Position numbers and translations under genes: made by a program. Of a stretch of DNA of 64,000 nt, positions 1 through 64,000 are shown piece by piece; the stretch's first letter is position 1, and each line of letters starts with the position of its first letter. Source of the stretch: an uncultured Pelagibacteraceae bacterium (lineage in GTDB: Bacteria > Pseudomonadota > Alphaproteobacteria > Pelagibacterales > Pelagibacteraceae); contig CACJLN010000002.1 in assembly GCA_902594255.1 (NCBI GenBank), positions 82,289-146,288 on the forward strand, given 5' to 3'. Under the pieces are notes generated by a model that saw nothing but the letters and a program-made list of their open reading frames with translations, had not been told where the DNA came from and searched no databases.

Positions 1-468
1 AAACAGCAGCTTAAAACATACTTATTAAAGAAATATTTAAAGATTTCTGTACCGAACGTAAAAAAACAAGATGTTAATAATTTAATCGATATCGTTTTGT
101 CGGATTTAGAAAAGAACAGATTTATTAATGACAAATTTTATTCTGAAACTAAAGCTAAGAGTATGATTCGACGAGGAAATTCATTAAATAAAATAAGAAG
201 TTATTTAATAGGCAAAGGTATAGAAGATAATTTTATTAAAGAAACAGTAAATAAAATTCAAGATGAGAATTCAGATCAAGATTTTTTTTCAGCAATCAAA
301 GTTTGTAAAAAAAAAAGAATAGGACCAGCTAGAATAGATGATAATAGACCTTTATTTTATAAAAAAGATATTTCTTTATTAGCAAGGAATGGCTTTGATT
401 TTGAAACTTCAAAAAAGGTGATGGACTTAAAAAAAGAAGATTATCTAAAAATTACAAAATTACTTTAA
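1..468 (+). CDS. recX: RecX family regulatory protein, 5' end missing
   Basis: The reading frame is open from base 1, so the gene begins outside the window; 155 codons are visible. The first TTG at 97 is not a credible start, because the frame upstream continues RecX-like sequence (LKTYLLKKYLKI, then NLIDIVLSDLEKNRFINDKFYSE). The repeated three-helix pattern with 'G.S..KIRSYLIGKGI' is typical of RecX, which binds RecA filaments and damps recombinase activity. RecX is variable in sequence, so the family call rests on this helical repeat pattern. The stop overlaps the end of the convergent small membrane ORF by 9 bases. No SOS box can be judged because the promoter is off the window. Confidence 0.75.
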   Translation, partial: KQQLKTYLLKKYLKISVPNVKKQDVNNLIDIVLSDLEKNRFINDKFYSETKAKSMIRRGNSLNKIRSYLIGKGIEDNFIKETVNKIQDENSDQDFFSAIKVCKKKRIGPARIDDNRPLFYKKDISLLARNGFDFETSKKVMDLKKEDYLKITKLL

Positions 469-603
469 CTTTTTATTTTTTTCGATTTTTACCAAGTTGT
501 CAATTTTATTTTTAATATAATTTTTGACAAAAACAAATACTAATAATCCGAAAATTGAGACTGATACTAAAATGATAAGTATAATTCTTAATTGATCATC
601 CAT
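460..603 (-). CDS. Small single-pass membrane protein, 47 aa, unknown
   Basis: This short ORF is readable on the minus strand from ATG at 603 to TAA at 460. The protein starts MDDQLRIILIILVSVSIFG, has one strong hydrophobic helix at about residues 6-26, and ends in a Lys/Asn-rich cytoplasmic-looking tail (KNKIDNLVKIEKNKKLK). Its ATG overlaps the cysQ stop codon as TAATG, which suggests translational coupling as the last gene of the DUF3553-cysQ operon. I do not recognise the family. The coupled start, full use of the gap and clear membrane segment argue for a real gene; very small size is the main doubt. Confidence 0.55.
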   Translation of the reverse strand: MDDQLRIILIILVSVSIFGLLVFVFVKNYIKNKIDNLVKIEKNKKLK

Positions 604-1376
604 TATAAAATTCCTTTACTTTTTAAAATTAAACTTGGATTTTTAAAATCTTCTTTACCATACAAAATCTCATTACCATTAAAATCAGTAACGTTTCCCC
701 CTGTATGCTTTAGAATTGCGTGACCTGCTGCTATATCCCACTCACAAGCTCTAGGCTCTGCAACATACCCATCAAATTCACCAGCAGCTATCACACAAAA
801 TTTTAAAGAACTTTTCATTCTTACATATTTTTTAACATTTAATTCTTTATGAATTTTCTCTATTTCTGGTTTTATTTTATTAGAATAAGAAACAAATTTA
901 ATTTCATTTTTATTAAAATTTTTTTTTCCATTAAGTTTAACAGGTTTTCCATTAATTAATTCAAATGCATAATTCATCCCATAAGAGTAAAACATTCTAT
1001 TTTTTGCAGGCGCATAAATTAATCCAGCTACTGGCCTTTTATCAATTATTAAACCAGCGTTAATAGTAAATTCATCTTTATTATTTATATAATCATAAGT
1101 TCCATCTATTGGATCTATTAACCAAAAATTTTTAAGGCTTTTTATTGATTTATTATCTGATGTTTCTTCAGAAATTATAGGAATATCTGGAGTAAGTTTT
1201 GATATTTTTTGAGATATAATTTTATTTACTTCTAAGTCACCATTGCTAACAGGAGTATTATCTAATTTTGTTTCTTTGGTTAATCCCTTATTCCTTAGAT
1301 CTAAGGAGATCTTTCCTGCGTTCAAGAATGTATCAACTAAATTTTCCACAACAACTTTGATATTAATTTTTGTCAT
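603..1376 (-). CDS. cysQ: 3'(2'),5'-bisphosphate nucleotidase / inositol monophosphatase family protein (CysQ-like)
   Basis: This is a metal-dependent phosphatase of 257 aa, the usual CysQ length. The three signature regions are visible: the acidic pair in IISEETS (residues about 68-74), the metal-binding WLIDPIDGTYDY (about 85-96), and CEWDIAAGHAIL near residue 210. CysQ proteins hydrolyse 3'-phosphoadenosine 5'-phosphate to AMP and protect cells during sulfate activation; close relatives act on inositol phosphates. The sequence cannot separate these substrates with certainty, but the 'EWDIAAG' form and early position of the motifs favour CysQ. It lies between a DUF3553 gene, whose end it overlaps by 14 bases, and a coupled small membrane ORF. 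No sulfate-activation genes are present in the window. Confidence 0.85.
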   Translation of the reverse strand: MTKINIKVVVENLVDTFLNAGKISLDLRNKGLTKETKLDNTPVSNGDLEVNKIISQKISKLTPDIPIISEETSDNKSIKSLKNFWLIDPIDGTYDYINNKDEFTINAGLIIDKRPVAGLIYAPAKNRMFYSYGMNYAFELINGKPVKLNGKKNFNKNEIKFVSYSNKIKPEIEKIHKELNVKKYVRMKSSLKFCVIAAGEFDGYVAEPRACEWDIAAGHAILKHTGGNVTDFNGNEILYGKEDFKNPSLILKSKGIL

Positions 1377-1539
1377 TTATTTTTTTTAATTCTATATTTT
1401 CAGCATTAATAACTTTTTTTCCAACATTCTCAAAATTGACTGTTATTTTATCTTTAATAATTGACTGGACCTGACCGATACCCCAGTCTTTATTGTGTGG
1501 ATTGAAAACTTTGTCACCTGGTTCAAAATCATAAATCAT
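1363..1539 (-). CDS. DUF3553 domain protein, 58 aa
   Basis: This short gene runs from ATG at 1539 to TAA at 1363. The protein carries the DUF3553 pattern: [20 protein letters not shown] followed by [22 protein letters not shown]. The alternation of short beta strands and the 'DWGxGQVQS' turn resemble a small SH3-like or CarD-like barrel fold. DUF3553 proteins are short alphaproteobacterial proteins of unknown function. The 3' end overlaps the cysQ start by 14 bases, so the two are probably translated from one message. Its ATG is 41 bases from the divergent mnmA start, leaving room for a compact bidirectional promoter. I recalled the family from its motif and did not search for it. Confidence 0.8.
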
Positions 1540-1580
1540 TTAATTTAATTTATATTAGAAATGAGTATAAATACCACCAA

Positions 1581-2699
1581 ATGTATAATGAATTAAATTC
1601 TATAGGATTAGATAAAAAACCTTCAGATACAACTGTGGTTGTCGCTATGTCGGGTGGAGTAGATTCATCTACTGTCGCAGGTATGATGAAAAATGAAGGA
1701 TATAAAATAATTGGAATTACTTTAAAACTTTATGACGATGGAAAAGACGTTGCGTCCTCAAAGCAATGTTGTTCAGGTCAAGATATCATGGATGCAAAAA
1801 GAGTTGCCAATAAATTAGGAATCGAACATAAAATTCTTTATTATCAAAATAAGTTTAAACAAGGAGTTATAGATAATTTTGTTGATAGTTATTTAAAAGG
1901 TGAAACACCCATTCCATGTGTTCAATGCAATCAAACAGTAAAATTTAAAGATTTATTTGAAGTATCTAAGGATTTAAAAGCCGATGCAATGATCACAGGT
2001 CATTATGTTAAAAGTGTTACATCAGGAAATGAAACAAATATGTATAGAGCTGTAGATGAGAATAGAGATCAAAGCTATTTTTTATTCAACACTACTAAAG
2101 ATCAGTTAAACTATCTTAGATTTCCACTTGGTGGCATGCTAAAAGATGAAACTAGGAAGATAGCGAAGCAATTAGATCTAAACGTTTCGGATAAACCTGA
2201 CAGTCAAGATATCTGCTTTGTACCTAACGGAGATTATGCATCAGTTATCCAAAAATTTAAGCCAGAGGCTTATAAAAAAGGGAATATTAAGGATCTGAAT
2301 GGAAAAGTGATCGGTGTGCATGATGGTATAGTCAATTTTACTATTGGGCAAAGAAAAGGAATAAAAGTTGCTGACAAAGACCCTTTATACGTTCTTAAAA
2401 TTAATGCAGATAAAAATGAAATTATAGTTGGACCTAAAGACAAATTAGGAAAGAAAAAAATTTACTTAAATAATTTAAATTTATTGGCTAACAAAAATGA
2501 ATTTAAAGATGAAATTTTAGTAAAGGTAAGATCAACTGGAAAGCTTCTTAATGCAAAAATTTCCTTTAAAGATTTAGAAAAAGCTGAAGTAAATCTTAAA
2601 ATTTCTGAAGATGGAATTTCTCCTGGTCAAGCTTGTGTTTTTTATAAAAAAGATAACTTTGGATATAAAGTTTTAGGTGGTGGCTGGATTACAAATTAA
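1581..2699 (+). CDS. mnmA: tRNA-specific 2-thiouridylase MnmA
   Basis: MnmA thiolates U34 of the wobble position in tRNA-Lys, tRNA-Glu and tRNA-Gln, using ATP and persulfide sulfur. The 372-aa protein has the PP-loop ATP-binding motif SGGVDSS at residues 24-30, the GHYVK element, and the two reactive cysteines in PCVQC (Cys113) and SQDICFV (Cys212). The C-terminal part keeps the PUA-like barrel with the motif ending [10 protein letters not shown]. The ATG at 1581 gives about 20 residues before the PP loop, a little longer than the minimum but without a better in-frame start. It is divergent from DUF3553 and overlaps the convergent downstream membrane gene by 11 bases. Confidence 0.96.
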
Positions 2700-3402
2700 T
2701 TTTTTTCCACATAAAAAAAGTAAACAAATAAAAGGTTATAACACCAATGAAATAATCCCATTCTAATGCATGTTTAAAAAATTTTAAATTAAAACCCATA
2801 AAGTCATTTCCTGGCAAGCTTATAATAGGGATACTTATTGCTGCTACAACTATCAAAATTGATACTAGAACTAACTTAGCTTTTAAAAAATTTGGGTTGA
2901 TAAGATCTATTATTTTATTTTTAAAAGAGTACAAAATTATAACTAAATATGTTTGTGCAACTATTTCAAAAATTATAAATGATAACATAATTACCCGTCT
3001 GAATAATTTATATAGATCATAGTCAAATTTTACCCCTAAAAAAATTGAGTGAACAGTTAGAGCTATCGCTGATGCTACACCAAAAAAAATTATTTTTTTA
3101 ATATGTTTATGTTCCCCGCCAACTTTCAGTAAAATCTCTCTGTTTAGATACCAATATCGGATTAATAAATACGAGGTTAAAAACATAGCAGGTTTAAAAA
3201 TAAGATAAGTAGGAAATACTCTAGCTGTCCTGCTTATAGAAGCACCACCATCAATATATGGAAATGTGTTATGAATTATGTCTGCTCGATTAGGAAATAA
3301 ACCATGAAATTGGGTTATCAATATTAAGCAAGTGTTTACCGCTACAAAAGGAACTATAAATATCCAAATACTCATGGATTTAACTTTTTTTATCTGTTCC
3401 AT
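2689..3402 (-). CDS. Six-helix membrane protein, possibly Frag1/DRAM/Sfk1-like
   Basis: This 237-aa integral membrane protein has about six predicted helices, with hydrophobic stretches starting near residues 12, 75, 103, 135, 178 and 217. The first extracytoplasmic loop carries [23 protein letters not shown] and the last loop HALEWDYF. This pattern of a 'PYI..GA' loop and a final 'EW' loop resembles the Frag1/DRAM/Sfk1 family, whose bacterial members have no established function. The match is from memory and is moderate at best. It follows a tiny basic ORF with an 8-base gap and converges on mnmA with an 11-base overlap. No catalytic residues are apparent. Confidence 0.6.
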
Positions 3403-3410
3403 TAGAAAAA

Positions 3411-3494
3411 CTATTTTTTTTTGTTTTTCTTTCTGGCTCGTCTTTTTTTTGAGCCCATTTTTCTCCGGCCTCTATGCTTTTTTGGATATCCCAT
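3411..3494 (-). CDS. Candidate 27-aa highly basic protein
   Basis: A very short ORF starts at ATG 3494 and ends at TAG 3411. The product, beginning MGYPKKHRGRRKMGSKKRR, has 16 Lys, Arg or His among its 27 residues and two Gly-containing turns. A good Shine-Dalgarno sequence (AAAGGA) sits 5 bases before the ATG, unusual in this weak-SD genome, which supports translation. Its stop lies 8 bases before the start of the downstream membrane gene. Size and composition resemble tiny ribosome-associated proteins such as bTHX, but I see no clear sequence match to that family. It could also be a chance ORF in an A-rich stretch. Confidence 0.45.
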   Translation of the reverse strand: MGYPKKHRGRRKMGSKKRRARKKNKKK

Positions 3495-3570
3495 TATTTC
3501 CTTTAGTTATAATTTAATTGAAATTATGTCAGGGATATAGCATTGTCTTTTATAGTTATCAATTTTTTTT

Positions 3571-4746
3571 ATGTCTAAATCTTTCAAGACTTTTTTAAAG
3601 CACACAGCTAAAGATTTTCATAATCAATCTGTCAATCCGCCAGTAGTAAGAGCATCTACAATTATATTTAAGTCTATGCAGCATTTAAGAAAAACTCAGG
3701 TTAAAGCACAAAAAAATCCTATTGGTGGACATTATGATTATGGAAGACAAGGAACTTCCACAACTTATATATTACAAAAAATTTTAACAAAACTTGAGGA
3801 AAGCTATCATGTTTTCACTACACCAACTGGTTTTGGCTCTGTTTTTTTAGCAATTTTTAGTGTTGTAAGACCTGGAGATGAAATGTTGGTTGCAGACCCA
3901 GTTTATAGTCCAACAAGAATTTTAACAGAAAATTATTTAAAAGAATTTAATATTCATACAACTTTTTATGATCCTAGAAATTTAAAGACTTTAGAAAAAT
4001 CCATTACAAAAAAAACTAAACTGATTTTTGTTGAAAATCCAGGTAGCAACACATTTGAATTTCAGGATTTAAAAAAAATAATCTCAGTTGCAAAAAGAAA
4101 AAAAATTTTCACAGCTATTGATAATACTTGGGCTACACCATATTTTTTTAAACCAATTAAAATTGGTTTTGATATGTCAATTGTTTCTGCAACCAAGTAT
4201 TATTCTGGACACTCTGATGTCATGGGTGGTAGTTTAGCAGTTAATAAAAAGGTTTTTAATAAAGTAAAATTAGCAGAAAAAATTACTGGTTTGAGACTAG
4301 GACCTGATGATGCATATTTAATTACTAGAGGGCTTAGAACATTAGATGTGCGACTTGATAGACACAGCGATAATGCTAAAAAAGTTGCATCTTTTCTAGA
4401 TAAAAATAAAAAAATTGAACTGCTTTATCCTTATAAAAAAAATTCATTGAATTATAAAATGTGGAAAAAATATTATTCAGGAGCTTCAGGTTTAATGGGA
4501 TTAAAAATTAAAACAAAAAACTCAAATTCTGTAACAAAATTCGTGAACTCCCTAAGATTGTTTGGCTATGGATATAGTTGGGGTGGTTTTGAAAGTTTAG
4601 CTTTACATCAAGAATCTAGAGAAACAGGGAATAGGAAATATATGAGCCTAGAAAAGAACAAGCATTTAGTAAGACTTCATATAGGTCTAGAAGATCCTAG
4701 TGACCTTATTGCTGATTTAAAACAAGCTCTTAGACATTTAAAATAA
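3571..4746 (+). CDS. metC: Cystathionine beta-lyase (Cys/Met metabolism PLP enzyme)
   Basis: This 391-aa PLP-dependent enzyme belongs to the cystathionine gamma-synthase/lyase fold. Visible features are the N-terminal YDYGRQGTSTTY loop (about 50-61), the phosphate-binding TPTGFGSV region (near 86-93), the cofactor-contacting AIDNTWATP and the Schiff-base lysine in SATKYYSGHSDVMGG. The C-terminal YSWGGFESLAL segment is typical of bacterial cystathionine beta-lyases, which release homocysteine, pyruvate and ammonia from cystathionine. Other members of the family cleave related sulfur amino acids, so substrate is inferred. The MFS gene starts 6 bases after its stop, and the two may be co-transcribed. 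Confidence 0.85.
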   Translation: MSKSFKTFLKHTAKDFHNQSVNPPVVRASTIIFKSMQHLRKTQVKAQKNPIGGHYDYGRQGTSTTYILQKILTKLEESYHVFTTPTGFGSVFLAIFSVVRPGDEMLVADPVYSPTRILTENYLKEFNIHTTFYDPRNLKTLEKSITKKTKLIFVENPGSNTFEFQDLKKIISVAKRKKIFTAIDNTWATPYFFKPIKIGFDMSIVSATKYYSGHSDVMGGSLAVNKKVFNKVKLAEKITGLRLGPDDAYLITRGLRTLDVRLDRHSDNAKKVASFLDKNKKIELLYPYKKNSLNYKMWKKYYSGASGLMGLKIKTKNSNSVTKFVNSLRLFGYGYSWGGFESLALHQESRETGNRKYMSLEKNKHLVRLHIGLEDPSDLIADLKQALRHLK

Positions 4747-4752
4747 ATTTCA

Positions 4753-5973
4753 ATGCAATCTGAAAAATTTATAAGAAATAACACAGCGTTAATTACTTTA
4801 ATTGCAGCTAGCTTAGTTGTTCTAATTTCTTTAGGTGTGAGACAAACATTTGGAATGTTCTTTATGGACTTTAGAGATGATTTAGGAATCTCTTTAACCC
4901 AATCTGGTTTATCAATTGGTCTTCAAATGTTAATGTGGGGATTGACTGGGCCTATTTTTGGGGTAATAGCAGATAAGTATGGTGGACATAAAGCAATTTC
5001 GTTGGCATTTATCTTTTTTATAGCTGGAGTTTATTTTTTGTATGCAGGACCAAATACTGGAATTTTTTTTCAAATTGATCTTGGCATTTTAGTTGGTATT
5101 GGTCTTGGAGGCACTGCTATAAGTATTCCAATGTCTGTTGTAGGTAAACACTTTCCTTTGTCTAATAGAACTATCGCCATGAGTATTGTTACTGCAGTTG
5201 GTTCATTTGGTTATTTTCTATCTCCTATATTAACAGAGTACTCTCTCACAGAAAACGGCTGGCAAAATACTTTATTTGCATTTATGATTGCTTTAACTAT
5301 CGGATTTGCTGTTTCCTTTCTTGTTAGATCTCCATCATTAAATGACACAATTGAACAACCAAATACTCAAAGTACTTTAGAGGCAATTAAAGAAGCTTTT
5401 GGTACTAAAAGTTATTTACTTTTAGTTTCAGGTTTTTTTGTATGCGGTTTTCATATAACTTTAGTTGGAACTCATGTTCCAACATACGTAATTGATAGAG
5501 GTTTAGAAAGTTGGACTGCAGCAGCAATTTTATCATTGATAGGTTTGTTTAATATTTTTGGTTCTTTGACTAGTGGTTATTTATCAACAATAATGAGTAA
5601 AAAATTAATACTAAGTGCAATTTATGGTTTGAGAGGAGTAACAATTATATTTTTTATATTTTTACCGGCGAGCAATATTAACTCTTTTATCTTTGGTGCA
5701 AGTTTTGGTTTTTTATGGCTCTCTACTGTGCCAGCCACAAGTGGCATAGTTGCCCATATGTTTGGCACAAAGTATTTAGGTCTATTATACGGTATTGTCT
5801 TTTTAAGCCATCAAATCGGTTCTTTCTTCGGGGCTTTTCTAGGGGGCTTGTTTCATGATCTTTATGGCTCGTATGATTATGCGTGGTATTTAGCAATTGC
5901 CTTATCTGTTTTTGCGGCAATAATTCATTTACCAATTAAAGAACAACCAGTTTTAAGACTAAAAACAGAGTAA
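4753..5973 (+). CDS. MFS transporter, monocarboxylate/OFA-like
   Basis: A 406-aa major facilitator with the expected 12 hydrophobic segments split into two halves. The first half has RQTFGMFFMDFRDDLG after helix 1 and the conserved loop-2/3 motif GVIADKYGGHKA, which corresponds to the MFS signature G-x-x-x-D-R/K-x-G-R/H. The arrangement resembles monocarboxylate or oxalate:formate antiporter-type carriers, so a small organic acid is a plausible substrate, but nothing in the sequence fixes it. It lies 6 bases after metC and 1 base before the pabB TTG start, so it is probably the middle gene of a longer plus-strand transcript. Confidence 0.85.
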   Translation: MQSEKFIRNNTALITLIAASLVVLISLGVRQTFGMFFMDFRDDLGISLTQSGLSIGLQMLMWGLTGPIFGVIADKYGGHKAISLAFIFFIAGVYFLYAGPNTGIFFQIDLGILVGIGLGGTAISIPMSVVGKHFPLSNRTIAMSIVTAVGSFGYFLSPILTEYSLTENGWQNTLFAFMIALTIGFAVSFLVRSPSLNDTIEQPNTQSTLEAIKEAFGTKSYLLLVSGFFVCGFHITLVGTHVPTYVIDRGLESWTAAAILSLIGLFNIFGSLTSGYLSTIMSKKLILSAIYGLRGVTIIFFIFLPASNINSFIFGASFGFLWLSTVPATSGIVAHMFGTKYLGLLYGIVFLSHQIGSFFGAFLGGLFHDLYGSYDYAWYLAIALSVFAAIIHLPIKEQPVLRLKTE

Positions 5974-5974
5974 A

Positions 5975-7126
5975 TTGAATATAACAAAACAATTATCAGA
6001 TATACATCAGTCGGGAGCACCTTATATTATTTATAAATCCCAAAAAGGATTTGATCTTTATACTGATTTTTCAAAAAAAATTATTTTGAATAATAAAAAT
6101 ATTAAGAATTTTTTAAGTAAAATAAATAGAAAAAAATTAAAAAATACCGATCTATTCATTGGTTTTTTTGGATACGAGTTGTTGAATAATTTGATTAATA
6201 TCAAGGTCCCAAAACAAAAAAATTTAAATTTTCCAAAAGGAATTTTTTATAAACCAGAAAAAAAGATTAAATTAAGTAATAATTTTAAATATCCAAAACA
6301 AAAATTTGCTGCTGGAAATTTTCATATAAATATGAATAAAAAAAATTATACGAAAATATTCAGTAAATTTAAAAAAAAAATTAAAAAAGGTGAAACCTAT
6401 CAAATTAAGATTTGCACCAAATATAAGACCAAATCAAAAATCAATCCCTTAGATTTTTTTTCAAGATTATCTAATAGCAATTTAGCACCAGAGGCCTTCA
6501 TGATTAAAGATAACAATTACTCAATAATTAGTTGTTCGCCCGAGAACTTAATAACAAAAAAAGGTGCTGATATATCAACAAAACCAATAGCTGGGACTGT
6601 AAAAAAAACGAAAAATTTGAATAAGTTAAAAGCGTTAAATTATTTTAGAAAAAATTTAAAAGAGACCAAGGAACACAATATGATAGTTGATATGGAAAGA
6701 AATGATTTATCGAGAATCTGTAAAGTAGGCTCTGTAAAATTATCTAAACAAAAAATTGTCGAAGAATACAAAGATCTCTTTCATTATGTTAGTTTGATTA
6801 AAGGAAAATTAAGAAAAAATATCAACAACTTTGATATAATTAAAGCAATGATGCCAGGTGGTTCAGTTATTGGGTGTCCAAAGATAAATACGCTCAATCT
6901 TTTGAATAATCAGGAAAAAGAAAATAGGAATATTTATACGGGTAGTTTTGGCTACATAAAATTTAATGGTGATATGAGATTTAATATAATTATACGTTCA
7001 ATTCTAAATTATAAAAATATATCTGAAATTTCAGTTGCCTCAGGTGTTGTCGTCGATAGTAATGCCAATCATGAATTTAATGAGAATTTTCTTAAAGCTA
7101 AAGCGTTAATAGATTTATTTAAATGA
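5975..7126 (+). CDS. pabB: Aminodeoxychorismate synthase component I
   Basis: PabB converts chorismate and PabA-derived ammonia to 4-amino-4-deoxychorismate for folate synthesis. The 383-aa protein shows the chorismate-binding core: KKGETYQIKI, ISCSPENLI, KPIAGTVKKT (the PIAGT form of PabB), EHNMIVDMERNDLSRI, and PGGSVIGCPK with YTGSFGYI. The Lys in KPIAGT (PIAGT in place of the anthranilate synthase PIAGTR region) matches aminodeoxychorismate synthases. The start is TTG at 5975, right after the MFS stop; no ATG occurs early enough. The 3' end overlaps pabA in ATGA fashion. Anthranilate synthase is less likely because the partner genes are pabA and pabC. Confidence 0.9.
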   Translation: MNITKQLSDIHQSGAPYIIYKSQKGFDLYTDFSKKIILNNKNIKNFLSKINRKKLKNTDLFIGFFGYELLNNLINIKVPKQKNLNFPKGIFYKPEKKIKLSNNFKYPKQKFAAGNFHINMNKKNYTKIFSKFKKKIKKGETYQIKICTKYKTKSKINPLDFFSRLSNSNLAPEAFMIKDNNYSIISCSPENLITKKGADISTKPIAGTVKKTKNLNKLKALNYFRKNLKETKEHNMIVDMERNDLSRICKVGSVKLSKQKIVEEYKDLFHYVSLIKGKLRKNINNFDIIKAMMPGGSVIGCPKINTLNLLNNQEKENRNIYTGSFGYIKFNGDMRFNIIIRSILNYKNISEISVASGVVVDSNANHEFNENFLKAKALIDLFK

Positions 7127-7680
7127 TTTATGTAATTGATCATAACGACTCGTTTACTCATAATGTTGTTCATCAATTCGCTTTATTTGATAAAGTTGAC
7201 TGCGATAACTATGATAAAATTAGCGAAAATAAGATTAAGAAAGCATCTACAATAATTTTCTCACCCGGACCAGGTAATCCAAAAAATTATCCAATAACTT
7301 CACAAATTTATAAAAAATATAAAGGTAAAAAGAAAATCATAGGGATTTGTTTAGGATTTCAACATATTTTATTTTGCGAGGGTGCAAAAATTGTTGAACA
7401 AAAAAAAATTTATCATGGATTTCAATCAAATATAAAAGTAATCACTGATAAATCTTTATTCAACAAAGGAAAAATATTTAAAGTTGGTAGGTATCATTCT
7501 TTAAAATTAAAAGAACCTTTCAAATCTAACAATTTTGAGATAACTATGAGATGTTTAAATTCAAAAGTTGCAATGGCATTTGAAAATAAAAAGGAAAAAA
7601 TATATGGATTTCAATTTCACCCAGAATCTTTTTTAACTATCAATGGTAACCTACTTATTAAAAAAATCTTATCAGCTTGA
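7123..7680 (+). CDS. pabA: Aminodeoxychorismate synthase component II, glutamine amidotransferase
   Basis: This class I glutamine amidotransferase subunit of 185 aa provides ammonia to PabB. The nucleophile is Cys76 in GICLGFQHI, and the His-Glu pair of the triad is in FQFHPESF near residues 163-170. The oxyanion-loop motif FSPGPGNP is at about 46-53. The N-terminal MIYVIDHNDSFTHNV is the canonical start of PabA/TrpG proteins. Its ATG overlaps the pabB stop by 4 bases, and its end overlaps pabC by 38 bases. Between pabB and pabC the folate role is much more likely than tryptophan synthesis. Confidence 0.93.
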   Translation: MIYVIDHNDSFTHNVVHQFALFDKVDCDNYDKISENKIKKASTIIFSPGPGNPKNYPITSQIYKKYKGKKKIIGICLGFQHILFCEGAKIVEQKKIYHGFQSNIKVITDKSLFNKGKIFKVGRYHSLKLKEPFKSNNFEITMRCLNSKVAMAFENKKEKIYGFQFHPESFLTINGNLLIKKILSA

Positions 7681-8416
7681 AGACTTAAAACAGGTAGAAT
7701 TTCAAGATCTTTGGGGGGATCATGGAATTTTCACCACTATGTGGATTTTTGGGAAACCAGCAAAAATTTTATTTTTTGATAATCATTTAAAAAATTTAAT
7801 TTTATCATTGAAAAAATATCAAATAAAAAAGAAATCATTAAAGTCAGATATTTTAAAAATAATTAATAGAAATTTATCTAAAAAAAGAAAATACAATCAT
7901 CTTTTGAGAATTGCTATAAATAAGAAAGTTATTTCAATCTCTTTAAGGAAACGAATTAAGCCAAAATTAAATTTTAATTTGAAGTTAGTGAAATTTAAAA
8001 GAGAAAAACCAGAATTTAAAAACCTTAAATATAAAAAAATACTTTCTTATTTATCTAAAATGGATAACTCCCAATCAGATATTGCATTAGTATCTAATAA
8101 GAAATTATTAGAAACTGGAACCTCAAATTTACTATTTGTTAAAGACCAAAGATTTTTTATTCCCAAAAAGGATTATTATGAGGGAAATACTTATAAATTT
8201 TTTAAAACAAAAATAAGAAAGATAATTAAAAAAGATATTTTGCTTAAAGAAATAAAAAATTATGATGAAATATTATTAATAGGTTCTGGCAAAGGTGTTA
8301 CTTCAGTTAAAACTATAAATGAGCTTAGATGGAAAAGAAAAAACCTAAAAAAATTTAAATTTCTATCAAAGCAATATGAATCAGTTATAAACAAATGTAA
8401 TTATTATAGATTTTAA
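7643..8416 (+). CDS. pabC: Aminodeoxychorismate lyase-like class IV aminotransferase
   Basis: This 257-aa PLP fold-type IV protein would release pyruvate from aminodeoxychorismate to give 4-aminobenzoate. The N-terminus has DLWGDHGIFTTMW, matching the 'GDGVFET' region of the family, followed by FDNHLKNLILSL. A lysine in YKKILSYL fits the PLP Schiff-base position, and SNKKLLETGTSNLLFV matches the conserved E-x-x-x-S-N element. The protein is unusually Lys-rich and divergent. Its ATG at 7643 overlaps pabA by 38 bases, and no later start preserves the GDHG motif, so the overlap seems genuine. A branched-chain or D-amino acid aminotransferase role is possible, but the operon favours pabC. Confidence 0.8.
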   Translation: MVTYLLKKSYQLEDLKQVEFQDLWGDHGIFTTMWIFGKPAKILFFDNHLKNLILSLKKYQIKKKSLKSDILKIINRNLSKKRKYNHLLRIAINKKVISISLRKRIKPKLNFNLKLVKFKREKPEFKNLKYKKILSYLSKMDNSQSDIALVSNKKLLETGTSNLLFVKDQRFFIPKKDYYEGNTYKFFKTKIRKIIKKDILLKEIKNYDEILLIGSGKGVTSVKTINELRWKRKNLKKFKFLSKQYESVINKCNYYRF

Positions 8417-8419
8417 TAG

Positions 8420-8818
8420 ATGAAAGATCCAAACAATCCCTGTTTATTTTGTGATGTAAAAAAAACTGGAATTGTTTATGAAAATGAGTTGGTATACGCA
8501 AGTTATGATTCATATCCAGTTTCAGAACACCATTGCTTGATTATACCCAAAAGACATACTAAGGATTATTTTGACTTATCTAATGATGAACTGCTTGCAT
8601 GTAATGATCTTATAAAAATTGTTAAAAAAGAAATAATCAATAAAGATCCGTTAGTTAAAGGATTTAATCTAGGTACAAATATAGGAATTGTATCCGGTCA
8701 ATCTATTTTACATTGTCATTTTCATCTGATTCCCCGAAGAGAAGGAGATGTTGACAATCCCCAGGGTGGAGTGCGATCAGTCATTCCAAACAAACAACAT
8801 TATAAAAGAAATAATTAG
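8420..8818 (+). CDS. HIT family nucleotide-binding protein
   Basis: A 132-aa histidine-triad protein, with the HxHxH signature at His98, His100 and His102 (LHCHFHLIPR). The N-terminal CLFCDVKKTGIVYENE and the GTNIGIVSGQ segment match the HIT fold, whose members hydrolyse nucleoside phosphoramidates, dinucleoside polyphosphates or act as AMP-lysine hydrolases. The CxxC pair at residues 8 and 11 could bind zinc as in many bacterial HIT proteins. The gene starts 4 bases after pabC and probably ends that transcript, since a good promoter for aprM follows. The physiological substrate is unknown. Confidence 0.9.
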   Translation: MKDPNNPCLFCDVKKTGIVYENELVYASYDSYPVSEHHCLIIPKRHTKDYFDLSNDELLACNDLIKIVKKEIINKDPLVKGFNLGTNIGIVSGQSILHCHFHLIPRREGDVDNPQGGVRSVIPNKQHYKRNN

Positions 8819-8836
8819 CCTGTTATAAAAGACAAA

Positions 8837-8865
8837 TTGACCGCAGTTTGAGGTTGAACTATAAT
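8837..8865 (+). promoter_or_regulatory. Near-consensus sigma-70 promoter of the apr operon
   Basis: The -35 element TTGACC is at 8837-8842 and a perfect TATAAT -10 is at 8860-8865, separated by exactly 17 bases. Transcription would start near 8872, some 47 bases before aprM. Such a clean promoter stands out against the A+T background. A strong Shine-Dalgarno sequence AGGCGG lies at 8911-8916 just before the aprM ATG. Confidence 0.75.
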
Positions 8866-8871
8866 TTCAAC
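8853..8871. promoter_or_regulatory. Inverted repeat overlapping the apr -10 box, possible operator
   Basis: GTTGAA (8853-8858) and TTCAAC (8866-8871) form a perfect 6-base inverted repeat around a 7-base centre that contains most of the TATAAT box. The position over the -10 and start site is that of a repressor operator. No regulator gene lies beside it and the repeat is short, so function is inferred. Confidence 0.4.
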
Positions 8872-8918
8872 TATATATAAAACTTTAAAACTAATTCAAA
8901 ATTTAACAAAAGGCGGAA

Positions 8919-9713
8919 ATGTTAAGTAACAATCCATTTTCAATTTTATCAGAAACTATTTCACCATTTGCAATGCAATCTTTTATTATTGCAATGGTTT
9001 TGTTGATTGCAGTTGGAACTATTATTCAAATGATACATCATAAAAATTTGACTTATTTTTTTAATAACGCAAAAAAAGCAAAACTATCAGCGACAAAAGA
9101 ACTAGGTGTTGGAGAAAAAGTTTCCGTGATTGCCAAAACAACAGTTGTTGATATTGGTACTACCTCTGAACTAGGTTTTGGTAAAAGAAGATTAGCCCAT
9201 GTTCTAGGAATGTATGGAACAATTTTATTTTGGGTGTCATCAGCTGTTTTAGTTTTTTGTTACACAGGTGCTGATAAACCAACTTCTCAAACTTGGTCAA
9301 TGATTTGGCATGCAGGAGCAATATTAACTTGCTTAGGTGGGTATTGGTTTTGGTTTTTTTTAAGAGTAGACGTATCAGCGGAAGCTCATCCTTGGTATAG
9401 AATTATTAAAGCTGATTTATTTGTTTTAGCATTACTGGCTTGCTCAACTTTTGGGTTAGCTTGGTCATTCGCTCAATTTAATGGGCAAATAGGTCTGTCT
9501 TATTTATTCTTAACTTTATTTGTGGCATCAAACTTAATTTTATTTGGTGGTGTTTATTGGTCAAAATTTGCACATATGTTTTATAAACCTGGAGCAGCAA
9601 TACAAAAAAACTTAGCAGAAGCAGATGGTTCTAGAGATAATCTACCTCCACCAGCTGATGCCCCTGAACAATTTGGCCTGGGTATAAAAAGAGAAGAGCC
9701 AAAACATTATTAA
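8919..9713 (+). CDS. aprM: AprM-like membrane anchor of APS reductase
   Basis: This 264-aa membrane protein has about five hydrophobic helices starting near residues 20, 95, 125, 160 and 190. It precedes aprB and aprA with the same spacing seen in sulfur-oxidising and SAR11-type apr loci, where AprM is proposed to anchor AprBA and move electrons between it and the quinone pool. Histidines within or near helices (for example in IWHAGAIL and in AHVLGMYG) are possible haem ligands, but haem binding is not proven. The C-terminus is a hydrophilic Pro-rich tail (NLPPPADAPEQFG). It has a near-consensus promoter and a strong Shine-Dalgarno site. Confidence 0.82.
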   Translation: MLSNNPFSILSETISPFAMQSFIIAMVLLIAVGTIIQMIHHKNLTYFFNNAKKAKLSATKELGVGEKVSVIAKTTVVDIGTTSELGFGKRRLAHVLGMYGTILFWVSSAVLVFCYTGADKPTSQTWSMIWHAGAILTCLGGYWFWFFLRVDVSAEAHPWYRIIKADLFVLALLACSTFGLAWSFAQFNGQIGLSYLFLTLFVASNLILFGGVYWSKFAHMFYKPGAAIQKNLAEADGSRDNLPPPADAPEQFGLGIKREEPKHY

Positions 9714-9746
9714 TATGATATTAGAAAAAGGAGTAAAATAAAAATT

Positions 9747-10217
9747 ATGTCAACTTTTGTATACATGACAAGATGTGATGGCTGTGGACACTGTGTAGAC
9801 ATATGTCCGTCAGACATAATGCACATTGATGAAAATATTAGAAGAGCAAAAAATATTGAACCAAATTTTTGTTGGGAATGTTATTCTTGTGTCAAAGCAT
9901 GTCCAAATCATGCGATCGATGTAAGAGGGTATGCTGACTTTGCCCCGATGGGTCACAGTGTTAGAGTTAGAAGAGAAGAAGAAAAAGGAACCATCTCTTG
10001 GAAAATTAAATTTAGAAATGGAACAGAGAAAAATTTTGTTTCACCAATAACAACAAAGCCATGGGGAAAATTTATACCTAAGCTTGCTGAAGGTGATACG
10101 CCTAATCAAGGAGAAATAAACTCGCAGAGACTATATAGTGAGCCAGAGGGTTTAAATACCAATAAAGAATTACCATCAGTTCCAAAAGAATCTTTCAAAA
10201 AAGGTGTCTACTATTAA
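9747..10217 (+). CDS. aprB: Adenylylsulfate reductase beta subunit
   Basis: AprB is the electron-transfer subunit of APS reductase. The 156-aa protein has two [4Fe-4S] clusters: CDGCGHCVDIC (Cys10, 13, 16, 20) and CWECYSCVKAC (Cys42, 45, 48, 52). The C-terminal 90 residues form the tail that wraps around AprA in known structures. A Shine-Dalgarno-like AAAAGGAG lies upstream at about 9725. The TAA stop shares its last base with the aprA ATG (TAATG), so subunit synthesis is probably coupled. Length matches known AprB proteins. Confidence 0.95.
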   Translation: MSTFVYMTRCDGCGHCVDICPSDIMHIDENIRRAKNIEPNFCWECYSCVKACPNHAIDVRGYADFAPMGHSVRVRREEEKGTISWKIKFRNGTEKNFVSPITTKPWGKFIPKLAEGDTPNQGEINSQRLYSEPEGLNTNKELPSVPKESFKKGVYY

Positions 10218-12076
10218 TGGCTAAGCATAAAACACACTACGAAGAATGTGATGTATTAGTTGTTGGTGGCGGAATGGCTGGTACAGGAGCAACATTTGAA
10301 GCCAGGCATTGGGGAAGAGATTTAAAAATTGTTTGTGTTGAAAAAGCAAACATTGATCGAAGTGGTGCAGTCGCACAAGGTTTATATGCAATTAATTGTT
10401 ACATGGGAATGCAATGGGATGAAAATCAACCTGAAGACCATGTGAGATATGCGAGAAATGATTTAATGGGAATGGTAAGGGAAGATTTAGGTTATGACAT
10501 GGCTCGTCATGTAGACTCAACTGTTCACATGTTTGACGAGTGGGGTTTACCAATGATGAAAAATGAAAAAACTGGTAGATATCTTAGAGAAGGTAAATGG
10601 CAAATAATGATTCACGGTGAAAGTTATAAACCAATTGTTGCTGAGGCAGCAAAAAAATCTGCTGATAAAATTTATAACAGAATAATGGTTACACATTTGT
10701 TAATGGATGAGTCTCAAGAAAATAGAATTGGTGGTGCAGTTGGTTTTAATATGAGAACGGGTGATTTTCATGTGTTTAGAGCAAAAGCAGTTATCGTTGC
10801 TGCAGGTGGTGCATCGCATATTTTCAAACCGAGGGCTGTAGGTGAAGGTATGGGAAGAACTTGGTATGCACCATGGAGTAATGGATCTGCATATGCCCTA
10901 CCTATTGCTGCAGGTGCTAAGATGACTCAAATGGAAAATAGAATTGTGTTGTGTAGATTTAAAGATGGTTATGGACCCGTTGGAGCATATTTTTTACATT
11001 TAAAAACATATACACAAAATGCTAATGGAGAAAACTATGAGAAAAAATGGTATGATCAAACTAAAGAATTAGTAGGGGAGTATATTGATCATCATCCAAC
11101 TCCAACTTGTTTAAGAAACCATGCATTTATCCAAGAGGTAGCTGCAGGTGGTGGACCGATCCACATGGTTACCAAAGAAGCTTTTCAGGACCCACATTTA
11201 GAAACAGTTGGATGGGAGAACTTTTTAGGAATGACAGTTGGTCAAGCTGTTGTTTGGGCATCACAAAATATTGATCCAAAATATACAAATCCAGAGCTGA
11301 CAACATCTGAACCTTACGTAATGGGTTCTCATGCTACATGTTCTGGAGCATGGGTGAGTGGACCTGAAGATCTTTCTCCTCCAGAATATTTTTGGGGTTA
11401 TAATAGAATGTTAACTATTGATGGACTTTTTGGTGCGGGAGATACAGTTGGTGGTAGTGCTCATAAATTTTCATCAGGATCATTTACTGAGGGAAGATTA
11501 GCAGCCAAAGCAGCAGTCAAATACATAGAAGACAAAAAAGCTGAGGGAATCAAAGTATCTGATAATCAATGTGAAAACTTTAAGACCGCAGTATACAAAC
11601 CCTTAGAAACTTTTACTGTTGCTCAAAATGAGATTACAGGTGGTACAGTATCTCCAAGTTACATATCGCCAATTCAAGGTCTACAAAGACTGCAAAAAAT
11701 CATGGATGAATATGTGGGTGGAATTACATCAAATTACATGACCAATGGAAATTTACTAAAAAAAGCATTAGAACTTTTAGATTGGCTTCAAGAGGACTTA
11801 GAAAAAGTAGGTGCAGAAGACTATCATCAATTAATGAGAGCTTGGGAATTGAAACATAGAGCTTTAACCTCTCAATGTGTAACAGAACATACCTTGTTTA
11901 GAGAAGAAACACGTTGGCCTGGCTATTATTATAGGGGTGATCATATGAAATTAGATGATGAGAACTGGCATTGTTTGACTGTCTCAAGGAGAGATCCTAA
12001 AACTGGTAAATTTACTTTAGAAAAGGTCCCTGTTTATCATATTGTCGATGAAAAAGAGAAAAAGAAAGCCTCTTAA
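10217..12076 (+). CDS. aprA: Adenylylsulfate reductase alpha subunit
   Basis: AprA is the FAD subunit that interconverts APS and sulfite plus AMP. The 619-aa protein begins with the dinucleotide-binding VLVVGGGMAGTGATFEARHW, and keeps IDRSGAVAQGL, KAVIVAAGGASHIF, the active-site MGSHATCSGAW region and GLFGAGDTVGGSAHKFSSGS. Length and motifs are those of true AprA and not of fumarate reductase or L-aspartate oxidase. With Xsc and SuyAB nearby, both of which release sulfite, and with no dissimilatory sulfite reductase in the window, the likely direction is sulfite oxidation to APS. The partner that would turn APS into sulfate (Sat or an adenylyltransferase) is not in this window. Confidence 0.96.
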   Translation: MAKHKTHYEECDVLVVGGGMAGTGATFEARHWGRDLKIVCVEKANIDRSGAVAQGLYAINCYMGMQWDENQPEDHVRYARNDLMGMVREDLGYDMARHVDSTVHMFDEWGLPMMKNEKTGRYLREGKWQIMIHGESYKPIVAEAAKKSADKIYNRIMVTHLLMDESQENRIGGAVGFNMRTGDFHVFRAKAVIVAAGGASHIFKPRAVGEGMGRTWYAPWSNGSAYALPIAAGAKMTQMENRIVLCRFKDGYGPVGAYFLHLKTYTQNANGENYEKKWYDQTKELVGEYIDHHPTPTCLRNHAFIQEVAAGGGPIHMVTKEAFQDPHLETVGWENFLGMTVGQAVVWASQNIDPKYTNPELTTSEPYVMGSHATCSGAWVSGPEDLSPPEYFWGYNRMLTIDGLFGAGDTVGGSAHKFSSGSFTEGRLAAKAAVKYIEDKKAEGIKVSDNQCENFKTAVYKPLETFTVAQNEITGGTVSPSYISPIQGLQRLQKIMDEYVGGITSNYMTNGNLLKKALELLDWLQEDLEKVGAEDYHQLMRAWELKHRALTSQCVTEHTLFREETRWPGYYYRGDHMKLDDENWHCLTVSRRDPKTGKFTLEKVPVYHIVDEKEKKKAS

Positions 12077-12093
12077 TTAAACATTTTAATTAA
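12073..12093. repeat. Perfect 9-bp A+T hairpin at the aprA stop
   Basis: TTAATTAAA (12073-12081), loop CAT, and TTTAATTAA (12085-12093) form a perfect inverted repeat that includes the aprA stop codon. There is no T-run long enough to call a terminator. It might affect mRNA stability between aprA and the following ORF, or be chance in A+T-rich DNA. Confidence 0.3.
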
Positions 12094-12099
12094 AAATTC

Positions 12100-12450
12100 A
12101 TGGACTTATTAGCTAAATCTGATGAAGAAATTTTCGCAATAGGTAAACCATTTTGGGAGAACTTAGTAAGATCCTCAAATCTTAAGGATTATGGAAGTTT
12201 TACAAGAGATTTTTCAACACAGATGTTATTTGGTGCCAATGAGGTAGAATTGGGCAAGCAGTGGGCAAATAATGAGCTAATCACCAACTTAAATGAAACT
12301 TATGAGCCTTTCGGCACTTTAAGAAGGGGAGATCACATTACAGTTCTTATCAAACAAACTAATAAGAAAATTCCTGGTGAATTTTTAGGCAGACTTGTGC
12401 TTGGAGTAGAGGATGGCGAGGTCAAAGTTTTTGGTGCAACTATCTACTAA
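12100..12450 (+). CDS. Unknown 116-aa protein downstream of aprA
   Basis: I do not recognise this family. The protein is soluble-looking, with no signal peptide or membrane helix. Its first half is helical and acidic (MDLLAKSDEEIFAIGKPFWE), followed by a mixed region with YEPFGTLRRGDHITVLIKQ and a beta-rich C-terminus (GEFLGRLVLGVEDGEVKVFG). The end looks like a small beta barrel or sandwich. The start ATG is 23 bases after aprA with no strong Shine-Dalgarno sequence, so it is probably read from the apr message. Position suggests an accessory or assembly factor for APS reductase or a sulfite-handling protein, but that is context only. Confidence 0.8.
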   Translation: MDLLAKSDEEIFAIGKPFWENLVRSSNLKDYGSFTRDFSTQMLFGANEVELGKQWANNELITNLNETYEPFGTLRRGDHITVLIKQTNKKIPGEFLGRLVLGVEDGEVKVFGATIY

Positions 12451-12477
12451 AAAAAGAATTAATTTTTCAATAATAGT

Positions 12478-12505
12478 TTGACAATTTATCTACCGGGTGT
12501 ATGAG
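12478..12505 (+). promoter_or_regulatory. Possible weak promoter before the 44-aa ORF
   Basis: A perfect TTGACA -35 hexamer occurs at 12478-12483. The best -10 is TATGAG at 12500-12505 after 16 bases, which matches only four of six consensus positions. If used, the transcript would start almost at the ATG at 12514, giving a near-leaderless message. It would serve the small ORF and the tauE/safE permease. Confidence 0.3.
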
Positions 12506-12513
12506 AAATATAA

Positions 12514-12648
12514 ATGCACCTTCCAAATATAAAAATCCCCCAAATACTCTCTGAAAAAAAAACGACTTTAATTAAAACAGGAATTTTTTCAGCAATTGTT
12601 GCTTGTTGGGGTGTAATCTTATTTGGAACTTTTATAACTTTTAGTTAA
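12514..12648 (+). CDS. Small single-pass membrane protein, 44 aa, unknown
   Basis: A short ORF runs from ATG 12514 to TAA 12648. The protein begins MHLPNIKIPQILSEKKTTLI and then has one hydrophobic helix (about residues 22-43, with GIFSAIVACWGVILFGTFI) reaching almost to the C-terminus. It sits between the 116-aa protein and the TauE/SafE permease, 22 bases before the latter. Nothing else explains this 220-base gap. Membrane-tail topology suggests a small partner of the permease or of AprM, which is speculation. Lack of a visible Shine-Dalgarno sequence and small size limit confidence. Confidence 0.55.
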   Translation: MHLPNIKIPQILSEKKTTLIKTGIFSAIVACWGVILFGTFITFS

Positions 12649-12670
12649 GTTATATTTAAAGTTTTTTAAG

Positions 12671-13765
12671 ATGGATGTTTTTTTACCTATAGCTCAAGTA
12701 TTTATTAACCCTGTCGAAATACTTTTAATAAGCGCTATAGTTGGAGTTCTCTCTGGTTTATTTGGTGTAGGGGGTGGTTTCTTAATGACACCTTTTTTAA
12801 TCTTCATGGGTGTTCCCCCAGCTTATGCAGTTGCCAACGAGGCCAACAATATTTTGGCAACCTCTGTATCTGGATCAACCACTCACTGGTTAAAAAATAC
12901 TTTAGATTACAAAATGGGATTTATGATTGTAATTGGTGGAACTATAGGAACCATAGTGGGTATTTTTACTTTCACATATTTTAAAGATATCGGTAAAATA
13001 GATACAGTAATTTCTTTAGCCTACATGTATATTCTTGCAATAATTGGCACTCTGATGTTAGTGGAAAGTTTGGGTGAAATTGATAAAGCCAAAAAGAACA
13101 TTGTAGAGAAAAAAAAATTACATGTTCATTATTGGATACATGGACTTCCTTTTAGAATGAGGTTTCCAAAATCAAAACTATATGAAAGTATATTCACACC
13201 TATCATAATTGGATTAGTTGTTGGGTTTATAGCAGCTATAATGGGGATAGGTGGTGCATTTATCTTAGTGCCTGCAATGATTTATATTATTAAGATGCCA
13301 ACAAAATTAGTTCCTGGAACTTCCTTATTCGTAACAATTTTTGTGAGTGTCATAGTTACATTTCTTCATTCAATTAATTATGGTTCAATAGATCTAATGT
13401 TAGTGCTAATGTTAGTTATAGGCTCAATAATTGGAGTACAAGTAGGTCAAAAACTTGGTGAGCAAATTGATAGTTCTGGACTAAAAGCATTATTAGCAAT
13501 TTTACTATTAATTGTAGGAATAGTAATTGCTTATGATACTTTCTTTGCAGAAGAAACACTGAATGGCACAACACCTATAAGCGCGAAAGACTTAAATTTT
13601 TTCTCAAAGTTTATTAAAGAGTTTTCAGAGGATATGCCATTCTTCTATGGATTATTTTCGATTTTATTTGCTGTTATTTTAGGAATTGCAGCTGCTTTTA
13701 TTAGAAGATCAATTTCAAAGTTTAGAGAAAAATATTTTAAAAAACCAGTCAAACAATCTAAATAA
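12671..13765 (+). CDS. TauE/SafE family permease, probable sulfite/sulfonate-linked exporter
   Basis: This 364-aa membrane protein belongs to the TauE/SafE (DUF81) family: two related halves, each starting with a Gly-rich helix (VGVLSGLFGVGGGFLMTPFL near residue 24 and GFIAAIMGIGGAFILVPAM near 188). About eight to nine helices are visible, with a long charged loop (about residues 130-170) and a C-terminal extension of roughly 60 residues with one more helix. Family members export sulfite, sulfoacetate or related anions. Next to aprMBA and convergent with the suyAB operon, sulfite or sulfate export is the natural reading. The 3' end overlaps the convergent UPF0324 gene by 8 bases. Confidence 0.85.
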   Translation: MDVFLPIAQVFINPVEILLISAIVGVLSGLFGVGGGFLMTPFLIFMGVPPAYAVANEANNILATSVSGSTTHWLKNTLDYKMGFMIVIGGTIGTIVGIFTFTYFKDIGKIDTVISLAYMYILAIIGTLMLVESLGEIDKAKKNIVEKKKLHVHYWIHGLPFRMRFPKSKLYESIFTPIIIGLVVGFIAAIMGIGGAFILVPAMIYIIKMPTKLVPGTSLFVTIFVSVIVTFLHSINYGSIDLMLVLMLVIGSIIGVQVGQKLGEQIDSSGLKALLAILLLIVGIVIAYDTFFAEETLNGTTPISAKDLNFFSKFIKEFSEDMPFFYGLFSILFAVILGIAAAFIRRSISKFREKYFKKPVKQSK

Positions 13766-14825
13766 AAAACTTTAAATAAGTTTCTATAGTTATAATACTC
13801 ACAATTCCTACAGTTAACATTGCCGTAAATCCAACAACAAAAGGTTTATAACCCATATTTCTAATATCTTTTAAGTTTGTTGATAAGCCTATAGCAGCCA
13901 TAGCCATAGTTAGGAAAATTTTAGAACTTGCTCTAATAAAATCTATAATTTCAATCCAATTATTATTAGTTGAGAAAACTTCATCACCAATATTTCTAAA
14001 AATTATCATCCCAACAAAACCTAAAATAAAATAAGGAAATATACCTAAAATGGAGTAACCCTTTTTTTTTACCTGACCTCTATTATAAAGAAAGGCAAAA
14101 AGAGGGATCATCACTATTAAAAAAGTATTTCTTAAAAGTTTTGTGACAGTTGCAACATTTAATGTTTCGGGACTATTATACTGTTGATCATATATTAATC
14201 CTGCTGCAGCAACTTGTGATGTTTCGTGTATAGCTGTTCCTAAAAAAAGACCTGCAAATAACGAATTTCCCTCAAAATAGAAATTTGAGAAATAAGGATA
14301 TAACAACATCGATAATATTCCAAATAAAGTAATATTTGCGATTGCATAAGAAATTTCACTTTTATTTGCTTTTATTACAGGCGCGGTTGCCATGATAGCA
14401 GTTGTACCACAAACGCTGCTTCCGATTGATATCAAGTAAGCCATCCGAGTTGGTATTTGAAGTTTCTTAATTAAAAGTTTTATTACGATTAAGACACTAA
14501 TTATACAAATTAATATCAATGGAATTGCAATTTTTCCAAACTCAAAAAACTCAAAAGGCTTTAATTGTATTCCTAAACAGATTATGCCAAGTTTTAAGAT
14601 ATAATCTTTAGTAAAATCCAATCCTTTTTGAAAACTTTCTCTAATCTTAAAAAAATTCCCAAAGAAAATACCGAGTAGAATTGCTATCATCGCCGTGGAG
14701 ATCGGACTTTTGATATATCCTAAAAGCTCAATACCAATAATGTTATTAAAACCTTGTGAAAGAGAATAAAGAACAAATGCAAGTATTATACCTGGTATGA
14801 ACACCAAGAAATTTTTGAACAACAT
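13758..14825 (-). CDS. UPF0324 (YeiH) family exporter, SuyZ/TauZ-like
   Basis: A 355-aa polytopic protein with about ten helices. The family signatures are visible: YLISIGSSVCGTTAIMATAP (about 140-160) and GLFLGTAIHETSQVAAAGLI (about 192-211). UPF0324 proteins linked to sulfonate catabolism have been proposed, under names such as TauZ, SuyZ and CuyZ, to export sulfite or sulfate; that is recalled knowledge and not visible in the sequence. The gene starts 14 bases after suyB on the same strand, so it is the third gene of the suyA-suyB operon. It converges with the TauE/SafE permease, so two unrelated putative exporters flank the same junction. Confidence 0.85.
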   Translation of the reverse strand: MLFKNFLVFIPGIILAFVLYSLSQGFNNIIGIELLGYIKSPISTAMIAILLGIFFGNFFKIRESFQKGLDFTKDYILKLGIICLGIQLKPFEFFEFGKIAIPLILICIISVLIVIKLLIKKLQIPTRMAYLISIGSSVCGTTAIMATAPVIKANKSEISYAIANITLFGILSMLLYPYFSNFYFEGNSLFAGLFLGTAIHETSQVAAAGLIYDQQYNSPETLNVATVTKLLRNTFLIVMIPLFAFLYNRGQVKKKGYSILGIFPYFILGFVGMIIFRNIGDEVFSTNNNWIEIIDFIRASSKIFLTMAMAAIGLSTNLKDIRNMGYKPFVVGFTAMLTVGIVSIITIETYLKFFI

Positions 14826-14839
14826 TTTTTATTTAGTAA

Positions 14840-16006
14840 TTATGCGCTTCTATAAAGTTTAGTCATAACAAATTCTTTATGACCTAAAGCTTCAGCACAA
14901 GTTAGTCTTCCATTGGCTACTCTTAACGCCGTCTCTATAAGCTTATCTCCAGCCTCAGACAAGTTCATTTCCCTTGAAAGAATTTTTGACACATCACAAT
15001 CAACATGCTCACTCATACTTTTTGCGGTTAATGGGTTTGCAGTTAATTTTACGACAGGCTCTATTGGATTTCCAACTATATTTCCTTGACCTGTTGGAAA
15101 TAAATGAATGTTAAATCCTCCAGCAGCTTGAAGTGTAATACATTCTGCAGCTGCTGAAGATGTATCCATAAAGTAAAGTCCTGGACCTTTTGTAGGTTCT
15201 TCAGCAGGTTCAAGTACATCTATAAATTTTAGGTTTCCTATTTTTTGAAAATTCCCGAATGCTTTTTCCTCAATTGTGGTTAAACCACCCGCGATATTTC
15301 CAGCAGTTGGTTGACTTTCTGAAAGATCGTTAGTTGCTTCTTTTAATATGAAATCATTATATTCATTCCATGTTTTCATAAATTTATCAGAAGCTTCTTT
15401 AGTTGCTCCTCTTGCGGCACAAACATTTTCTGCACCAGTAAGTTCAGATGTTTCACCAAAACATAAATGAACACCCAAAGGTTCTAATTTTTCCATTAGA
15501 TTTCCAACTGTTGGATTGGAAGCTAATCCTGATGTAGTGTCTGACTCTCCACATTTTACTGAAATCCATAAATCACTCATTGGACATTCTTCTCTTTGTT
15601 TTTCTGAGGCCCATTGTGAAAATTCTTGCGCTTTTTTTGAAGCTTTCATTACAGTTCCTATATCTCCTGTACGTTCTATGTGAAAACCCTCAACTGGTTT
15701 TCCTGTTTTAGCGATTCCATCGACAATTTTTTTAGTCCATTTAGGCTCAATACCGATCACAATAACCGCTGCTACATTTGGGTTACTGCCTGTTCCAATC
15801 ATTGTTCTGAAGTGTAAATCTAAGTCTGCTCCAAATTGCAGTCTTCCATAAGAATGCGGTAGTGCTATAGTCCCTTTTATATTATTAGCAACTGCTTCTG
15901 CACATGCATTAGAAATATCATCAACAGGTAAAATAATTACGTGATTTCTAGTTCCTGCTCTGCCATTTTCTCTTTTATAACCTAAAAAACTTTTTGGAAT
16001 TTCCAT
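14840..16006 (-). CDS. suyB: (2R)-sulfolactate sulfo-lyase beta subunit (UxaA family)
   Basis: SuyB is the large subunit of the enzyme that splits (R)-sulfolactate into pyruvate and sulfite. The 388-aa protein is a C-terminal-type UxaA/altronate dehydratase domain: [19 protein letters not shown] at the start, then [13 protein letters not shown], and the Cys-containing [19 protein letters not shown] and [22 protein letters not shown] regions. Altronate or galactarate dehydratase is the main alternative in this family. The preceding SuyA-type small subunit, the UPF0324 exporter behind it, and divergent xsc make sulfolactate much more likely. The gene starts 3 bases after suyA. Confidence 0.87.
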
Positions 16007-16009
16007 TAT

Positions 16010-16294
16010 TTACCACTTTTTAGTTTTTACATTGTGAACATGAACATGCTCACCTTTTTTGATCGCTTTAACTACTTTACCAATGTCATGACCATACTTT
16101 AAGATTGTATCACCTTCCTTTAGATCGACCATCGCAATTTTATGACCTAAAGGTATTTCATCTACTGATTGAATAGACGCCGAGCTATCATTTTCCATAA
16201 TCCAGCATTTACAGTCTTGTTTTGGGGTTATTTTCTCTATCACTACTACACCTACATTATCTTTTTTATCGTGAATTATGATATCTGTAGCCAT
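16010..16294 (-). CDS. suyA: (2R)-sulfolactate sulfo-lyase alpha subunit (SAF domain)
   Basis: This 94-aa protein is the small subunit with an SAF/UxaA N-terminal fold. It has IPLGHKIAMVDLKEGDTILKYG, GHDIGKVVKAIKKGEHVHVH and ends NVKTKKW, the conserved His-containing tail of SuyA and of the N-terminal domain of altronate dehydratases. Sulfo-lyase subunits are separate proteins, as here, while altronate dehydratase is usually one fused chain. It is the first gene of the suyA-suyB-UPF0324 operon and is divergent from xsc, sharing a 117-base control region that holds a perfect inverted repeat. Confidence 0.87.
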   Translation of the reverse strand: MATDIIIHDKKDNVGVVVIEKITPKQDCKCWIMENDSSASIQSVDEIPLGHKIAMVDLKEGDTILKYGHDIGKVVKAIKKGEHVHVHNVKTKKW

Positions 16295-16360
16295 ATTTAT
16301 AGTGTCGAAATGTTTGTTTGAATTTCCAAAAATCTTATATATTAATCGCGTCTATTAAGA

Positions 16361-16382
16361 AATAGTTTTATAAAAAACTATT
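16361..16382. promoter_or_regulatory. Perfect inverted repeat in the suyA-xsc divergent control region
   Basis: AATAGTTTT (16361-16369) and AAAACTATT (16374-16382) form a perfect 9-base inverted repeat around the 4-base centre ATAA, 29 bases before the xsc ATG. No T-run follows, so it is not a terminator. Its place between two divergent sulfite-releasing operons suggests a regulator binding site shared by both. Confidence 0.45.
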
Positions 16383-16411
16383 GCATATACTGGTTTAGAA
16401 AGGCTCTATAA

Positions 16412-18196
16412 ATGACAAAAATGACAACAGAAGAAGCTTTTGTAAAAGTTTTACAAATGCACGGTATTGAGCATGCTTTTGGTATAATTGGTTCAGCATT
16501 CATGCCTATTTCTGATATTTTTCCTGATGCCGGAATAACATTTTGGGACGTAGCTCATGAAACAAATGGTGGTTTGATTGCTGATGGTTACACAAGAGCC
16601 ACTGGAAAAATGTCTATGGTCATTGCACAAAATGGACCAGGTATAACAGGATTAGTAACACCAATTAAAACAGCTTACTGGAATCATACACCTTTGCTAT
16701 TAGTGACTCCTCAAGCTGCTAATAAAACAATGGGTCAAGGTGGTTTTCAAGAAGTAGAGCAAATGAATTTATTTAAGGATATGGTCTGTTATCAAGAAGA
16801 GGTTAGAGATCCTTCAAGAATGGCTGAGGTATTAAACAGAGTTATTGAAAAAGCAATACGAGGCTCAGCACCAGCACAAATAAATGTTCCAAGAGACTAT
16901 TGGTGTCAAGTAATTGATATCGAGCTTCCTCCAATCGTAAGATTAGAGAGGCAGGGCGGAGGAGAAGATGCAATTTCAAAAGCAGCAGAGCTATTATCAA
17001 AAGCAAAATTTCCAGTTATTTTATCTGGGGCAGGAGTTGTGATCGGAGGTGCTATCGAAGAAACTAAAAAGTTAGCTGAAAAACTTGACTCACCAGTTTG
17101 TTCTGGTTATCAGCACAACGATAGTTTTCCTGGCAGCCATCCTTTAGCAGTTGGACCGTTAGGTTATAATGGATCAAAAGCTGCAATGGAACTAATTTCA
17201 AAAGCAGATGTTGTTTTAGCACTAGGAACAAGATTAAATCCTTTTTCAACTTTACCAGGATATGGAATTGACTATTGGCCAAAGAGCGCAAGTATAATTC
17301 AGGTAGATATGAATCCAGATAGAATTGGATTAACAAAAAAGGTTACAGTTGGAATAAGTGGGGATGCAAAGTTAGTGGCTAAGCAAATTTTAGAAAAATT
17401 ATCCTCAAAGGCTGGAGATACAGATAGACAACAAAGAAGAGATTTAATTCACCAAACTAAATCAGCATGGTTACAAAAATTGTCAAGTTTAGATCATGAA
17501 GATGATGATGAAGGAACAGTTTGGAATAAAGAAGCAAGAGAAAGAGATGCCGATAGAATGTCGCCAAGACAAGCATGGAGAGCAATCCAAGCAGGTATGC
17601 CTGAAGATGTAATTATTTCTAGTGATATTGGAAATAATTGTGCAATTGGTAATGCTTATCCAACTTTTGAAAAACCAAGAAAATATTTAGCTCCTGGTCT
17701 TTTTGGTCCATGTGGCTATGGTTTTCCCTCAATCTTAGGTGCAAAAATTGGATGTCCTGATACACCTGTAATTGGTTTTGCAGGAGATGGAGCTTTTGGA
17801 ATTAGCATGAATGAAATGAGTTCTTGCGCAAGAGAAGAATGGCCAGCCATTACTATGGTTATATTTAGAAATTATCAATGGGGTGCAGAAAAAAGAAATA
17901 CCACTCTTTGGTTTGATAATAATTTTGTTGGAACAGAGCTTGATCCAGAATTAAGTTTTGCAAAAGTAGCAGATGCATGTGGTTTAAAGGGTGTGACTGT
18001 TAAAACTATGGATGAAACTACTGCAGCAATCAAGCAGTCTTGTGAAGATCAAAAGAAAGGTGTAACAACATTTATTGAGGTAATTTTAAATCAAGAGTTG
18101 GGCGAACCTTTCAGAAGAGATGCAATGAAAAAACCAGTAAGAGTTGCTGGTATTAAAAAAGAGGATATGAAAAAGCAACCCTCTTTAAACTCTTAA
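16412..18196 (+). CDS. xsc: Sulfoacetaldehyde acetyltransferase
   Basis: Xsc is a thiamine-diphosphate enzyme that turns sulfoacetaldehyde and phosphate into acetyl phosphate and sulfite, the common desulfonation step for taurine, isethionate and related sulfonates. The 594-aa protein starts MTKMTTEEAFVKVLQMHGIE and has FGIIGSAFMPISDIFP, ETNGGLIADGYTRATGKM, GPGITGLVTPIKTAYWNHTP, and the cofactor motif GDGAFG to FRN at about 455-487 (GDG...N). The segment FRNYQWGAEKRN and the 'GSAFMPISD' region distinguish Xsc from acetolactate synthase and glyoxylate carboligase. It is preceded by a modest Shine-Dalgarno (GAAAGG). No phosphotransacetylase or taurine transaminase gene is in the window. Confidence 0.95.
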   Translation: MTKMTTEEAFVKVLQMHGIEHAFGIIGSAFMPISDIFPDAGITFWDVAHETNGGLIADGYTRATGKMSMVIAQNGPGITGLVTPIKTAYWNHTPLLLVTPQAANKTMGQGGFQEVEQMNLFKDMVCYQEEVRDPSRMAEVLNRVIEKAIRGSAPAQINVPRDYWCQVIDIELPPIVRLERQGGGEDAISKAAELLSKAKFPVILSGAGVVIGGAIEETKKLAEKLDSPVCSGYQHNDSFPGSHPLAVGPLGYNGSKAAMELISKADVVLALGTRLNPFSTLPGYGIDYWPKSASIIQVDMNPDRIGLTKKVTVGISGDAKLVAKQILEKLSSKAGDTDRQQRRDLIHQTKSAWLQKLSSLDHEDDDEGTVWNKEARERDADRMSPRQAWRAIQAGMPEDVIISSDIGNNCAIGNAYPTFEKPRKYLAPGLFGPCGYGFPSILGAKIGCPDTPVIGFAGDGAFGISMNEMSSCAREEWPAITMVIFRNYQWGAEKRNTTLWFDNNFVGTELDPELSFAKVADACGLKGVTVKTMDETTAAIKQSCEDQKKGVTTFIEVILNQELGEPFRRDAMKKPVRVAGIKKEDMKKQPSLNS

Positions 18197-18235
18197 CATC
18201 TTTAAACTAATCAACAATTAGCGTAATCTTTTTTA

Positions 18236-19933
18236 ATGAATAAGATTCTTTCAAGTTTAATTATTTTAATGATTTTTTTTGCGTGGTGGTGCGCATTAAT
18301 AATTGGATTATCTTGGGACGAATATTTTCACCATATTAACGGCCTAGTAAGATATAATTTTTTAACATCCTTGGGTGATTTTCAGAAATTTGAGTTTAGG
18401 AACAATAAATTTTATCCAGGACTGTATGACACTATTTCATATGCTTTTGGACAAATCTTTCTTTTTATTAATAAAAAGTTTTACGTGCAAAATATTGATT
18501 TAATTATGCATATGGTAAATATCTCTTTTTCATCATTAAGTATTTTGGGATTATATTTATTAACTAAAGAAATATTTAATAAAAAGATTGCATTGTTTTC
18601 AGTATTATTGACTTTACTTAATCCCTTCTTTTTTGGCCACATGGGAATGAATTCAAAAGATATTATCGTTTTTTTTAGCTTTATATGGTTTTGTTATTTC
18701 TTTTATCTTTACTGTAAAGATGATGAAAAAATATTTAAAAATTTAATCTTAGCATCTTTGTGCGTTGGATTTGGGTGTGGGGTAAGATTGACATTTTTAA
18801 TTGTAATTTTTCCAGCCGTTATACTTGGTTTCATTTTTTTAATTAAAAAATATAAGTCAAATTATTTAACTTTAGTTAAAAGACTTTCTTTACATATCCC
18901 AATTGTTTTTATAATTACAATATTTTTAGTAATTTTATGTTGGCCACATTTTATTGTAGAACTACAGAAAGGTAATTTTATTGAATTTACCTCACTTATA
19001 ATTAAAAACACAATTAACTGGATCGATGGACCAAAAATTGGCTTGATAAACGGAGAATTCTATGAGGTATTCAACACACCTAAAACTTATTTTTTAGATC
19101 TAATTATTTTCAGATTACCGTTTTATCTCACTTTTTTATTAATATGCTCTTATTTTTTGATTTTTTCAAAAAAAAAAACCATTAACAATGAAATAGAAAA
19201 TTTTGATAAAAAATTTATTTCATTAAATATTATTGCCTTTTTTCCTATATGTTTAGCATTAATTCTAAGCGTAAATGTTTATGATAATTTAAGATTGTTT
19301 TTATTTATAATTCCATTTTTGAGTATAATTTCATCTATATCTTTAAATTATTTTTTTGAAAATTTCAAAAGTTATACACAAATAAAAGTTGTTACAGTTT
19401 TTGTATTCTTTTTATTTTCTTTATCATTTTATAGATTTATTATTCTCACACCATATCAATATACTTATGTAAACTATTCTTATTTAAAATTTGAAAATAG
19501 TATAGGAAAGTTTGAACATGATTATTGGGGCTCATCATACAAGGAATTAGTGAAAAAAATTAAACAAAAATATAGTAAAGAAGAAATAGATAAATTTAAA
19601 ATAGCTGATTGTGGAGGTGGTGACTACACTCTTGTTTATTATTTGAATAAATATTTAGGAGTTAAAAAAACTTTCAGTAATATCGATGTATTAGATCAAG
19701 CAACTCATATTGTGATGAATAATAGAGCTTTTTTAGATGTATTTGAAAATGAACATGTAAAGGATTTAGTTGATGAGAAGGGAGCTATGTTGCTTACTGA
19801 TATGGAAAAAGTATCAAGGGCTCCTAATATACGTCAAACATGTTTTGACTATAAGCCATTCAGTGGAAAAAATGCTGTTGTTGTTTCAAGAGATGGTCTG
19901 CCACTTACGATTTTCAGAGAAGTAGATAAATAG
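18236..19933 (+). CDS. GT-C fold membrane glycosyltransferase (PMT/ArnT-like)
   Basis: This 565-aa protein has a hydrophobic N-terminal helix, then about ten more helices to residue 400, and a soluble C-terminal domain of about 150 residues. The acidic pair Asp-Glu in LSWDEYFHHING right after helix 1 (residues 27-29) is the hallmark catalytic motif of GT-C enzymes such as protein O-mannosyltransferases and ArnT, which transfer sugars from lipid-phosphate donors on the outer face. A second conserved region is NPFFFGHMGMNSKDI (near 132). Acceptor and sugar are unknown. It is 39 bases after xsc but functionally unrelated, and converges on the hydratase gene. Confidence 0.75.
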   Translation: MNKILSSLIILMIFFAWWCALIIGLSWDEYFHHINGLVRYNFLTSLGDFQKFEFRNNKFYPGLYDTISYAFGQIFLFINKKFYVQNIDLIMHMVNISFSSLSILGLYLLTKEIFNKKIALFSVLLTLLNPFFFGHMGMNSKDIIVFFSFIWFCYFFYLYCKDDEKIFKNLILASLCVGFGCGVRLTFLIVIFPAVILGFIFLIKKYKSNYLTLVKRLSLHIPIVFIITIFLVILCWPHFIVELQKGNFIEFTSLIIKNTINWIDGPKIGLINGEFYEVFNTPKTYFLDLIIFRLPFYLTFLLICSYFLIFSKKKTINNEIENFDKKFISLNIIAFFPICLALILSVNVYDNLRLFLFIIPFLSIISSISLNYFFENFKSYTQIKVVTVFVFFLFSLSFYRFIILTPYQYTYVNYSYLKFENSIGKFEHDYWGSSYKELVKKIKQKYSKEEIDKFKIADCGGGDYTLVYYLNKYLGVKKTFSNIDVLDQATHIVMNNRAFLDVFENEHVKDLVDEKGAMLLTDMEKVSRAPNIRQTCFDYKPFSGKNAVVVSRDGLPLTIFREVDK

Positions 19934-19936
19934 TAT

Positions 19937-20710
19937 TTACTTTATAACTGCTTTAACTGATCCCAATTTATCTATTTTTCCAATGAAAATACCTTTACCT
20001 TTGGTTGGGACAACTCCAACAGTCGACCCCGTAAAAACCCAAAAATCTTTATTTAGATTTTTTTTGTCTTTCTTAACTTTGTTTAAAACAAATCTTAATG
20101 AATTTAATGGATTTATATAAACAGTGTTTGTATTCCCATTCACACTTTGATTGATTTTTTTATTAGAAATATTTGTTTTTAAATTACCAACATTAATTTT
20201 TTTATATTTTTTTTTTGATCCAATTAAAAATTTTATGTTAGCACCAAAATCACTACACAAATCACCAAAAGAAGTAATTCCTTTTTTTCTTTGCCTGTAG
20301 CCCACAACTTCAATACATGGAGCTATATGAGAAATGTATTTAGATATATTTTTCATTGTAATAACACCTTTAGTTGAGAAAAAAGATTTTTTAATTTTAT
20401 AACAAACTTCAAGCTCTATACCTAAAGTCGACTTATTTATTTTTACACTTTTGCCGTTTTTTAAAACATTTCTGTTATAGACTGAGGCATAAAAAGGTTC
20501 TTTTTCTTTTAATTTTTTTATAAGAGGAATACCCGTCCCAGCTGCTTTAAAACCAATGACTGGAAGTTTGATTTTACTTTCACATAATTTTCGTAATTTT
20601 TGAGCCTCATTTATTTTTTTACAAAATTTTGATGGTATTGGAGCAATGATCTTATTTTTTAAAAAGGCATTGACTAATTTATCAGATGTTTTTTCAATTA
20701 AAGATTTCAT
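19937..20710 (-). CDS. 2-keto-4-pentenoate hydratase-like protein (FAH superfamily)
   Basis: A 257-aa protein of the MhpD/fumarylacetoacetate hydrolase superfamily. Recognisable parts are PVIGFKAAGTG (near residues 49-59), LGIELEVCYKI (the acidic metal-binding segment, about 97-107), APCIEVVGYRQ (about 131-141) and the C-terminal WVFTGSTVGVVPTKGKG. These supply the Glu/Asp ligands of a divalent metal in hydratases that act on 2-oxo-4-enoates or 4-oxalocrotonate. The sequence is Lys-rich and diverged. It is the last gene of the minus operon headed by a GMC oxidoreductase, so a catabolic substrate is possible but unidentified. Confidence 0.75.
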   Translation of the reverse strand: MKSLIEKTSDKLVNAFLKNKIIAPIPSKFCKKINEAQKLRKLCESKIKLPVIGFKAAGTGIPLIKKLKEKEPFYASVYNRNVLKNGKSVKINKSTLGIELEVCYKIKKSFFSTKGVITMKNISKYISHIAPCIEVVGYRQRKKGITSFGDLCSDFGANIKFLIGSKKKYKKINVGNLKTNISNKKINQSVNGNTNTVYINPLNSLRFVLNKVKKDKKNLNKDFWVFTGSTVGVVPTKGKGIFIGKIDKLGSVKAVIK

Positions 20711-20714
20711 AATT

Positions 20715-21518
20715 CTAGTTTAATACCGACATTGGGTCGAGTCTAGTCTGAAACCAATTAATCCTAAAATCTAAATGAGGCCCTGTGGATCTACCAGTTG
20801 AACCAACGGTACCAATTATATCACCTTGATTTATTTTATCTCCAACAGAAACCATTACATTCTCAAGATGAGAATAGATTGTTGATATTCCATGTCCGTG
20901 ATCCATAATAATTGTACCTCCAGTATAATAAAGATCATCCTCAGCCATTGTAACTGTACCAGATCCGGAGGATTTAATCATTGTTCCTTGTTTGGCAGCA
21001 ATGTCAATTCCATAGTGAGGCCATTTCGGTTTACCGTTTAAAATCCTTTGGCTTCCATAAACCCCACTAATAATTCCCTCAACTGGCATGATAAATTGAT
21101 TTTTAAAAAAAGGTAAGTCAGAATTAATTGATCTTGCTTTTCCAATTTTATTATTTTCATCCTTAATTCTCTTATAAACAGACTCTGGTGGTGTTACTTT
21201 ACTCTCTTCAAGTCCATCAATTCTTTGAACATTATATTTTCGTTTTAAAACTTTTTTGATTATTTTTTCTTTTTTTCCATTTTGAATCTTTGTAATTGTT
21301 AAATCAAATTTTCTATCTCGATCAATTCCAAAAACAAAGTAACCATCATTTGAAACTTTTACTTCTTTTTTATCTATTATAATTTTTGCTGAAGGATTAG
21401 TAATTCCAACAATATAATGACCTTGTAGGAATTTGCCCTCAAATTCTATAGCATTTGAATGAGCTGATATTAAAAAGATTATTAAACAGAATAATCTAAA
21501 TTTTATTTTGCTGTCCAT
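20715..21518 (-). CDS. M23 family metallopeptidase (LytM-type), probably secreted
   Basis: A 267-aa protein with a signal peptide (about residues 1-23, LFCLIIFLISAHSNA), a beta-rich N-terminal domain, and a C-terminal LytM/M23 domain. Ligand motifs are HYGID (His168, Asp172), the catalytic-type IYSHL (His217) and GPHLDF (His248). In classical M23 enzymes the last motif is HxH; here the second position is Asp250, so the zinc set is altered. M23 proteins cut peptidoglycan cross-links or, when inactive, activate amidases. It overlaps the SDR gene by 16 bases and is followed by the hydratase after 4 bases. Confidence 0.88.
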   Translation of the reverse strand: MDSKIKFRLFCLIIFLISAHSNAIEFEGKFLQGHYIVGITNPSAKIIIDKKEVKVSNDGYFVFGIDRDRKFDLTITKIQNGKKEKIIKKVLKRKYNVQRIDGLEESKVTPPESVYKRIKDENNKIGKARSINSDLPFFKNQFIMPVEGIISGVYGSQRILNGKPKWPHYGIDIAAKQGTMIKSSGSGTVTMAEDDLYYTGGTIIMDHGHGISTIYSHLENVMVSVGDKINQGDIIGTVGSTGRSTGPHLDFRINWFQTRLDPMSVLN

Positions 21519-22270
21519 CCACCATCAACTAATAATGAAGTGCCTGTAATCATGGATGCAGCATCTGAAGCCAAAAAGACCACAGCTGATGCTACTTCAG
21601 ATAACTCTGCAAACCTTCCTAAAGGGATATTATTCAACATATCTCGTTTAAATTTCTTGTCTTTTAAAAATTTTTTAGTCATTGGAGTTACAACAAATGT
21701 CGGGCAAACCGTATTTACTCTAATATTATATTTTGCAAGATCAATTGACATTCCTTTTGTTAAACCTTCTAAACCAAATTTATTCATATTGTATACACTT
21801 CTTATAGGGCCACCAACATGACCCATTTGAGAGGACATATTTACAATAGAACCGCCTATTTTTTTTCTATTTTTAGATTTAATCATTTTTAATGCACAAA
21901 GATGAGCCAAGTTAAAACTTGCTATTGTATTTATTTTTACCATATATTCCATATCTTCCTTTTTAACTTTGGTAAAATGCGCTGGTCTATTATTTCCAGC
22001 ATTGTTAATTAAGATGTCTATTCTTGACTGTTTATTAATGATTTTTTTTATTTCATTATAATCTGTGATATCACAAACATAAGATTTACAATTTGATCTA
22101 AATTTTTTTATTTTCTTAGAAACTTCGTTTAAATCCTTATTGGTTCTGCTGATTATGATCAAATTTGCACCAGCCTCAGCTAAAGCAATCGCGCACGCTC
22201 TGCCAATACCTTTGCCAGCACCTGTCACAACTGCAGTTTTATTTCTAAAATTATAATTTTTAAGGAACAT
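21503..22270 (-). CDS. Short-chain dehydrogenase/reductase
   Basis: A 255-aa classical SDR. The Rossmann motif TGAGKGIG is at residues 16-23, the structural motif NNAG near 90, the Ser of the triad in IVNMSSQMG, and YNMNK supplies catalytic Tyr and Lys. The C-terminus GTSLLVDGGWTAK is typical of FabG-like enzymes. An acidic or basic cofactor-selecting residue after beta-2 (ISRTNK) suggests NADP(H) preference, though this is weak evidence. It sits between TerC and the M23 peptidase in a tightly overlapping operon. Substrate is unknown; oxidation of a hydroxy acid or sulfonate alcohol is possible in this neighbourhood. Confidence 0.85.
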   Translation of the reverse strand: MFLKNYNFRNKTAVVTGAGKGIGRACAIALAEAGANLIIISRTNKDLNEVSKKIKKFRSNCKSYVCDITDYNEIKKIINKQSRIDILINNAGNNRPAHFTKVKKEDMEYMVKINTIASFNLAHLCALKMIKSKNRKKIGGSIVNMSSQMGHVGGPIRSVYNMNKFGLEGLTKGMSIDLAKYNIRVNTVCPTFVVTPMTKKFLKDKKFKRDMLNNIPLGRFAELSEVASAVVFLASDAASMITGTSLLVDGGWTAK

Positions 22271-22863
22271 TATAAAAATAATATTTTAATATCAGTGTAA
22301 ATCAACTCAATAGCAACAATAAGAATTGCTAATAAACCAGCCCAAGCTATCCATTTATACTTTTTAATCCAGTTGGATATTAACGTTGCAGCAGTTGCCA
22401 TTAAAACAATTGATAAAACCAGTCCAAAAACTAGCAAATAATAGTGATCTCCAGCTGCCCCAGCAACACCCAAAACATTATCCAAACTCATTGTAAAATC
22501 AGCAAGTAGAATAGTCCAAATTGCTTTCATGAAGCTAGAGTTGTCTACTTGAATATCATCTTGATGACTTGAACCTTTCACAACATCAACATAAAGTTTA
22601 TAAACTATATAAAGAAGAAGAAGACCACCAATTAATCTTAGACCCGTAATTTGTAACAAGTAAGCAGTTAGTAATGTTAATATAATTCTTAATACAACAG
22701 CACCACCTATGCCCCAAAAAATAATTTTTTTTCTCTGTTCTAGTGGAAATTTGGAGGCAACCATTCCAATAATGATTGCATTATCACCAGCAAGCACAAG
22801 ATCTATTAAGATAATTTGCGTTAAAATAGTAATTTGCTCTGGCGTAACAAAATCAGATAGCAT
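22270..22863 (-). CDS. TerC family integral membrane protein
   Basis: A 197-aa membrane protein with about seven helices. The TerC pattern is clear: LIDLVLAGDNAIIIGMVAS in the first part and the repeated acidic element ILLADFTMSLDNVLGVAG in the second, which places conserved Asp residues in two membrane segments. TerC proteins are linked to metal ion (often Mn2+) export and to metallation of secreted proteins. It shares one base with the GMC stop and one base with the SDR start, so all three are probably translated as a coupled unit. Its metal role could serve the M23 enzyme in the same operon, which is inference. Confidence 0.9.
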   Translation of the reverse strand: MLSDFVTPEQITILTQIILIDLVLAGDNAIIIGMVASKFPLEQRKKIIFWGIGGAVVLRIILTLLTAYLLQITGLRLIGGLLLLYIVYKLYVDVVKGSSHQDDIQVDNSSFMKAIWTILLADFTMSLDNVLGVAGAAGDHYYLLVFGLVLSIVLMATAATLISNWIKKYKWIAWAGLLAILIVAIELIYTDIKILFL

Positions 22864-24458
22864 TAACCTCTAAGTATCATATCAGCACCTTTTTCTGCAA
22901 TCATTATTGTTGGTGCATTTGTATTACCTGAAGTTATATTAGGCATTATTGAGGCATCAATCACTCTTAAATTTTTTAAACCTTTTACTCTAAGTGTTTC
23001 ATCGACCACTGCCATGTCGTCTTGACCCATTTTACAAGTACCAACAGGATGAAAAATAGTTTGAGCATAATCTGAGCCAGCTTTTACTAATTCCTCATCA
23101 TCATTAATATTTATGCCAGGTCTATATTCTTCAGGTCTATATTTTTTAAAAGTTTCAGACTCCATAATAATTTTTCTTGTAAGTTTTAATCCTTTTGCGG
23201 CAATCATTCTATCATGTTGAGTTGAAAGATAATTGAGTTTTACTTTTGCGTAAACTCTTGAGTCTTTATTTGTAATATTAACAAAACCTCTACTAGTCGG
23301 TCTAATATTAGATACTGTTGGAGTAAATGCATGAAAGTCATGATTTTTAGTTGCACCTAAAGTATCCATACTCATAGGCTGAACATGCCATTGCAGATCT
23401 GGTAATTCAACAGATGGATCACTTTTAGCAAACATACACATTTGACTAGCACCCATCGTCATTGGTCCACTTCGATTAAAAACATACTCAAGACCAATCA
23501 TTAGTTTACCAAATAAACTATTAACTTTTTTATTTAAAGATTTTAATCCATGAATTTTATAAATCGGTCTAAACATGAGATGATCCTGAAGATTTTCTCC
23601 AACCCCTTTTAGATCATGAGTCACATCTATACCTAAATTTTTTAATTTATCGGAGTTACCAATTCCAGATACCTGTAAAATTTGTGGCGAACCAATTGAT
23701 CCTGATGAAAGAATAATTTCTTTATTTGCTAATATCTTTTTAAGTTCATTTCCTTGCCAGTACTCAACACTTTTAGCTATTTTATTTTCAAAGTTTATTT
23801 TTTTTACATGTGCATTGGTGATTATATTGAGATTATTTCTATTTTTAATAGGATTTAAATATCCAACAGCTGTACTACATCTGAAACCATCTTTTTCAGT
23901 GACTTGAAAATAACCACATCCATGATTATCGCCGGTATTAAAATCCCTTGTTTTTGGAATTCCAAATTCTTCAGCTGCATTTTGAAACTCATTTAATAAT
24001 GGGAGTTGAATTCTTTGATCAGATACAGACAGAGGTCCGCCAACACCGTGAAAATCGTCTTTTCCACGCTCTTGATTTTCTGCTTTAATAAAATAGGGGA
24101 GAACATCATCCCATCCCCAGCCAGTATTACCTAATTGACGCCAGATATCATAATCTCTACTTTGTCCTCTGATATATAAAAGACCATTTATAGCTGAACT
24201 GCCCCCTAAAGTTTTTCCTCTAGGATAACGAATTGAACGGTTATTCATTGTTTCATCAGGCTCTGTTTTATAACACCAATCCACAGATGGGTTGTGCATA
24301 GTTTTAAAATATCCAACAGGTATGTGTATCCAGGGATAGTTATCTTTGCCACCAGCCTCAATTAATAAAACTTTATTTTGAGAATTTTCAGAAAGACGAT
24401 TTGCGAGAACACATCCTGCAGATCCAGCACCAATGATTATAAAATCAAAATTTTCCAT
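22863..24458 (-). CDS. GMC family FAD-dependent oxidoreductase (choline dehydrogenase-like)
   Basis: A 531-aa flavoprotein of the glucose-methanol-choline family. The FAD motif IIGAGSAGCVLANRLSE is at residues 7-23, the GMC signature 1 is in YPRGKTLGGSSAINGLLYIR (near 78-97), signature 2 in GSIGSPQILQVSGIG (near 254-268), and the catalytic His region is HPVGTCKMG near 467. Members oxidise primary alcohols such as choline, and isethionate dehydrogenase IseJ is also of this family. It heads the five-gene minus operon and is divergent from the TRAP transporter genes across 133 bases. With xsc 4.7 kb away, isethionate is a testable candidate substrate; choline or another alcohol is equally allowed by the motifs. 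Confidence 0.88.
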   Translation of the reverse strand: MENFDFIIIGAGSAGCVLANRLSENSQNKVLLIEAGGKDNYPWIHIPVGYFKTMHNPSVDWCYKTEPDETMNNRSIRYPRGKTLGGSSAINGLLYIRGQSRDYDIWRQLGNTGWGWDDVLPYFIKAENQERGKDDFHGVGGPLSVSDQRIQLPLLNEFQNAAEEFGIPKTRDFNTGDNHGCGYFQVTEKDGFRCSTAVGYLNPIKNRNNLNIITNAHVKKINFENKIAKSVEYWQGNELKKILANKEIILSSGSIGSPQILQVSGIGNSDKLKNLGIDVTHDLKGVGENLQDHLMFRPIYKIHGLKSLNKKVNSLFGKLMIGLEYVFNRSGPMTMGASQMCMFAKSDPSVELPDLQWHVQPMSMDTLGATKNHDFHAFTPTVSNIRPTSRGFVNITNKDSRVYAKVKLNYLSTQHDRMIAAKGLKLTRKIIMESETFKKYRPEEYRPGININDDEELVKAGSDYAQTIFHPVGTCKMGQDDMAVVDETLRVKGLKNLRVIDASIMPNITSGNTNAPTIMIAEKGADMILRG

Positions 24459-24591
24459 CTCAAGTTGAATAGTTTTTTTAATTAAACTTATTTAATGATG
24501 TTTACAACTATATCAATTAATTGTCACTTGTGTCAGCTTTGTTTTTCTGATTACATCAATATGTTAAATTTAACTAACAAGAGGAATAATA

Positions 24592-25686
24592 ATGAAAAAA
24601 ATCATTTCAATGTTATTTGCAACAATTTTAGTTCTTGGATTTACATCAAGCGCTAATGCTGCAAAAACATTAAAGTGTCAAACTGTTCTTAACACTAAGG
24701 CCGACGAGGTTAAAATGTTAAAGGACTTTACTGATACTGTAACTGAATTAACTAGTGGATCATTAAAATTTGAAATTTTGCCTGCAGGCGCAGTTGTTGG
24801 AGTTAAAGAAACTCTAGATGCTGTTGATAAAGGATTAATAGACTGTGGATTCGCTTGGACCCACTATTGGTCAGGTGACCATCCTGCTGCTATGTTATTT
24901 GGTTCGCCAGTAGCTGGTGGTGGAGTAGGTATTGATAATATCGCTTTCTTATCATGGTTCCAATATGGTGGTGGTAAAGAGTTATATGATCAACTTTGGA
25001 AAGAAATGGGAAGAGATATTAAAGGATTTATGATTCAACCAGTTGGCCCAGAAGCTTTAGGTTGGTTTCCAAAACCAATTAAAGATATGGCTGACTTTAG
25101 AAAGTATAAATTTAGAACTCCTCCAGGAATTCCAGGACAAACTTATAAAGATATTGGTATAGCATCTGTTGCAATGGGTGGTGGAGATATTCTTCCAGCT
25201 CTTGAGGCAGGAACTATTGACGCTGCTGAGTGGTGTTGTCCAAAACCAGACTTAACATTTGGTTTTCAAAAAGTGTTAAAGCATTATTACTTACAAGGTT
25301 TACACCAAGTAGTCGTAAATGCTGACTTTTATATTACTGGAAAAACATACAATGCTATGAGCGCTCATGAGAAAAAGTCACTTGAGGTAGCTGCTAATGC
25401 TTCATTAGCAAAATCTTTAAGTTACAGAATCTATGAGAATGGTAAAGCTTTAAGAGAGCTAACTACGAAACATGGAGTAATTCTAGAAGATACACCTTCA
25501 GATTATTTCACAGAATATATGGCTGCAGCAAAAGCATCTTTAAATAAGAATGCTAAAGATAATAAATTTTTTAACGAGGTTTACACTTCAATGAAAAATT
25601 TTGCTGATGTTGCTGTTCCTTTCTGGAGTGGTGCTCAAATGTCTAATGCGAAGCTAGGAATGGCTCACGCGGCGACATTAAAGTAA
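24592..25686 (+). CDS. TRAP transporter substrate-binding protein (DctP family)
   Basis: A 364-aa periplasmic binding protein with a Sec signal peptide ending SANA-AK at about residue 23. The DctP/TakP fold is shown by FRKYKFRTPPGIPGQTYKD (near 191-209, containing the ligand-binding Arg) and GGDILPALEAGTIDAAEWCC (near 214-234). The 'DAAEW' form is closer to TakP-like, 2-oxoacid or mannitol/chloroaromatic-annotated binders than to C4-dicarboxylate DctP. A clear Shine-Dalgarno GAGGA at 24581-24585 and a strong hairpin right after the stop point to high expression. Ligand is not determinable here. Confidence 0.92.
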   Translation: MKKIISMLFATILVLGFTSSANAAKTLKCQTVLNTKADEVKMLKDFTDTVTELTSGSLKFEILPAGAVVGVKETLDAVDKGLIDCGFAWTHYWSGDHPAAMLFGSPVAGGGVGIDNIAFLSWFQYGGGKELYDQLWKEMGRDIKGFMIQPVGPEALGWFPKPIKDMADFRKYKFRTPPGIPGQTYKDIGIASVAMGGGDILPALEAGTIDAAEWCCPKPDLTFGFQKVLKHYYLQGLHQVVVNADFYITGKTYNAMSAHEKKSLEVAANASLAKSLSYRIYENGKALRELTTKHGVILEDTPSDYFTEYMAAAKASLNKNAKDNKFFNEVYTSMKNFADVAVPFWSGAQMSNAKLGMAHAATLK

Positions 25687-25707
25687 TCAGTAATTAATCT
25701 TGATTTT

Positions 25708-25743
25708 TTAGAGCGGACTATAAAAGTCCGCTCTAATTTTTTT
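25708..25743 (+). terminator. Rho-independent terminator/attenuator between dctP and dctQ
   Basis: A perfect 12-bp stem (25708-25719 with 25725-25736, core GAGCGGACT/AGTCCGCTC), loop ATAAA, followed by a run of seven T. It is the most stable hairpin I noticed in the window and G+C-rich for this genome. Since dctQ starts at 25756 on the same strand, it likely lets dctP mRNA accumulate above dctQM. Confidence 0.9.
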
Positions 25744-25755
25744 AACTAAAATTTT

Positions 25756-26370
25756 ATGGCAGAAGAACCTGGTAAATTAGACATCTCTGATGAAATGATT
25801 GCCGAGAGGCGAGGTGGATCAGGTAAAATGCCAGCTGAAATGCCATCATGGATGGCTAAATCTATTATTAATATTGATAAATTCAGTAAGTGGATTGGTA
25901 GTATTGTTTGTTGGATATTGATGCCACTAATTTTTGCAATGACTTATGAAGTTCTTGCAAGAAAATTATTTTTAGCACCAACAATTTGGGCTTACGATAT
26001 AAGCCGTTTTCTTTATGGTGCATTGTTTATGCTGGGTGCAGGATATGCTCTTTCTAGAGGAGTTCATATAAGAGCAGATTTTTTATACAGAAACTTTAAA
26101 ATTAAAACACAAGGTCTTATTGATTTCTGGTTATATCTTTTATTTTATTTTCCAGGACTAATCGTTTTTCTTTATATGACCGTAGGTTTTGTTGAAGAGT
26201 CAATTAGAAGAGGCGAACGAGGGATGGACACTACTTGGATGCCATATATGTGGCCCATTAAAACATGTTTGTTACTTGGAATTATTTTTTTATTAATTCA
26301 AGGTTTTTCAGAATTACTAAAAAGTTATTGGGCAGCTAAAAAAGGCGAGTGGCCTGGAGAAACTAAATGA
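25756..26370 (+). CDS. TRAP transporter small permease (DctQ family)
   Basis: A 204-aa membrane protein with four main hydrophobic helices beginning near residues 47, 84, 125 and 172, the usual DctQ topology. The motif FLYGALFMLGAGYALSRGVH is the conserved element between helices 2 and 3, and a hydrophilic N-terminal extension of about 40 residues precedes helix 1. DctQ supports the large permease DctM. Its stop overlaps the dctM ATG by 4 bases (ATGA). The hairpin upstream suggests its transcription depends on read-through from dctP. Confidence 0.92.
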   Translation: MAEEPGKLDISDEMIAERRGGSGKMPAEMPSWMAKSIINIDKFSKWIGSIVCWILMPLIFAMTYEVLARKLFLAPTIWAYDISRFLYGALFMLGAGYALSRGVHIRADFLYRNFKIKTQGLIDFWLYLLFYFPGLIVFLYMTVGFVEESIRRGERGMDTTWMPYMWPIKTCLLLGIIFLLIQGFSELLKSYWAAKKGEWPGETK

Positions 26371-27701
26371 TAGCTGAATTTATAGATCCAGCAATCTTGG
26401 GCTTTATCTTAGTTGGAGTAATGTTATTTGCAATATTTATAGGGTTTCCCATTTCATTCACCTTAATATTTCTAGGTTTTGTATTTGGCTATCTTGGGTT
26501 TGGAAAATTAGTTTTTTATTTAATGACCCTTCAATTTTCAATGGTCATGACCGAACAAACTCTCGCCGCCGTCCCGCTTTTCGTTTTTATGGGTATTATG
26601 ATGGAACAAGCTGGATTGATGGAAAGGTTGTTTTCAGCATTTCAAATGATGCTAGCCAAAGTTAAGGGGTCTTTATATTACGCAGTTTTATTTGTTTCTG
26701 TAATATTTGCTGCAGCGACAGGAATTGTTGGTGCCTCTGTAACAATTCTTGGAATTATGGCGGCAAAATCTATGAATAGATCAGGGTATGATGTTAGACT
26801 TGCAGCTGGAACAATTACAGCTGGAGGAACTTTAGGAATATTAATTCCACCAAGTATTATGCTAGTTGTTATGGGGCCAATAATGGAAATTCCAGTAATT
26901 GATTTATTTGCTGCTGCAATCCTACCAGGAATTCTTCTTGCGAGCTTATACGCAGGTTACACAACAATTAGATGCATGATTAATCCTAAATTGGGACCAA
27001 TTATACCTGATGACATGAGAGCTGCGAGCATGAAAGATGTGTGGATTGAATTTTTTTTAGGTTTAGTTCCACCAGCGGCTTTAGTATTTGCAGCATTAGG
27101 AAGTATTCTATTTGGTTTTGCTACTCCAACTGAAGCTGCAGGATGTGGAGCTATGGGTGCACTACTTCTTTCATTAGCCTATAAAAAGTTGACTTTTACA
27201 AAGTTACAGGAAGCATTAGTCAAAACACTTGAAATAACTGCATTGATAATGGTTTTGGTTGCAGCTTCAAATTTTTTTGGTGCTGTTTTTGCAAGACTTG
27301 GAACACCAACTTTATTAACTGAATTTTTATTAGGTCTTGAAATGAATAAGTATCTAATTTTAGCGATGGTTATGGTAATGATATTTTTATTAGGATGGCC
27401 TTTAGAATGGGTACCTATAGTAATGATTATTGTGCCAATAATATTACCATTAATTGAGGCATTAGGTTTTAATTTAACTTGGTTTGCAATATTAGTGGCT
27501 GTCAATTTACAAACCGCCTGGTTATCTCCTCCAGTTGCTCTTTCAGCTTATTTTTTGAAAGGTGTTGTTCCTGAATGGGATCTTAAAGATATATATTATG
27601 GAATGATGCAATTTATGGTTCTACAAGTATTTGGTTTGATTTTAATTATCATTTTTCCAAAAATTGCACTTTGGTTGCCAACTCTCCTATATGGACAGTA
27701 G
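26367..27701 (+). CDS. TRAP transporter large permease (DctM family)
   Basis: A 444-aa permease with about twelve helices. Conserved DctM features are AAVPLFVFMGIMMEQAG (near 65), the Gly-rich ASVTILGIMAAKSMNRSGYD, GTLGILIPPSIMLVVMG (near 155-171), FGFATPTEAAGCGAMGALLL and the C-terminal LGWPLEWVPIVMIIVPI. DctM carries solute with Na+ after delivery by the DctP protein. Translation is coupled to dctQ. Substrate follows that of the binding protein, which is unknown. Confidence 0.94.
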   Translation: MIAEFIDPAILGFILVGVMLFAIFIGFPISFTLIFLGFVFGYLGFGKLVFYLMTLQFSMVMTEQTLAAVPLFVFMGIMMEQAGLMERLFSAFQMMLAKVKGSLYYAVLFVSVIFAAATGIVGASVTILGIMAAKSMNRSGYDVRLAAGTITAGGTLGILIPPSIMLVVMGPIMEIPVIDLFAAAILPGILLASLYAGYTTIRCMINPKLGPIIPDDMRAASMKDVWIEFFLGLVPPAALVFAALGSILFGFATPTEAAGCGAMGALLLSLAYKKLTFTKLQEALVKTLEITALIMVLVAASNFFGAVFARLGTPTLLTEFLLGLEMNKYLILAMVMVMIFLLGWPLEWVPIVMIIVPIILPLIEALGFNLTWFAILVAVNLQTAWLSPPVALSAYFLKGVVPEWDLKDIYYGMMQFMVLQVFGLILIIIFPKIALWLPTLLYGQ

Positions 27702-27726
27702 AATAATAAAGTTTTATATTGTCTAA

Positions 27727-29187
27727 GTGAGTCAACTTAAAAATTCAAATAAATCACTCATTAATTGGGACTTAGTCACTGTCAATCCAAATAATAAAAA
27801 CTGGGATTGGAAAGACTTATTTTATTTTTGGGGTGTCAATATTCAAAGTGTCATTGGTTTTTCCTTAATTGCCTCTTTATATGTTGTCTATGATTTAAAC
27901 ACTTTTATCGTTTTTTTTGGAACTCTAATAGGTTCATTATTAGTTTATTTTTTTTCAAACTTAATTGGTGAACCTTCACAAAAGTTTGGATTACCTTTTG
28001 TAGTTTTATTGAGATCTTCTTTAGGTGTAAAAGGTGCAAAATATTTTGGTTTGATAAGAACTTTAGTTGGTATTTTTATGTTTGGAATACAAACATATTT
28101 TTTGTCAAAAGCATTTGTTTATTTGATACGAATATTAATTTTTTCAATTGATCCATCGTTGCTTGATCAAGAAGTCTTTTTATTATTTTTTTTAGGTCTA
28201 AATATAATTGATTGGATTTCAATTACACTGTCAATTCTTGTTCAAGTATCTTTGTTTAGTGTTGGAATGGTATTTAATAGAAAAATTATGAAATTTTCAG
28301 CAATAACTGTTTACATCGGAATTTTTATGTTTTTTTTGATTGTTCTGTTAAATGACGTAAAAATTTCTTCTCAAGCATTTTTACAATCAGTAAATTATTA
28401 TAATTTTTTTGATCAAAAAAACTTTATACCTCTATTAACTGTTGCTGGCACTGTTTTTGCTTATTTCTCAATAATTATTTTGAGTTATGGAGATTTTTCC
28501 CGTCATGTAAAAAATAAGAGTGAGTTAAAAAAAGGAAATCTGAGCTTAATACTTAATTTGGTTGTTTTTTCTTTTATGGCTTTATTTATTGTTAGTGGTG
28601 CTGATGCTTTAATAAAACAAGATGCACAAAATTTATCAAGAATTCTTACTAACCCAACTGACATAATAGGTAAAATGAACAATCTTTTAGTTACAATTTT
28701 AGTACTGATTTTTATTATTATCGCATCTGCATCGACAAACTTGATCGCAAATTTTATACCATCGCAATATACATTAATAAATTTTATTCCTTCATCAATA
28801 TCGTTAAAAGGTGCAAGCTATACAATTGGATTTTTTGGGTTTTTCCTTGGAGTCTTCTGGTTAACTTTTTTAAGTCAAATTGGAATTTTATCAATAATAG
28901 ATACCTTAGGAGCTTTTTTTGGTCCATTATTTGGACTGATGATTTGTGATTATTATTTTATCAAAAAAAATAAACTTAATAATAAAGATATTTATTCACT
29001 AGATAAAAACGGGATTTATTACTATTCAGGTGGATGGCATTTAAAGGCAGTTTATTCGTTAATTTTAGGTTTTATTTTTGCAGCATCTACAATTTGGAAT
29101 TCTAATTTAATGTTTTTACAATCATATTCATGGATTATGGGAGCATTTATTGCGGCCATTGTGTATTATTTGCTTGCAAAAGATTAA
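27727..29187 (+). CDS. NCS1 family permease (nucleobase/allantoin/hydantoin type)
   Basis: A 486-aa transporter with about twelve helices. The N-terminal signature NPNNKNWDWKDLFYFWGVNI is the NCS1 entry motif near helix 1, and helix 6-8 region YGDFSRHVKN matches the substrate-proximal 'DFSRY' motif of the family. NCS1 carriers import cytosine, uracil, allantoin, hydantoins, thiamine precursors or pyridoxine. The start is GTG at 27727; the first Met codons in the frame lie too deep in the protein. It is 25 bases after dctM and 9 bases before an SDR gene. Substrate cannot be told from sequence alone. Confidence 0.87.
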   Translation: MSQLKNSNKSLINWDLVTVNPNNKNWDWKDLFYFWGVNIQSVIGFSLIASLYVVYDLNTFIVFFGTLIGSLLVYFFSNLIGEPSQKFGLPFVVLLRSSLGVKGAKYFGLIRTLVGIFMFGIQTYFLSKAFVYLIRILIFSIDPSLLDQEVFLLFFLGLNIIDWISITLSILVQVSLFSVGMVFNRKIMKFSAITVYIGIFMFFLIVLLNDVKISSQAFLQSVNYYNFFDQKNFIPLLTVAGTVFAYFSIIILSYGDFSRHVKNKSELKKGNLSLILNLVVFSFMALFIVSGADALIKQDAQNLSRILTNPTDIIGKMNNLLVTILVLIFIIIASASTNLIANFIPSQYTLINFIPSSISLKGASYTIGFFGFFLGVFWLTFLSQIGILSIIDTLGAFFGPLFGLMICDYYFIKKNKLNNKDIYSLDKNGIYYYSGGWHLKAVYSLILGFIFAASTIWNSNLMFLQSYSWIMGAFIAAIVYYLLAKD

Positions 29188-29196
29188 TTTAATTCA

Positions 29197-29949
29197 ATGA
29201 AAAAAAATCAATATAATTTTGAAAACAGAACTGCTCTTGTTACCGGAGGAGCACAAGGTTTTGGTCTTGATATTACCAAAAGATTCTTAGACTCGGGTGC
29301 TAAAGTAGTTATATGGGATATTGACGACAAAGTATTAGATAAAACAAAAAAAGATGTTAACAATGTTAATTTGATTTCAGATATTGTTGATGTTTCAGTT
29401 TATAAAGATGTTGAAAAAGCTGCCTCAAAAATTTTAAGTAATTCAAATATAGATATACTAATTAATAACGCTGGCATTACTGGACCAACAGCTCCGTTGT
29501 GGAAATATGACGTAGAAACATGGAATAAGATTATAGAAATTAATTTATTTGGAACCTTTAATTGTTGCAGAGCGATAGTGCCTAATATGATTGAAAACAA
29601 TTATGGAAGGATTGTCAATGTAGCCTCTGTTGCTGGAAAAGATGGAAATGCTAATGCGAGTGCTTATAGTGCAGGAAAAGCTGGAGCTATTGGACTTACA
29701 AAATCCTTAGGAAAGGAGCTTGCTGATAAAAATATTGCAGTAAATGCAGTGACGCCAGCTGGAGCCAAAACTCGAATTCTAGATCAAATGAGTAAAGAGC
29801 ATGTGCAAAGGATGCTTTCCAAGGTTCCAAGAGGAAGATTTTTAGAAGTTGAAGAATTTACATCGTTAATTTGTTGGCTTTCATCAGAGGAAAATACCTT
29901 TTCAACTGCTGCAGTGTTTGATATCAGTGGTGGTCGTTCAACGTATTAA
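29197..29949 (+). CDS. Short-chain dehydrogenase/reductase (FabG-like)
   Basis: A 250-aa classical SDR with TGGAQGFG at residues 16-23, NNAGITG near 90, IVNVASVAG with the catalytic Ser, and AYSAGKAG with Tyr/Lys. An Asp after beta-2 (VVIWDIDDK) suggests NAD(H) preference. The C-terminus has the FDISGGRSTY form of the usual 'V.GG' tail. It follows the NCS1 permease by 9 bases, so the two may share a catabolic route, but neither substrate is known. Its last 4 bases overlap a short minus-strand ORF. Confidence 0.87.
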   Translation: MKKNQYNFENRTALVTGGAQGFGLDITKRFLDSGAKVVIWDIDDKVLDKTKKDVNNVNLISDIVDVSVYKDVEKAASKILSNSNIDILINNAGITGPTAPLWKYDVETWNKIIEINLFGTFNCCRAIVPNMIENNYGRIVNVASVAGKDGNANASAYSAGKAGAIGLTKSLGKELADKNIAVNAVTPAGAKTRILDQMSKEHVQRMLSKVPRGRFLEVEEFTSLICWLSSEENTFSTAAVFDISGGRSTY

Positions 29950-30083
29950 CTTTGGTATTTTAACTCAATTACCTTTACACTATTTAACTTTGCTCTACTA
30001 AATTTGAGATCTTTTGACATAACTGGCGCAAAAATCATTATTGACCAGTAAATAAGTAATAAAAATATCGAAATTGTCTTCAT
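29946..30083 (-). CDS. Small secreted or membrane protein, 45 aa, unknown
   Basis: A short minus-strand ORF from ATG 30083 to TAA 29946. The protein starts MKTISIFLLLIYWSIMIFAP, a typical signal peptide or signal anchor, followed by VMSKDLKFSRAKLNSVKVIE, which is hydrophilic. It converges on the SDR with a 4-base overlap and is divergent from the DUF3047 gene. I do not recognise it. The membrane-directed N-terminus and its fit to the gap favour a real gene, yet a chance ORF remains possible at this size. Confidence 0.45.
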   Translation of the reverse strand: MKTISIFLLLIYWSIMIFAPVMSKDLKFSRAKLNSVKVIELKYQS

Positions 30084-30157
30084 ATTTTAGATATAGAACT
30101 AAATGTTGAATTTTGAATGTTTAAATTTTGTCAAAATAATGTATTAACAATTTTTTT

Positions 30158-30808
30158 ATGAAATTTTTTACACAAACTTTTGTCATCTCAATTTTTGTAA
30201 TTAATTTTTCTTTTGCGTCTGAAATAAAAGTCTTTAATTTTACAGAAACCGAACTCTCACAATTACAAGTTAGAAAAGTAAGAGGTGCTGATAATAAAAC
30301 AATTTATTCTGTTGGAAAAAATGAAAATGGAAATTTTTTGAAATCAGAGGCTAATAACGCAGCATCTGGTCTTGGTAAGGAGATAATCATTGATCTCAAT
30401 AAAACTCCCTTTATTAACATTACTTGGAAAATTGAACAGGATTTAAATGGAATTAAAGAAAATTCAAAAAAAGGACATGATTTTGCAGCTAGAGTTTTTG
30501 TCATTAAAAAGACAGGCGCTACACCTCTATCCAATAGAGCTATAAATTACGTTTTTTCTAGTAATAATGATGTCGGGTTAAATTGGCCTAGTCCCTACAC
30601 AAAAAAATCAATTGATAACGTGTTGGCAAGTACAAAAAAAAATATGAATGAATGGGTAACTGTTAAGGCTAATGTAAAAGAGGATTTTAAAAGATTTCAT
30701 AACCTAGATGTAAAAGAATTGGACGGAGTTGCTATAATGTCTGATACCGATAACTCAAAAATGAAATCAATTGCATACTTCCAAAATATTTATTTTTCTG
30801 AAAAATAA
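30158..30808 (+). CDS. DUF3047 domain protein, probably secreted
   Basis: A 216-aa protein with an N-terminal signal peptide (about residues 1-20, ending SFASE). The body matches DUF3047: a jelly-roll-like beta protein with INITWKIEQDL, KGHDFAARVFVIK (near 105-117) and the C-terminal LDGVAIMSDTDNSK that is diagnostic for the family. Function is not established; a periplasmic carbohydrate- or ligand-binding role has been suggested by fold only. It appears to be transcribed alone, with a 46-aa minus-strand ORF starting to converge 1 base after its stop. Confidence 0.87.
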   Translation: MKFFTQTFVISIFVINFSFASEIKVFNFTETELSQLQVRKVRGADNKTIYSVGKNENGNFLKSEANNAASGLGKEIIIDLNKTPFINITWKIEQDLNGIKENSKKGHDFAARVFVIKKTGATPLSNRAINYVFSSNNDVGLNWPSPYTKKSIDNVLASTKKNMNEWVTVKANVKEDFKRFHNLDVKELDGVAIMSDTDNSKMKSIAYFQNIYFSEK

Positions 30809-30949
30809 TTAAAATTTTAGGTACTTTTTTAACCAGAGATTAAATAAAGATAAAATAACTGCAACGATAACATCTTCTAAAGGACTTGCTTGTGGGTAAC
30901 CAAAATTCCAAGCTACTACCATTACTAGCCAAATCACAAAAATATTCAT
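30809..30949 (-). CDS. Small two-helix membrane protein, 46 aa, unknown
   Basis: A short minus-strand ORF from ATG 30949 to TAA 30809. It encodes MNIFVIWLVMVVAWNFGYPQ then ASPLEDVIVAVILSLFNLWL and a basic KKYLKF end. Two hydrophobic helices flank a loop with Pro, Ser and the acidic pair Glu-Asp. It begins 57 bases from the divergent ybgC start and ends 1 base from the DUF3047 stop, so it fills the gap exactly. The regular helix-loop-helix composition is more protein-like than a random A+T ORF. Family unknown. Confidence 0.5.
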   Translation of the reverse strand: MNIFVIWLVMVVAWNFGYPQASPLEDVIVAVILSLFNLWLKKYLKF

Positions 30950-31006
30950 TTTAAATCTTATATCTTAGATTGTATGAAATATAAAATTCTTTGATATAAT
31001 CTAAAA

Positions 31007-31429
31007 ATGCACGACAATTTCTTTCACAAATTAAAAGTATACTATGAAGATACAGATTCAGGAGGGGTAGTTTATTATGCAAATTATTTAAAGTTTCTTG
31101 AGCGAGCAAGGACAGAGGCTTTGTATTCAATTGGTTATAGTAATAAAAAAGTAAAAGAGGATTTTGAGTCATTAATTATTGTTAAATCTTGTAACATAGA
31201 ATACAAAAAGTCTGCTTATCTGGAAGATGAATTAACAATTAGATCTTTTGTAAAATCTATTACTAAAACATCTTTTTCAATGAATCAAATTATTACAAGA
31301 GGTGATGATAAAATTGTAGATGCACATATTCAACTGGTATTTGTAGATAAAAAAGGCAAACCAAAAAAAATACCAGAAGAAATCTATTCAAAATTTAAAC
31401 CATATTTTTGTGATACAATTAAAAGTTAG
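31007..31429 (+). CDS. ybgC: YbgC-family acyl-CoA thioesterase (hotdog fold)
   Basis: A 140-aa hotdog thioesterase. The N-terminal catalytic motif YYEDTDSGGVVYYANYLKFLERARTE holds the conserved Asp in 'DTDxxGxVY' (residue about 15). YbgC proteins hydrolyse short-chain or hydroxybenzoyl-type acyl-CoA and are usually linked to the tol-pal cluster; here no tol genes are adjacent. Its 3' end overlaps the convergent uracil-DNA glycosylase gene by 11 bases. 4-hydroxybenzoyl-CoA thioesterase-like activity is an alternative. Confidence 0.9.
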   Translation: MHDNFFHKLKVYYEDTDSGGVVYYANYLKFLERARTEALYSIGYSNKKVKEDFESLIIVKSCNIEYKKSAYLEDELTIRSFVKSITKTSFSMNQIITRGDDKIVDAHIQLVFVDKKGKPKKIPEEIYSKFKPYFCDTIKS

Positions 31430-32099
31430 CAAGTTTTTTTGCCTTTACGAATAAATTTACCATCATTGTGGTTGAAATTAATTTTGTGTTAACATTTCTT
31501 GGGCTTGGGTGGTAACTCGATAATATTATTAATCCATTTGGTAATAGTTGTTTTTTGCCGTGTTTAAAAATGAATTTTTCTTTGATATTAAATTTTTGTT
31601 TATATAATTTTATACAATTATCAAAAGCTACTTTACCTAATGTGACTATCACTTTAAGTTTTTTTAAGGATAAAATTTCTTGATCAAAGAAATTAGAACA
31701 GTTTGTTATCTCTTTACTCAATGGTTTATCTTGAGGAGGAACACATTTAAGAATATTGGTAATATAGGTAGATTTTAAATTTAAGTTATCATTTAAATGT
31801 TTTGAGAATGGTAAATTAGAAATTCCTGCTTGAAATAAACATTTAAATAAAAAATCACCAGATTTATCCCCTGTAAAAGCTCTACCAGTTCTTGTTCCGC
31901 CATGAGCTGCTGGTGCTAAACCTATGATTGCTAATTTTGAATTTATATTTCCAAAACCTGGCACAGGTTTTCCCCAGTAAATTTCATCCCTATTTTGTTT
32001 TCTTTTATCATTACTTACTTTATTTACAAATTTTACTAATCTTGGACATTTCTTACAATTAATTATTGTTTTATTTAAATTGCTTAATTTAATATCCAT
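31419..32099 (-). CDS. Uracil-DNA glycosylase, family 5 (UDGb-like)
   Basis: A 226-aa DNA repair glycosylase. Motif A reads IIGLAPAAHGGTRTGRAFTGD, where the Ala-rich 'GLAPAAHGG' without the usual catalytic Asp or Asn is diagnostic for family 5 (UDGb) enzymes. Motif B is LSSYHPSPRNVNT near the C-terminus. Four cysteines (NCKKC near residue 14-18, one in LKCVPP and one in TNCSNF) fit the [4Fe-4S] cluster of families 4 and 5. The start is 3 bases from the divergent phosphatase gene, so both probably use one very compact promoter region. Confidence 0.88.
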   Translation of the reverse strand: MDIKLSNLNKTIINCKKCPRLVKFVNKVSNDKRKQNRDEIYWGKPVPGFGNINSKLAIIGLAPAAHGGTRTGRAFTGDKSGDFLFKCLFQAGISNLPFSKHLNDNLNLKSTYITNILKCVPPQDKPLSKEITNCSNFFDQEILSLKKLKVIVTLGKVAFDNCIKLYKQKFNIKEKFIFKHGKKQLLPNGLIILSSYHPSPRNVNTKLISTTMMVNLFVKAKKLANF

Positions 32100-32102
32100 A
32101 AA

Positions 32103-32660
32103 ATGAAATTTATAAAAATTTTTATATTTATATTTATATCCTTAACTAGTTCTGTTAAAGCAGATTTAGATAAAAATTTAGTTAGTGAACTTGAAGATGG
32201 TGGAAAATTAATATTTATAAGACACGCATATGCACCTGGAGGTGGTGATCCAAATAATTTCAATTTAAACGATTGTTCAACTCAAAGAAATTTAAGTAAT
32301 GAAGGTAAAAATCAAGCTAAAAATATTGGAGAATTTTTTAAAAAGAATAAAATCAAAATAGATAAAGTAATCTCAAGTGAATGGTGTAGGTGCAAAGATA
32401 CTTCTAGCTTAGCTTTTGGAAGTTTTGAGACCAAAAATTTCTTGAATTCATTTTATAGTTCAAAGTTTGCTAAAAACAAAAAATCCCAAATGTTAGGTTT
32501 GAGGAAGTATATTAAAAACTTTAAAAGTAAAAAAAATTTAGTATTAGTTACTCATTATGTTGTAATTTCTGAGGCTTTGAATTATGCACCATCATCTGGA
32601 GAAATTATTATTTCTGATAAAAAATTTAATATAATAGGAACTTTTAAAACAAATTATTAA
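32103..32660 (+). CDS. Histidine phosphatase family protein, exported
   Basis: A 185-aa protein with a signal peptide (about residues 1-21, KIFIFIFISLTSSVKA) and a histidine phosphatase core. The phosphohistidine motif is FIRHAYAPGGGDP (RHA in place of the usual RHG, near residues 38-50) and the second catalytic His is in LVTHYVVISEAL. Two Cys in SEWCRCKD lie in the middle. Substrate is unknown; periplasmic members dephosphorylate sugars or lipid-linked phosphates. It begins 3 bases from the UDG start on the opposite strand. Confidence 0.85.
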   Translation: MKFIKIFIFIFISLTSSVKADLDKNLVSELEDGGKLIFIRHAYAPGGGDPNNFNLNDCSTQRNLSNEGKNQAKNIGEFFKKNKIKIDKVISSEWCRCKDTSSLAFGSFETKNFLNSFYSSKFAKNKKSQMLGLRKYIKNFKSKKNLVLVTHYVVISEALNYAPSSGEIIISDKKFNIIGTFKTNY

Positions 32661-32666
32661 AATATT

Positions 32667-32792
32667 ATGTCATCTAAACGAGCAATGAAACAAGCCCAAA
32701 AGCAGGCCTATGCTAAACATAGGAGCAATATTACAAATAATCGTTTCAATTCAAGAAGAAGAAACATTAATAAGAATAAAAAAAAAAATTAA
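32667..32792 (+). CDS. Small basic protein, 41 aa, unknown
   Basis: A short ORF follows the phosphatase stop by 6 bases, from ATG 32667 to TAA 32792. The protein begins MSSKRAMKQAQKQAYAKHRS and continues NITNNRFNSRRRNINKNKKK, with about 18 basic residues and no acidic ones. The N-terminal half looks helical. Its composition is like small nucleic-acid- or ribosome-binding proteins. The last 4 bases overlap the end of the convergent 140-aa gene. No Shine-Dalgarno sequence is evident, so the call is tentative. Confidence 0.5.
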   Translation: MSSKRAMKQAQKQAYAKHRSNITNNRFNSRRRNINKNKKKN

Positions 32793-33211
32793 CTTTCTTT
32801 TTCAAATTTTTCTATTTTTTTACACGTAGAAATTTTTGATAAGCCTTCCTCATTGTTTAGAACTGACTTCATAAAAATTTCTGATTTACCTTTTTCAATT
32901 AAAATTTGAGTGTAAAATTGAGGGTAACCATGTTTGAGAGTTAATATCTTTCCATCTTCTTCATATATATTAGTAATGTAAGTATTAGCTTTTTTTACGC
33001 TTAAATCTGTTCTTTTATGTTTTTTAAAGGTTTGTTCTTTGTAAACATAATTTCTAGTCATTGTTAATTCATCAAGATTAATTACATACTCATTTTTTAA
33101 AAATTCATCTTGCTTATCATCACACTTACTCATAATAATTATTTCTGACTCTAGTTGTTGTATTGGGAAAGAAATAAAGAGAAAAAATATTAAAAAATTA
33201 ATTTTTTTCAT
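32789..33211 (-). CDS. Unknown exported protein, 140 aa
   Basis: I do not recognise this protein. I chose ATG 33211 (MKKINFLIFFLFISFPIQQL) over an in-frame ATG at 33223, because it overlaps the upstream gene stop by 14 bases and begins a regular signal peptide. After the signal comes a beta-rich domain with two cysteines, one early (IIIMSKCDDK) and one late (KISTCKKIEK), which could form a disulfide in the periplasm. The pattern of alternating hydrophobic residues (YVINLDELTMTRNYVYKE) suggests a small beta sandwich. It ends overlapping the basic 41-aa ORF by 4 bases. Confidence 0.7.
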   Translation of the reverse strand: MKKINFLIFFLFISFPIQQLESEIIIMSKCDDKQDEFLKNEYVINLDELTMTRNYVYKEQTFKKHKRTDLSVKKANTYITNIYEEDGKILTLKHGYPQFYTQILIEKGKSEIFMKSVLNNEEGLSKISTCKKIEKFEKES

Positions 33212-33371
33212 GTTTCTCAGCAAAAAATAAGCCTATTAAAAGCAAAGCCGTCCAACCGAGACCTAAAAGTCCTTTAAAAACACTTGTATCTGCGCTCCAA
33301 ATTTTAAGAAACAATGCTCCAAAGATAAGTCCTAAAATGTATATGATTATTACTATTGAAGTTTTACTCAT
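33198..33371 (-). CDS. Small two-helix membrane protein, 57 aa, unknown
   Basis: A short minus-strand gene from ATG 33371 to TAA 33198. It encodes MSKTSIVIIIYILGLIFGAL with a first helix, then FLKIWSADTSVFKGLLGLGW and a second helix (TALLLIGLFFAEK). The layout is helix, short polar loop, helix, charged C-terminus. It overlaps the DUF1289 gene by 8 bases upstream and the exported 140-aa gene by 14 bases downstream, so the three are probably a coupled operon. No family recognised, but the double overlap makes it a credible gene. Confidence 0.65.
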   Translation of the reverse strand: MSKTSIVIIIYILGLIFGALFLKIWSADTSVFKGLLGLGWTALLLIGLFFAEKHEKN

Positions 33372-33615
33372 TTTTTAAATTTTTTTTAAATAAAGAAATA
33401 CCATTTTCAATTTTATATGTATAGGACTCTTCAAAACTTTTTAATTGCCACCCAGATAGTCTTTTTTTAATAATATCCAAGTTTTCTTTTTTCCATTGAT
33501 CTGATGTTTCTTCAAGTTTCCAAATTTTTTTTTCGTCATTAGTTCTTCCACAACCATAACAATATCCTGATTTTGGATCTGTTTTACAAATACTTATACA
33601 TGGAGAAACAATCAT
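33364..33615 (-). CDS. DUF1289 domain protein
   Basis: The chosen start at 33615 gives an 83-aa protein beginning MIVSPCISICKTDPKSGYCY, directly with the DUF1289 motif. An in-frame ATG at 33678 would add 21 hydrophobic residues that do not belong to the family and would run close to tRNA-Leu. The four cysteines in SPCISICKxDPxxGYCYGCGR are conserved and probably bind zinc or an Fe-S cluster. DUF1289 proteins are small proteobacterial proteins with no firm function. It heads the three-gene minus set that continues with the 57-aa and 140-aa genes. Confidence 0.85.
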   Translation of the reverse strand: MIVSPCISICKTDPKSGYCYGCGRTNDEKKIWKLEETSDQWKKENLDIIKKRLSGWQLKSFEESYTYKIENGISLFKKNLKNE

Positions 33616-33703
33616 GTTAACATTATAGAGGAAATTTATTATAATTAACAATAATTCTCGTTGGACAAATAGTTTCAATACTATATAAAACCACTAAATT
33701 TGT

Positions 33704-33788
33704 GGGGCGATGGCGGAATTGGTAGACGCGTTGGTCTTAGGAACCAATAGAGCAATCTGTGAAGGTTCGAGTCCTTTTCGCCCTACCA
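33704..33788 (+). tRNA. tRNA-Leu (anticodon TAG)
   Basis: An 85-base cloverleaf with acceptor GGGGCGA pairing with TCGCCCT (first pair G-T), discriminator A and encoded CCA. The anticodon stem TTGGT/ACCAA encloses the loop CTTAGGA, giving anticodon TAG. The D-loop has GGTAGAC and the T-arm GGTTCGAGTCC. The extra-long variable arm (TAGAGCAATCTGT) marks a class II tRNA, as expected for leucine. It lies just before tig. Confidence 0.96.
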
Positions 33789-33801
33789 CTTAGTAAAATT
33801 T

Positions 33802-35226
33802 ATGAAAGTAACAGTAGAAAATAAAAAAGGTTTAAACAAAGATCTTAAAGTATTCGTGGATAAGAAAACTATGAGTACTTATATGGACGAGAAGTATGAG
33901 GAAATAAAAGGAACTGTTAATTTAAAAGGTTTTAGACCAGGTAAAGTTCCTAAAGAAATTCTAAAAAGACAATTTGGTAAGGCTGTTTTTGGTGAAGTTT
34001 TAGATAAGGTTATTAAAGAAACTTCAACAAAGGCATTAGAGGAAAATAAAATTAAACCTGCTGGCCAACCAAAATTAGATCTTAAAACCTACGGGGAAGA
34101 CAAAGAACTTGAATATATAATTTCTGTAACAGAACTTCCTAAAGTTGAAACTAAATCTATAGAGAACATCAAATTTAACGAATACAAAGTTAAAATTGAT
34201 GAAAAAGAAACTGATAAAAGAATAGATGAAATTGCAAAAAACCAACCTAATTTTAAAGAGTCTTCTCAAGATAGTAAAGCCAAAGAAGGAGACTTAGTAA
34301 TATTTGACTACAAAGCTACAGTTGATGACAAGCCATTTAAAGGAGATGAAGGCAAGAATACACAATTGACATTAGGCAAAGATTTGTTCTTAAAAGGTTT
34401 TGATAAACAATTAATTGGTGTAAAAAAAGGTGACGAAAAGCTAGTTGAAGCTATTTTACCAGAAAACTTTCCAGAAAAAGATTTAGTAAATAAAAAAGCA
34501 AAGTTTAATTGTAAAATTACTTTAATTAAACATCCTGAAAAAGTAGTTGTAGATGATGAATTTGCTAAAAATTTAGGAGCAAAAGACTTAAAAGATCTAA
34601 AGTCACTGATATCTAAACAAATAAACGATGAGTATAAAAATTCATTAGATAGACTTTCAAAAAATCAAATTTTAAAAGAAATAGAGAAATTTAAAGTAAA
34701 TGAGATCCCAGAAAATTTAATTGAGGAAGAAGTAAAGATACTTTCACAAGGTATGAAAGAAGAAGATGCAAAAAAAAGTAAAAAGAATTTTGAAGATGTG
34801 GCTAAAAAAAGAATTAAAGTTGGTTTAATACTCAATGAGTTTGGTGAACAAAATAAAATTAGTGTTACAGAACAAGAATTACAAGCAGAAGTTCAAAAAC
34901 AAATAAGAATGATGCCCGGACAAGAAAAAATGGTAATGGATTTTTATCAAAAAAACAAATCAGCTTTGACAAGTTTAAGGGGCACTGTTTATGAGGAAAA
35001 AATCATATCTGCTATTAAAGAAAAAGCAAAAGGTAGTCTAAAAGAAGTCACAAAAGATGAAGCTGAAAAAATTTTGAAGGAGTCACAAAAAACAGAGAGT
35101 GATGTCTTAAATGAGAAAAAAAATTCAAATAATAAAAAAGTAGAAGCAAAAAAATCTCCTACCAAAAAAACTTCAGTAAAATCAGCTAAATCAAAACCTA
35201 AAGCAAAAAAAGTTAGCAAAAAGTAA
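33802..35226 (+). CDS. tig: Trigger factor
   Basis: Trigger factor is the ribosome-bound chaperone and peptidyl-prolyl isomerase. The 474-aa protein has the ribosome-docking GFRPGKVP at residues 43-50, the FKBP-like domain near 155-240 ([20 protein letters not shown] and [15 protein letters not shown]), and the helical chaperone domain to about 430. The last ~45 residues are a Lys/Ser-rich tail (ending PKAKKVSKK) that is absent from the E. coli protein. It begins 13 bases after tRNA-Leu and is followed by clpP, the usual order of protein quality-control genes. Confidence 0.95.
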
Positions 35227-35258
35227 GCACAAGTTGTATAAGTAAAACGAATCAATTT

Positions 35259-35870
35259 ATGACAACAAAAATTGCTGAACACATGAACACTCTTGTCCCT
35301 ATGGTTGTTGAACAATCTAATAAAGGTGAAAGAGCCTATGATATTTATTCTAGACTTTTAAAGGAAAGAATAATTTTTTTAACTGGTCAAATTAATGATA
35401 CGGTTGCTTCATTAGTAACTGCACAACTTTTGTTTTTGGAAGCTGAGGATCCTAAAAAAGAAATTTATTTTTATATAAATAGTCCAGGAGGGTTAGTAAC
35501 AGCAGGTTTAGGTATTTATGATACAATGCAATATATCAAACCAGAAATTTCAACTTTATGCATTGGTCAAGCTGCATCAATGGGTTCTTTTTTATTGGCT
35601 GCAGGCAGTAAAGGTAAAAGATTTTCATTACCAAATTCTAGAATTATGGTTCATCAGCCTTCAGCTGGTTTTCAAGGACAGGCTACTGATATTGAAATTC
35701 ATGCAAAAGAAGTTCTAGATTTAAAAAATAGATTGAATGAAATTTACTCAAAACACACAGGTAAATCAGTTGAGGAAATAAAATCTGCTCTAGAAAGAGA
35801 TAATTTTATGACAGCCCGTGTTGCTAAAGACTTTGGATTGGTAGATCAGGTTGTTGAGAAAAGATCTTAA
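35259..35870 (+). CDS. clpP: ATP-dependent Clp protease proteolytic subunit
   Basis: ClpP is the serine peptidase barrel that works with ClpX. The 203-aa protein keeps the catalytic triad: Ser107 in [11 protein letters not shown], His132 in IMVHQPSAG and Asp180 in [10 protein letters not shown]. The substrate-binding [16 protein letters not shown] lies at about 74-88. The start ATG at 35259 leaves a short propeptide before VPMVVEQS, as normal. It sits 32 bases after tig and 88 bases before clpX, so clpX may have its own promoter. Confidence 0.97.
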
Positions 35871-35958
35871 AATACTACATATTGTAACAACCAATAATAG
35901 AACTTGATAATATAAACTCCTTTATAATAAAGTAAATCATTGATTCGTTTTTTAAATT

Positions 35959-37230
35959 ATGAGCACAAATAATAAAAATATTCTTTATTGTTCTTTTTGC
36001 GGAAAGAGCCAACATGAAGTCAGAAAGCTAATTGCTGGACCAACTGTATTCATATGTGATGAGTGTGTTGAGCTTTGTATGGATATTATTAAAGAGGAAA
36101 ATAAAGATACATTTGTAAAACACCAAGATGGATTACCATCACCAAAAGAAATTTGTGCAGTTTTAAATGATTATGTAATTGGTCAAGATCATGCAAAAAA
36201 AGTTCTATCAGTTGCCGTACACAATCATTATAAAAGATTAAACTATGAAAATAAAACTAGTAAAAATGTTGAGTTATCAAAATCCAATATTCTTCTAGTA
36301 GGACCTACAGGTTGTGGAAAAACTTTACTAGCCCAAACTTTAGCTAGAATACTTGATGTACCTTTTACTATGGCTGACGCAACAACTTTGACTGAAGCTG
36401 GTTATGTTGGAGAAGATGTAGAAAATATAATTTTAAAACTTCTGCAAGCAGCGGACTATAATGTAGAAAAAGCTCAAAGAGGAATTGTTTATATTGATGA
36501 AGTAGATAAGATAAGTAGAAAATCTGAAAATCCATCTATCACAAGAGATGTCTCAGGAGAGGGTGTTCAACAAGCCTTACTAAAAATTATGGAGGGTACA
36601 ATTGCAAGTGTTCCACCTCAAGGTGGACGAAAACATCCTCAACAAGAATTTTTGCAGGTTGATACAACTAATATTCTATTTATTTGTGGTGGAGCCTTTG
36701 CTGGTTTAGATAAAATAATTTCACAAAGAGATAAAGGAACCTCCATCGGATTTGGAGCAGATGTTAAAGATACGCAAAATAAAAAAACTGGGGAATGGAT
36801 GAAAAGTTTAGAACCTGAGGATTTATTAAAATATGGATTAATTCCAGAATTTGTTGGAAGACTACCTATGATCGCAACACTAGAGGATTTGGATGTCAAA
36901 TCTTTAATAAAAATTATACAAGAACCCAAAAACTCTTTAACAAAACAATATCAGGAATTATTTAAATTAGATGGTGCAAAACTTACTTTTAAAGAAAATG
37001 CTTTAAAAGAAATTGCTCAAAAAGCAATAAAGAAAAAAACTGGAGCAAGAGGGCTTAGAGCAATAATGGAGAATATTTTATTAAAAACGATGTATGATTT
37101 ACCTGGAATGGAAAATATTCAAGAAGTAATAGTTGATGCTAATTCTGCAAAAGGACTTTCAGAACCGATTTTAATTCATTCAAAAGGTGATTCGAGCACA
37201 ATAAAAACCAACAAAACTACAGCGGCTTAA
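35959..37230 (+). CDS. clpX: ATP-dependent Clp protease ATP-binding subunit ClpX
   Basis: ClpX is the AAA+ unfoldase that feeds ClpP. The 423-aa protein has the N-terminal zinc-binding domain with CSFCGKS and CDECVELC (Cys near 11, 14, 33, 36), the Walker A motif [11 protein letters not shown] (near 116-126), Walker B YIDEVDKI, pore loop GYVGED and sensor/arginine regions FVGRLP and GARGLR. Length is standard. It is followed after 60 bases by lon. Confidence 0.97.
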
Positions 37231-37290
37231 TATCCTTAATAAGTCATAAAAATCTATTGCAATATTTTATTTAATATCCATATTTAAGCT

Positions 37291-39669
37291 ATGGATGTCA
37301 AATTTACATTACCGTTATTGCCACTAAGAGATATTGTAGTATTTCCGAGCATGGTAATACCTTTGTTTGTAGGACGAGATAAATCAATTTCAGCATTGAA
37401 TGAGGTAATGAAAAAAGAGAAAAAAATTATTCTTGTAACTCAAAAAAATTCAGAAATAGATGATCCGAAAAAAAATGATATTTTTTTACAGGGTTGTGAG
37501 GGTAATATTTTACAACTTTTGAAACTCCCAGATGGTACAGTCAAAGTTTTAGTAGAGGGCATTAGAAGAGTAAAAATTTTAGAATTTAATGACAATAATA
37601 AGTTTATAACTTGTGATTACTCACATTCTAAAGATGAAAATGATAAAAATGAGGACCTTTATCCTCTAGCAGTTACAGCATTAAGGAAACTTGAAAAATT
37701 AACTTCTATAAATAAAAAAATTTCTAGCGAAACTATAAGCAATATAAAACAATTGAAAGATCCGTCACAAATTGGGGATAACATAGCTTCGCATTTATCA
37801 GCTTCAATTTCAGAAAAACAACAAATTTTTGAAACATTAGATGTTAAAAAAAGACTTAACTTAATAATTAAGATAATGGAAAATGAAACAAGCATTATTG
37901 GTGTTGAAAAAAGAATAAGGGGTAGAGTTAAAACCCAAATGGAAAAAACTCAAAGAGAATATTATTTAAATGAACAACTCAAAGCTATTCAAAAAGAATT
38001 AGGTGAAATTGAGGATGGCAAAGATGAAAGTGCAAATTTAAATAAATCTATCCTAAAAGCTAAAATGCCTAAAGATGTTGAAAAAAAATGTCTTCAAGAA
38101 TTAAAGAAGTTGAAAAATATGAGTCCGATGTCAGCAGAGGCTACAGTTGTAAGAAATTATCTTGATTGGATGATTGATTTACCATGGTTCAAAAAAAGTG
38201 ACGTGGATATTGATTTAAATAAGGCTTTAAACATTTTAGATAAAGATCACTATGGATTAGAAAAAATTAAAGAAAGAATAATAGAATTTTTGGCTGTTCA
38301 AAAAAGGATGGGTAAAATTAAAGGTCCTATACTATGTTTAGTCGGACCTCCTGGTGTAGGTAAAACTTCTCTAGGAAAATCAATTGCAAAAGCTACAAAC
38401 AGAGAATTTGTAAGAATGTCTGTTGGTGGGATGAGAGATGAAGCTGAAATTAGAGGGCATAGAAGAACTTATATTGGTTCTTTACCAGGTAAAATAATTC
38501 AGATGATGAAAAAAGCTGGAACAAAAAATCCACTTATCCTTTTAGATGAAATAGATAAAATTGGAAATGATTATAGAGGTGATCCTTCATCTGCTCTACT
38601 TGAAGCATTAGATCCAGAGCAAAACACAAATTTTAACGATCATTATTTAGAGGTGGACTATGATTTATCAGATGTAATGTTCGTCACTACAGCAAACACT
38701 TTGAATATTTTACCTCCATTATTAGATAGAATGGAAGTTATAAGATTAGCTGGATATACTGAGGATGAAAAACTTAATATTGCAAATAAATATTTATTAC
38801 CCAAACAAATAAAAGATAATGGTGTTAAAGAGGAAGAAATGAAACTTGGTGATGATATTATTAAAGAAATTATAAGAAATTATACAAAAGAGTCTGGAGT
38901 AAGAAATTTAGAAAGAGAAATCTCAAAAGTTGCTCGTAAAGTTGTAAAAAAAGTTGTTTCAGGTGAAAAAAAAGAAGTAGTAGTTGATAAAAAAAATCTT
39001 CAAGATTTTCTTGGAGTTGCGAAATTTAAGTCTGGTGAATTAGAAAGTGAAAATAAGGTTGGTATAGTGACTGGTTTAGCATGGACTGAATATGGTGGTG
39101 AAATTTTAAAGATTGAAACTGTGACAATGCCAGGTAAAGGAAGAATGCAAATTACTGGTAAACTTGGTGATGTTATGCAAGAATCTGTTAAGGCAGCTAA
39201 ATCTTTTGTTAGATCAAAATGTCTGGAATATGGAATAATCCCACCATTATTTGAAAAAAAAGATTTCCATATCCACGTACCAGAGGGAGCTACACCAAAA
39301 GATGGACCATCAGCTGGTATTGGTATGGTCACTTCTATTGTATCGTCTCTAACAAATATTCCAGTTAAAAAAGATATTGCGATGACAGGAGAGGTTACAA
39401 TTACTGGTCAGGTGTTACAAATTGGAGGATTAAAAGAAAAATTATTGGCGGCTCATAGAGCAGGTATAAAAGAAGTTTTAATCCCTAAAGAGAACGAAAA
39501 AGATCTAATAGATATGCCAAAAAAAATTACTGATGAGATTAAGATTACACCTATTGAGTATGCAGACGAAGTTTTAAAGATAGCTTTAACCAAAGAGCTT
39601 AAAAAAACTGAGTGGGTAGAAGTCGATTTAACTAAAAAAGACGATAAATCTCAAGCAAGCATTCAATAA
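37291..39669 (+). CDS. lon: ATP-dependent protease La (Lon)
   Basis: Lon degrades misfolded and short-lived regulatory proteins. The 792-aa protein has the N-terminal LON domain (LPLLPLRDIVVFPSMVIPLF), AAA+ Walker A GPPGVGKTSLG (near 352), Walker B ILLDEIDKIG, and the peptidase domain with catalytic Ser674 in KDGPSAGIGM and Lys717 in GGLKEKLLAAHRAG. Length is near the usual 780-810. It ends the tig-clpP-clpX-lon block; the next gene starts 69 bases later. Confidence 0.97.
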   Translation: MDVKFTLPLLPLRDIVVFPSMVIPLFVGRDKSISALNEVMKKEKKIILVTQKNSEIDDPKKNDIFLQGCEGNILQLLKLPDGTVKVLVEGIRRVKILEFNDNNKFITCDYSHSKDENDKNEDLYPLAVTALRKLEKLTSINKKISSETISNIKQLKDPSQIGDNIASHLSASISEKQQIFETLDVKKRLNLIIKIMENETSIIGVEKRIRGRVKTQMEKTQREYYLNEQLKAIQKELGEIEDGKDESANLNKSILKAKMPKDVEKKCLQELKKLKNMSPMSAEATVVRNYLDWMIDLPWFKKSDVDIDLNKALNILDKDHYGLEKIKERIIEFLAVQKRMGKIKGPILCLVGPPGVGKTSLGKSIAKATNREFVRMSVGGMRDEAEIRGHRRTYIGSLPGKIIQMMKKAGTKNPLILLDEIDKIGNDYRGDPSSALLEALDPEQNTNFNDHYLEVDYDLSDVMFVTTANTLNILPPLLDRMEVIRLAGYTEDEKLNIANKYLLPKQIKDNGVKEEEMKLGDDIIKEIIRNYTKESGVRNLEREISKVARKVVKKVVSGEKKEVVVDKKNLQDFLGVAKFKSGELESENKVGIVTGLAWTEYGGEILKIETVTMPGKGRMQITGKLGDVMQESVKAAKSFVRSKCLEYGIIPPLFEKKDFHIHVPEGATPKDGPSAGIGMVTSIVSSLTNIPVKKDIAMTGEVTITGQVLQIGGLKEKLLAAHRAGIKEVLIPKENEKDLIDMPKKITDEIKITPIEYADEVLKIALTKELKKTEWVEVDLTKKDDKSQASIQ

Positions 39670-39700
39670 CAATACTTGTTTCATCAAATATCTGTTTTTT

Positions 39701-39720
39701 ATAAGTGTTTATAAACTTAT
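39701..39720. repeat. Palindrome in the lon-methyltransferase gap
   Basis: The 20-base run ATAAGT-GTTTATAA-ACTTAT contains the perfect 10-base palindrome GTTTATAAAC (39707-39716) and outer arms ATAAGT/ACTTAT. It lies 31 bases after lon and 18 bases before the methyltransferase ATG. No T-run follows on the plus strand. It could be a regulatory site for the downstream gene, or chance. Confidence 0.25.
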
Positions 39721-39738
39721 CATGTTATTATTTAATTT

Positions 39739-40413
39739 ATGAAAAAAATAATAGGAAAACCAGTTGAAACAAATCAAAAACTAATAGAGTTAATTGAAAG
39801 ATTAAAAATTAACAATTTTTATTTAAAAAATAATAAAGATTTTAGAGATCAAATTCTTAAAGATATAAATATTGAAGATGAAATTCTAGACATTGGAAAA
39901 GCAATGAGGGATAAATTTAATAAAATTGTTTGTAAAAACGTTGAAACTTTAGACGTTAATGATTTTGGAAGTTATCCAGACATAGTGTGTGACATATGTT
40001 CTGATGTAACCCAATTAGAAAATAAGTACGATAAAATTATTTGTATAGCAATTCTTGAACATGTTTATGATCCATTTAAAGCAATTTTTAATTTAAAAAA
40101 AATGCTTAAAACTGATGGTAAAATTTATGGTTACGTTCCATATCTCTTTTATTATCACGCTCCTACAGATTTAAAATTTCAAGATTATTTTAGATTTTCA
40201 AAAGATGCTTTGGCTTATTTATTTAAAGATTTTAATGATGTGGAGTTATATCCTGTTAGAGGCAGAATATCATCATCGTTTAATATGATGTTTGCAGGAA
40301 GATGGAAAAAATATATGGAAAAAACAAATATTAATATTTTATTAGACAAACTATCAAGTAATGAAAAAAATCTAAAACAGTGTAGTGGTTTTAATTTTAT
40401 TGTTAAAAAATAA
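39739..40413 (+). CDS. Class I SAM-dependent methyltransferase
   Basis: A 224-aa protein with the type 11 methyltransferase layout: EDEILDIGKAMRDKF takes the place of the SAM-binding motif I (about residues 50-64), an acidic end of beta-2 in VETLDVNDFG, motif IV IICIAILEHVYDPFKAI (near 99-115, with the 'LEH' signature), and GKIYGYVPYLFYYHAP. Motif I lacks the usual second and third glycines, so it is diverged. Substrate is unknown; homologues near cell-envelope genes often modify sugars or lipids. It is followed by two tRNA genes. Confidence 0.75.
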   Translation: MKKIIGKPVETNQKLIELIERLKINNFYLKNNKDFRDQILKDINIEDEILDIGKAMRDKFNKIVCKNVETLDVNDFGSYPDIVCDICSDVTQLENKYDKIICIAILEHVYDPFKAIFNLKKMLKTDGKIYGYVPYLFYYHAPTDLKFQDYFRFSKDALAYLFKDFNDVELYPVRGRISSSFNMMFAGRWKKYMEKTNINILLDKLSSNEKNLKQCSGFNFIVKK

Positions 40414-40490
40414 TTTTTTAAGCCATTTTTAATAATTAATTGAACTTGACGTTGATGTGCTAATAGATATAAAACAATATTTTTGGTCAA

Positions 40491-40566
40491 GGGCGGTTAG
40501 CTCAGTTGGTAGAGCATCTCGTTTACACCGAGGGGGTCAAAGGTTCGAGTCCTTTACTGCCCACCA
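40491..40566 (+). tRNA. tRNA-Val (anticodon TAC)
   Basis: A 76-base cloverleaf. Acceptor GGGCGGT pairs with ACTGCCC, followed by discriminator A and encoded CCA. D-arm TAGCTCAGTTGGTAGAGC, anticodon stem CTCGT-type enclosing loop TTTACAC with anticodon TAC, and T-arm AGGTTCGAGTCCT are all present. Confidence 0.96.
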
Positions 40567-40580
40567 GAAGAATCAGAAGT

Positions 40581-40657
40581 GGGGGTGTAGCTCAGTTGGT
40601 TAGAGCGATCGCCTGTCACGCGATAGGTCGAGGGTTCGAGTCCCTTCACTCCCGCCA
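40581..40657 (+). tRNA. tRNA-Asp (anticodon GTC)
   Basis: A 77-base cloverleaf 14 bases after tRNA-Val. Acceptor GGGGGTG pairs with CACTCCC, with discriminator G and encoded CCA. The anticodon loop CTGTCAC gives anticodon GTC, and the T-arm is GGGTTCGAGTCCC. The two tRNAs are probably cut from one transcript. Confidence 0.96.
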
Positions 40658-40762
40658 CTTTTTCATTAACAGCTAATAATAATTGTCAATTAAGCCCAAT
40701 ATTTTGAATAATGTGACCTAACACCACTTCATCTAGCTATAAAAAATGATATATATTCCTCC

Positions 40763-41131
40763 ATGACTGCGGAATTTTTAAAAGATTATTTACCTATAAT
40801 ATTATTCTTAATTATTGCATTAGGTTTAAGCTGTGCTTTTATAGCTGTAAATTTTATTTTATCTCCAAAAAATCCAGATCCTGAAAAATTATCAGCTTAT
40901 GAATGTGGTTTTGAACCTTTTCAGGATTCGAGAATGGAATTTGATGTAAGATTTTATCTAGTTGCAATACTTTTTATTATTTTTGATCTTGAAATCGCAT
41001 TTTTATTTCCATGGGCTATTTCATTAGGAAATATAGGCATCTTAGGATTTTCTTCAATGATGATTTTTTTATTCATATTAACGATTGGGTTTATTTATGA
41101 GTGGAAAAAAGGTGCATTAGACTGGGAATAA
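40763..41131 (+). CDS. nuoA: NADH-quinone oxidoreductase subunit A
   Basis: NuoA is a three-helix membrane subunit of complex I. The 122-aa protein has the family loop [20 protein letters not shown] (near 45-64), including the conserved Cys48 region, and [12 protein letters not shown] in helix 2. It opens the complete nuoA-N operon. The 105 bases before it, after tRNA-Asp, must hold the operon promoter; I could not pick a convincing -35/-10 pair there. Confidence 0.97.
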
Positions 41132-41141
41132 GTTTTTTTAA

Positions 41142-41657
41142 ATGAATAATAATTTAGATCAAGTACCTGAAGAGTTTAAACAGCTTGCTGAGGATTTTGG
41201 CAAGAATGGATTTATTACTACTTCCTTGGAGAACTTAGTTAATTGGTCAAGATCTGGCTCTTTACACTGGATGACTTTCGGGCTCGCTTGTTGTGCAGTT
41301 GAAATGATGCAGACAGCTATGCCGAGGTATGATCTTGAGAGATTTGGTGCTGCTCCTAGAGGATCACCAAGACAATCTGATGTTATGATAGTTGCAGGAA
41401 CTTTGACAAATAAAATGGCACCTGCTTTAAGAAAAGTTTATGATCAAATGCCAGAGCCAAGATATGTAATATCTATGGGAAGTTGTGCTAATGGCGGAGG
41501 TTACTATCACTATTCTTATTCTGTGGTGAGAGGATGTGATCGAATCGTACCCGTAGATGTTTATGTGCCAGGTTGCCCGCCTTCTGCCGAGGCTTTGTTG
41601 TACGGAATAATGCAATTACAAAAAAAAATTAGAAACAAAGGTTCTTTTAATAGATAA
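41142..41657 (+). CDS. nuoB: NADH-quinone oxidoreductase subunit B
   Basis: NuoB (PSST) carries the terminal iron-sulfur cluster N2 at the quinone site. The 171-aa protein has the tandem Cys pair in [11 protein letters not shown], the third in [11 protein letters not shown] and the fourth in [11 protein letters not shown], giving all four ligands. It starts 10 bases after nuoA and ends 1 base before nuoC. Confidence 0.98.
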
Positions 41658-41658
41658 A

Positions 41659-42264
41659 ATGAAAAATTTAATTGATTTAGAGAAAAAAATAAACTCAGAG
41701 CTTACAACTAAAATTAAAAATACTCTAATTAAGCATGATCAAATTTATGTTGAAATCGATAAAGAGGATTTGTTGGATGTTGTTTTGTTTATAAAAACAA
41801 ATCAAGAAGTTAAATTCAGACAACTTATTGATATTACTGTTGTCGACTACCCTGAAGAAACGCAAAGATTTAAAATTGTTTACCTTTTCTTAAGTCATGA
41901 ATTTAATCAAAGAATGATTTTAAGTTATTATATTAATGAGAAAGAGGTAATCTCTTCGTTGACCTCTGTCTTCCCTTCAGCAAATTGGATGGAAAGAGAA
42001 GTTTTTGATATGTATGGAGTAAATTTTAAAGATCATCCAGATTTAAGAAGAATACTTACAGATTATGGTTTCGAAGGACACCCATTAAGAAAAGATTTTC
42101 CTTTAACTGGTCATTCAGAGGTAAGATACAGTGAAGAGAAAAAAAAGGTTATTAATGAACCAGTAAAACTTGAGCAAAACTATAGAAATTTTGATTACGA
42201 AAGCCCTTGGGAGGGAACTAAATATCTAAAAGAAATTACAGAGTCCAATGACAAAAAAAATTAA
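41659..42264 (+). CDS. nuoC: NADH-quinone oxidoreductase subunit C
   Basis: NuoC (30 kDa subunit) is part of the peripheral arm. The 201-aa protein contains the signature [20 protein letters not shown] followed by [20 protein letters not shown] near residues 112-152. Its end overlaps nuoD by 17 bases. It is a separate protein here and not fused to NuoD as in enterobacteria, as is normal for alphaproteobacteria. Confidence 0.97.
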
Positions 42265-43423
42265 AAATTTAAATTTAAATTTTGGTCCACAGCACCCTGC
42301 TGCTCATGGTGTGCTAAGATTAATACTTGAACTAGATGGAGAAGTTGTTGAAAAAGCTGATCCTCATATTGGCTTACTTCATCGAGGAACTGAAAAATTA
42401 ATAGAAAATAAAACTTACATGCAAGCAGTTCCATACTTTGATAGACTTGATTATGTTGCGCCTATGAACCAAGAACATGCATTTGCTTTAGCTATTGAAA
42501 GAATTTTGGAAATTGATGTACCAATAAGAGCACAATATATAAGAGTAATGTTTTGTGAAATAGGTAGAATATTAAGTCATATATTAAATGTTACAACTCA
42601 AGCTCTAGATGTAGGTGCACTAACTCCATCTTTGTGGGGATTTGAAGAAAGAGAAACATTAATGACCTTTTATGAACGTGCATCAGGATCTAGATTACAT
42701 GCGAATTATTTTAGAGCTGGAGGTGTTCATCAAGATTTACCCGCTGGTTTAGAGAGCGACATAAGTAAATTTTGTGAAACTTTTCCAAAAATAATTAATG
42801 ATTTAGAAAATCTTTTAACTGACAATAGAATATTCAAACAAAGAAATGTTGATATCGGAGTAGTCACAAAAGAGGATGCACTTGATTATTCATTTAGTGG
42901 AGTAATGATTAGAGGCTCAGGTATTCCATGGGATTTAAGAAAATCTCAGCCATATGATTGTTATGAACAATTAGAGTTTAAAATTCCTGTAGGAAAAAAT
43001 GGTGATTGTTATGATAGATATCTATGTAGAATTGAGGAGATGAAAGAGAGTGTCTCAATTATTAAACAATGTTTAACGAAAATGGAAAAAGGCCCAATTA
43101 AAGCTTTTGACGGAAAAATATCTCCACCATCTAAAACAGAAATTAAACAATCAATGGAAGCATTAATACATCACTTTAAATTATTTACTGAAGGCTATCG
43201 TGTTCCAAAAGATGAAATTTATACAGCTGTGGAAGCACCAAAAGGAGAATTTGGGGTTTATTTGATTTCTGATGGGTCAAGCAAACCTTATAAATGCAAA
43301 ATAAGAGCACCTGGATTTTCACATTTACAATCAATGGACTATTTAATTAAGGGTCACATGCTGGCTGATGTCCCTGCTGTACTCGGCTCCTTAGACATAG
43401 TTTTTGGAGAGGTAGATAGATGA
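42248..43423 (+). CDS. nuoD: NADH-quinone oxidoreductase subunit D
   Basis: NuoD (49 kDa subunit) forms the quinone pocket with NuoB. The 391-aa protein has [20 protein letters not shown] near the start, [14 protein letters not shown], the conserved [12 protein letters not shown], and the C-terminal DIVFGEVDR. These derive from the [NiFe]-hydrogenase large subunit but lack the Cys ligands for nickel, as expected. The stop overlaps the nuoE ATG by 4 bases. Confidence 0.98.
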
Positions 43424-44028
43424 GTTTGAGAAAACCTGCAAAAAATCAACCTGATAATTTTGAATTTAATTCATCTTCACTAGAGGAGGCAAAGAAAATT
43501 GTCAACAAGTATCCAAAAGGAAAACAACAAAGTGCAGTAATGGCATTACTATATCTTGCGCAGAAACAGAATGATAATTGGATACCTTTAGCAGCAATGA
43601 AATATATCGCAAAATTTTTAGAAATGCCTTACATAAAAGTTTATGAGGTCGCCACTTTCTATAGTATGTATAATTTATCTCCGGTTGGTAAATATTTTGT
43701 TCAGGTTTGTACTACTACCCCTTGTATGATTAGAGGAGCAAATAAAATAGTTGAGGCATGTAAAGAGAAAATCTCAGAGAATGAGTCTGAATTATCGAGT
43801 GATAAAAGCTGTTCATGGATGGAAGTTGAATGTTTAGGTGCATGTGTAAATGCTCCAATGATGCAAATTAATGATGACTATTTTGAAGATCTTGATAAAG
43901 AAAAAGCTTTAGAAATTCTAAATAAAATATCTAATGGAGAAAAACCAATTTCTGGTTCATATAGAGGAAGAGTAAATAATGAGCCTGAAAATAACAGAAC
44001 AACATTGATGGATTTAAAAAATGCTTAA
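43420..44028 (+). CDS. nuoE: NADH-quinone oxidoreductase subunit E
   Basis: NuoE (24 kDa) carries the [2Fe-2S] cluster N1a. The 202-aa protein has thioredoxin-like ligands in [11 protein letters not shown] and [12 protein letters not shown] (four Cys). The helical N-terminus [16 protein letters not shown] is typical. Its C-terminus extends about 30 residues past the fold. It overlaps nuoD by 4 and nuoF by 8 bases. Confidence 0.97.
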
Positions 44029-45349
44029 AGATCAAGATAGAATATTTCAAAATTTGTATAATGATTTAGGACCAGGTTTAGTCTCGTCACAAAAAAGAGG
44101 TGATTGGGTTAATACTAAAGAAATTATCGATAAGGGTAGAGAATGGATTATAAATGAAATTAAGGAGTCGCAACTTAGAGGAAGAGGTGGAGCTGGTTTT
44201 CCAACAGGATTAAAATGGTCATTTGCTCCAAAAGAACTTGGATCTAGACCTCATTACCTTGTAATAAATGGTGATGAGTCGGAGCCAGGAACTTGTAAAG
44301 ATAGAGATATTTTAAGATTTGAACCTCATAAACTTATCGAGGGTTGTCTTATAGCTTCTTATGCAGTTCAAGCTCATGTTTGTTATATTTATATAAGAGG
44401 CGAATATTTTGTAGATGGTCAAAAACTTCAATTAGCAATTGATGAAGCTTATGAAAAAAATTTATTGGGAAAAAATGCAGCTGGTACAGGATGGGATTTA
44501 GATGTGTATATCCATTATGGAGCTGGTGCTTATATTTGTGGAGAGGAAACAGCATTACTTGAAAGTATAGAGGGAAAAAAGGGTCAACCTAGATTAAAAC
44601 CTCCTTTCCCTGCACTAATAGGTCTTTATGGTTGTCCAACAATAATTAATAATGTTGAGACCATAGCTGTGGTACCAACGATACTTAGAAGAGGTGGAAA
44701 ATGGTTTGCATCTCTAGGAAGAGAAAAAAACACAGGGACTAAAATTTTTTGTATTTCAGGAAATGTTAACAATCCTTGTAATGTAGAGGAAGAAATGAAT
44801 ATTCCACTAAAAGAATTAATTGAAGTCCATGCCGGAGGTGTCATTGGTGGTTGGGACAACTTACAAGCTGTTATTCCAGGTGGTTCCTCAATGCCTTTAA
44901 TTCCAAAAGAAAAATGTGAGACATTAACGATGGATTTTGACTCTTTAGTTGCAGAAAAAAGTGGATTGGGGACAGCTGGAGTAGTTGTTATTAACAAAGA
45001 TCAAGACATAATAAAATGTATGGCTAGAATAGCTAGATTTTATAAACATGAGAGTTGTGGACAGTGTACACCTTGCAGGGAAGGTTCTGGGTGGATGTGG
45101 AGAATGCTTGAGAGGATGGCAAAAGGAGAGGCATCGAAGGATGAGATTGAAATGTTAGGTGACGTAACAAAACAAATTGAAGGACATACAATTTGTGCTT
45201 TTGGAGAGGGATCTTCATGGCCTGTTCAGGGTTTATTGAGACATTTCAAAGATGAAATTAAAAAAAGAAATAATTTTGATCCAATTGTAAAAGAAAATAG
45301 AAATATTCCTTATTTAGTGGATCAACACTTATTAGATAAAAATGCTTAA
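44021..45349 (+). CDS. nuoF: NADH-quinone oxidoreductase subunit F
   Basis: NuoF (51 kDa) is the NADH dehydrogenase module with FMN and cluster N3. The 442-aa protein has the NADH-binding [15 protein letters not shown] (near 54-68), FMN-binding [19 protein letters not shown] (near 169-187), and the [4Fe-4S] motif [12 protein letters not shown] with a later Cys in HTICAFGEG. The start overlaps nuoE by 8 bases, and the end overlaps nuoG by 8. Confidence 0.98.
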
Positions 45350-47375
45350 ATTAAAAGTAAACGATATTGAAGTAGAAGTTGAGGAGGGACTAACTGTTCT
45401 TCAAGCTTGTGAAAAAGCTGGAGCTGAAATACCAAGATTCTGTTATCACGAAAAATTATCAATTGCTGGAAATTGTAGGATGTGCTTAGTTGAAATGGAA
45501 AAATCTCCAAAACCAATAGCATCCTGTGCCATGCCAGCAGCAGACGGAATGGTAATTAAAACGAATACTCCTAGAATTGAGAAATCAAGAAAAGGTGTGA
45601 TGGAATTTTTACTGGCAAATCATCCTTTAGACTGTCCTGTTTGTGATCAAGGAGGTGAATGTGATTTACAAGATCAATCAATGTTTTATGGAATAGACAA
45701 GTCTAGATTTAAAGAAAATAAAAGAGCAGTTCCTGATAAAAATATGGGACCACTTATCAAAACTCAAATGACAAGATGTATTCATTGCACCCGATGTGTA
45801 AGGTTCGCAACTGAGATAGCTGGTGTTCCAGAGTTGGGAGCAATTGGCAGAGGTGAAGATATGCAAATAACCACTTATTTAGAACAATCAGTTCAATCAG
45901 AATTATCAGGAAATGTAATTGATCTTTGTCCAGTTGGAGCTCTTACATCTAAACCTTATGTTTTTGAGGCTAGACCATGGGAACTAAAAAAAACTGAGAC
46001 AATTGATGTTATGGATGCAGTAGGGTCAAACATTAGAGTTGATACTTATGATTGGGAGGTAAAAAGAATTTTACCAATTATTAATGAAGATATAAATGAG
46101 GAATGGATTTCAGATAAAACAAGATACGCTTGTGATGGTTTATTAAACCAAAGATTAGACACCCCCTATATTAAGTATAATAATAAATTTGAAAAAGCTT
46201 CTTGGAATGAGGTTTATAAAATTATAAAATCCAAAATAGAAAATACTGATAAAGAAAAAATATGTGGATTTGTTGGAGACCTAACCAACATGGAGACAAG
46301 TTTTATTTTTAAAGAATTTTTTGAGAGAACAATAAACAACAAAAAATATGATTTTAGACCAACAAAAAGATTTTTAGATAACTCTGAGAGAGATAATTAT
46401 TTATTTAATTCTCAAATAAACGGTATTGAGAAAGCAGACCTTATATTTTTAATTGGTACAAATCCAAGATTTGAAGCAACAATGTTGAACGCAAGAATAC
46501 GAAAAGCGTATATAAACGATAATGTAAAAATCATTTCATTGAATGATGTTGGTGAACTGACTTATGATTATCATAGTCTTGATGGAAAAACTCAAACTAT
46601 TAAAGATATTGTCGATAATAAACATAAGATATCAACAGAAATTATAGATTCTAAAAATCCAATGATTATTTTGGGAGAATCTTTTCTAAAATTAAATTCA
46701 GCTAATTATCTATTTAATTCATTCAAGGAATTTTTAGTTAATAATAAAAAATTTACTGAAGATTGGAAACCTTTAAATGTTTTGTCAGTGGATGCATCAA
46801 CGGTTGGGAACATAGATTTAGATGTAATTGACCAAAGTAATACTATTTTAGATGATCTTAGTAAAAATAAGTTTGAAATTATTTTTTTACTTGGTCAGGA
46901 TAATTTAAATTTTAAAAAAAAAGATGAGTTTATAATTTATTTGGGAAGCCATGGAGATAAAGGTGCTGAAATCGCGGATTTAATTTTACCAGGAGCAGCA
47001 TTTACAGAGCAATCAGGTCATTATACTAATTTAGAGGGCAAAATTCAAAAATCTTATAAAGCATCATATCCACCAGGTAATGCCAAAGAAGATTGGCAAA
47101 TTATTAACGATATTGCTGAGATGTTGAATAATAGAAAACTTTTTAATGATAAAGATGAGTTAGAAAGCAGCATGTTTAATTATCTTAAAATAAAACTGGA
47201 ACAAAAAAACTCGAATACGATTTACAAAAAAAACGATTATAGTTTTACAAATGAACTTCTAAAAGTTGATTTCAAAGACTACTACTTCTCTAATGTCATT
47301 GCTAGATCATCAAAAACAATGCTTGAATGCAATAATTCAAAATTAGATTTTAAAAAAACTGGAACCGAAGGTTAA
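45342..47375 (+). CDS. nuoG: NADH-quinone oxidoreductase subunit G
   Basis: NuoG (75 kDa) passes electrons through several clusters. The 677-aa protein has a [2Fe-2S] domain ([18 protein letters not shown]), the His-Cys motif [19 protein letters not shown], and the ligands [10 protein letters not shown] and [10 protein letters not shown]. The molybdopterin-oxidoreductase-like C-terminal part follows from about 215 and includes [19 protein letters not shown]. Length is slightly short of the common 690. It is 3 bases before nuoH. Confidence 0.97.
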
Positions 47376-47378
47376 TTA

Positions 47379-48377
47379 ATGGAATATTTAAGTATTGTTT
47401 TTCAAGAAACATATAAAATTTTGTTTCTATTAATACCCGTTTTAGTATCAGTTGCTATGATCGTTTGGTTAGATAGAAGAGTGTGGGCTTTCGTCCAAAA
47501 AAGAAGAGGTCCTAATGTTGTGGGACCTTTTGGATTACTTCAATCATTAGCTGATGCTCTTAAGTATATTTTTAAAGAAATAATAATCCCAGCTAGCTCT
47601 AACAAAGTTATATTTATTCTTGCTCCAATTATAACTATGACACTAGCTTTAACGGCATGGGCTGTAATTCCATTTAGTGAAAGTAAAGTTCTAGCAAATA
47701 TTAATGTTGGGATACTATATATATTTGCAGTTTCATCTCTAGGCGTGTATGGAATTATAATGGGTGGTTGGGCATCTAATTCCAAATATCCGTTTTTAGG
47801 AGCAATAAGATCTGCTGCCCAAATGGTATCTTACGAAGTATCTATTGGGATTATTATAATAAATGTTTTGTTATGTGTAGGATCATTGAATTTGAATGAT
47901 ATTGTTATAGCACAAGAAAATATGTGGTTTATTTTTCCATTATTTCCCATGTTCGTAATTTTTTTTATTTCAGCATTAGCTGAAACAAATCGACCTCCTT
48001 TCGATTTACCTGAGGCGGAGGCTGAATTAGTAGCAGGTTATCAAACAGAATACTCTGGCATGATGTATGCGATGTTTTGGTTAGGTGAATATGCAAATAT
48101 TTTATTGATGTGTGCTCTAGGATCAATATTATTTTTGGGTGGATGGCTGTCTCCGATTGATCTGTATCCATTTAACTTGATACCTGGCTTTATTTGGTTA
48201 ATTTTTAAAATATTGTTTTTATTCATGCTTTTCGCACTAGTAAAAGCTATAGTACCAAGATATAGATATGACCAACTTATGAGATTGGGTTGGAAAATAT
48301 TTTTACCATTATCTCTTACTTACGTTGTATTGACAGCAAGTTTCCTCTTTTATTTCAATCTTTTACCAACAATTTAA
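47379..48377 (+). CDS. nuoH: NADH-quinone oxidoreductase subunit H
   Basis: NuoH (ND1) links the peripheral arm to the membrane and lines the quinone channel. The 332-aa protein has about eight helices, the N-terminal [20 protein letters not shown], and the highly conserved [20 protein letters not shown] loop. It follows nuoG after 3 bases and directly abuts nuoI. Confidence 0.98.
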
Positions 48378-48863
48378 ATGAAGATAACTAGATTTTTTAA
48401 AACTATACTAATGACTGATTTTGTCAGTGGATTATTAATTGCAATAAAAGAACTTTTTAAATCAAAAAAAACTATAAATTACCCCTTCGAAAAAGGAAAA
48501 ATTAGTCCAAGATTTAGAGGCGAACACGCGTTGAGAAGATATCCAAATGGTGAGGAAAGATGTATAGCGTGTAAATTGTGTGAAGCTGTTTGTCCTGCAC
48601 AAGCGATCACAATTGAATCTTCTCAAAGGTCTGATGGAAGTAGAAAAACAACTCGTTATGACATTGACATGATGAAGTGTATCTATTGTGGTTTATGTGA
48701 AGAATCTTGTCCTGTAGACGCGATAGTTCAGGGACCAAACTTTGAATTTTCAACAGAAACTCGAGAAGAACTTTATTATACAAAAGAAAAACTCCTAGAT
48801 AATGGAGATAAATGGGAAAATATTTTAGCTGCAAATATTAAATCAGATAACCCATATAGATAA
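48378..48863 (+). CDS. nuoI: NADH-quinone oxidoreductase subunit I
   Basis: NuoI (TYKY) carries two [4Fe-4S] clusters, N6a and N6b. The 161-aa protein has [16 protein letters not shown] (near 62-77) and [16 protein letters not shown] (near 101-116), preceded by [19 protein letters not shown]. The N-terminal amphipathic helix anchors it to the membrane arm. It is one base-tight to nuoH and 3 bases before nuoJ. Confidence 0.98.
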
Positions 48864-48866
48864 TTT

Positions 48867-49499
48867 ATGATTGCACATGCAATATTTTTTTATATTTTTT
48901 CTATAATTGCGGTTATCTCAGCTATTATGGTAACTGTTTCAAAAAATACAGTACATTCTGTTTTTTTTTTGATACTTGATTTTATAAGCATTTCTTGCCT
49001 TTTTATAATGATTGGAGCAGAATTTTTAGGAATGATAATGTTAATTGTTTATGTTGGCGCAGTAGCAGTATTATTTTTATTTGTGGTGATGATGTTAAAT
49101 GTTGCTCAGCAAAAAAATCAATGGTTTATTTCAAAAGAGAGCTCTGGCCATATACCTGTAGGGTTAGTAATAAGTGTAATCATTTTTTTTGAATTAATAA
49201 TTGTAATTGGTGGTTGGAAATATAAGCCTGATTTACTTAATTCAACAAATTTATTTATTGAAAAAGGAGTAAGTAATACTCACTCTTTAGGACAAGTGCT
49301 TTATACAGATTATATTCATGTTTTTCAAATAAGCGGAATGATTCTTTTAATAGCTATGATTGGTGCCATTGTTTTAACTTTTAGACAAAGAGAGGGTGTA
49401 AAAAAACAAAGTTATTTGAAACAAATTTCAAGAGAGAGAGCTGAAGGTGTTGAGGTTCTTGAAGTTGCTTCAAATAGAGGAGTTAAAATTGATGATTGA
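48867..49499 (+). CDS. nuoJ: NADH-quinone oxidoreductase subunit J
   Basis: NuoJ (ND6) is a five-helix membrane subunit. The 210-aa protein has the conserved third-helix motif [23 protein letters not shown] near residues 50-72, whose pi-bulge is important for coupling. A hydrophilic C-terminal tail of about 35 residues ([20 protein letters not shown]) follows the last helix. Its stop overlaps the nuoK ATG by 8 bases. Confidence 0.96.
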
Positions 49500-49803
49500 A
49501 ATAGGTTTAGGACATTATTTAACTCTAGGAGCAGTTATTTTTAGTATCGGAATAATTGGAATTTTTTTAAATAGGAAAAATATTATTGTAATATTAATGA
49601 GCATAGAACTTATATTATTGGCTGTTAATATAAATTTAGTATCATTCTCTATATATTTAGGAGATTTATCTGGCCAAGTATTTACGTTGTTTATATTAAC
49701 TGTTGCCGCAGCTGAGGCTGCAATTGGTCTGGCTATTATAGTAGTTTATTTCAGGAATTCTGGGACTATTCGAGTAGAGGAGATAGATAAACTAAAAGGA
49801 TAA
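49492..49803 (+). CDS. nuoK: NADH-quinone oxidoreductase subunit K
   Basis: NuoK (ND4L) is a three-helix proton-channel subunit. I chose ATG 49492, which gives a 103-aa protein starting [20 protein letters not shown], the usual NuoK N-terminus; an in-frame start at 49447 would add 15 residues unlike the family and overlap nuoJ far more. Membrane glutamates are present in [12 protein letters not shown] and [11 protein letters not shown], as required for proton transfer. One base separates it from nuoL. Confidence 0.97.
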
Positions 49804-49804
49804 A

Positions 49805-51718
49805 ATGGAAATTTCAATATTAGCATTACCATTAATAGCCTCAATTATTTCTGGATTTTTTGGTAGGTTTATTGGCGATAGAAGTTCAGAAATTATTACA
49901 AGCCTACTGGTATCAATATCAGCTATTTTTTCATGCATGATTTTCTATGAAGTCATTGTAAACCAATATCAAGAAAATATAATTATTGCGACCTGGATAA
50001 GCTCTGGATCTCTTGAGGTAAATTGGTCAATGAATATAGACCCGTTATCCTCTGTTATGTTGGTTGTGGTTACATCTGTGTCTGCGTTAGTCCACATCTA
50101 TTCAATTGGGTACATGTCACATGATCCACATAAACCAAGGTTTATGGCTTACTTATCCTTATTCACTTTTGCAATGTTGATGTTAGTTACGTCAGATAAT
50201 TTTATTCAATTATTTTTTGGTTGGGAAGGAGTTGGTCTTTGCTCATATTTTTTGATAGGTTTCTGGTTTAAAAAAGAGTCAGCTAATAAAGCTGCAATCA
50301 AAGCATTTGTAGTTAATAGAGTAGGCGACTTTGGTTTTGCACTTGGAATATTTTTAATTTTTTATTTATTTGGAACAGTAAATTATTCTGAGGTTTTTAC
50401 CCAAATTTCAAAAATTACTGATAAAAATTTATTATTTTTAGGTATTACATTTAATGCAGTAGATTTAATTTGCTTACTTTTATTTATCGGTGCAATGGGT
50501 AAATCAGCACAAATTTTACTTCATACTTGGTTGCCAGACGCTATGGAGGGCCCAACACCTGTTTCTGCTCTAATTCATGCTGCCACAATGGTAACAGCTG
50601 GAGTTTTTCTGGTTGTAAGGTGTTCACCAATTTATGAGTACTCTGAATTAGCATTAAATATCATAACAATTGTTGGAATGAGCACAGCATTCTTTGCTGC
50701 AACAGTAGCTTTGGTTCAAAATGATATAAAAAAGATTATTGCGTACTCTACTTGTAGCCAACTAGGCTATATGTTTTTTGCTACAGGTGTGGGCGCATAT
50801 AATGTTGCTATGTTTCATTTATTTACTCATGCTTTCTTTAAAGCCCTATTATTTTTAGGATCTGGTTCAGTTATCCATGCCTTTAAGGATGAACAAAATA
50901 TTAATTATATGGGTGGAGTTTGGAAAAAGCTTCCCTATACCTATTCACTGATGATGATAGGAACTTTAGCTTTAACCGGTTTCCCATTTTTGTCAGGTTT
51001 TTACTCTAAAGATGCAATAATAGAATTTGCTTATCTAAGAGGAAATACCACTGGTTATTACGCTGCTGGAATCGGAATATTTACAGCTTTCCTCACATCA
51101 ATTTACTCTTGGAGATTAATTTTTAAAACTTTTCATGGTGAATATAATAATAAAGAGATAAAGATAGATGAAACACACGAGTCTCCAATCGTGATGTTGA
51201 TACCTTTGGTTTTATTATCAATTGGCGCTTTATTTGCAGGTTTTTTATTTAAAGAACTATTTATTGGTTATGAGGGGCTGAATAATTTTTGGCGTGACTC
51301 AATATTTTTTTTAAAACCCTTGAGCACTGATCATCCACCATTATGGTTTTTATTACTTACCCCAACTTTAGTCATTTTATCTATTCCATTAGCGTATTAT
51401 TTATTTTTAAAGAATAAGAATTTACCTGATCAAATTGCTAATATTAATAAACCGCTTTACAATTTTTTATTAAATAAGTGGTACTTTGATGAACTTTATG
51501 ATGTTTTGTTTGTTAAACCATCAAAAAAACTTGGTTTATTTTTATGGAAGTTTTTTGATCTAAAAATTATTGATGGTTTTGGTCCAGATGGTATCTCCTT
51601 ACTAATTAAAAAATTTTCAGTAAAAGCTAACAAATTTCAAAGTGGATATATATATCAATATGCTTTTGTAATGTTACTTGGCTTCTCCGCCTTATTAACT
51701 TTTTTAATCGTAAAATAA
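49805..51718 (+). CDS. nuoL: NADH-quinone oxidoreductase subunit L
   Basis: NuoL (ND5) is the distal antiporter-like pump subunit. The 637-aa protein has about 15-16 helices, the motif FFGWEGVGLCSYFLIGFW with the key Glu (near 140), GKSAQILLHTWLPDAMEGPTPVSALIHAATMV with pump Lys/His residues, and the long lateral-helix region near 540-610. The TAA stop shares its last base with the nuoM ATG. Confidence 0.97.
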   Translation: MEISILALPLIASIISGFFGRFIGDRSSEIITSLLVSISAIFSCMIFYEVIVNQYQENIIIATWISSGSLEVNWSMNIDPLSSVMLVVVTSVSALVHIYSIGYMSHDPHKPRFMAYLSLFTFAMLMLVTSDNFIQLFFGWEGVGLCSYFLIGFWFKKESANKAAIKAFVVNRVGDFGFALGIFLIFYLFGTVNYSEVFTQISKITDKNLLFLGITFNAVDLICLLLFIGAMGKSAQILLHTWLPDAMEGPTPVSALIHAATMVTAGVFLVVRCSPIYEYSELALNIITIVGMSTAFFAATVALVQNDIKKIIAYSTCSQLGYMFFATGVGAYNVAMFHLFTHAFFKALLFLGSGSVIHAFKDEQNINYMGGVWKKLPYTYSLMMIGTLALTGFPFLSGFYSKDAIIEFAYLRGNTTGYYAAGIGIFTAFLTSIYSWRLIFKTFHGEYNNKEIKIDETHESPIVMLIPLVLLSIGALFAGFLFKELFIGYEGLNNFWRDSIFFLKPLSTDHPPLWFLLLTPTLVILSIPLAYYLFLKNKNLPDQIANINKPLYNFLLNKWYFDELYDVLFVKPSKKLGLFLWKFFDLKIIDGFGPDGISLLIKKFSVKANKFQSGYIYQYAFVMLLGFSALLTFLIVK

Positions 51719-53202
51719 TGAACTTTCCTATTCTCTCCTGGTTGATTTTATTACCATCTATCGGAGCTTTATTTTTATTTTTTACCAGGGGTAATAAAAA
51801 AAACAATTTTACTATTAAGTATGTTGCTTTATTTACCTCAGCTGTAAATTTCTTTTTGTCAATTTATTTATGGATATCATTTGATGCATCAACTTCGAAC
51901 TTTCAATTTGTTGAAGAAAGAATTTGGATTGAAGATTTTATAAATTATAAAGTGGGCGTTGATGGTATTTCGATATTATTTATTTTATTAACAACATTTA
52001 TAACACCTCTTTGTATTATTTCTGTGAATAACTCAATTAAAGAGAGATTAAGTGAATTTTTAATAGCTGTTCTTATAATGGAGTCTTTTATGATAGGTGT
52101 ATTCTGCTCATTAGACCTTGTGATTTTTTACTTGTTTTTTGAAGCAGGTTTAATTCCGATGTTTTTAATAATTGGGATATGGGGTGGTGCTAGAAGAGTC
52201 TATTCTGCATTTAAATTTTTTTTGTATACTTTGCTTGGTTCAGTATTAATGTTGGTAGCCATAATTACAATATATTGGTTGAACGGAACAACAGATGTAG
52301 TCGAGCTTTATAATTCTGGAATTGATATTAAATATCAAAATCTTCTATGGTTAGCTTTCTTTAGCTCTTTTGCGGTAAAAACCCCTATGTGGCCTGTTCA
52401 CACTTGGTTACCAGATGCTCATGTTGAAGCACCAACTGCTGGGTCCGTCTTATTAGCAGCTATATTATTAAAAATGGCGGGATATGGTTTCATTAGATTT
52501 TCTCTTGGATTATTTCCTGCTGCATCAGAAATTTTTACTCCATTGATTTATACTCTAAGTGTAATTGCAATTATTTTTACGTCTTTCATAGCATTAATGC
52601 AGGAAGATATGAAAAAGCTAATTGCTTATTCATCAGTTGCACACATGGGTTATGTCACTTTAGGAATTTTTACAATTCAACAGCAAGGAATTGAGGGAAG
52701 TATTATTCAAATGATAAGTCATGGATTAGTTTCTGCAGCGCTCTTTTTGTGTGTTGGCGTTGTTTATGACAGAATGCATTCGAGACTCATTAATACGTAC
52801 GGTGGAATTGTGAGCATTATTCCAAAATATTCAATTTTATTTATGTTATTTACTCTTGCAGCTTTGGGTTTACCAGGAACGAGTGGTTTCGTTGGGGAAT
52901 TCTTAATTTTAATGGGTGCATTTAAGGATAATTTTTTGGTAGCAGTGATTGCCAGCCTAGGAGTAATTATTGGAGCCGCATATATGCTCTGGTTATATAA
53001 AAGAGTTGTTTTTGGTAAACTAGTAAATACTGATTTGAAACAGATGTTTGATTTAAATCGATCCGAGCTATTTATTTTATCTTGTTTGGCTGTGCCAACA
53101 CTATTTTTTGGATTTTACCCAGATCCTCTGATTAATACAATTGAAGTATCCATCTCAGATTTAATTGATCAATATAACTTTAAATTAGCAAGTCAAATAT
53201 AA
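51718..53202 (+). CDS. nuoM: NADH-quinone oxidoreductase subunit M
   Basis: NuoM (ND4) is an antiporter-like pump subunit. The 494-aa protein has the Glu-bearing FFEAGLIPMFLIIGIWGGARR (near 140-160), VKTPMWPVHTWLPDAHVEAPTAGSVLLA and the later conserved Lys-His region MKKLIAYSSVAHMGYVTLG. Fourteen helices are expected and visible. The stop shares one base with the nuoN start. Confidence 0.97.
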   Translation: MNFPILSWLILLPSIGALFLFFTRGNKKNNFTIKYVALFTSAVNFFLSIYLWISFDASTSNFQFVEERIWIEDFINYKVGVDGISILFILLTTFITPLCIISVNNSIKERLSEFLIAVLIMESFMIGVFCSLDLVIFYLFFEAGLIPMFLIIGIWGGARRVYSAFKFFLYTLLGSVLMLVAIITIYWLNGTTDVVELYNSGIDIKYQNLLWLAFFSSFAVKTPMWPVHTWLPDAHVEAPTAGSVLLAAILLKMAGYGFIRFSLGLFPAASEIFTPLIYTLSVIAIIFTSFIALMQEDMKKLIAYSSVAHMGYVTLGIFTIQQQGIEGSIIQMISHGLVSAALFLCVGVVYDRMHSRLINTYGGIVSIIPKYSILFMLFTLAALGLPGTSGFVGEFLILMGAFKDNFLVAVIASLGVIIGAAYMLWLYKRVVFGKLVNTDLKQMFDLNRSELFILSCLAVPTLFFGFYPDPLINTIEVSISDLIDQYNFKLASQI

Positions 53203-54620
53203 TGGAAAATTTACAACTAGTCTTACCTGAAATATTTCTTTCTTTATCGATAATGTTTTTATTAATATTCGGTGTTTTTAAAAAAAATAGTTCAAGATTA
53301 GTTCAGAGTCTTTCTCTGGCTGTTTTGATTGTAACTGCTGTTATTACATTCAATGAAACTATTGGAACTAATGAAACAAAATTATTTAACAACAGTATTA
53401 TAATTGATTATTTATCTTCATTAATGAAGATAATTACTTTGTCGGCTGCTTTTTTAGTTTTAATTATATCATCAAACTATCTTAAAACTTTTAAAATTTT
53501 TAAAATTGAATATCCAATATTAATTTTAAGTTCTGTATTAGGAATGATGGTTATGATTAATTCTAATGACTTAATTGTATTTTACATGGGACTAGAACTT
53601 CAGTCATTAGCTTTATATGTATTAGCAACATTCAATAGAGATCAAATTAAATCCTCTGAAGCTGGATTAAAATATTTTGTTTTAAGTGCCTTATCTTCTG
53701 GTTTATTGCTTTATGGTTGTTCTTTAATTTACGGATTTACAGGTTCTACTAATTTTGATGTAATAGCCAGCCAATTAAATTCAGATGTTTATGCTTTGAC
53801 ATTTGGTATAGTGTTTATTTTGGTAGGGTTAGCGTTTAAAATTTCTGCTGTTCCATTTCATATGTGGGCACCAGATGTTTATGAGGGCTCACCAACTTCT
53901 GTAACATTATTTTTTACAATGGTTCCAAAAATAGCAGCATTAACGGTGTTTATAAGATTTTTATATGTACCATTTATAAATTTGATTGATCAGTGGCAAA
54001 CGATTTTAATTTTTTTATCAATTGCATCAATGCTATTCGGTGCAATCGCAGCTATAGGACAGACAAATTTGAAAAGACTTGTCGCTTATAGTTCTATTGG
54101 GCATGTTGGTTATGCTCTTGCTGGTGTAGCTTCAGGTACTAATGATGGAATTCAAAGCTCAATTATCTATATAACAATATATGTGCTTATGAACTTAGGA
54201 TTGTTTTCATGTTTATTAATGCTGAAGAGAGATAATCAATATTATGAAAAAATAGATGATTTATCAGGTTTATCAAAAAATCATCCAATGCTTGCAATAT
54301 CATTACTTATAATTTTATTTTCACTAGCTGGAATTCCTCCTCTAGCAGGTTTTTTCGCAAAATTTTATGTTTTTAAAGCAGTCATTGAACAATCAATGTA
54401 TTTCCTTGCAATCGTAGGTTTATTATCAACAGTTGTTGCAGCCTTTTATTACTTAAGGTTAATTAAAATTATATATTTTGATAAGGAAAAAGAAAAATAC
54501 GATACAGACCATGGTTTTTGGTTAAAATTTTCACTAACTGCATCCACATTGTTAATTCTGATATACTTTATATTTCCAGGTCAATTAATTGAAGTTGTTT
54601 CTAGAATTAACATTATTTGA
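53202..54620 (+). CDS. nuoN: NADH-quinone oxidoreductase subunit N
   Basis: NuoN (ND2) is the proximal antiporter-like pump subunit. The 472-aa protein keeps YMGLELQSLALYVLATFNRD with its Glu (near 128-147), FKISAVPFHMWAPDVYEGSPT and NLKRLVAYSSIGHVGYALAG. It completes a full nuoA-N set in standard order. Its stop overlaps the next ATG (birA at 54620) by one base, so the run continues into unrelated housekeeping genes. Confidence 0.97.
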   Translation: MENLQLVLPEIFLSLSIMFLLIFGVFKKNSSRLVQSLSLAVLIVTAVITFNETIGTNETKLFNNSIIIDYLSSLMKIITLSAAFLVLIISSNYLKTFKIFKIEYPILILSSVLGMMVMINSNDLIVFYMGLELQSLALYVLATFNRDQIKSSEAGLKYFVLSALSSGLLLYGCSLIYGFTGSTNFDVIASQLNSDVYALTFGIVFILVGLAFKISAVPFHMWAPDVYEGSPTSVTLFFTMVPKIAALTVFIRFLYVPFINLIDQWQTILIFLSIASMLFGAIAAIGQTNLKRLVAYSSIGHVGYALAGVASGTNDGIQSSIIYITIYVLMNLGLFSCLLMLKRDNQYYEKIDDLSGLSKNHPMLAISLLIILFSLAGIPPLAGFFAKFYVFKAVIEQSMYFLAIVGLLSTVVAAFYYLRLIKIIYFDKEKEKYDTDHGFWLKFSLTASTLLILIYFIFPGQLIEVVSRINII

Positions 54621-55165
54621 TGAAATTCAAAATTTTTAAATTTAAAAGATTAAGAAGTACGAATGATACAGCTATAAGAATAATTCGAAACTCAAATTTA
54701 AAGTATGGAATGGTAATTGCCGAAAACCAAAGTCATGGACGTGGACAATACGGAAAAAAATGGTTGTACTTTAAAGGTAATTTATTTGTAAGTTTTTTTT
54801 ACAGTCTAGACAATTTAAATTTAACTTTATCTCAAATTACTAAATTAAACTGCTTGCTAGTTAAAAAAATAATTTCTAAATATTATAAAAAAAAAATTAC
54901 GTATAAGAGACCCAATGATTTATTGATAAAAGGAAAAAAAATAAGTGGAATTTTACAAGAGACTATTAATAAGAATAATAAAAAATCTCTTATAGTTGGA
55001 ATTGGCTTAAATTTAGTAAAAAACCCCATAATTAGCAACTATCCAACTACCAATTTAAATGATTTAATAAATAAAAAAGTCTCAAAAAAAAAAATAGAAA
55101 TTGAATTAAAGAATGTTTTTGAAAAAAACTTGAGTAAGTTTGTAGACATAGGAGTTAGTAGATAG
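54620..55165 (+). CDS. birA: Biotin--protein ligase, catalytic domain only
   Basis: BirA attaches biotin to carrier proteins such as the acetyl-CoA carboxylase BCCP. I chose ATG 54620, which overlaps the nuoN stop; the TTG three bases earlier is less likely. The 181-aa protein has STNDTA (near 14-19), ENQSHGRGQYGKKW with the biotinyl-AMP loop (GRGQ...W, near 36-49), and KRPNDLLIKGKKISGILQE with the catalytic Lys. It lacks both the N-terminal DNA-binding domain and most of the C-terminal SH3-like domain, so it cannot act as the bio repressor. Confidence 0.9.
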   Translation: MKFKIFKFKRLRSTNDTAIRIIRNSNLKYGMVIAENQSHGRGQYGKKWLYFKGNLFVSFFYSLDNLNLTLSQITKLNCLLVKKIISKYYKKKITYKRPNDLLIKGKKISGILQETINKNNKKSLIVGIGLNLVKNPIISNYPTTNLNDLINKKVSKKKIEIELKNVFEKNLSKFVDIGVSR

Positions 55166-55169
55166 TTAA

Positions 55170-55916
55170 ATGTACATTTTTGGTGATATAGGCAATTCAG
55201 AAACCAAGTTATTTTTAGTTAATAAAAAAGAAAAAATTCTAAAAAGAATAAATTTACCAACTAATTATATTAATGATCGAAATTTAGATAAAAAGATTAA
55301 ATTTTTAATCAAAAATATCAATGATGTCGAAAAGATATTATTTTGTAGTGTGGTTCCAAAGTTTTTTATTTTGATTAAAAAATATTTTTCAAAAAGAACA
55401 AAAGTTAAGTGCTATGAAATAAAAGATCTAAATTTAAAATCACTAATAAAAATAAAAGTGAATTTTAGACAAGTTGGCTCTGATCGTTTAGCTAATGCAA
55501 TTAGTTTACAAAATAATAAAGAAAATTTCATAATATTAGATTTTGGAACTGCTACAACATTTGACGTAGTTATAAAAAAGGATTATAGAGGTGGAATAAT
55601 AGCACCTGGTATTAAGATCTCACTTGACACATTATCAGATAAAGCCTCTTTGATCCCTCGAATTAATTTAAAAAAGATAAATAATATTATAGCTAACAAT
55701 ACCAAATCAGCGGTACAATCTGGTTTTTTTTGGGGTTATATAGGTCTGATTGACAATATCATTAATTTAATTAAAAAAGAGACAAAAAATTCTTTTAAAC
55801 TTGTAATAACAGGTGGTTATTCGGACTTGTTTAGAAAATCTTTAAAAATTAAAGTAATACACAATAGAGATATCACAATTAAAGGTTTAATAAAAATTGC
55901 TAGGTTAATAAACTAA
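55170..55916 (+). CDS. coaX: Type III pantothenate kinase
   Basis: CoaX phosphorylates pantothenate in the first step of coenzyme A synthesis. The 248-aa protein is an ASKHA-fold kinase with the phosphate-1 loop FGDIGNSETKLFLV at residues 4-17, QVGSDRLANAISL (near 104), LDFGTATTFDVV (phosphate-2, near 128) and RGGIIAPGIKISLDTL. These are the type III signatures; type I CoaA is absent here. It starts 4 bases after birA and abuts rnj. Confidence 0.95.
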   Translation: MYIFGDIGNSETKLFLVNKKEKILKRINLPTNYINDRNLDKKIKFLIKNINDVEKILFCSVVPKFFILIKKYFSKRTKVKCYEIKDLNLKSLIKIKVNFRQVGSDRLANAISLQNNKENFIILDFGTATTFDVVIKKDYRGGIIAPGIKISLDTLSDKASLIPRINLKKINNIIANNTKSAVQSGFFWGYIGLIDNIINLIKKETKNSFKLVITGGYSDLFRKSLKIKVIHNRDITIKGLIKIARLIN

Positions 55917-57575
55917 ATGAAACAAGAATTATTATTTTGTCCGTTAGGTGGTGCTGGTGAAATAGGTGCGAATATGAACTTATACGGATATGGAAATCCA
56001 GGTGAACATAAGTGGATTATGGTCGATATAGGTGTTACATTCGCAGATGACTCTCTTCCAGGGATTGATCTAATTTATCCTGATCCTGGTTTTATAGTAG
56101 ATAAAAAAGATAGCTTATTAGGTATTGTGGTAACCCATGCTCACGAAGATCATATTGGAGCAATTGCTCATCTTTGGCCAATGTTGAAATGTAATATTTA
56201 TGCGACACCATTTACATCAGTATTGATACAAGAAAAATTTAGAGAAAAACATGTTGATATAAATAATTATTTAAAGATTGTTGAGTTAAATGGAGTTGTA
56301 GATCTTGATCCTTTTTTAATAGAATACGTTGCAATGACTCATTCAATTCTCGAGCCGAATGGATTAAGAATTAAAACTCCTGCTGGAATAGTTTTGCATA
56401 CAGGAGATTGGAAGATAGATGAAAACCCAATGGTGGGTAAAAATATAGATGTTGATAGATTGAAACAAATAGGTAAAGAAGGTGTTCTTGCAATGGTTTG
56501 TGACTCAACTAATATTTTTACAGTTGGAAGGTCAGGTTCAGAAGAAACAGTTAGGAGAAGTCTTTTAAAGATAATGGAAAGACTTAAAAAAAGGATAATT
56601 ATTACATCTTTTGCTTCTAATGTAGCAAGAATGGAGACTATTTTTTATTGTGCAGAAAAAACAGGAAGACAAATATCATTAGTTGGAAGATCAATGCATA
56701 GAATTTTTAAAGCAGCTAAACAATGTGGATATTTAAAGAATATTATCGATCCAATTGATCCTAGAGAAGCAAAAAATATATCTAGAGAAAAAATTGTCTA
56801 TCTATGTACTGGAAGTCAAGGTGAACCAATGGGTGCAATGATGAGAATTTCAAATTACACACATCCTGATGTATTTATAGAAAAGGGTGATGCAGTTATT
56901 TTTTCATCAAAAATAATACCAGGTAATGAAAAAAAACTTTATAAATTACATAATCAATTAGTGAAAGACGGGATGGAGGTAATATCAGAAGAAAATGAGT
57001 TTGTTCATGTATCAGGTCATCCTAATCGAGATGAAATGAAAGATATGTATAACTGGATAAAACCTAAATGTGTTATACCTGTTCATGGTGAGCATAGGCA
57101 TCTAATAGAGCATATAAATTTTGCAAAAGAGATGCAAGTACCGAACCCTATTCTAGTTGAGAATGGAGATATTGTAAAAATTTTTCCTGGAGACAAACCC
57201 GAAGTTTATGATAAAGCGCCAACAGGACGACTTTATCTTGATGGAAATATAAGTGTACATGAACAGTCTCAATCTATAAAAGATAGAAAAAATCTGAGTT
57301 CTAATGGTTATCTAGAGGTAACAATTTTAATAAATTCAAAAGGCAACATTCATGATAATCCAATCTTATCTTTTCGGGGTTTGCCGATTAATGAAGAAGA
57401 TGAATTTACTTACGAATTAGAAAATGAAATAGAAAAAATAACAAAATCATTTAAAATCGGTAGCAGAAAACAAGAGCATAACCTCATTGATGCTCTCAAA
57501 ATCGCATGTAGAAAATTTACTAAAGAGAAAATAGGAAAAAAACCGTACACAAATATTAATTTAGTAAATATCTAA
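55917..57575 (+). CDS. rnj: Ribonuclease J
   Basis: RNase J is a metallo-beta-lactamase/beta-CASP nuclease with 5'-to-3' exo- and endonuclease activity, acting in mRNA turnover and rRNA maturation. The 552-aa protein has the zinc motif THAHEDHIGA (near 77-86), further ligands in HTGDWKID, CDSTNIF and VHVSGHPNRDEM, and the PVHGEHRH region near 388. The C-terminal domain is retained. The stop overlaps the DUF1467 ATG by one base. Its presence fits an alphaproteobacterium that has both RNase J and RNase E-type decay. Confidence 0.95.
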   Translation: MKQELLFCPLGGAGEIGANMNLYGYGNPGEHKWIMVDIGVTFADDSLPGIDLIYPDPGFIVDKKDSLLGIVVTHAHEDHIGAIAHLWPMLKCNIYATPFTSVLIQEKFREKHVDINNYLKIVELNGVVDLDPFLIEYVAMTHSILEPNGLRIKTPAGIVLHTGDWKIDENPMVGKNIDVDRLKQIGKEGVLAMVCDSTNIFTVGRSGSEETVRRSLLKIMERLKKRIIITSFASNVARMETIFYCAEKTGRQISLVGRSMHRIFKAAKQCGYLKNIIDPIDPREAKNISREKIVYLCTGSQGEPMGAMMRISNYTHPDVFIEKGDAVIFSSKIIPGNEKKLYKLHNQLVKDGMEVISEENEFVHVSGHPNRDEMKDMYNWIKPKCVIPVHGEHRHLIEHINFAKEMQVPNPILVENGDIVKIFPGDKPEVYDKAPTGRLYLDGNISVHEQSQSIKDRKNLSSNGYLEVTILINSKGNIHDNPILSFRGLPINEEDEFTYELENEIEKITKSFKIGSRKQEHNLIDALKIACRKFTKEKIGKKPYTNINLVNI

Positions 57576-57820
57576 TGAGCATTACGGGACTAGCTATAAT
57601 CTATATTATTATATGGTGGATTGTTTTTTTTGCGATTTTGCCGATTGATGTTGATAGACAAAAATCAATTAAAATTGATGGGGAAGACCCTGGATCGCCA
57701 GAGAATCCAAAAATGTTAAAAAAATTCATTTATTGCACTGTAATTACAACAGTTTTATTCACACTTATATATCTGTTAATGAAATTTGAATATTTAAATT
57801 TAAGAAATATACTGATTTAA
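57575..57820 (+). CDS. DUF1467 family membrane protein
   Basis: An 81-aa two-helix protein. Helix 1 (LAIIYIIIWWIVFFAILPID) is followed by a polar loop with IDGEDPGSPENPKM and helix 2 (FIYCTVITTVLFTLIYLLM). The WWxxFFAxLP helix and the 'DPGSPxxP' loop are the DUF1467 signature in alphaproteobacteria, where the gene often lies beside rnj or proS exactly as here. Function unknown. Confidence 0.9.
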   Translation: MSITGLAIIYIIIWWIVFFAILPIDVDRQKSIKIDGEDPGSPENPKMLKKFIYCTVITTVLFTLIYLLMKFEYLNLRNILI

Positions 57821-57821
57821 C

Positions 57822-59156
57822 ATGTATATTTCTAAATCTTTTATACCTATACTTAAAAATATTCCCTCCGAAGCTAAAATTAAGTCACACCAATTAATGT
57901 TAAGGGTTGGAATGATAAAACAATCTTCTGCAGGTATTTATTCTTGGTTACCATTGGGATTAAAAGTAATGAAAAAAATTGAACAAATAGTCCGAGAAGA
58001 ACAAAATAAGATTGGTGCACAAGAAATATTAATGCCAACTATACAATCTAGTGATATATGGAAAGAGAGCGGTCGTTATGAGGATTATGGTGAAGAAATG
58101 CTTAGGATTAAAGATCGTCAAAATAGAGAGATGCTTTACGGACCAACTAATGAAGAGCTTGTAACAGATATCTTTAGAAATTCAGTAAAGTCTTACAAGT
58201 CGCTTCCACAGCTTTTATATCACATTCAATGGAAGTTTAGAGATGAAATTAGGCCAAGATTTGGAATCATGAGGTGCAGGGAATTTTATATGAAAGACGC
58301 TTACTCGTTTGACATTAATGATGAAGAAGCTTTTTTCTCGTATAATAAATTTTTTTTATCCTATTTAAAAACTTTTAAAAGACTAGATCTTAAAGCTATT
58401 CCAATGGCTGCAGATACAGGACCTATAGGTGGAAATCTTTCACACGAATTCATAATTTTAGCAGAGACTGGTGAAAGTAAAATTTTTACTGATAAAAGAA
58501 TTTTTGAGGTAGATAGTAGTGGAAGTAAATTAGAGAAAAAGTCTCTTGAAGATTTAAGAAATAAATTTGAAAAATTTTATTCAGTAACTGATGAAAAATT
58601 TGATAAAGAGGAATTTGAAACAAAGGTGACTGAAGAGAATCGTTTGATAACAAAAGGAATTGAAGTTGGTCATATTTTCTATTTTGGAGACAAATATTCT
58701 AAACCAATGGATGGTTCTGTTGATTTACCAGGAGGGAAAAAAGATTTTGTAAAAATGGGCTCTTATGGAATTGGTGTTTCGAGACTTGTTGGAGCTATTA
58801 TAGAGGCAAAATATGATGCAAAAAAAGAGGTCATGAAATGGCCAATATCTGTTGCACCATATGATATTTCAATAATTCCAATGATTAATAAAAATGATAA
58901 ATCATGTTTAGAAAAAGCTAATAAAATTAACTTAGAATTAGAAAAAAATGATATTGAAACTTTAATTGATGATACTGAGGAAAATTTTTCGTCTAAAATT
59001 AAAAAGATGAATTTAATAGGTATCCCATATCAAATAATTATTGGTAAACAAACTGAAAATGATCTTATTGAATTTAAAGAAGTCGGAGAAATGTCTCAAA
59101 AAATTAAATTGAGTGAAATTATTAAGATTGTAAAAAAACGAAAAGAAGAAAATTGA
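57822..59156 (+). CDS. proS: Prolyl-tRNA synthetase, short alphaproteobacterial type
   Basis: ProS charges tRNA-Pro. The 444-aa protein is a class II synthetase: motif 1 in GLKVMKKIEQIVREE, motif 2 in QWKFRDEIRPRFGIMRCREF (near 142-161), and motif 3 GSYGIGVSRLVGAI (near 307-320), then an anticodon-binding domain. It lacks the roughly 180-residue editing insertion between motifs 2 and 3 found in the 570-aa bacterial form, as is known for alphaproteobacteria. Mischarged Ala-tRNA-Pro would need a separate deacylase. Confidence 0.96.
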   Translation: MYISKSFIPILKNIPSEAKIKSHQLMLRVGMIKQSSAGIYSWLPLGLKVMKKIEQIVREEQNKIGAQEILMPTIQSSDIWKESGRYEDYGEEMLRIKDRQNREMLYGPTNEELVTDIFRNSVKSYKSLPQLLYHIQWKFRDEIRPRFGIMRCREFYMKDAYSFDINDEEAFFSYNKFFLSYLKTFKRLDLKAIPMAADTGPIGGNLSHEFIILAETGESKIFTDKRIFEVDSSGSKLEKKSLEDLRNKFEKFYSVTDEKFDKEEFETKVTEENRLITKGIEVGHIFYFGDKYSKPMDGSVDLPGGKKDFVKMGSYGIGVSRLVGAIIEAKYDAKKEVMKWPISVAPYDISIIPMINKNDKSCLEKANKINLELEKNDIETLIDDTEENFSSKIKKMNLIGIPYQIIIGKQTENDLIEFKEVGEMSQKIKLSEIIKIVKKRKEEN

Positions 59157-60388
59157 TTTCTACATTAGAAAAAGAAATTACATTCAGATTTCTTAAAGCC
59201 AGAAAAAAAGATGGTTTTTTGAATGTAATTTCAATCTTTTCGTTCATAGGTATAGGTTTGGGAGTGGCAGTTTTAATAATTGTCATGTCAGTGATGAATG
59301 GTTTTAGAACTGAGTTAATTAACAAAATAGTTGGTTTTAACGCACATATAACAGTTAAACCTTACGAAAAAAAATATATTAATCCTGCAAGATTTAACAA
59401 TGTTCAATTAAATTCAATAAGTAAAAATTTAATGTCGAGTAATTCAGGCGAAGCAATAATAATTCAAAGAAATATTTCAAAGGGTATAGTTTTAAGAGGC
59501 TATTCTCAAAATGATTTTTCAAAATTAAGTATAATAGATGATGAAGGTTTTATAGGTGACAGAAATAATTTAAAAAAAAATTACATATCAATAGGTAAAG
59601 AACTAAGTTTCACACTTGGACTTAAGATAGGAGATGATGTCACAATAATGTCGTCCTCAGGAATTGAAACTGTTATAGGCAGTTTGCCTAAGAAAAAAAT
59701 TTTTACTGTCATCTCACTATTTGAAAGTGGTCTCGCTGATTTTGATAATAACATTGCTTTTGTTAATTTAGATACATTAGATGAGTTTTTTAATTTGACT
59801 GATAATGATAGGAATTTAGAAATTTATTTAAAAAATCCACAAAATATTGAAAATCAAAAAATTATTGTTGAAAAAATATTTCCAGAAGAATTTGTTTTTA
59901 GTTGGGCTGACACAAATAGCTCATTATTTTCTGCGCTTAAAGTAGAAAGAAATGTAATGTTTATAATCTTGACTTTAATCATAATAGTTGCAGCCTTCAA
60001 TATTATTTCAGGTTTAACAATTTTAGTAAAAAATAAAACTCGTGATATAGCAATTTTAAAGTCAATAGGTGTTTTAAATAAATCTATAGTGAAGATATTT
60101 TTTTTAGTTGGTGTAATTATTGGCACTTCAGCAACAATTTTTGGAATTTTATTAGGAGTTATTTTTTCAATGTACATTGAAAATTTCAGACAATTTTTAA
60201 GTGATGTATTCAATATTAGTTTATTTCCAGAAGAGATTTATTTTTTAAGTACTATGCCATCAGAAATTAATCCATCTTCAATATTTTTGATCTCCTTATT
60301 TTCAATATTAATAACTATAATTGTTTCAATCTTTCCTGCTTTAAAAGCTGCAAAATTGGATCCTGTCCAATCTCTCAAATATGAATAA
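59153..60388 (+). CDS. lolC: Lipoprotein-releasing ABC transporter permease LolC/LolE
   Basis: This 411-aa permease releases outer-membrane lipoproteins from the inner membrane. It has four helices: one near residue 28 (VISIFSFIGIGLGVAVLIIV) and three after 270, with a large periplasmic domain between (about 50-260). The start is TTG at 59153, overlapping the proS stop; RFLKARKKDGFLNVIS directly matches the LolC/E N-terminus. Only one permease gene is present, so a homodimer, as in many alphaproteobacteria, is likely. It overlaps lolD by 8 bases. Confidence 0.93.
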   Translation: MISTLEKEITFRFLKARKKDGFLNVISIFSFIGIGLGVAVLIIVMSVMNGFRTELINKIVGFNAHITVKPYEKKYINPARFNNVQLNSISKNLMSSNSGEAIIIQRNISKGIVLRGYSQNDFSKLSIIDDEGFIGDRNNLKKNYISIGKELSFTLGLKIGDDVTIMSSSGIETVIGSLPKKKIFTVISLFESGLADFDNNIAFVNLDTLDEFFNLTDNDRNLEIYLKNPQNIENQKIIVEKIFPEEFVFSWADTNSSLFSALKVERNVMFIILTLIIIVAAFNIISGLTILVKNKTRDIAILKSIGVLNKSIVKIFFLVGVIIGTSATIFGILLGVIFSMYIENFRQFLSDVFNISLFPEEIYFLSTMPSEINPSSIFLISLFSILITIIVSIFPALKAAKLDPVQSLKYE

Positions 60389-61058
60389 TTTAATTAAACT
60401 TTCAAATTTAAACAAAACCTTTTTTACTCAGAAGAAAGTAAATGTATTAAAAAAAATTAATTTTAAATTTGAAAAAGGGAAAATTTATTCTCTTATAGGA
60501 CCATCAGGTTCAGGTAAATCAACTCTTTTAAATTTGCTTTCATTAATTGACCGTCCTAGCTCAGGCTCAATTGCAATAGAAAATAAACAAATAGATTTTG
60601 AAAATTCAAAAAAAAATGATTTATTAAGAGCAAAAAAAATAGGTATAATTTATCAACAAGATAATTTACTTTCAGATTTTACAGCAATAGAAAATGTTTA
60701 CTTGGCGAGTTTAGCTGCTGGCAACAATAAAGACTCAGCTATTACTAAATCTAAGATTTTATTACGAAAAGTTGGCCTTACTAGTAGATCAAATCATTAT
60801 CCTTCACAATTATCTGGAGGTGAAAAACAAAGAGTCTCTATAGCAAGAGCTTTAATTAATAACCCCCAAATAATTTTAGCTGACGAACCAACTGGAAGTT
60901 TGGATTTTGATACTGCAAAAAGTGTTTTTGAAATATTAAAAAAACAAATAAACCCTAATAGATTAATTGTATTTGCAACTCATAATAGATTTTTTGCCGA
61001 TAAGTCAGATTACTTGTTGGAAATAGTTAATGGTAATATAAATATCATTAATGTCTGA
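60381..61058 (+). CDS. lolD: Lipoprotein-releasing ABC transporter ATPase LolD
   Basis: LolD is the ATPase of the Lol export machine. The 225-aa protein has Walker A GPSGSGKSTLLNL (near 38-50), Q-loop YQQDNLLSDFTAIENV, ABC signature LSGGEKQRVSIARAL (near 144-158), Walker B ILADEPTGSLD and the H-loop FATHNRFF. The stop overlaps the dnaE start by 8 bases. Confidence 0.95.
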   Translation: MNNLIKLSNLNKTFFTQKKVNVLKKINFKFEKGKIYSLIGPSGSGKSTLLNLLSLIDRPSSGSIAIENKQIDFENSKKNDLLRAKKIGIIYQQDNLLSDFTAIENVYLASLAAGNNKDSAITKSKILLRKVGLTSRSNHYPSQLSGGEKQRVSIARALINNPQIILADEPTGSLDFDTAKSVFEILKKQINPNRLIVFATHNRFFADKSDYLLEIVNGNINIINV

Positions 61059-64000
61059 GTCTAATATTCAAAATTTCAATCATTTAAAAATACATTCTCA
61101 ATATTCGATTTGTGAGGGAGCAGTTAAAATAGACGATTTAAAAGATTTTTATAAAAATAAAAACATTAGAGCTTTAGGTCTAAGCGATACATCTAATTTA
61201 TGTGGTGCCCTAGAGTTTGCTGAAAAAATATCTAAAACCGGTGTTCAACCTATAATCGGAACCCAAATAAATTTTAAGTTCAATGACTCAATAGGCCTTA
61301 TACCTTTGTATGCTTTAAATGAAAATGGATATAAAAGAATCATTGAACTTTCATCATTATCGTATCTTAATGATATTGAGGTAAACGAACCATATTTAAA
61401 TTTTAATGAGTTATTAAAACCAAACGAGGGTGTTTCATTATTTTCTGGCACAGTAAATGGTTTATTTGGTCGATTATTTGAAAAAGGAAAATTTAAAGAA
61501 ATTGAGAAATTATACTCAGATCTTAAATCTTCATATAAAGACAGGTTTTATATTGAAATACAACGTCATGGAGATACTAATGAAAAAGGATTTGAAAAAT
61601 TTAACTTATCTAAGTCTTTAACATTACAAATACCTCTAATAGCAACAAATGAGATTTATTATATTGATAAGAATATGCATGAGGCACATGATGCTTTAAT
61701 TTGTATTAAAAATAAAACATATGTTAATGAAAAAAATAGAATAAGATTAAGTGACCAGCATTATTTGAAAAATAGTTCTGAAATGTCAGAATTATTTGCA
61801 GATTTACCTGAAGCTTTAGAAAATAATTACAATTTTCCATATCGTTGTAGTTTTAGACCGATATTTTCAAAACCAATTTTACCTAATATTAGCTCTGAAA
61901 AAGGTGGTGATGCTGATGAAATACTAAAAAGAGACTCATTAGAAGGATTAAAGAATAAATTTGAAAAAGTTTTTAAAGTTAAAAATAGTAATCTTTTATC
62001 AAATATCAATTATTTAAAATATAAAGATAGATTAGATCATGAGTTAAATATTATCACAGAAATGAAATATGCCAGTTATTTTTTAATTGTGTCTGATTAT
62101 ATCAAGTGGGCAAAAAAAAATGATATTCCAGTTGGACCTGGAAGAGGTTCTGGGGCTGGATCCCTTGTTGCATGGTGTTTATCTATAACAGATGTCGATC
62201 CAATTAAATTTAATTTAATTTTTGAGAGATTTTTAAATCCTGATCGAATATCGATGCCAGATTTTGATATCGATTTTTGTGAGGAAAAAAGGGATCTTGT
62301 TTTTGAATATCTAAATAAAAAATACAAGGATAGCGTCGCGCATATTGTTACCTTTGGAAAATTGAAAGCTAGAATGGTAATAAGAGATGTTGGTAGAGTT
62401 TTAGGTTTGGCTTATGGATTTGTTGATAATATCTCAAAAATGATACCTTTCGATCCTTCAAGACCTCAAAGTTTAACCGAATGTATTGCTGGCGAACCCA
62501 GACTTCAAAAATTAATTAAGGATGACCCTAGAGTTAAGAAACTTATAAATCTTTCACTCAGGCTAGAGGGCTTGAATAGAAATTTTGCAACTCACGCTGC
62601 AGGTGTTGTAATTGCAGACAAAAAATTAACAGAAGCAGTTCCTTTATACAAAGACTCTTCATCAAATTTATTATTACCATCTACACAATTTGATATGTAC
62701 TCTGCAGAAAATGCTGGACTAATAAAATTTGATTTTTTAGGTCTTAAAACTTTAACAGTGATCAATAATACACAAAAATTAATCAGAAAATTTAATCAAA
62801 ATTTTGATATTGAAGAAATAAATTATGATGATCAAAAAGTTTTTGATCTTTTATCCTCAGGTAACACGGTTGGTCTATTTCAAATTGAAAGTGCTGGTAT
62901 GAGAGAGGCCTTAACTCAGATGAAGCCAAATCACATCGAAGATATTATTGCTTTAGTTGCTTTATATAGACCAGGACCTATGAATAATATCCCAACGTAC
63001 AATGATTGTAAAAATGGAAAACAAACACCTGATTATTTGCATCCTTTACTAGAGGAAATTTTAAAACCGACTTACGGAGTAATTATCTACCAAGAACAAG
63101 TTATGCAAATAGCCCAAAAACTATCAGGTTTTACAGCTGGACAAGCAGATCTATTGAGGCGTGCGATGGGTAAAAAAAAAAGAGCTGAATTAGAAAAGCA
63201 AAAGCAGAACTTTATAAGTGGTGCTGTTAAAAATGGTATTAACAAAGAGGTTGCAGCTGGAATTTTTTTAAAAATCGAACCCTTTGCAGAATATGGATTT
63301 AATAAAAGTCACGCAGCTGCGTATGCGATAATTTCTTATCAAACAGCTTTTTTAAAAACATACTATCCAAACGAGTTTATTGCAGCATCAATGACCATGG
63401 ATATTTCAAATCAAAATAAACTAAGTGAATTTTATGAAGAACTCAAAAGACTAGGGGTGGAAATTATCAGACCAAATATAAATGAGTGTTATGCTGATTT
63501 TAGAACAGAGAATGGAAAATTTTATTATGCACTAGGTGGAATTAAGGCAGTTGGCTACGAGTCGATTTCTAATATAATTAAGGAAAGATCAAAAAATGGA
63601 AATTTTAATTCAATCAATGATTTTATAAATCGCGTAAATCCAAAAGATATAAATAAATTACAACTTGAAGGATTGGTAAAGGCGGGTGCATTTGATGATT
63701 TGGATTTAAATAGACAGTCATTATTCAACTCTATTCCAACCTTGATAACAAAATCAAAAAATATTTACGAGAATAAATTTAATAATCAAATTGAATTATT
63801 TGAGGAAAAGGAGAGTCAAAAAAATGAATTGATACCAAATATCATGGACTGGAAATTTGAAGAAAGGCTTTCCAAAGAATTTGAGGCTGTTGGTTTTTTT
63901 GTATCAGACCATCCCTTAAATCAATATAAAAATTTTTTTGAAGATTTTAACATTATAGATTTTAATAAATTTAATTCTGATTCAAATATCAATGAGGCAA
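61051..64000 (+). CDS. dnaE: DNA polymerase III alpha subunit, 3' end cut by window
   Basis: DnaE is the replicative polymerase. From ATG 61051 about 983 codons are in frame to base 64000 without a stop; roughly 150-180 more residues are expected beyond. The PHP domain begins HLKIHSQYSICEG with SDTSNLCGALEFAEK. The palm contains GPGRGSGAGSLVAWCLSITD and the catalytic acidic motif MPDFDIDFCEEKR (near 400). Further landmarks are THAAGVVIAD, LIKFDFLGLKTL, ALYRPGPM, YQEQVMQIAQKLSGFT and FNKSHAAAYAIISYQTAFLK, all DnaE-type (not PolC). Translation is coupled to lolD. Confidence 0.97.
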   Translation, partial: MSESNIQNFNHLKIHSQYSICEGAVKIDDLKDFYKNKNIRALGLSDTSNLCGALEFAEKISKTGVQPIIGTQINFKFNDSIGLIPLYALNENGYKRIIELSSLSYLNDIEVNEPYLNFNELLKPNEGVSLFSGTVNGLFGRLFEKGKFKEIEKLYSDLKSSYKDRFYIEIQRHGDTNEKGFEKFNLSKSLTLQIPLIATNEIYYIDKNMHEAHDALICIKNKTYVNEKNRIRLSDQHYLKNSSEMSELFADLPEALENNYNFPYRCSFRPIFSKPILPNISSEKGGDADEILKRDSLEGLKNKFEKVFKVKNSNLLSNINYLKYKDRLDHELNIITEMKYASYFLIVSDYIKWAKKNDIPVGPGRGSGAGSLVAWCLSITDVDPIKFNLIFERFLNPDRISMPDFDIDFCEEKRDLVFEYLNKKYKDSVAHIVTFGKLKARMVIRDVGRVLGLAYGFVDNISKMIPFDPSRPQSLTECIAGEPRLQKLIKDDPRVKKLINLSLRLEGLNRNFATHAAGVVIADKKLTEAVPLYKDSSSNLLLPSTQFDMYSAENAGLIKFDFLGLKTLTVINNTQKLIRKFNQNFDIEEINYDDQKVFDLLSSGNTVGLFQIESAGMREALTQMKPNHIEDIIALVALYRPGPMNNIPTYNDCKNGKQTPDYLHPLLEEILKPTYGVIIYQEQVMQIAQKLSGFTAGQADLLRRAMGKKKRAELEKQKQNFISGAVKNGINKEVAAGIFLKIEPFAEYGFNKSHAAAYAIISYQTAFLKTYYPNEFIAASMTMDISNQNKLSEFYEELKRLGVEIIRPNINECYADFRTENGKFYYALGGIKAVGYESISNIIKERSKNGNFNSINDFINRVNPKDINKLQLEGLVKAGAFDDLDLNRQSLFNSIPTLITKSKNIYENKFNNQIELFEEKESQKNELIPNIMDWKFEERLSKEFEAVGFFVSDHPLNQYKNFFEDFNIIDFNKFNSDSNINEA

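Follow-up and report, generated by a model that had tools for sequence, protein, structure and literature searches.

The analysed window, 64,000 nucleotides from an uncultured Pelagibacteraceae bacterium of the SAR11 group, carries a block in which predicted sulfonate-to-sulfite enzymes, APS-forming enzymes and exporters are encoded side by side, with a HIT-family gene next to aprM. We tentatively favour the interpretation that this block serves sulfonate dissimilation and sulfite disposal, and that the neighbouring HIT protein may split APS in the absence of ATP sulfurylase. The observed basis comprises gene identities by family model, synteny, negative searches for sat, and the proximity of HIT genes to apr or sulfonate genes, observed in four lineages. 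Judging from the known families, Xsc and SuyAB would release sulfite, AprMBA would oxidise it with AMP to APS, passing electrons from AprBA through AprM to quinones, and surplus sulfite would leave via TauE. Since no ATP sulfurylase was found in the assembly, the HIT protein is the likely candidate for splitting APS, a reaction that would yield sulfate together with AMP or, if phosphate takes part, with ADP. Two small frames may encode helpers, orf116 for AprBA and a 44-residue peptide for TauE.

The preliminary description had listed Xsc, SuyAB, AprMBA, TauE and UPF0324 within positions 8837–18196, and this gene list was right. On the forward strand, aprB (9747..10217, iron-sulfur subunit; TIGR02060, 188.4 bits, cut-off 135.65) and aprA (10217..12076, flavin subunit; TIGR02061, 993.1 bits, cut-off 641.75) both pass their equivalog models, which together with aprM ahead of aprBA identifies a dissimilatory adenylylsulfate reductase of lineage I. 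The membrane partner AprM (8919..9713, forward strand) was named from its position and the published aprM context; its match to QmoC reached only 19 bits (cut-off 300), and a Pfam search of the protein gave no match. Alignment against 2fja showed that the A. fulgidus residues N74, E141, W234, R265 and H398, which we take to be in the active site, are retained in AprA. The portion of PMC2211403 used here places SAR11 AprBA, with AprM, in the sulfur-oxidiser lineage I. Comparison of gene order confirmed that the block is conserved, as aprMBA, tauE, suyAB and xsc occur in all 48 full-length named Pelagibacteraceae loci. The order aprMBA is also shared with loci of other alphaproteobacteria (L123, L125, L129–L142). 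However, 15 of the 20 fetched apr loci from those bacteria contain a Sat-like gene, which the SAR11 block lacks, none contains suyAB, and xsc is present in one only (L124, without aprM).

Xsc (16412..18196, forward strand) passed the equivalog model TIGR03457 with 965.9 bits against a cut-off of 676.4, which sustains its earlier naming over another ThDP enzyme. SuyB (14840..16006, reverse strand; Pfam GD_AH_C, 280.7 bits, cut-off 26.8) is the large subunit of a predicted sulfolactate sulfo-lyase releasing sulfite, and SuyA (16010..16294, reverse strand) is assigned as the small subunit from its position and a match of 41 bits to the N-terminal portion of galactarate dehydratase; Pfam search of SuyA gave no match. 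The closest relatives of SuyB are 13 plasmid records (Paracoccus, Methylobacterium, Rhodococcus and others) with 60.5–69.1% identity, followed by relatives at 38%, and the galactarate dehydratase model TIGR03248 scored 146 against a cut-off of 731. The small and large subunits are separate proteins and the large one groups with SuyB, not with the altronate/galactarate type, so that the SuyAB assignment made earlier stands. Those plasmid relatives are annotated as UxaA family hydrolase, D-galactarate dehydratase or not at all, and their gene context suggests that they are themselves SuyB. On plasmid pTAV3 of Paracoccus versutus the gene after the same suyAB pair encodes a 'putative sulfate exporter' of the UPF0324 type, a combination also present in the SAR11 block. 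The Paracoccus cluster differs in that a 'sulfite oxidase' is encoded nearby and the sequence examined contains no apr, whereas aprMBA, tauE and xsc adjoin suyAB in SAR11. The SuyABZ work on P. pantotrophus reportedly dealt with such a Paracoccus cluster of suyAB and a putative sulfate exporter.

The TauE/SafE-family putative sulfite exporter (12671..13765, forward strand; PF01925, 159 bits, cut-off 32.6) and the SuyZ-like UPF0324/YeiH-family putative sulfate exporter (13758..14825, reverse strand; PF03601, 230.9 bits, cut-off 24.5) take their putative substrates from known families; the latter scored 161.5 bits, below the cut-off of 232.6, with the stricter subfamily model TIGR00698. Their genes converge with an 8-base overlap, in agreement with the tail-to-tail exporter junction reported before. 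The pairing of two exporters, presented at the time as a feature of the block, is not constant: all 48 full-length named loci have tauE, but 29 of the 48 have UPF0324, and the latter was not seen in 8 g5 loci or in 20 loci of family f2. Dual export is thus optional.

Two frames inside the block had gone unmentioned. One of them, orf116 (12100..12450, forward strand, 116 aa), follows aprA in all 148 SAR11 loci whose sequence extends far enough beyond that gene. It is predicted to encode an NTF2-like protein (NTF2-like matches, best E 4.4e-4); its structure model has a pLDDT of 86.8. A role as a Sat substitute was rejected, as G481 and G903 carry both sat and orf116. The other is an unannotated frame of 44 residues (12514..12648, forward strand) that contains a single hydrophobic stretch; it was present ahead of tauE in 76 of the 77 named loci compared, with a dN/dS of 0.285, and a Pfam search with it gave no match.

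ATP sulfurylase is the usual enzyme converting APS to sulfate. The earlier remark that no sat gene was seen holds for the assembly examined, in which TIGR00339 had no match (1,021,206 bases in 36 contigs); as the assembly is 81.55% complete, sat could lie in a gap. The ATP sulfurylase component of AMP-dependent indirect sulfite oxidation by Apr and Sat was accordingly not found there. Matches to sat over the cut-off were absent from all 197 SAR11 genomes, with weaker matches in 10 (8 of the aprA-positive SAR11 genomes had such a weaker match), while 18 of 20 non-SAR11 alphaproteobacteria carrying aprA exceeded the cut-off. The part of PMC10356861 drawn on here states that 'most SAR11 lack ATP sulfurylase' and describes Tpa-Xsc-AprAB peptides of SAR11; it was the only item joining sulfite oxidation, SAR11 and ATP sulfurylase in the open-access library searched. 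Its subject, Ca. Taurinisymbion ianthellae, resembles the SAR11 block in that Xsc makes sulfite and AprAB oxidises sulfite with AMP to APS but, as given in that part, has a complete route with sat and Qmo, whereas the SAR11 block has aprM in place of qmo and no sat match. AprBA without sat is interpreted as sulfite detoxification in a section of PMC5069961.

The HIT gene (8420..8818, forward strand, 132 aa) falls just outside the interval 8837–18196 covered by the preliminary description. Its product matches PF01230 (66.1 bits, cut-off 21.5) and DcpS_C (42 bits), and the histidine triad H98-x-H100-x-H102 is invariant in 29 aligned sequences. The best match of the structure model, in which pLDDT is below 50 in the last 18 residues and the 89–93 loop, was the Ap4A phosphorylase Rv2613c. 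Relatives on plasmids amount to 82 records, with at most 46% identity among the 25 listed. Activity on APS has been reported for Fhit, Hint4 and DcpS in the text and cited titles of PMC7072326, and these share the HIT domain and the HxHxH triad with the SAR11 protein; the latter differs in having an Ap4A phosphorylase as its best fold match. Because some HIT proteins cleave APS, and given the linkage to apr, this protein is a candidate for the missing step. No paper joining histidine triad with adenylylsulfate reductase was found in the open-access library searched.

Of the 109 genomes of the genus that carry aprA, 102 have a HIT gene at most 5 kb upstream of it in the same orientation, and four have aprA with no such HIT near. 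All 80 named loci of a set selected by HIT similarity have aprM as the next gene after HIT. HIT genes of other branches lie within apr or sulfonate loci in three further lineages. Five g5 loci have such a gene on the strand of suyB, sharing one base with its end; G432 shows the arrangement sat-aprB-aprA-x-HIT-xsc with HIT about 1 kb from aprA; and the sat-aprMBA-orf116 locus of G903 has a HIT gene some 2.6 kb beyond aprA. Among 21 non-SAR11 places above 100 bits, 2 of the 9 stand-alone genes and none of the 12 fused ones are as near apr as this. Speaking against the favoured role, a HIT of at least 90 bits was found in only 5 of 10 g5 genomes with aprA. This HIT is also missing from 18 of 20 other alphaproteobacteria carrying aprA, and HIT accompanies sat in both G432 and G903, so that it does not simply replace Sat. 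We consider it rather unlikely that in SAR11 an APS phosphorylase of the HIT family has taken the place of ATP sulfurylase, with APS phosphorolysed to ADP and sulfate in a revived 'ADP sulfurylase' route.

It is quite conceivable that HIT is a passenger of the p-aminobenzoate (pab) unit and unrelated to APS, that AprMBA buffers sulfite with TauE as the main outlet, and that an unrecognised enzyme removes APS. The HIT gene of the window begins 3 bases past pabC, 100 bases lie between its end and aprM, and the gap to aprM holds a promoter-like site, TTGACC-17-TATAAT (8837..8865, forward strand). Position 8837, where the earlier interval began, is the first base of the best match (11/12) in 3400–19000, a region with no more sites overall than shuffled sequence. 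The element around this site is exact in 73 of 80 named loci, and apr seems to have its own promoter. A shared operator GTTGAA-N6-TTCAAC (6 matches in the window, 6.4 expected) and a riboswitch (three tRNAs only in the Rfam search) were rejected. HIT also evolves like the neighbouring pabC (dN/dS 0.099 and 0.104) and unlike aprM (0.047) or aprA (0.015). The occurrence of apr without HIT in the four genomes of the genus and in f2, where none of 32 aprA genomes had HIT at 90 bits or more, points the same way, as do the other contexts of the subfamily: most related HIT places are HNH-type or helicase fusions. What speaks against a mere pab passenger is the proximity of HIT to apr or suyAB, with pab not adjoining, in the g5 loci, L223, G432 and G903. 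Joint loss of HIT and apr was rejected as independent support for a link, as six of the seven aprA-minus genomes of the genus, all without HIT, had also lost the pab gene.

APS might also be used rather than split, an APS-kinase-like protein and an HxGH nucleotidyltransferase making activated sulfate for sulfation and by-passing ATP sulfurylase; we regard this as improbable. Such a pair lies directly past orf116 in f2, the nucleotidyltransferase directly precedes aprM in g5, and the genome under study has one APS_kinase match (43.7 bits) paired with a nucleotidyltransferase. However, the pair of this genus is located away from apr and occurs in aprA-minus genomes too, for which reason it was rejected as the main reading of the genome's APS sink, and the f2 kinase-like protein is far below the apsK cut-off (21.9 against 138.7). 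It is very improbable that AprBA runs reductively as the APS reductase of an assimilatory route: the reaction is described as bidirectional in the same section of PMC5069961, but sat is missing from the assembly, SAR11 AprBA belongs with AprM to the sulfur-oxidiser lineage cited above, and the linked genes produce sulfite.

The core or near-core status of suyAB, xsc and aprAB in Pelagibacteraceae (PMC12636525) and the sulfite-removal role (PMC12636525, PMC5069961) have already been published, as far as the portions of these papers used here go. New are the contrast in sat between SAR11 and other aprA-bearing alphaproteobacteria, the constant NTF2-like orf116 and the unannotated frame before tauE, and the linkage of HIT to aprA in the genus, together with the presence of other HIT branches at apr or sulfonate loci in three lineages besides. 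With a small stand-alone HIT candidate adjoining aprM, the fate of APS can be addressed directly in a simple assay, and the outcome would settle whether sulfonate sulfur exits the cells as sulfite or sulfate, and whether AMP-dependent sulfite oxidation is energetically worthwhile in a streamlined genome. If the 'ADP sulfurylase' route were true, one of the most abundant groups of bacteria in the ocean would be conserving energy by a reaction that does not involve pyrophosphate.

Gene calls and family models bore out the gene list, order and strands of the preliminary description, and the block (8837-18196) is confirmed as an observation. The window belongs to SAR11: the alignment of its HIT-family protein led to 80 named loci, every one of them bearing Pelagibacteraceae or Candidatus Pelagibacter in its title. 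The two putative exporter genes, tauE and UPF0324, meet at one junction as described, convergent and with an 8-base overlap. The block also holds two frames absent from that account, orf116 (12100-12450) and a 44-codon frame (12514-12648), and is directly preceded by a HIT-family gene (8420-8818) and three genes named by eye as pabB, pabA and pabC. Xsc, AprB and AprA passed equivalog models, and AprA, aligned over nearly its full length with A. fulgidus 2fja, keeps N74, E141, W234, R265 and H398, presumably the catalytic residues. SuyB is 60.5%–69.1% identical to 13 plasmid records, after which identity drops to 38%, and in Paracoccus versutus the gene after the same suyA/suyB pair encodes a putative sulfate exporter, and a 'sulfite oxidase' is encoded in the vicinity. 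The alternative identities raised at the outset, an altronate-type dehydratase for SuyAB and another ThDP enzyme for Xsc, therefore fail.

The aprA gene exceeds the cut-off in 152 of 197 SAR11 genomes, by our own count from the table 110 in g1 (the genus of the window), 10 in g5 (another SAR11 genus) and 32 in f2 (another SAR11 family). All 48 named loci spanning the full block carry aprM, aprB, aprA, orf116, tauE, suyA, suyB and xsc, and 29 of them carry UPF0324. The eight g5 loci read have the same core without UPF0324, and aprMBA-orf116 is all that remains in the 20 f2 loci read. The widest conserved unit is thus aprMBA-orf116; among the SAR11 loci read, those of family f1 alone have the sulfonate genes. 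The second exporter is an optional addition, and dual export is not supported as a constant feature. In f2, the apr operon adjoins a CMD-family protein, a GST and an FAD monooxygenase (Pfam) rather than xsc/suyAB (locus L040, 1636-7611, which by eye also has a sulfatase-like gene).

Wherever there is room for it, in 148 of 148 SAR11 loci, orf116 is the next gene after aprA (three further loci end too early). Its product has a predicted NTF2-like fold with weak matches (best E 4.4e-4) and relatives named from Magnetovibrio, Magnetospira and Rhodospirillaceae; since it co-occurs with sat elsewhere, an accessory role to AprBA is its most plausible function. The unannotated 44-residue frame between orf116 and tauE contains one hydrophobic stretch and is present in 76 of the 77 named loci having both neighbours (dN/dS 0.285). 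It was recognised in eight of 12 further g1 loci, the other four having a similar frame by eye, and none was found in eight g5 loci, where the gap is 36-39 bases. This peptide may serve TauE. A small HxGH nucleotidyltransferase is encoded in 151 of 197 SAR11 genomes, beside apr in f2 and g5 (sites: L040 11162-12041, L061 12158-12538, L271 7911-8802); in f2 and most of the g1 loci read, an APS-kinase-like protein forms a pair with it.

The lack of sat, previously noted for the window, extends to its assembly G000 (1,021,206 bases, 81.55% complete), which gave no match, and none of the 197 genomes of the order has sat over the TIGR00339 cut-off. A weaker ATP-sulfurylase-like match below this cut-off occurs in 10 of the 197, eight being aprA-positive by our own count; the three such genes tested pass the Pfam PF01747 cut-off and sit among other genes, and the one in G101 is situated some 8 kb beyond aprA. 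Loci of such SAR11 genes are L053-L056. Among 20 non-SAR11 alphaproteobacteria with aprA, sat passes the cut-off in 18 and some match is found in 19, and a sat-like gene accompanies 15 of 20 apr loci taken from 19 of these genomes. Within the sample compared, the retention of apr despite loss of sat is therefore characteristic of SAR11.

As judged from sequence, the best candidate for the APS step is the product of the HIT-family gene before aprM, one of two HIT genes in G000. In 102 of 109 g1 aprA genomes it shares the strand of aprA and lies upstream of it by no more than 5 kb, and three of the seven exceptions (G114, G166, G040) have aprA at a contig end; the gene following it is aprM in all 80 named loci, which were chosen by HIT similarity. 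The g5 HIT represents another branch (tree support 96/97 for a group outside the g1 clade); in all five loci having it, its gene comes after suyB in the same orientation and overlaps it by one base. The order in G432 is sat, aprB, aprA, CxxCxxCC protein, HIT, xsc, and G903, a genome from another class, has a sat-aprMBA-orf116 locus with HIT some 2.6 kb beyond aprA. HIT genes over 100 bits occupy 21 non-SAR11 places (10 + 11), counted as nine stand-alone and 12 fused, several on short contigs (L256, L261, L310, L311); apr is no more than about 3 kb away from two of the nine and from none of the 12, and xsc is about 8 kb from the fused gene of G407. By a rough argument (a neighbourhood of some 10 kb set against 2.6 or 3.9 Mb), chance is an unlikely explanation for these two apr neighbours. 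The predicted HIT model (mean pLDDT 75.2; residues 115-132 and 89-93 below 50) matches best the structure of the Ap4A phosphorylase Rv2613c. Fhit is reported in PMC7072326 to free AMP from APS, and a title cited there presents both Hint4 and DcpS as hydrolases and phosphorylases of APS.

Against a HIT step, the gene is closer to pabC (median gap in g1 3 bp) than to aprM (median 100 bp), and a promoter-like element in the latter gap is conserved, with an exact match in 73 of 80 named loci. The dN/dS of HIT (0.099) resembles that of pabC (0.104), unlike aprA (0.015) and aprM (0.047). HIT of at least 90 bits is found in no f2 genome and in only five of ten aprA-positive g5 genomes; four g1 genomes (G028, G125, G107, G177) have apr and no HIT nearby, and among 20 other aprA alphaproteobacteria only G432 and G317 have one over 100 bits, the remaining 18 lacking it. 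Moreover, members of the HIT subfamily occur more commonly as fusions, by eye mostly of a single HNH-like layout. In G134 such an HNH-HIT fusion, both domains confirmed by Pfam, takes the place beside aprM. Given this counter-evidence, the HIT protein is kept as the best candidate only.

The conserved element before aprM (window 8816-8918) has a TTGACC box, and in the window an imperfect inverted repeat overlaps its -10 box. In L267 (8456-9451), an HNH endonuclease domain followed by a HIT domain (Pfam) replaces the stand-alone HIT beside aprM; the same layout is seen by eye in L254, L257, L262, L263, L309, L310 and L313. L261 (1189-4686) and L319 (6367-9945) encode proteins of about 1,170-1,190 aa with an N-terminal HIT and, by eye, a helicase-like region. 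The named locus L223 (1-1969) has HIT beside aprM with metC on the other strand upstream, not pab, a junction that is possibly an assembly artefact.

At 4.7 kb beyond xsc, a GMC oxidoreductase gene (22863-24458) is divergent from those of a TRAP transporter (DctPQM, 24592-27701), in a layout that we take to resemble the known module of isethionate uptake and oxidation; a GMC relative lies near xsc in locus L124 too. Because the GMC protein scores just below the choline dehydrogenase cut-off (601.4 vs 605), isethionate as substrate is only a suggestion.

In its central idea the finding is already published: PMC5069961 treats AprBA as sulfite detoxification without sat, PMC10356861 reports SAR11 Tpa, Xsc and AprAB peptides and the lack of ATP sulfurylase in most SAR11, stating that sulfate excretion in culture with taurine was not yet demonstrated, and PMC2211403 gives aprM as the constant partner of lineage-I aprBA. 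The earlier interpretation is thus partly supported and partly already in print. The interest rests on the physical gene order and the missing last step, and this APS step is now linked to one concrete gene, that of the HIT protein, with real evidence for and against it.
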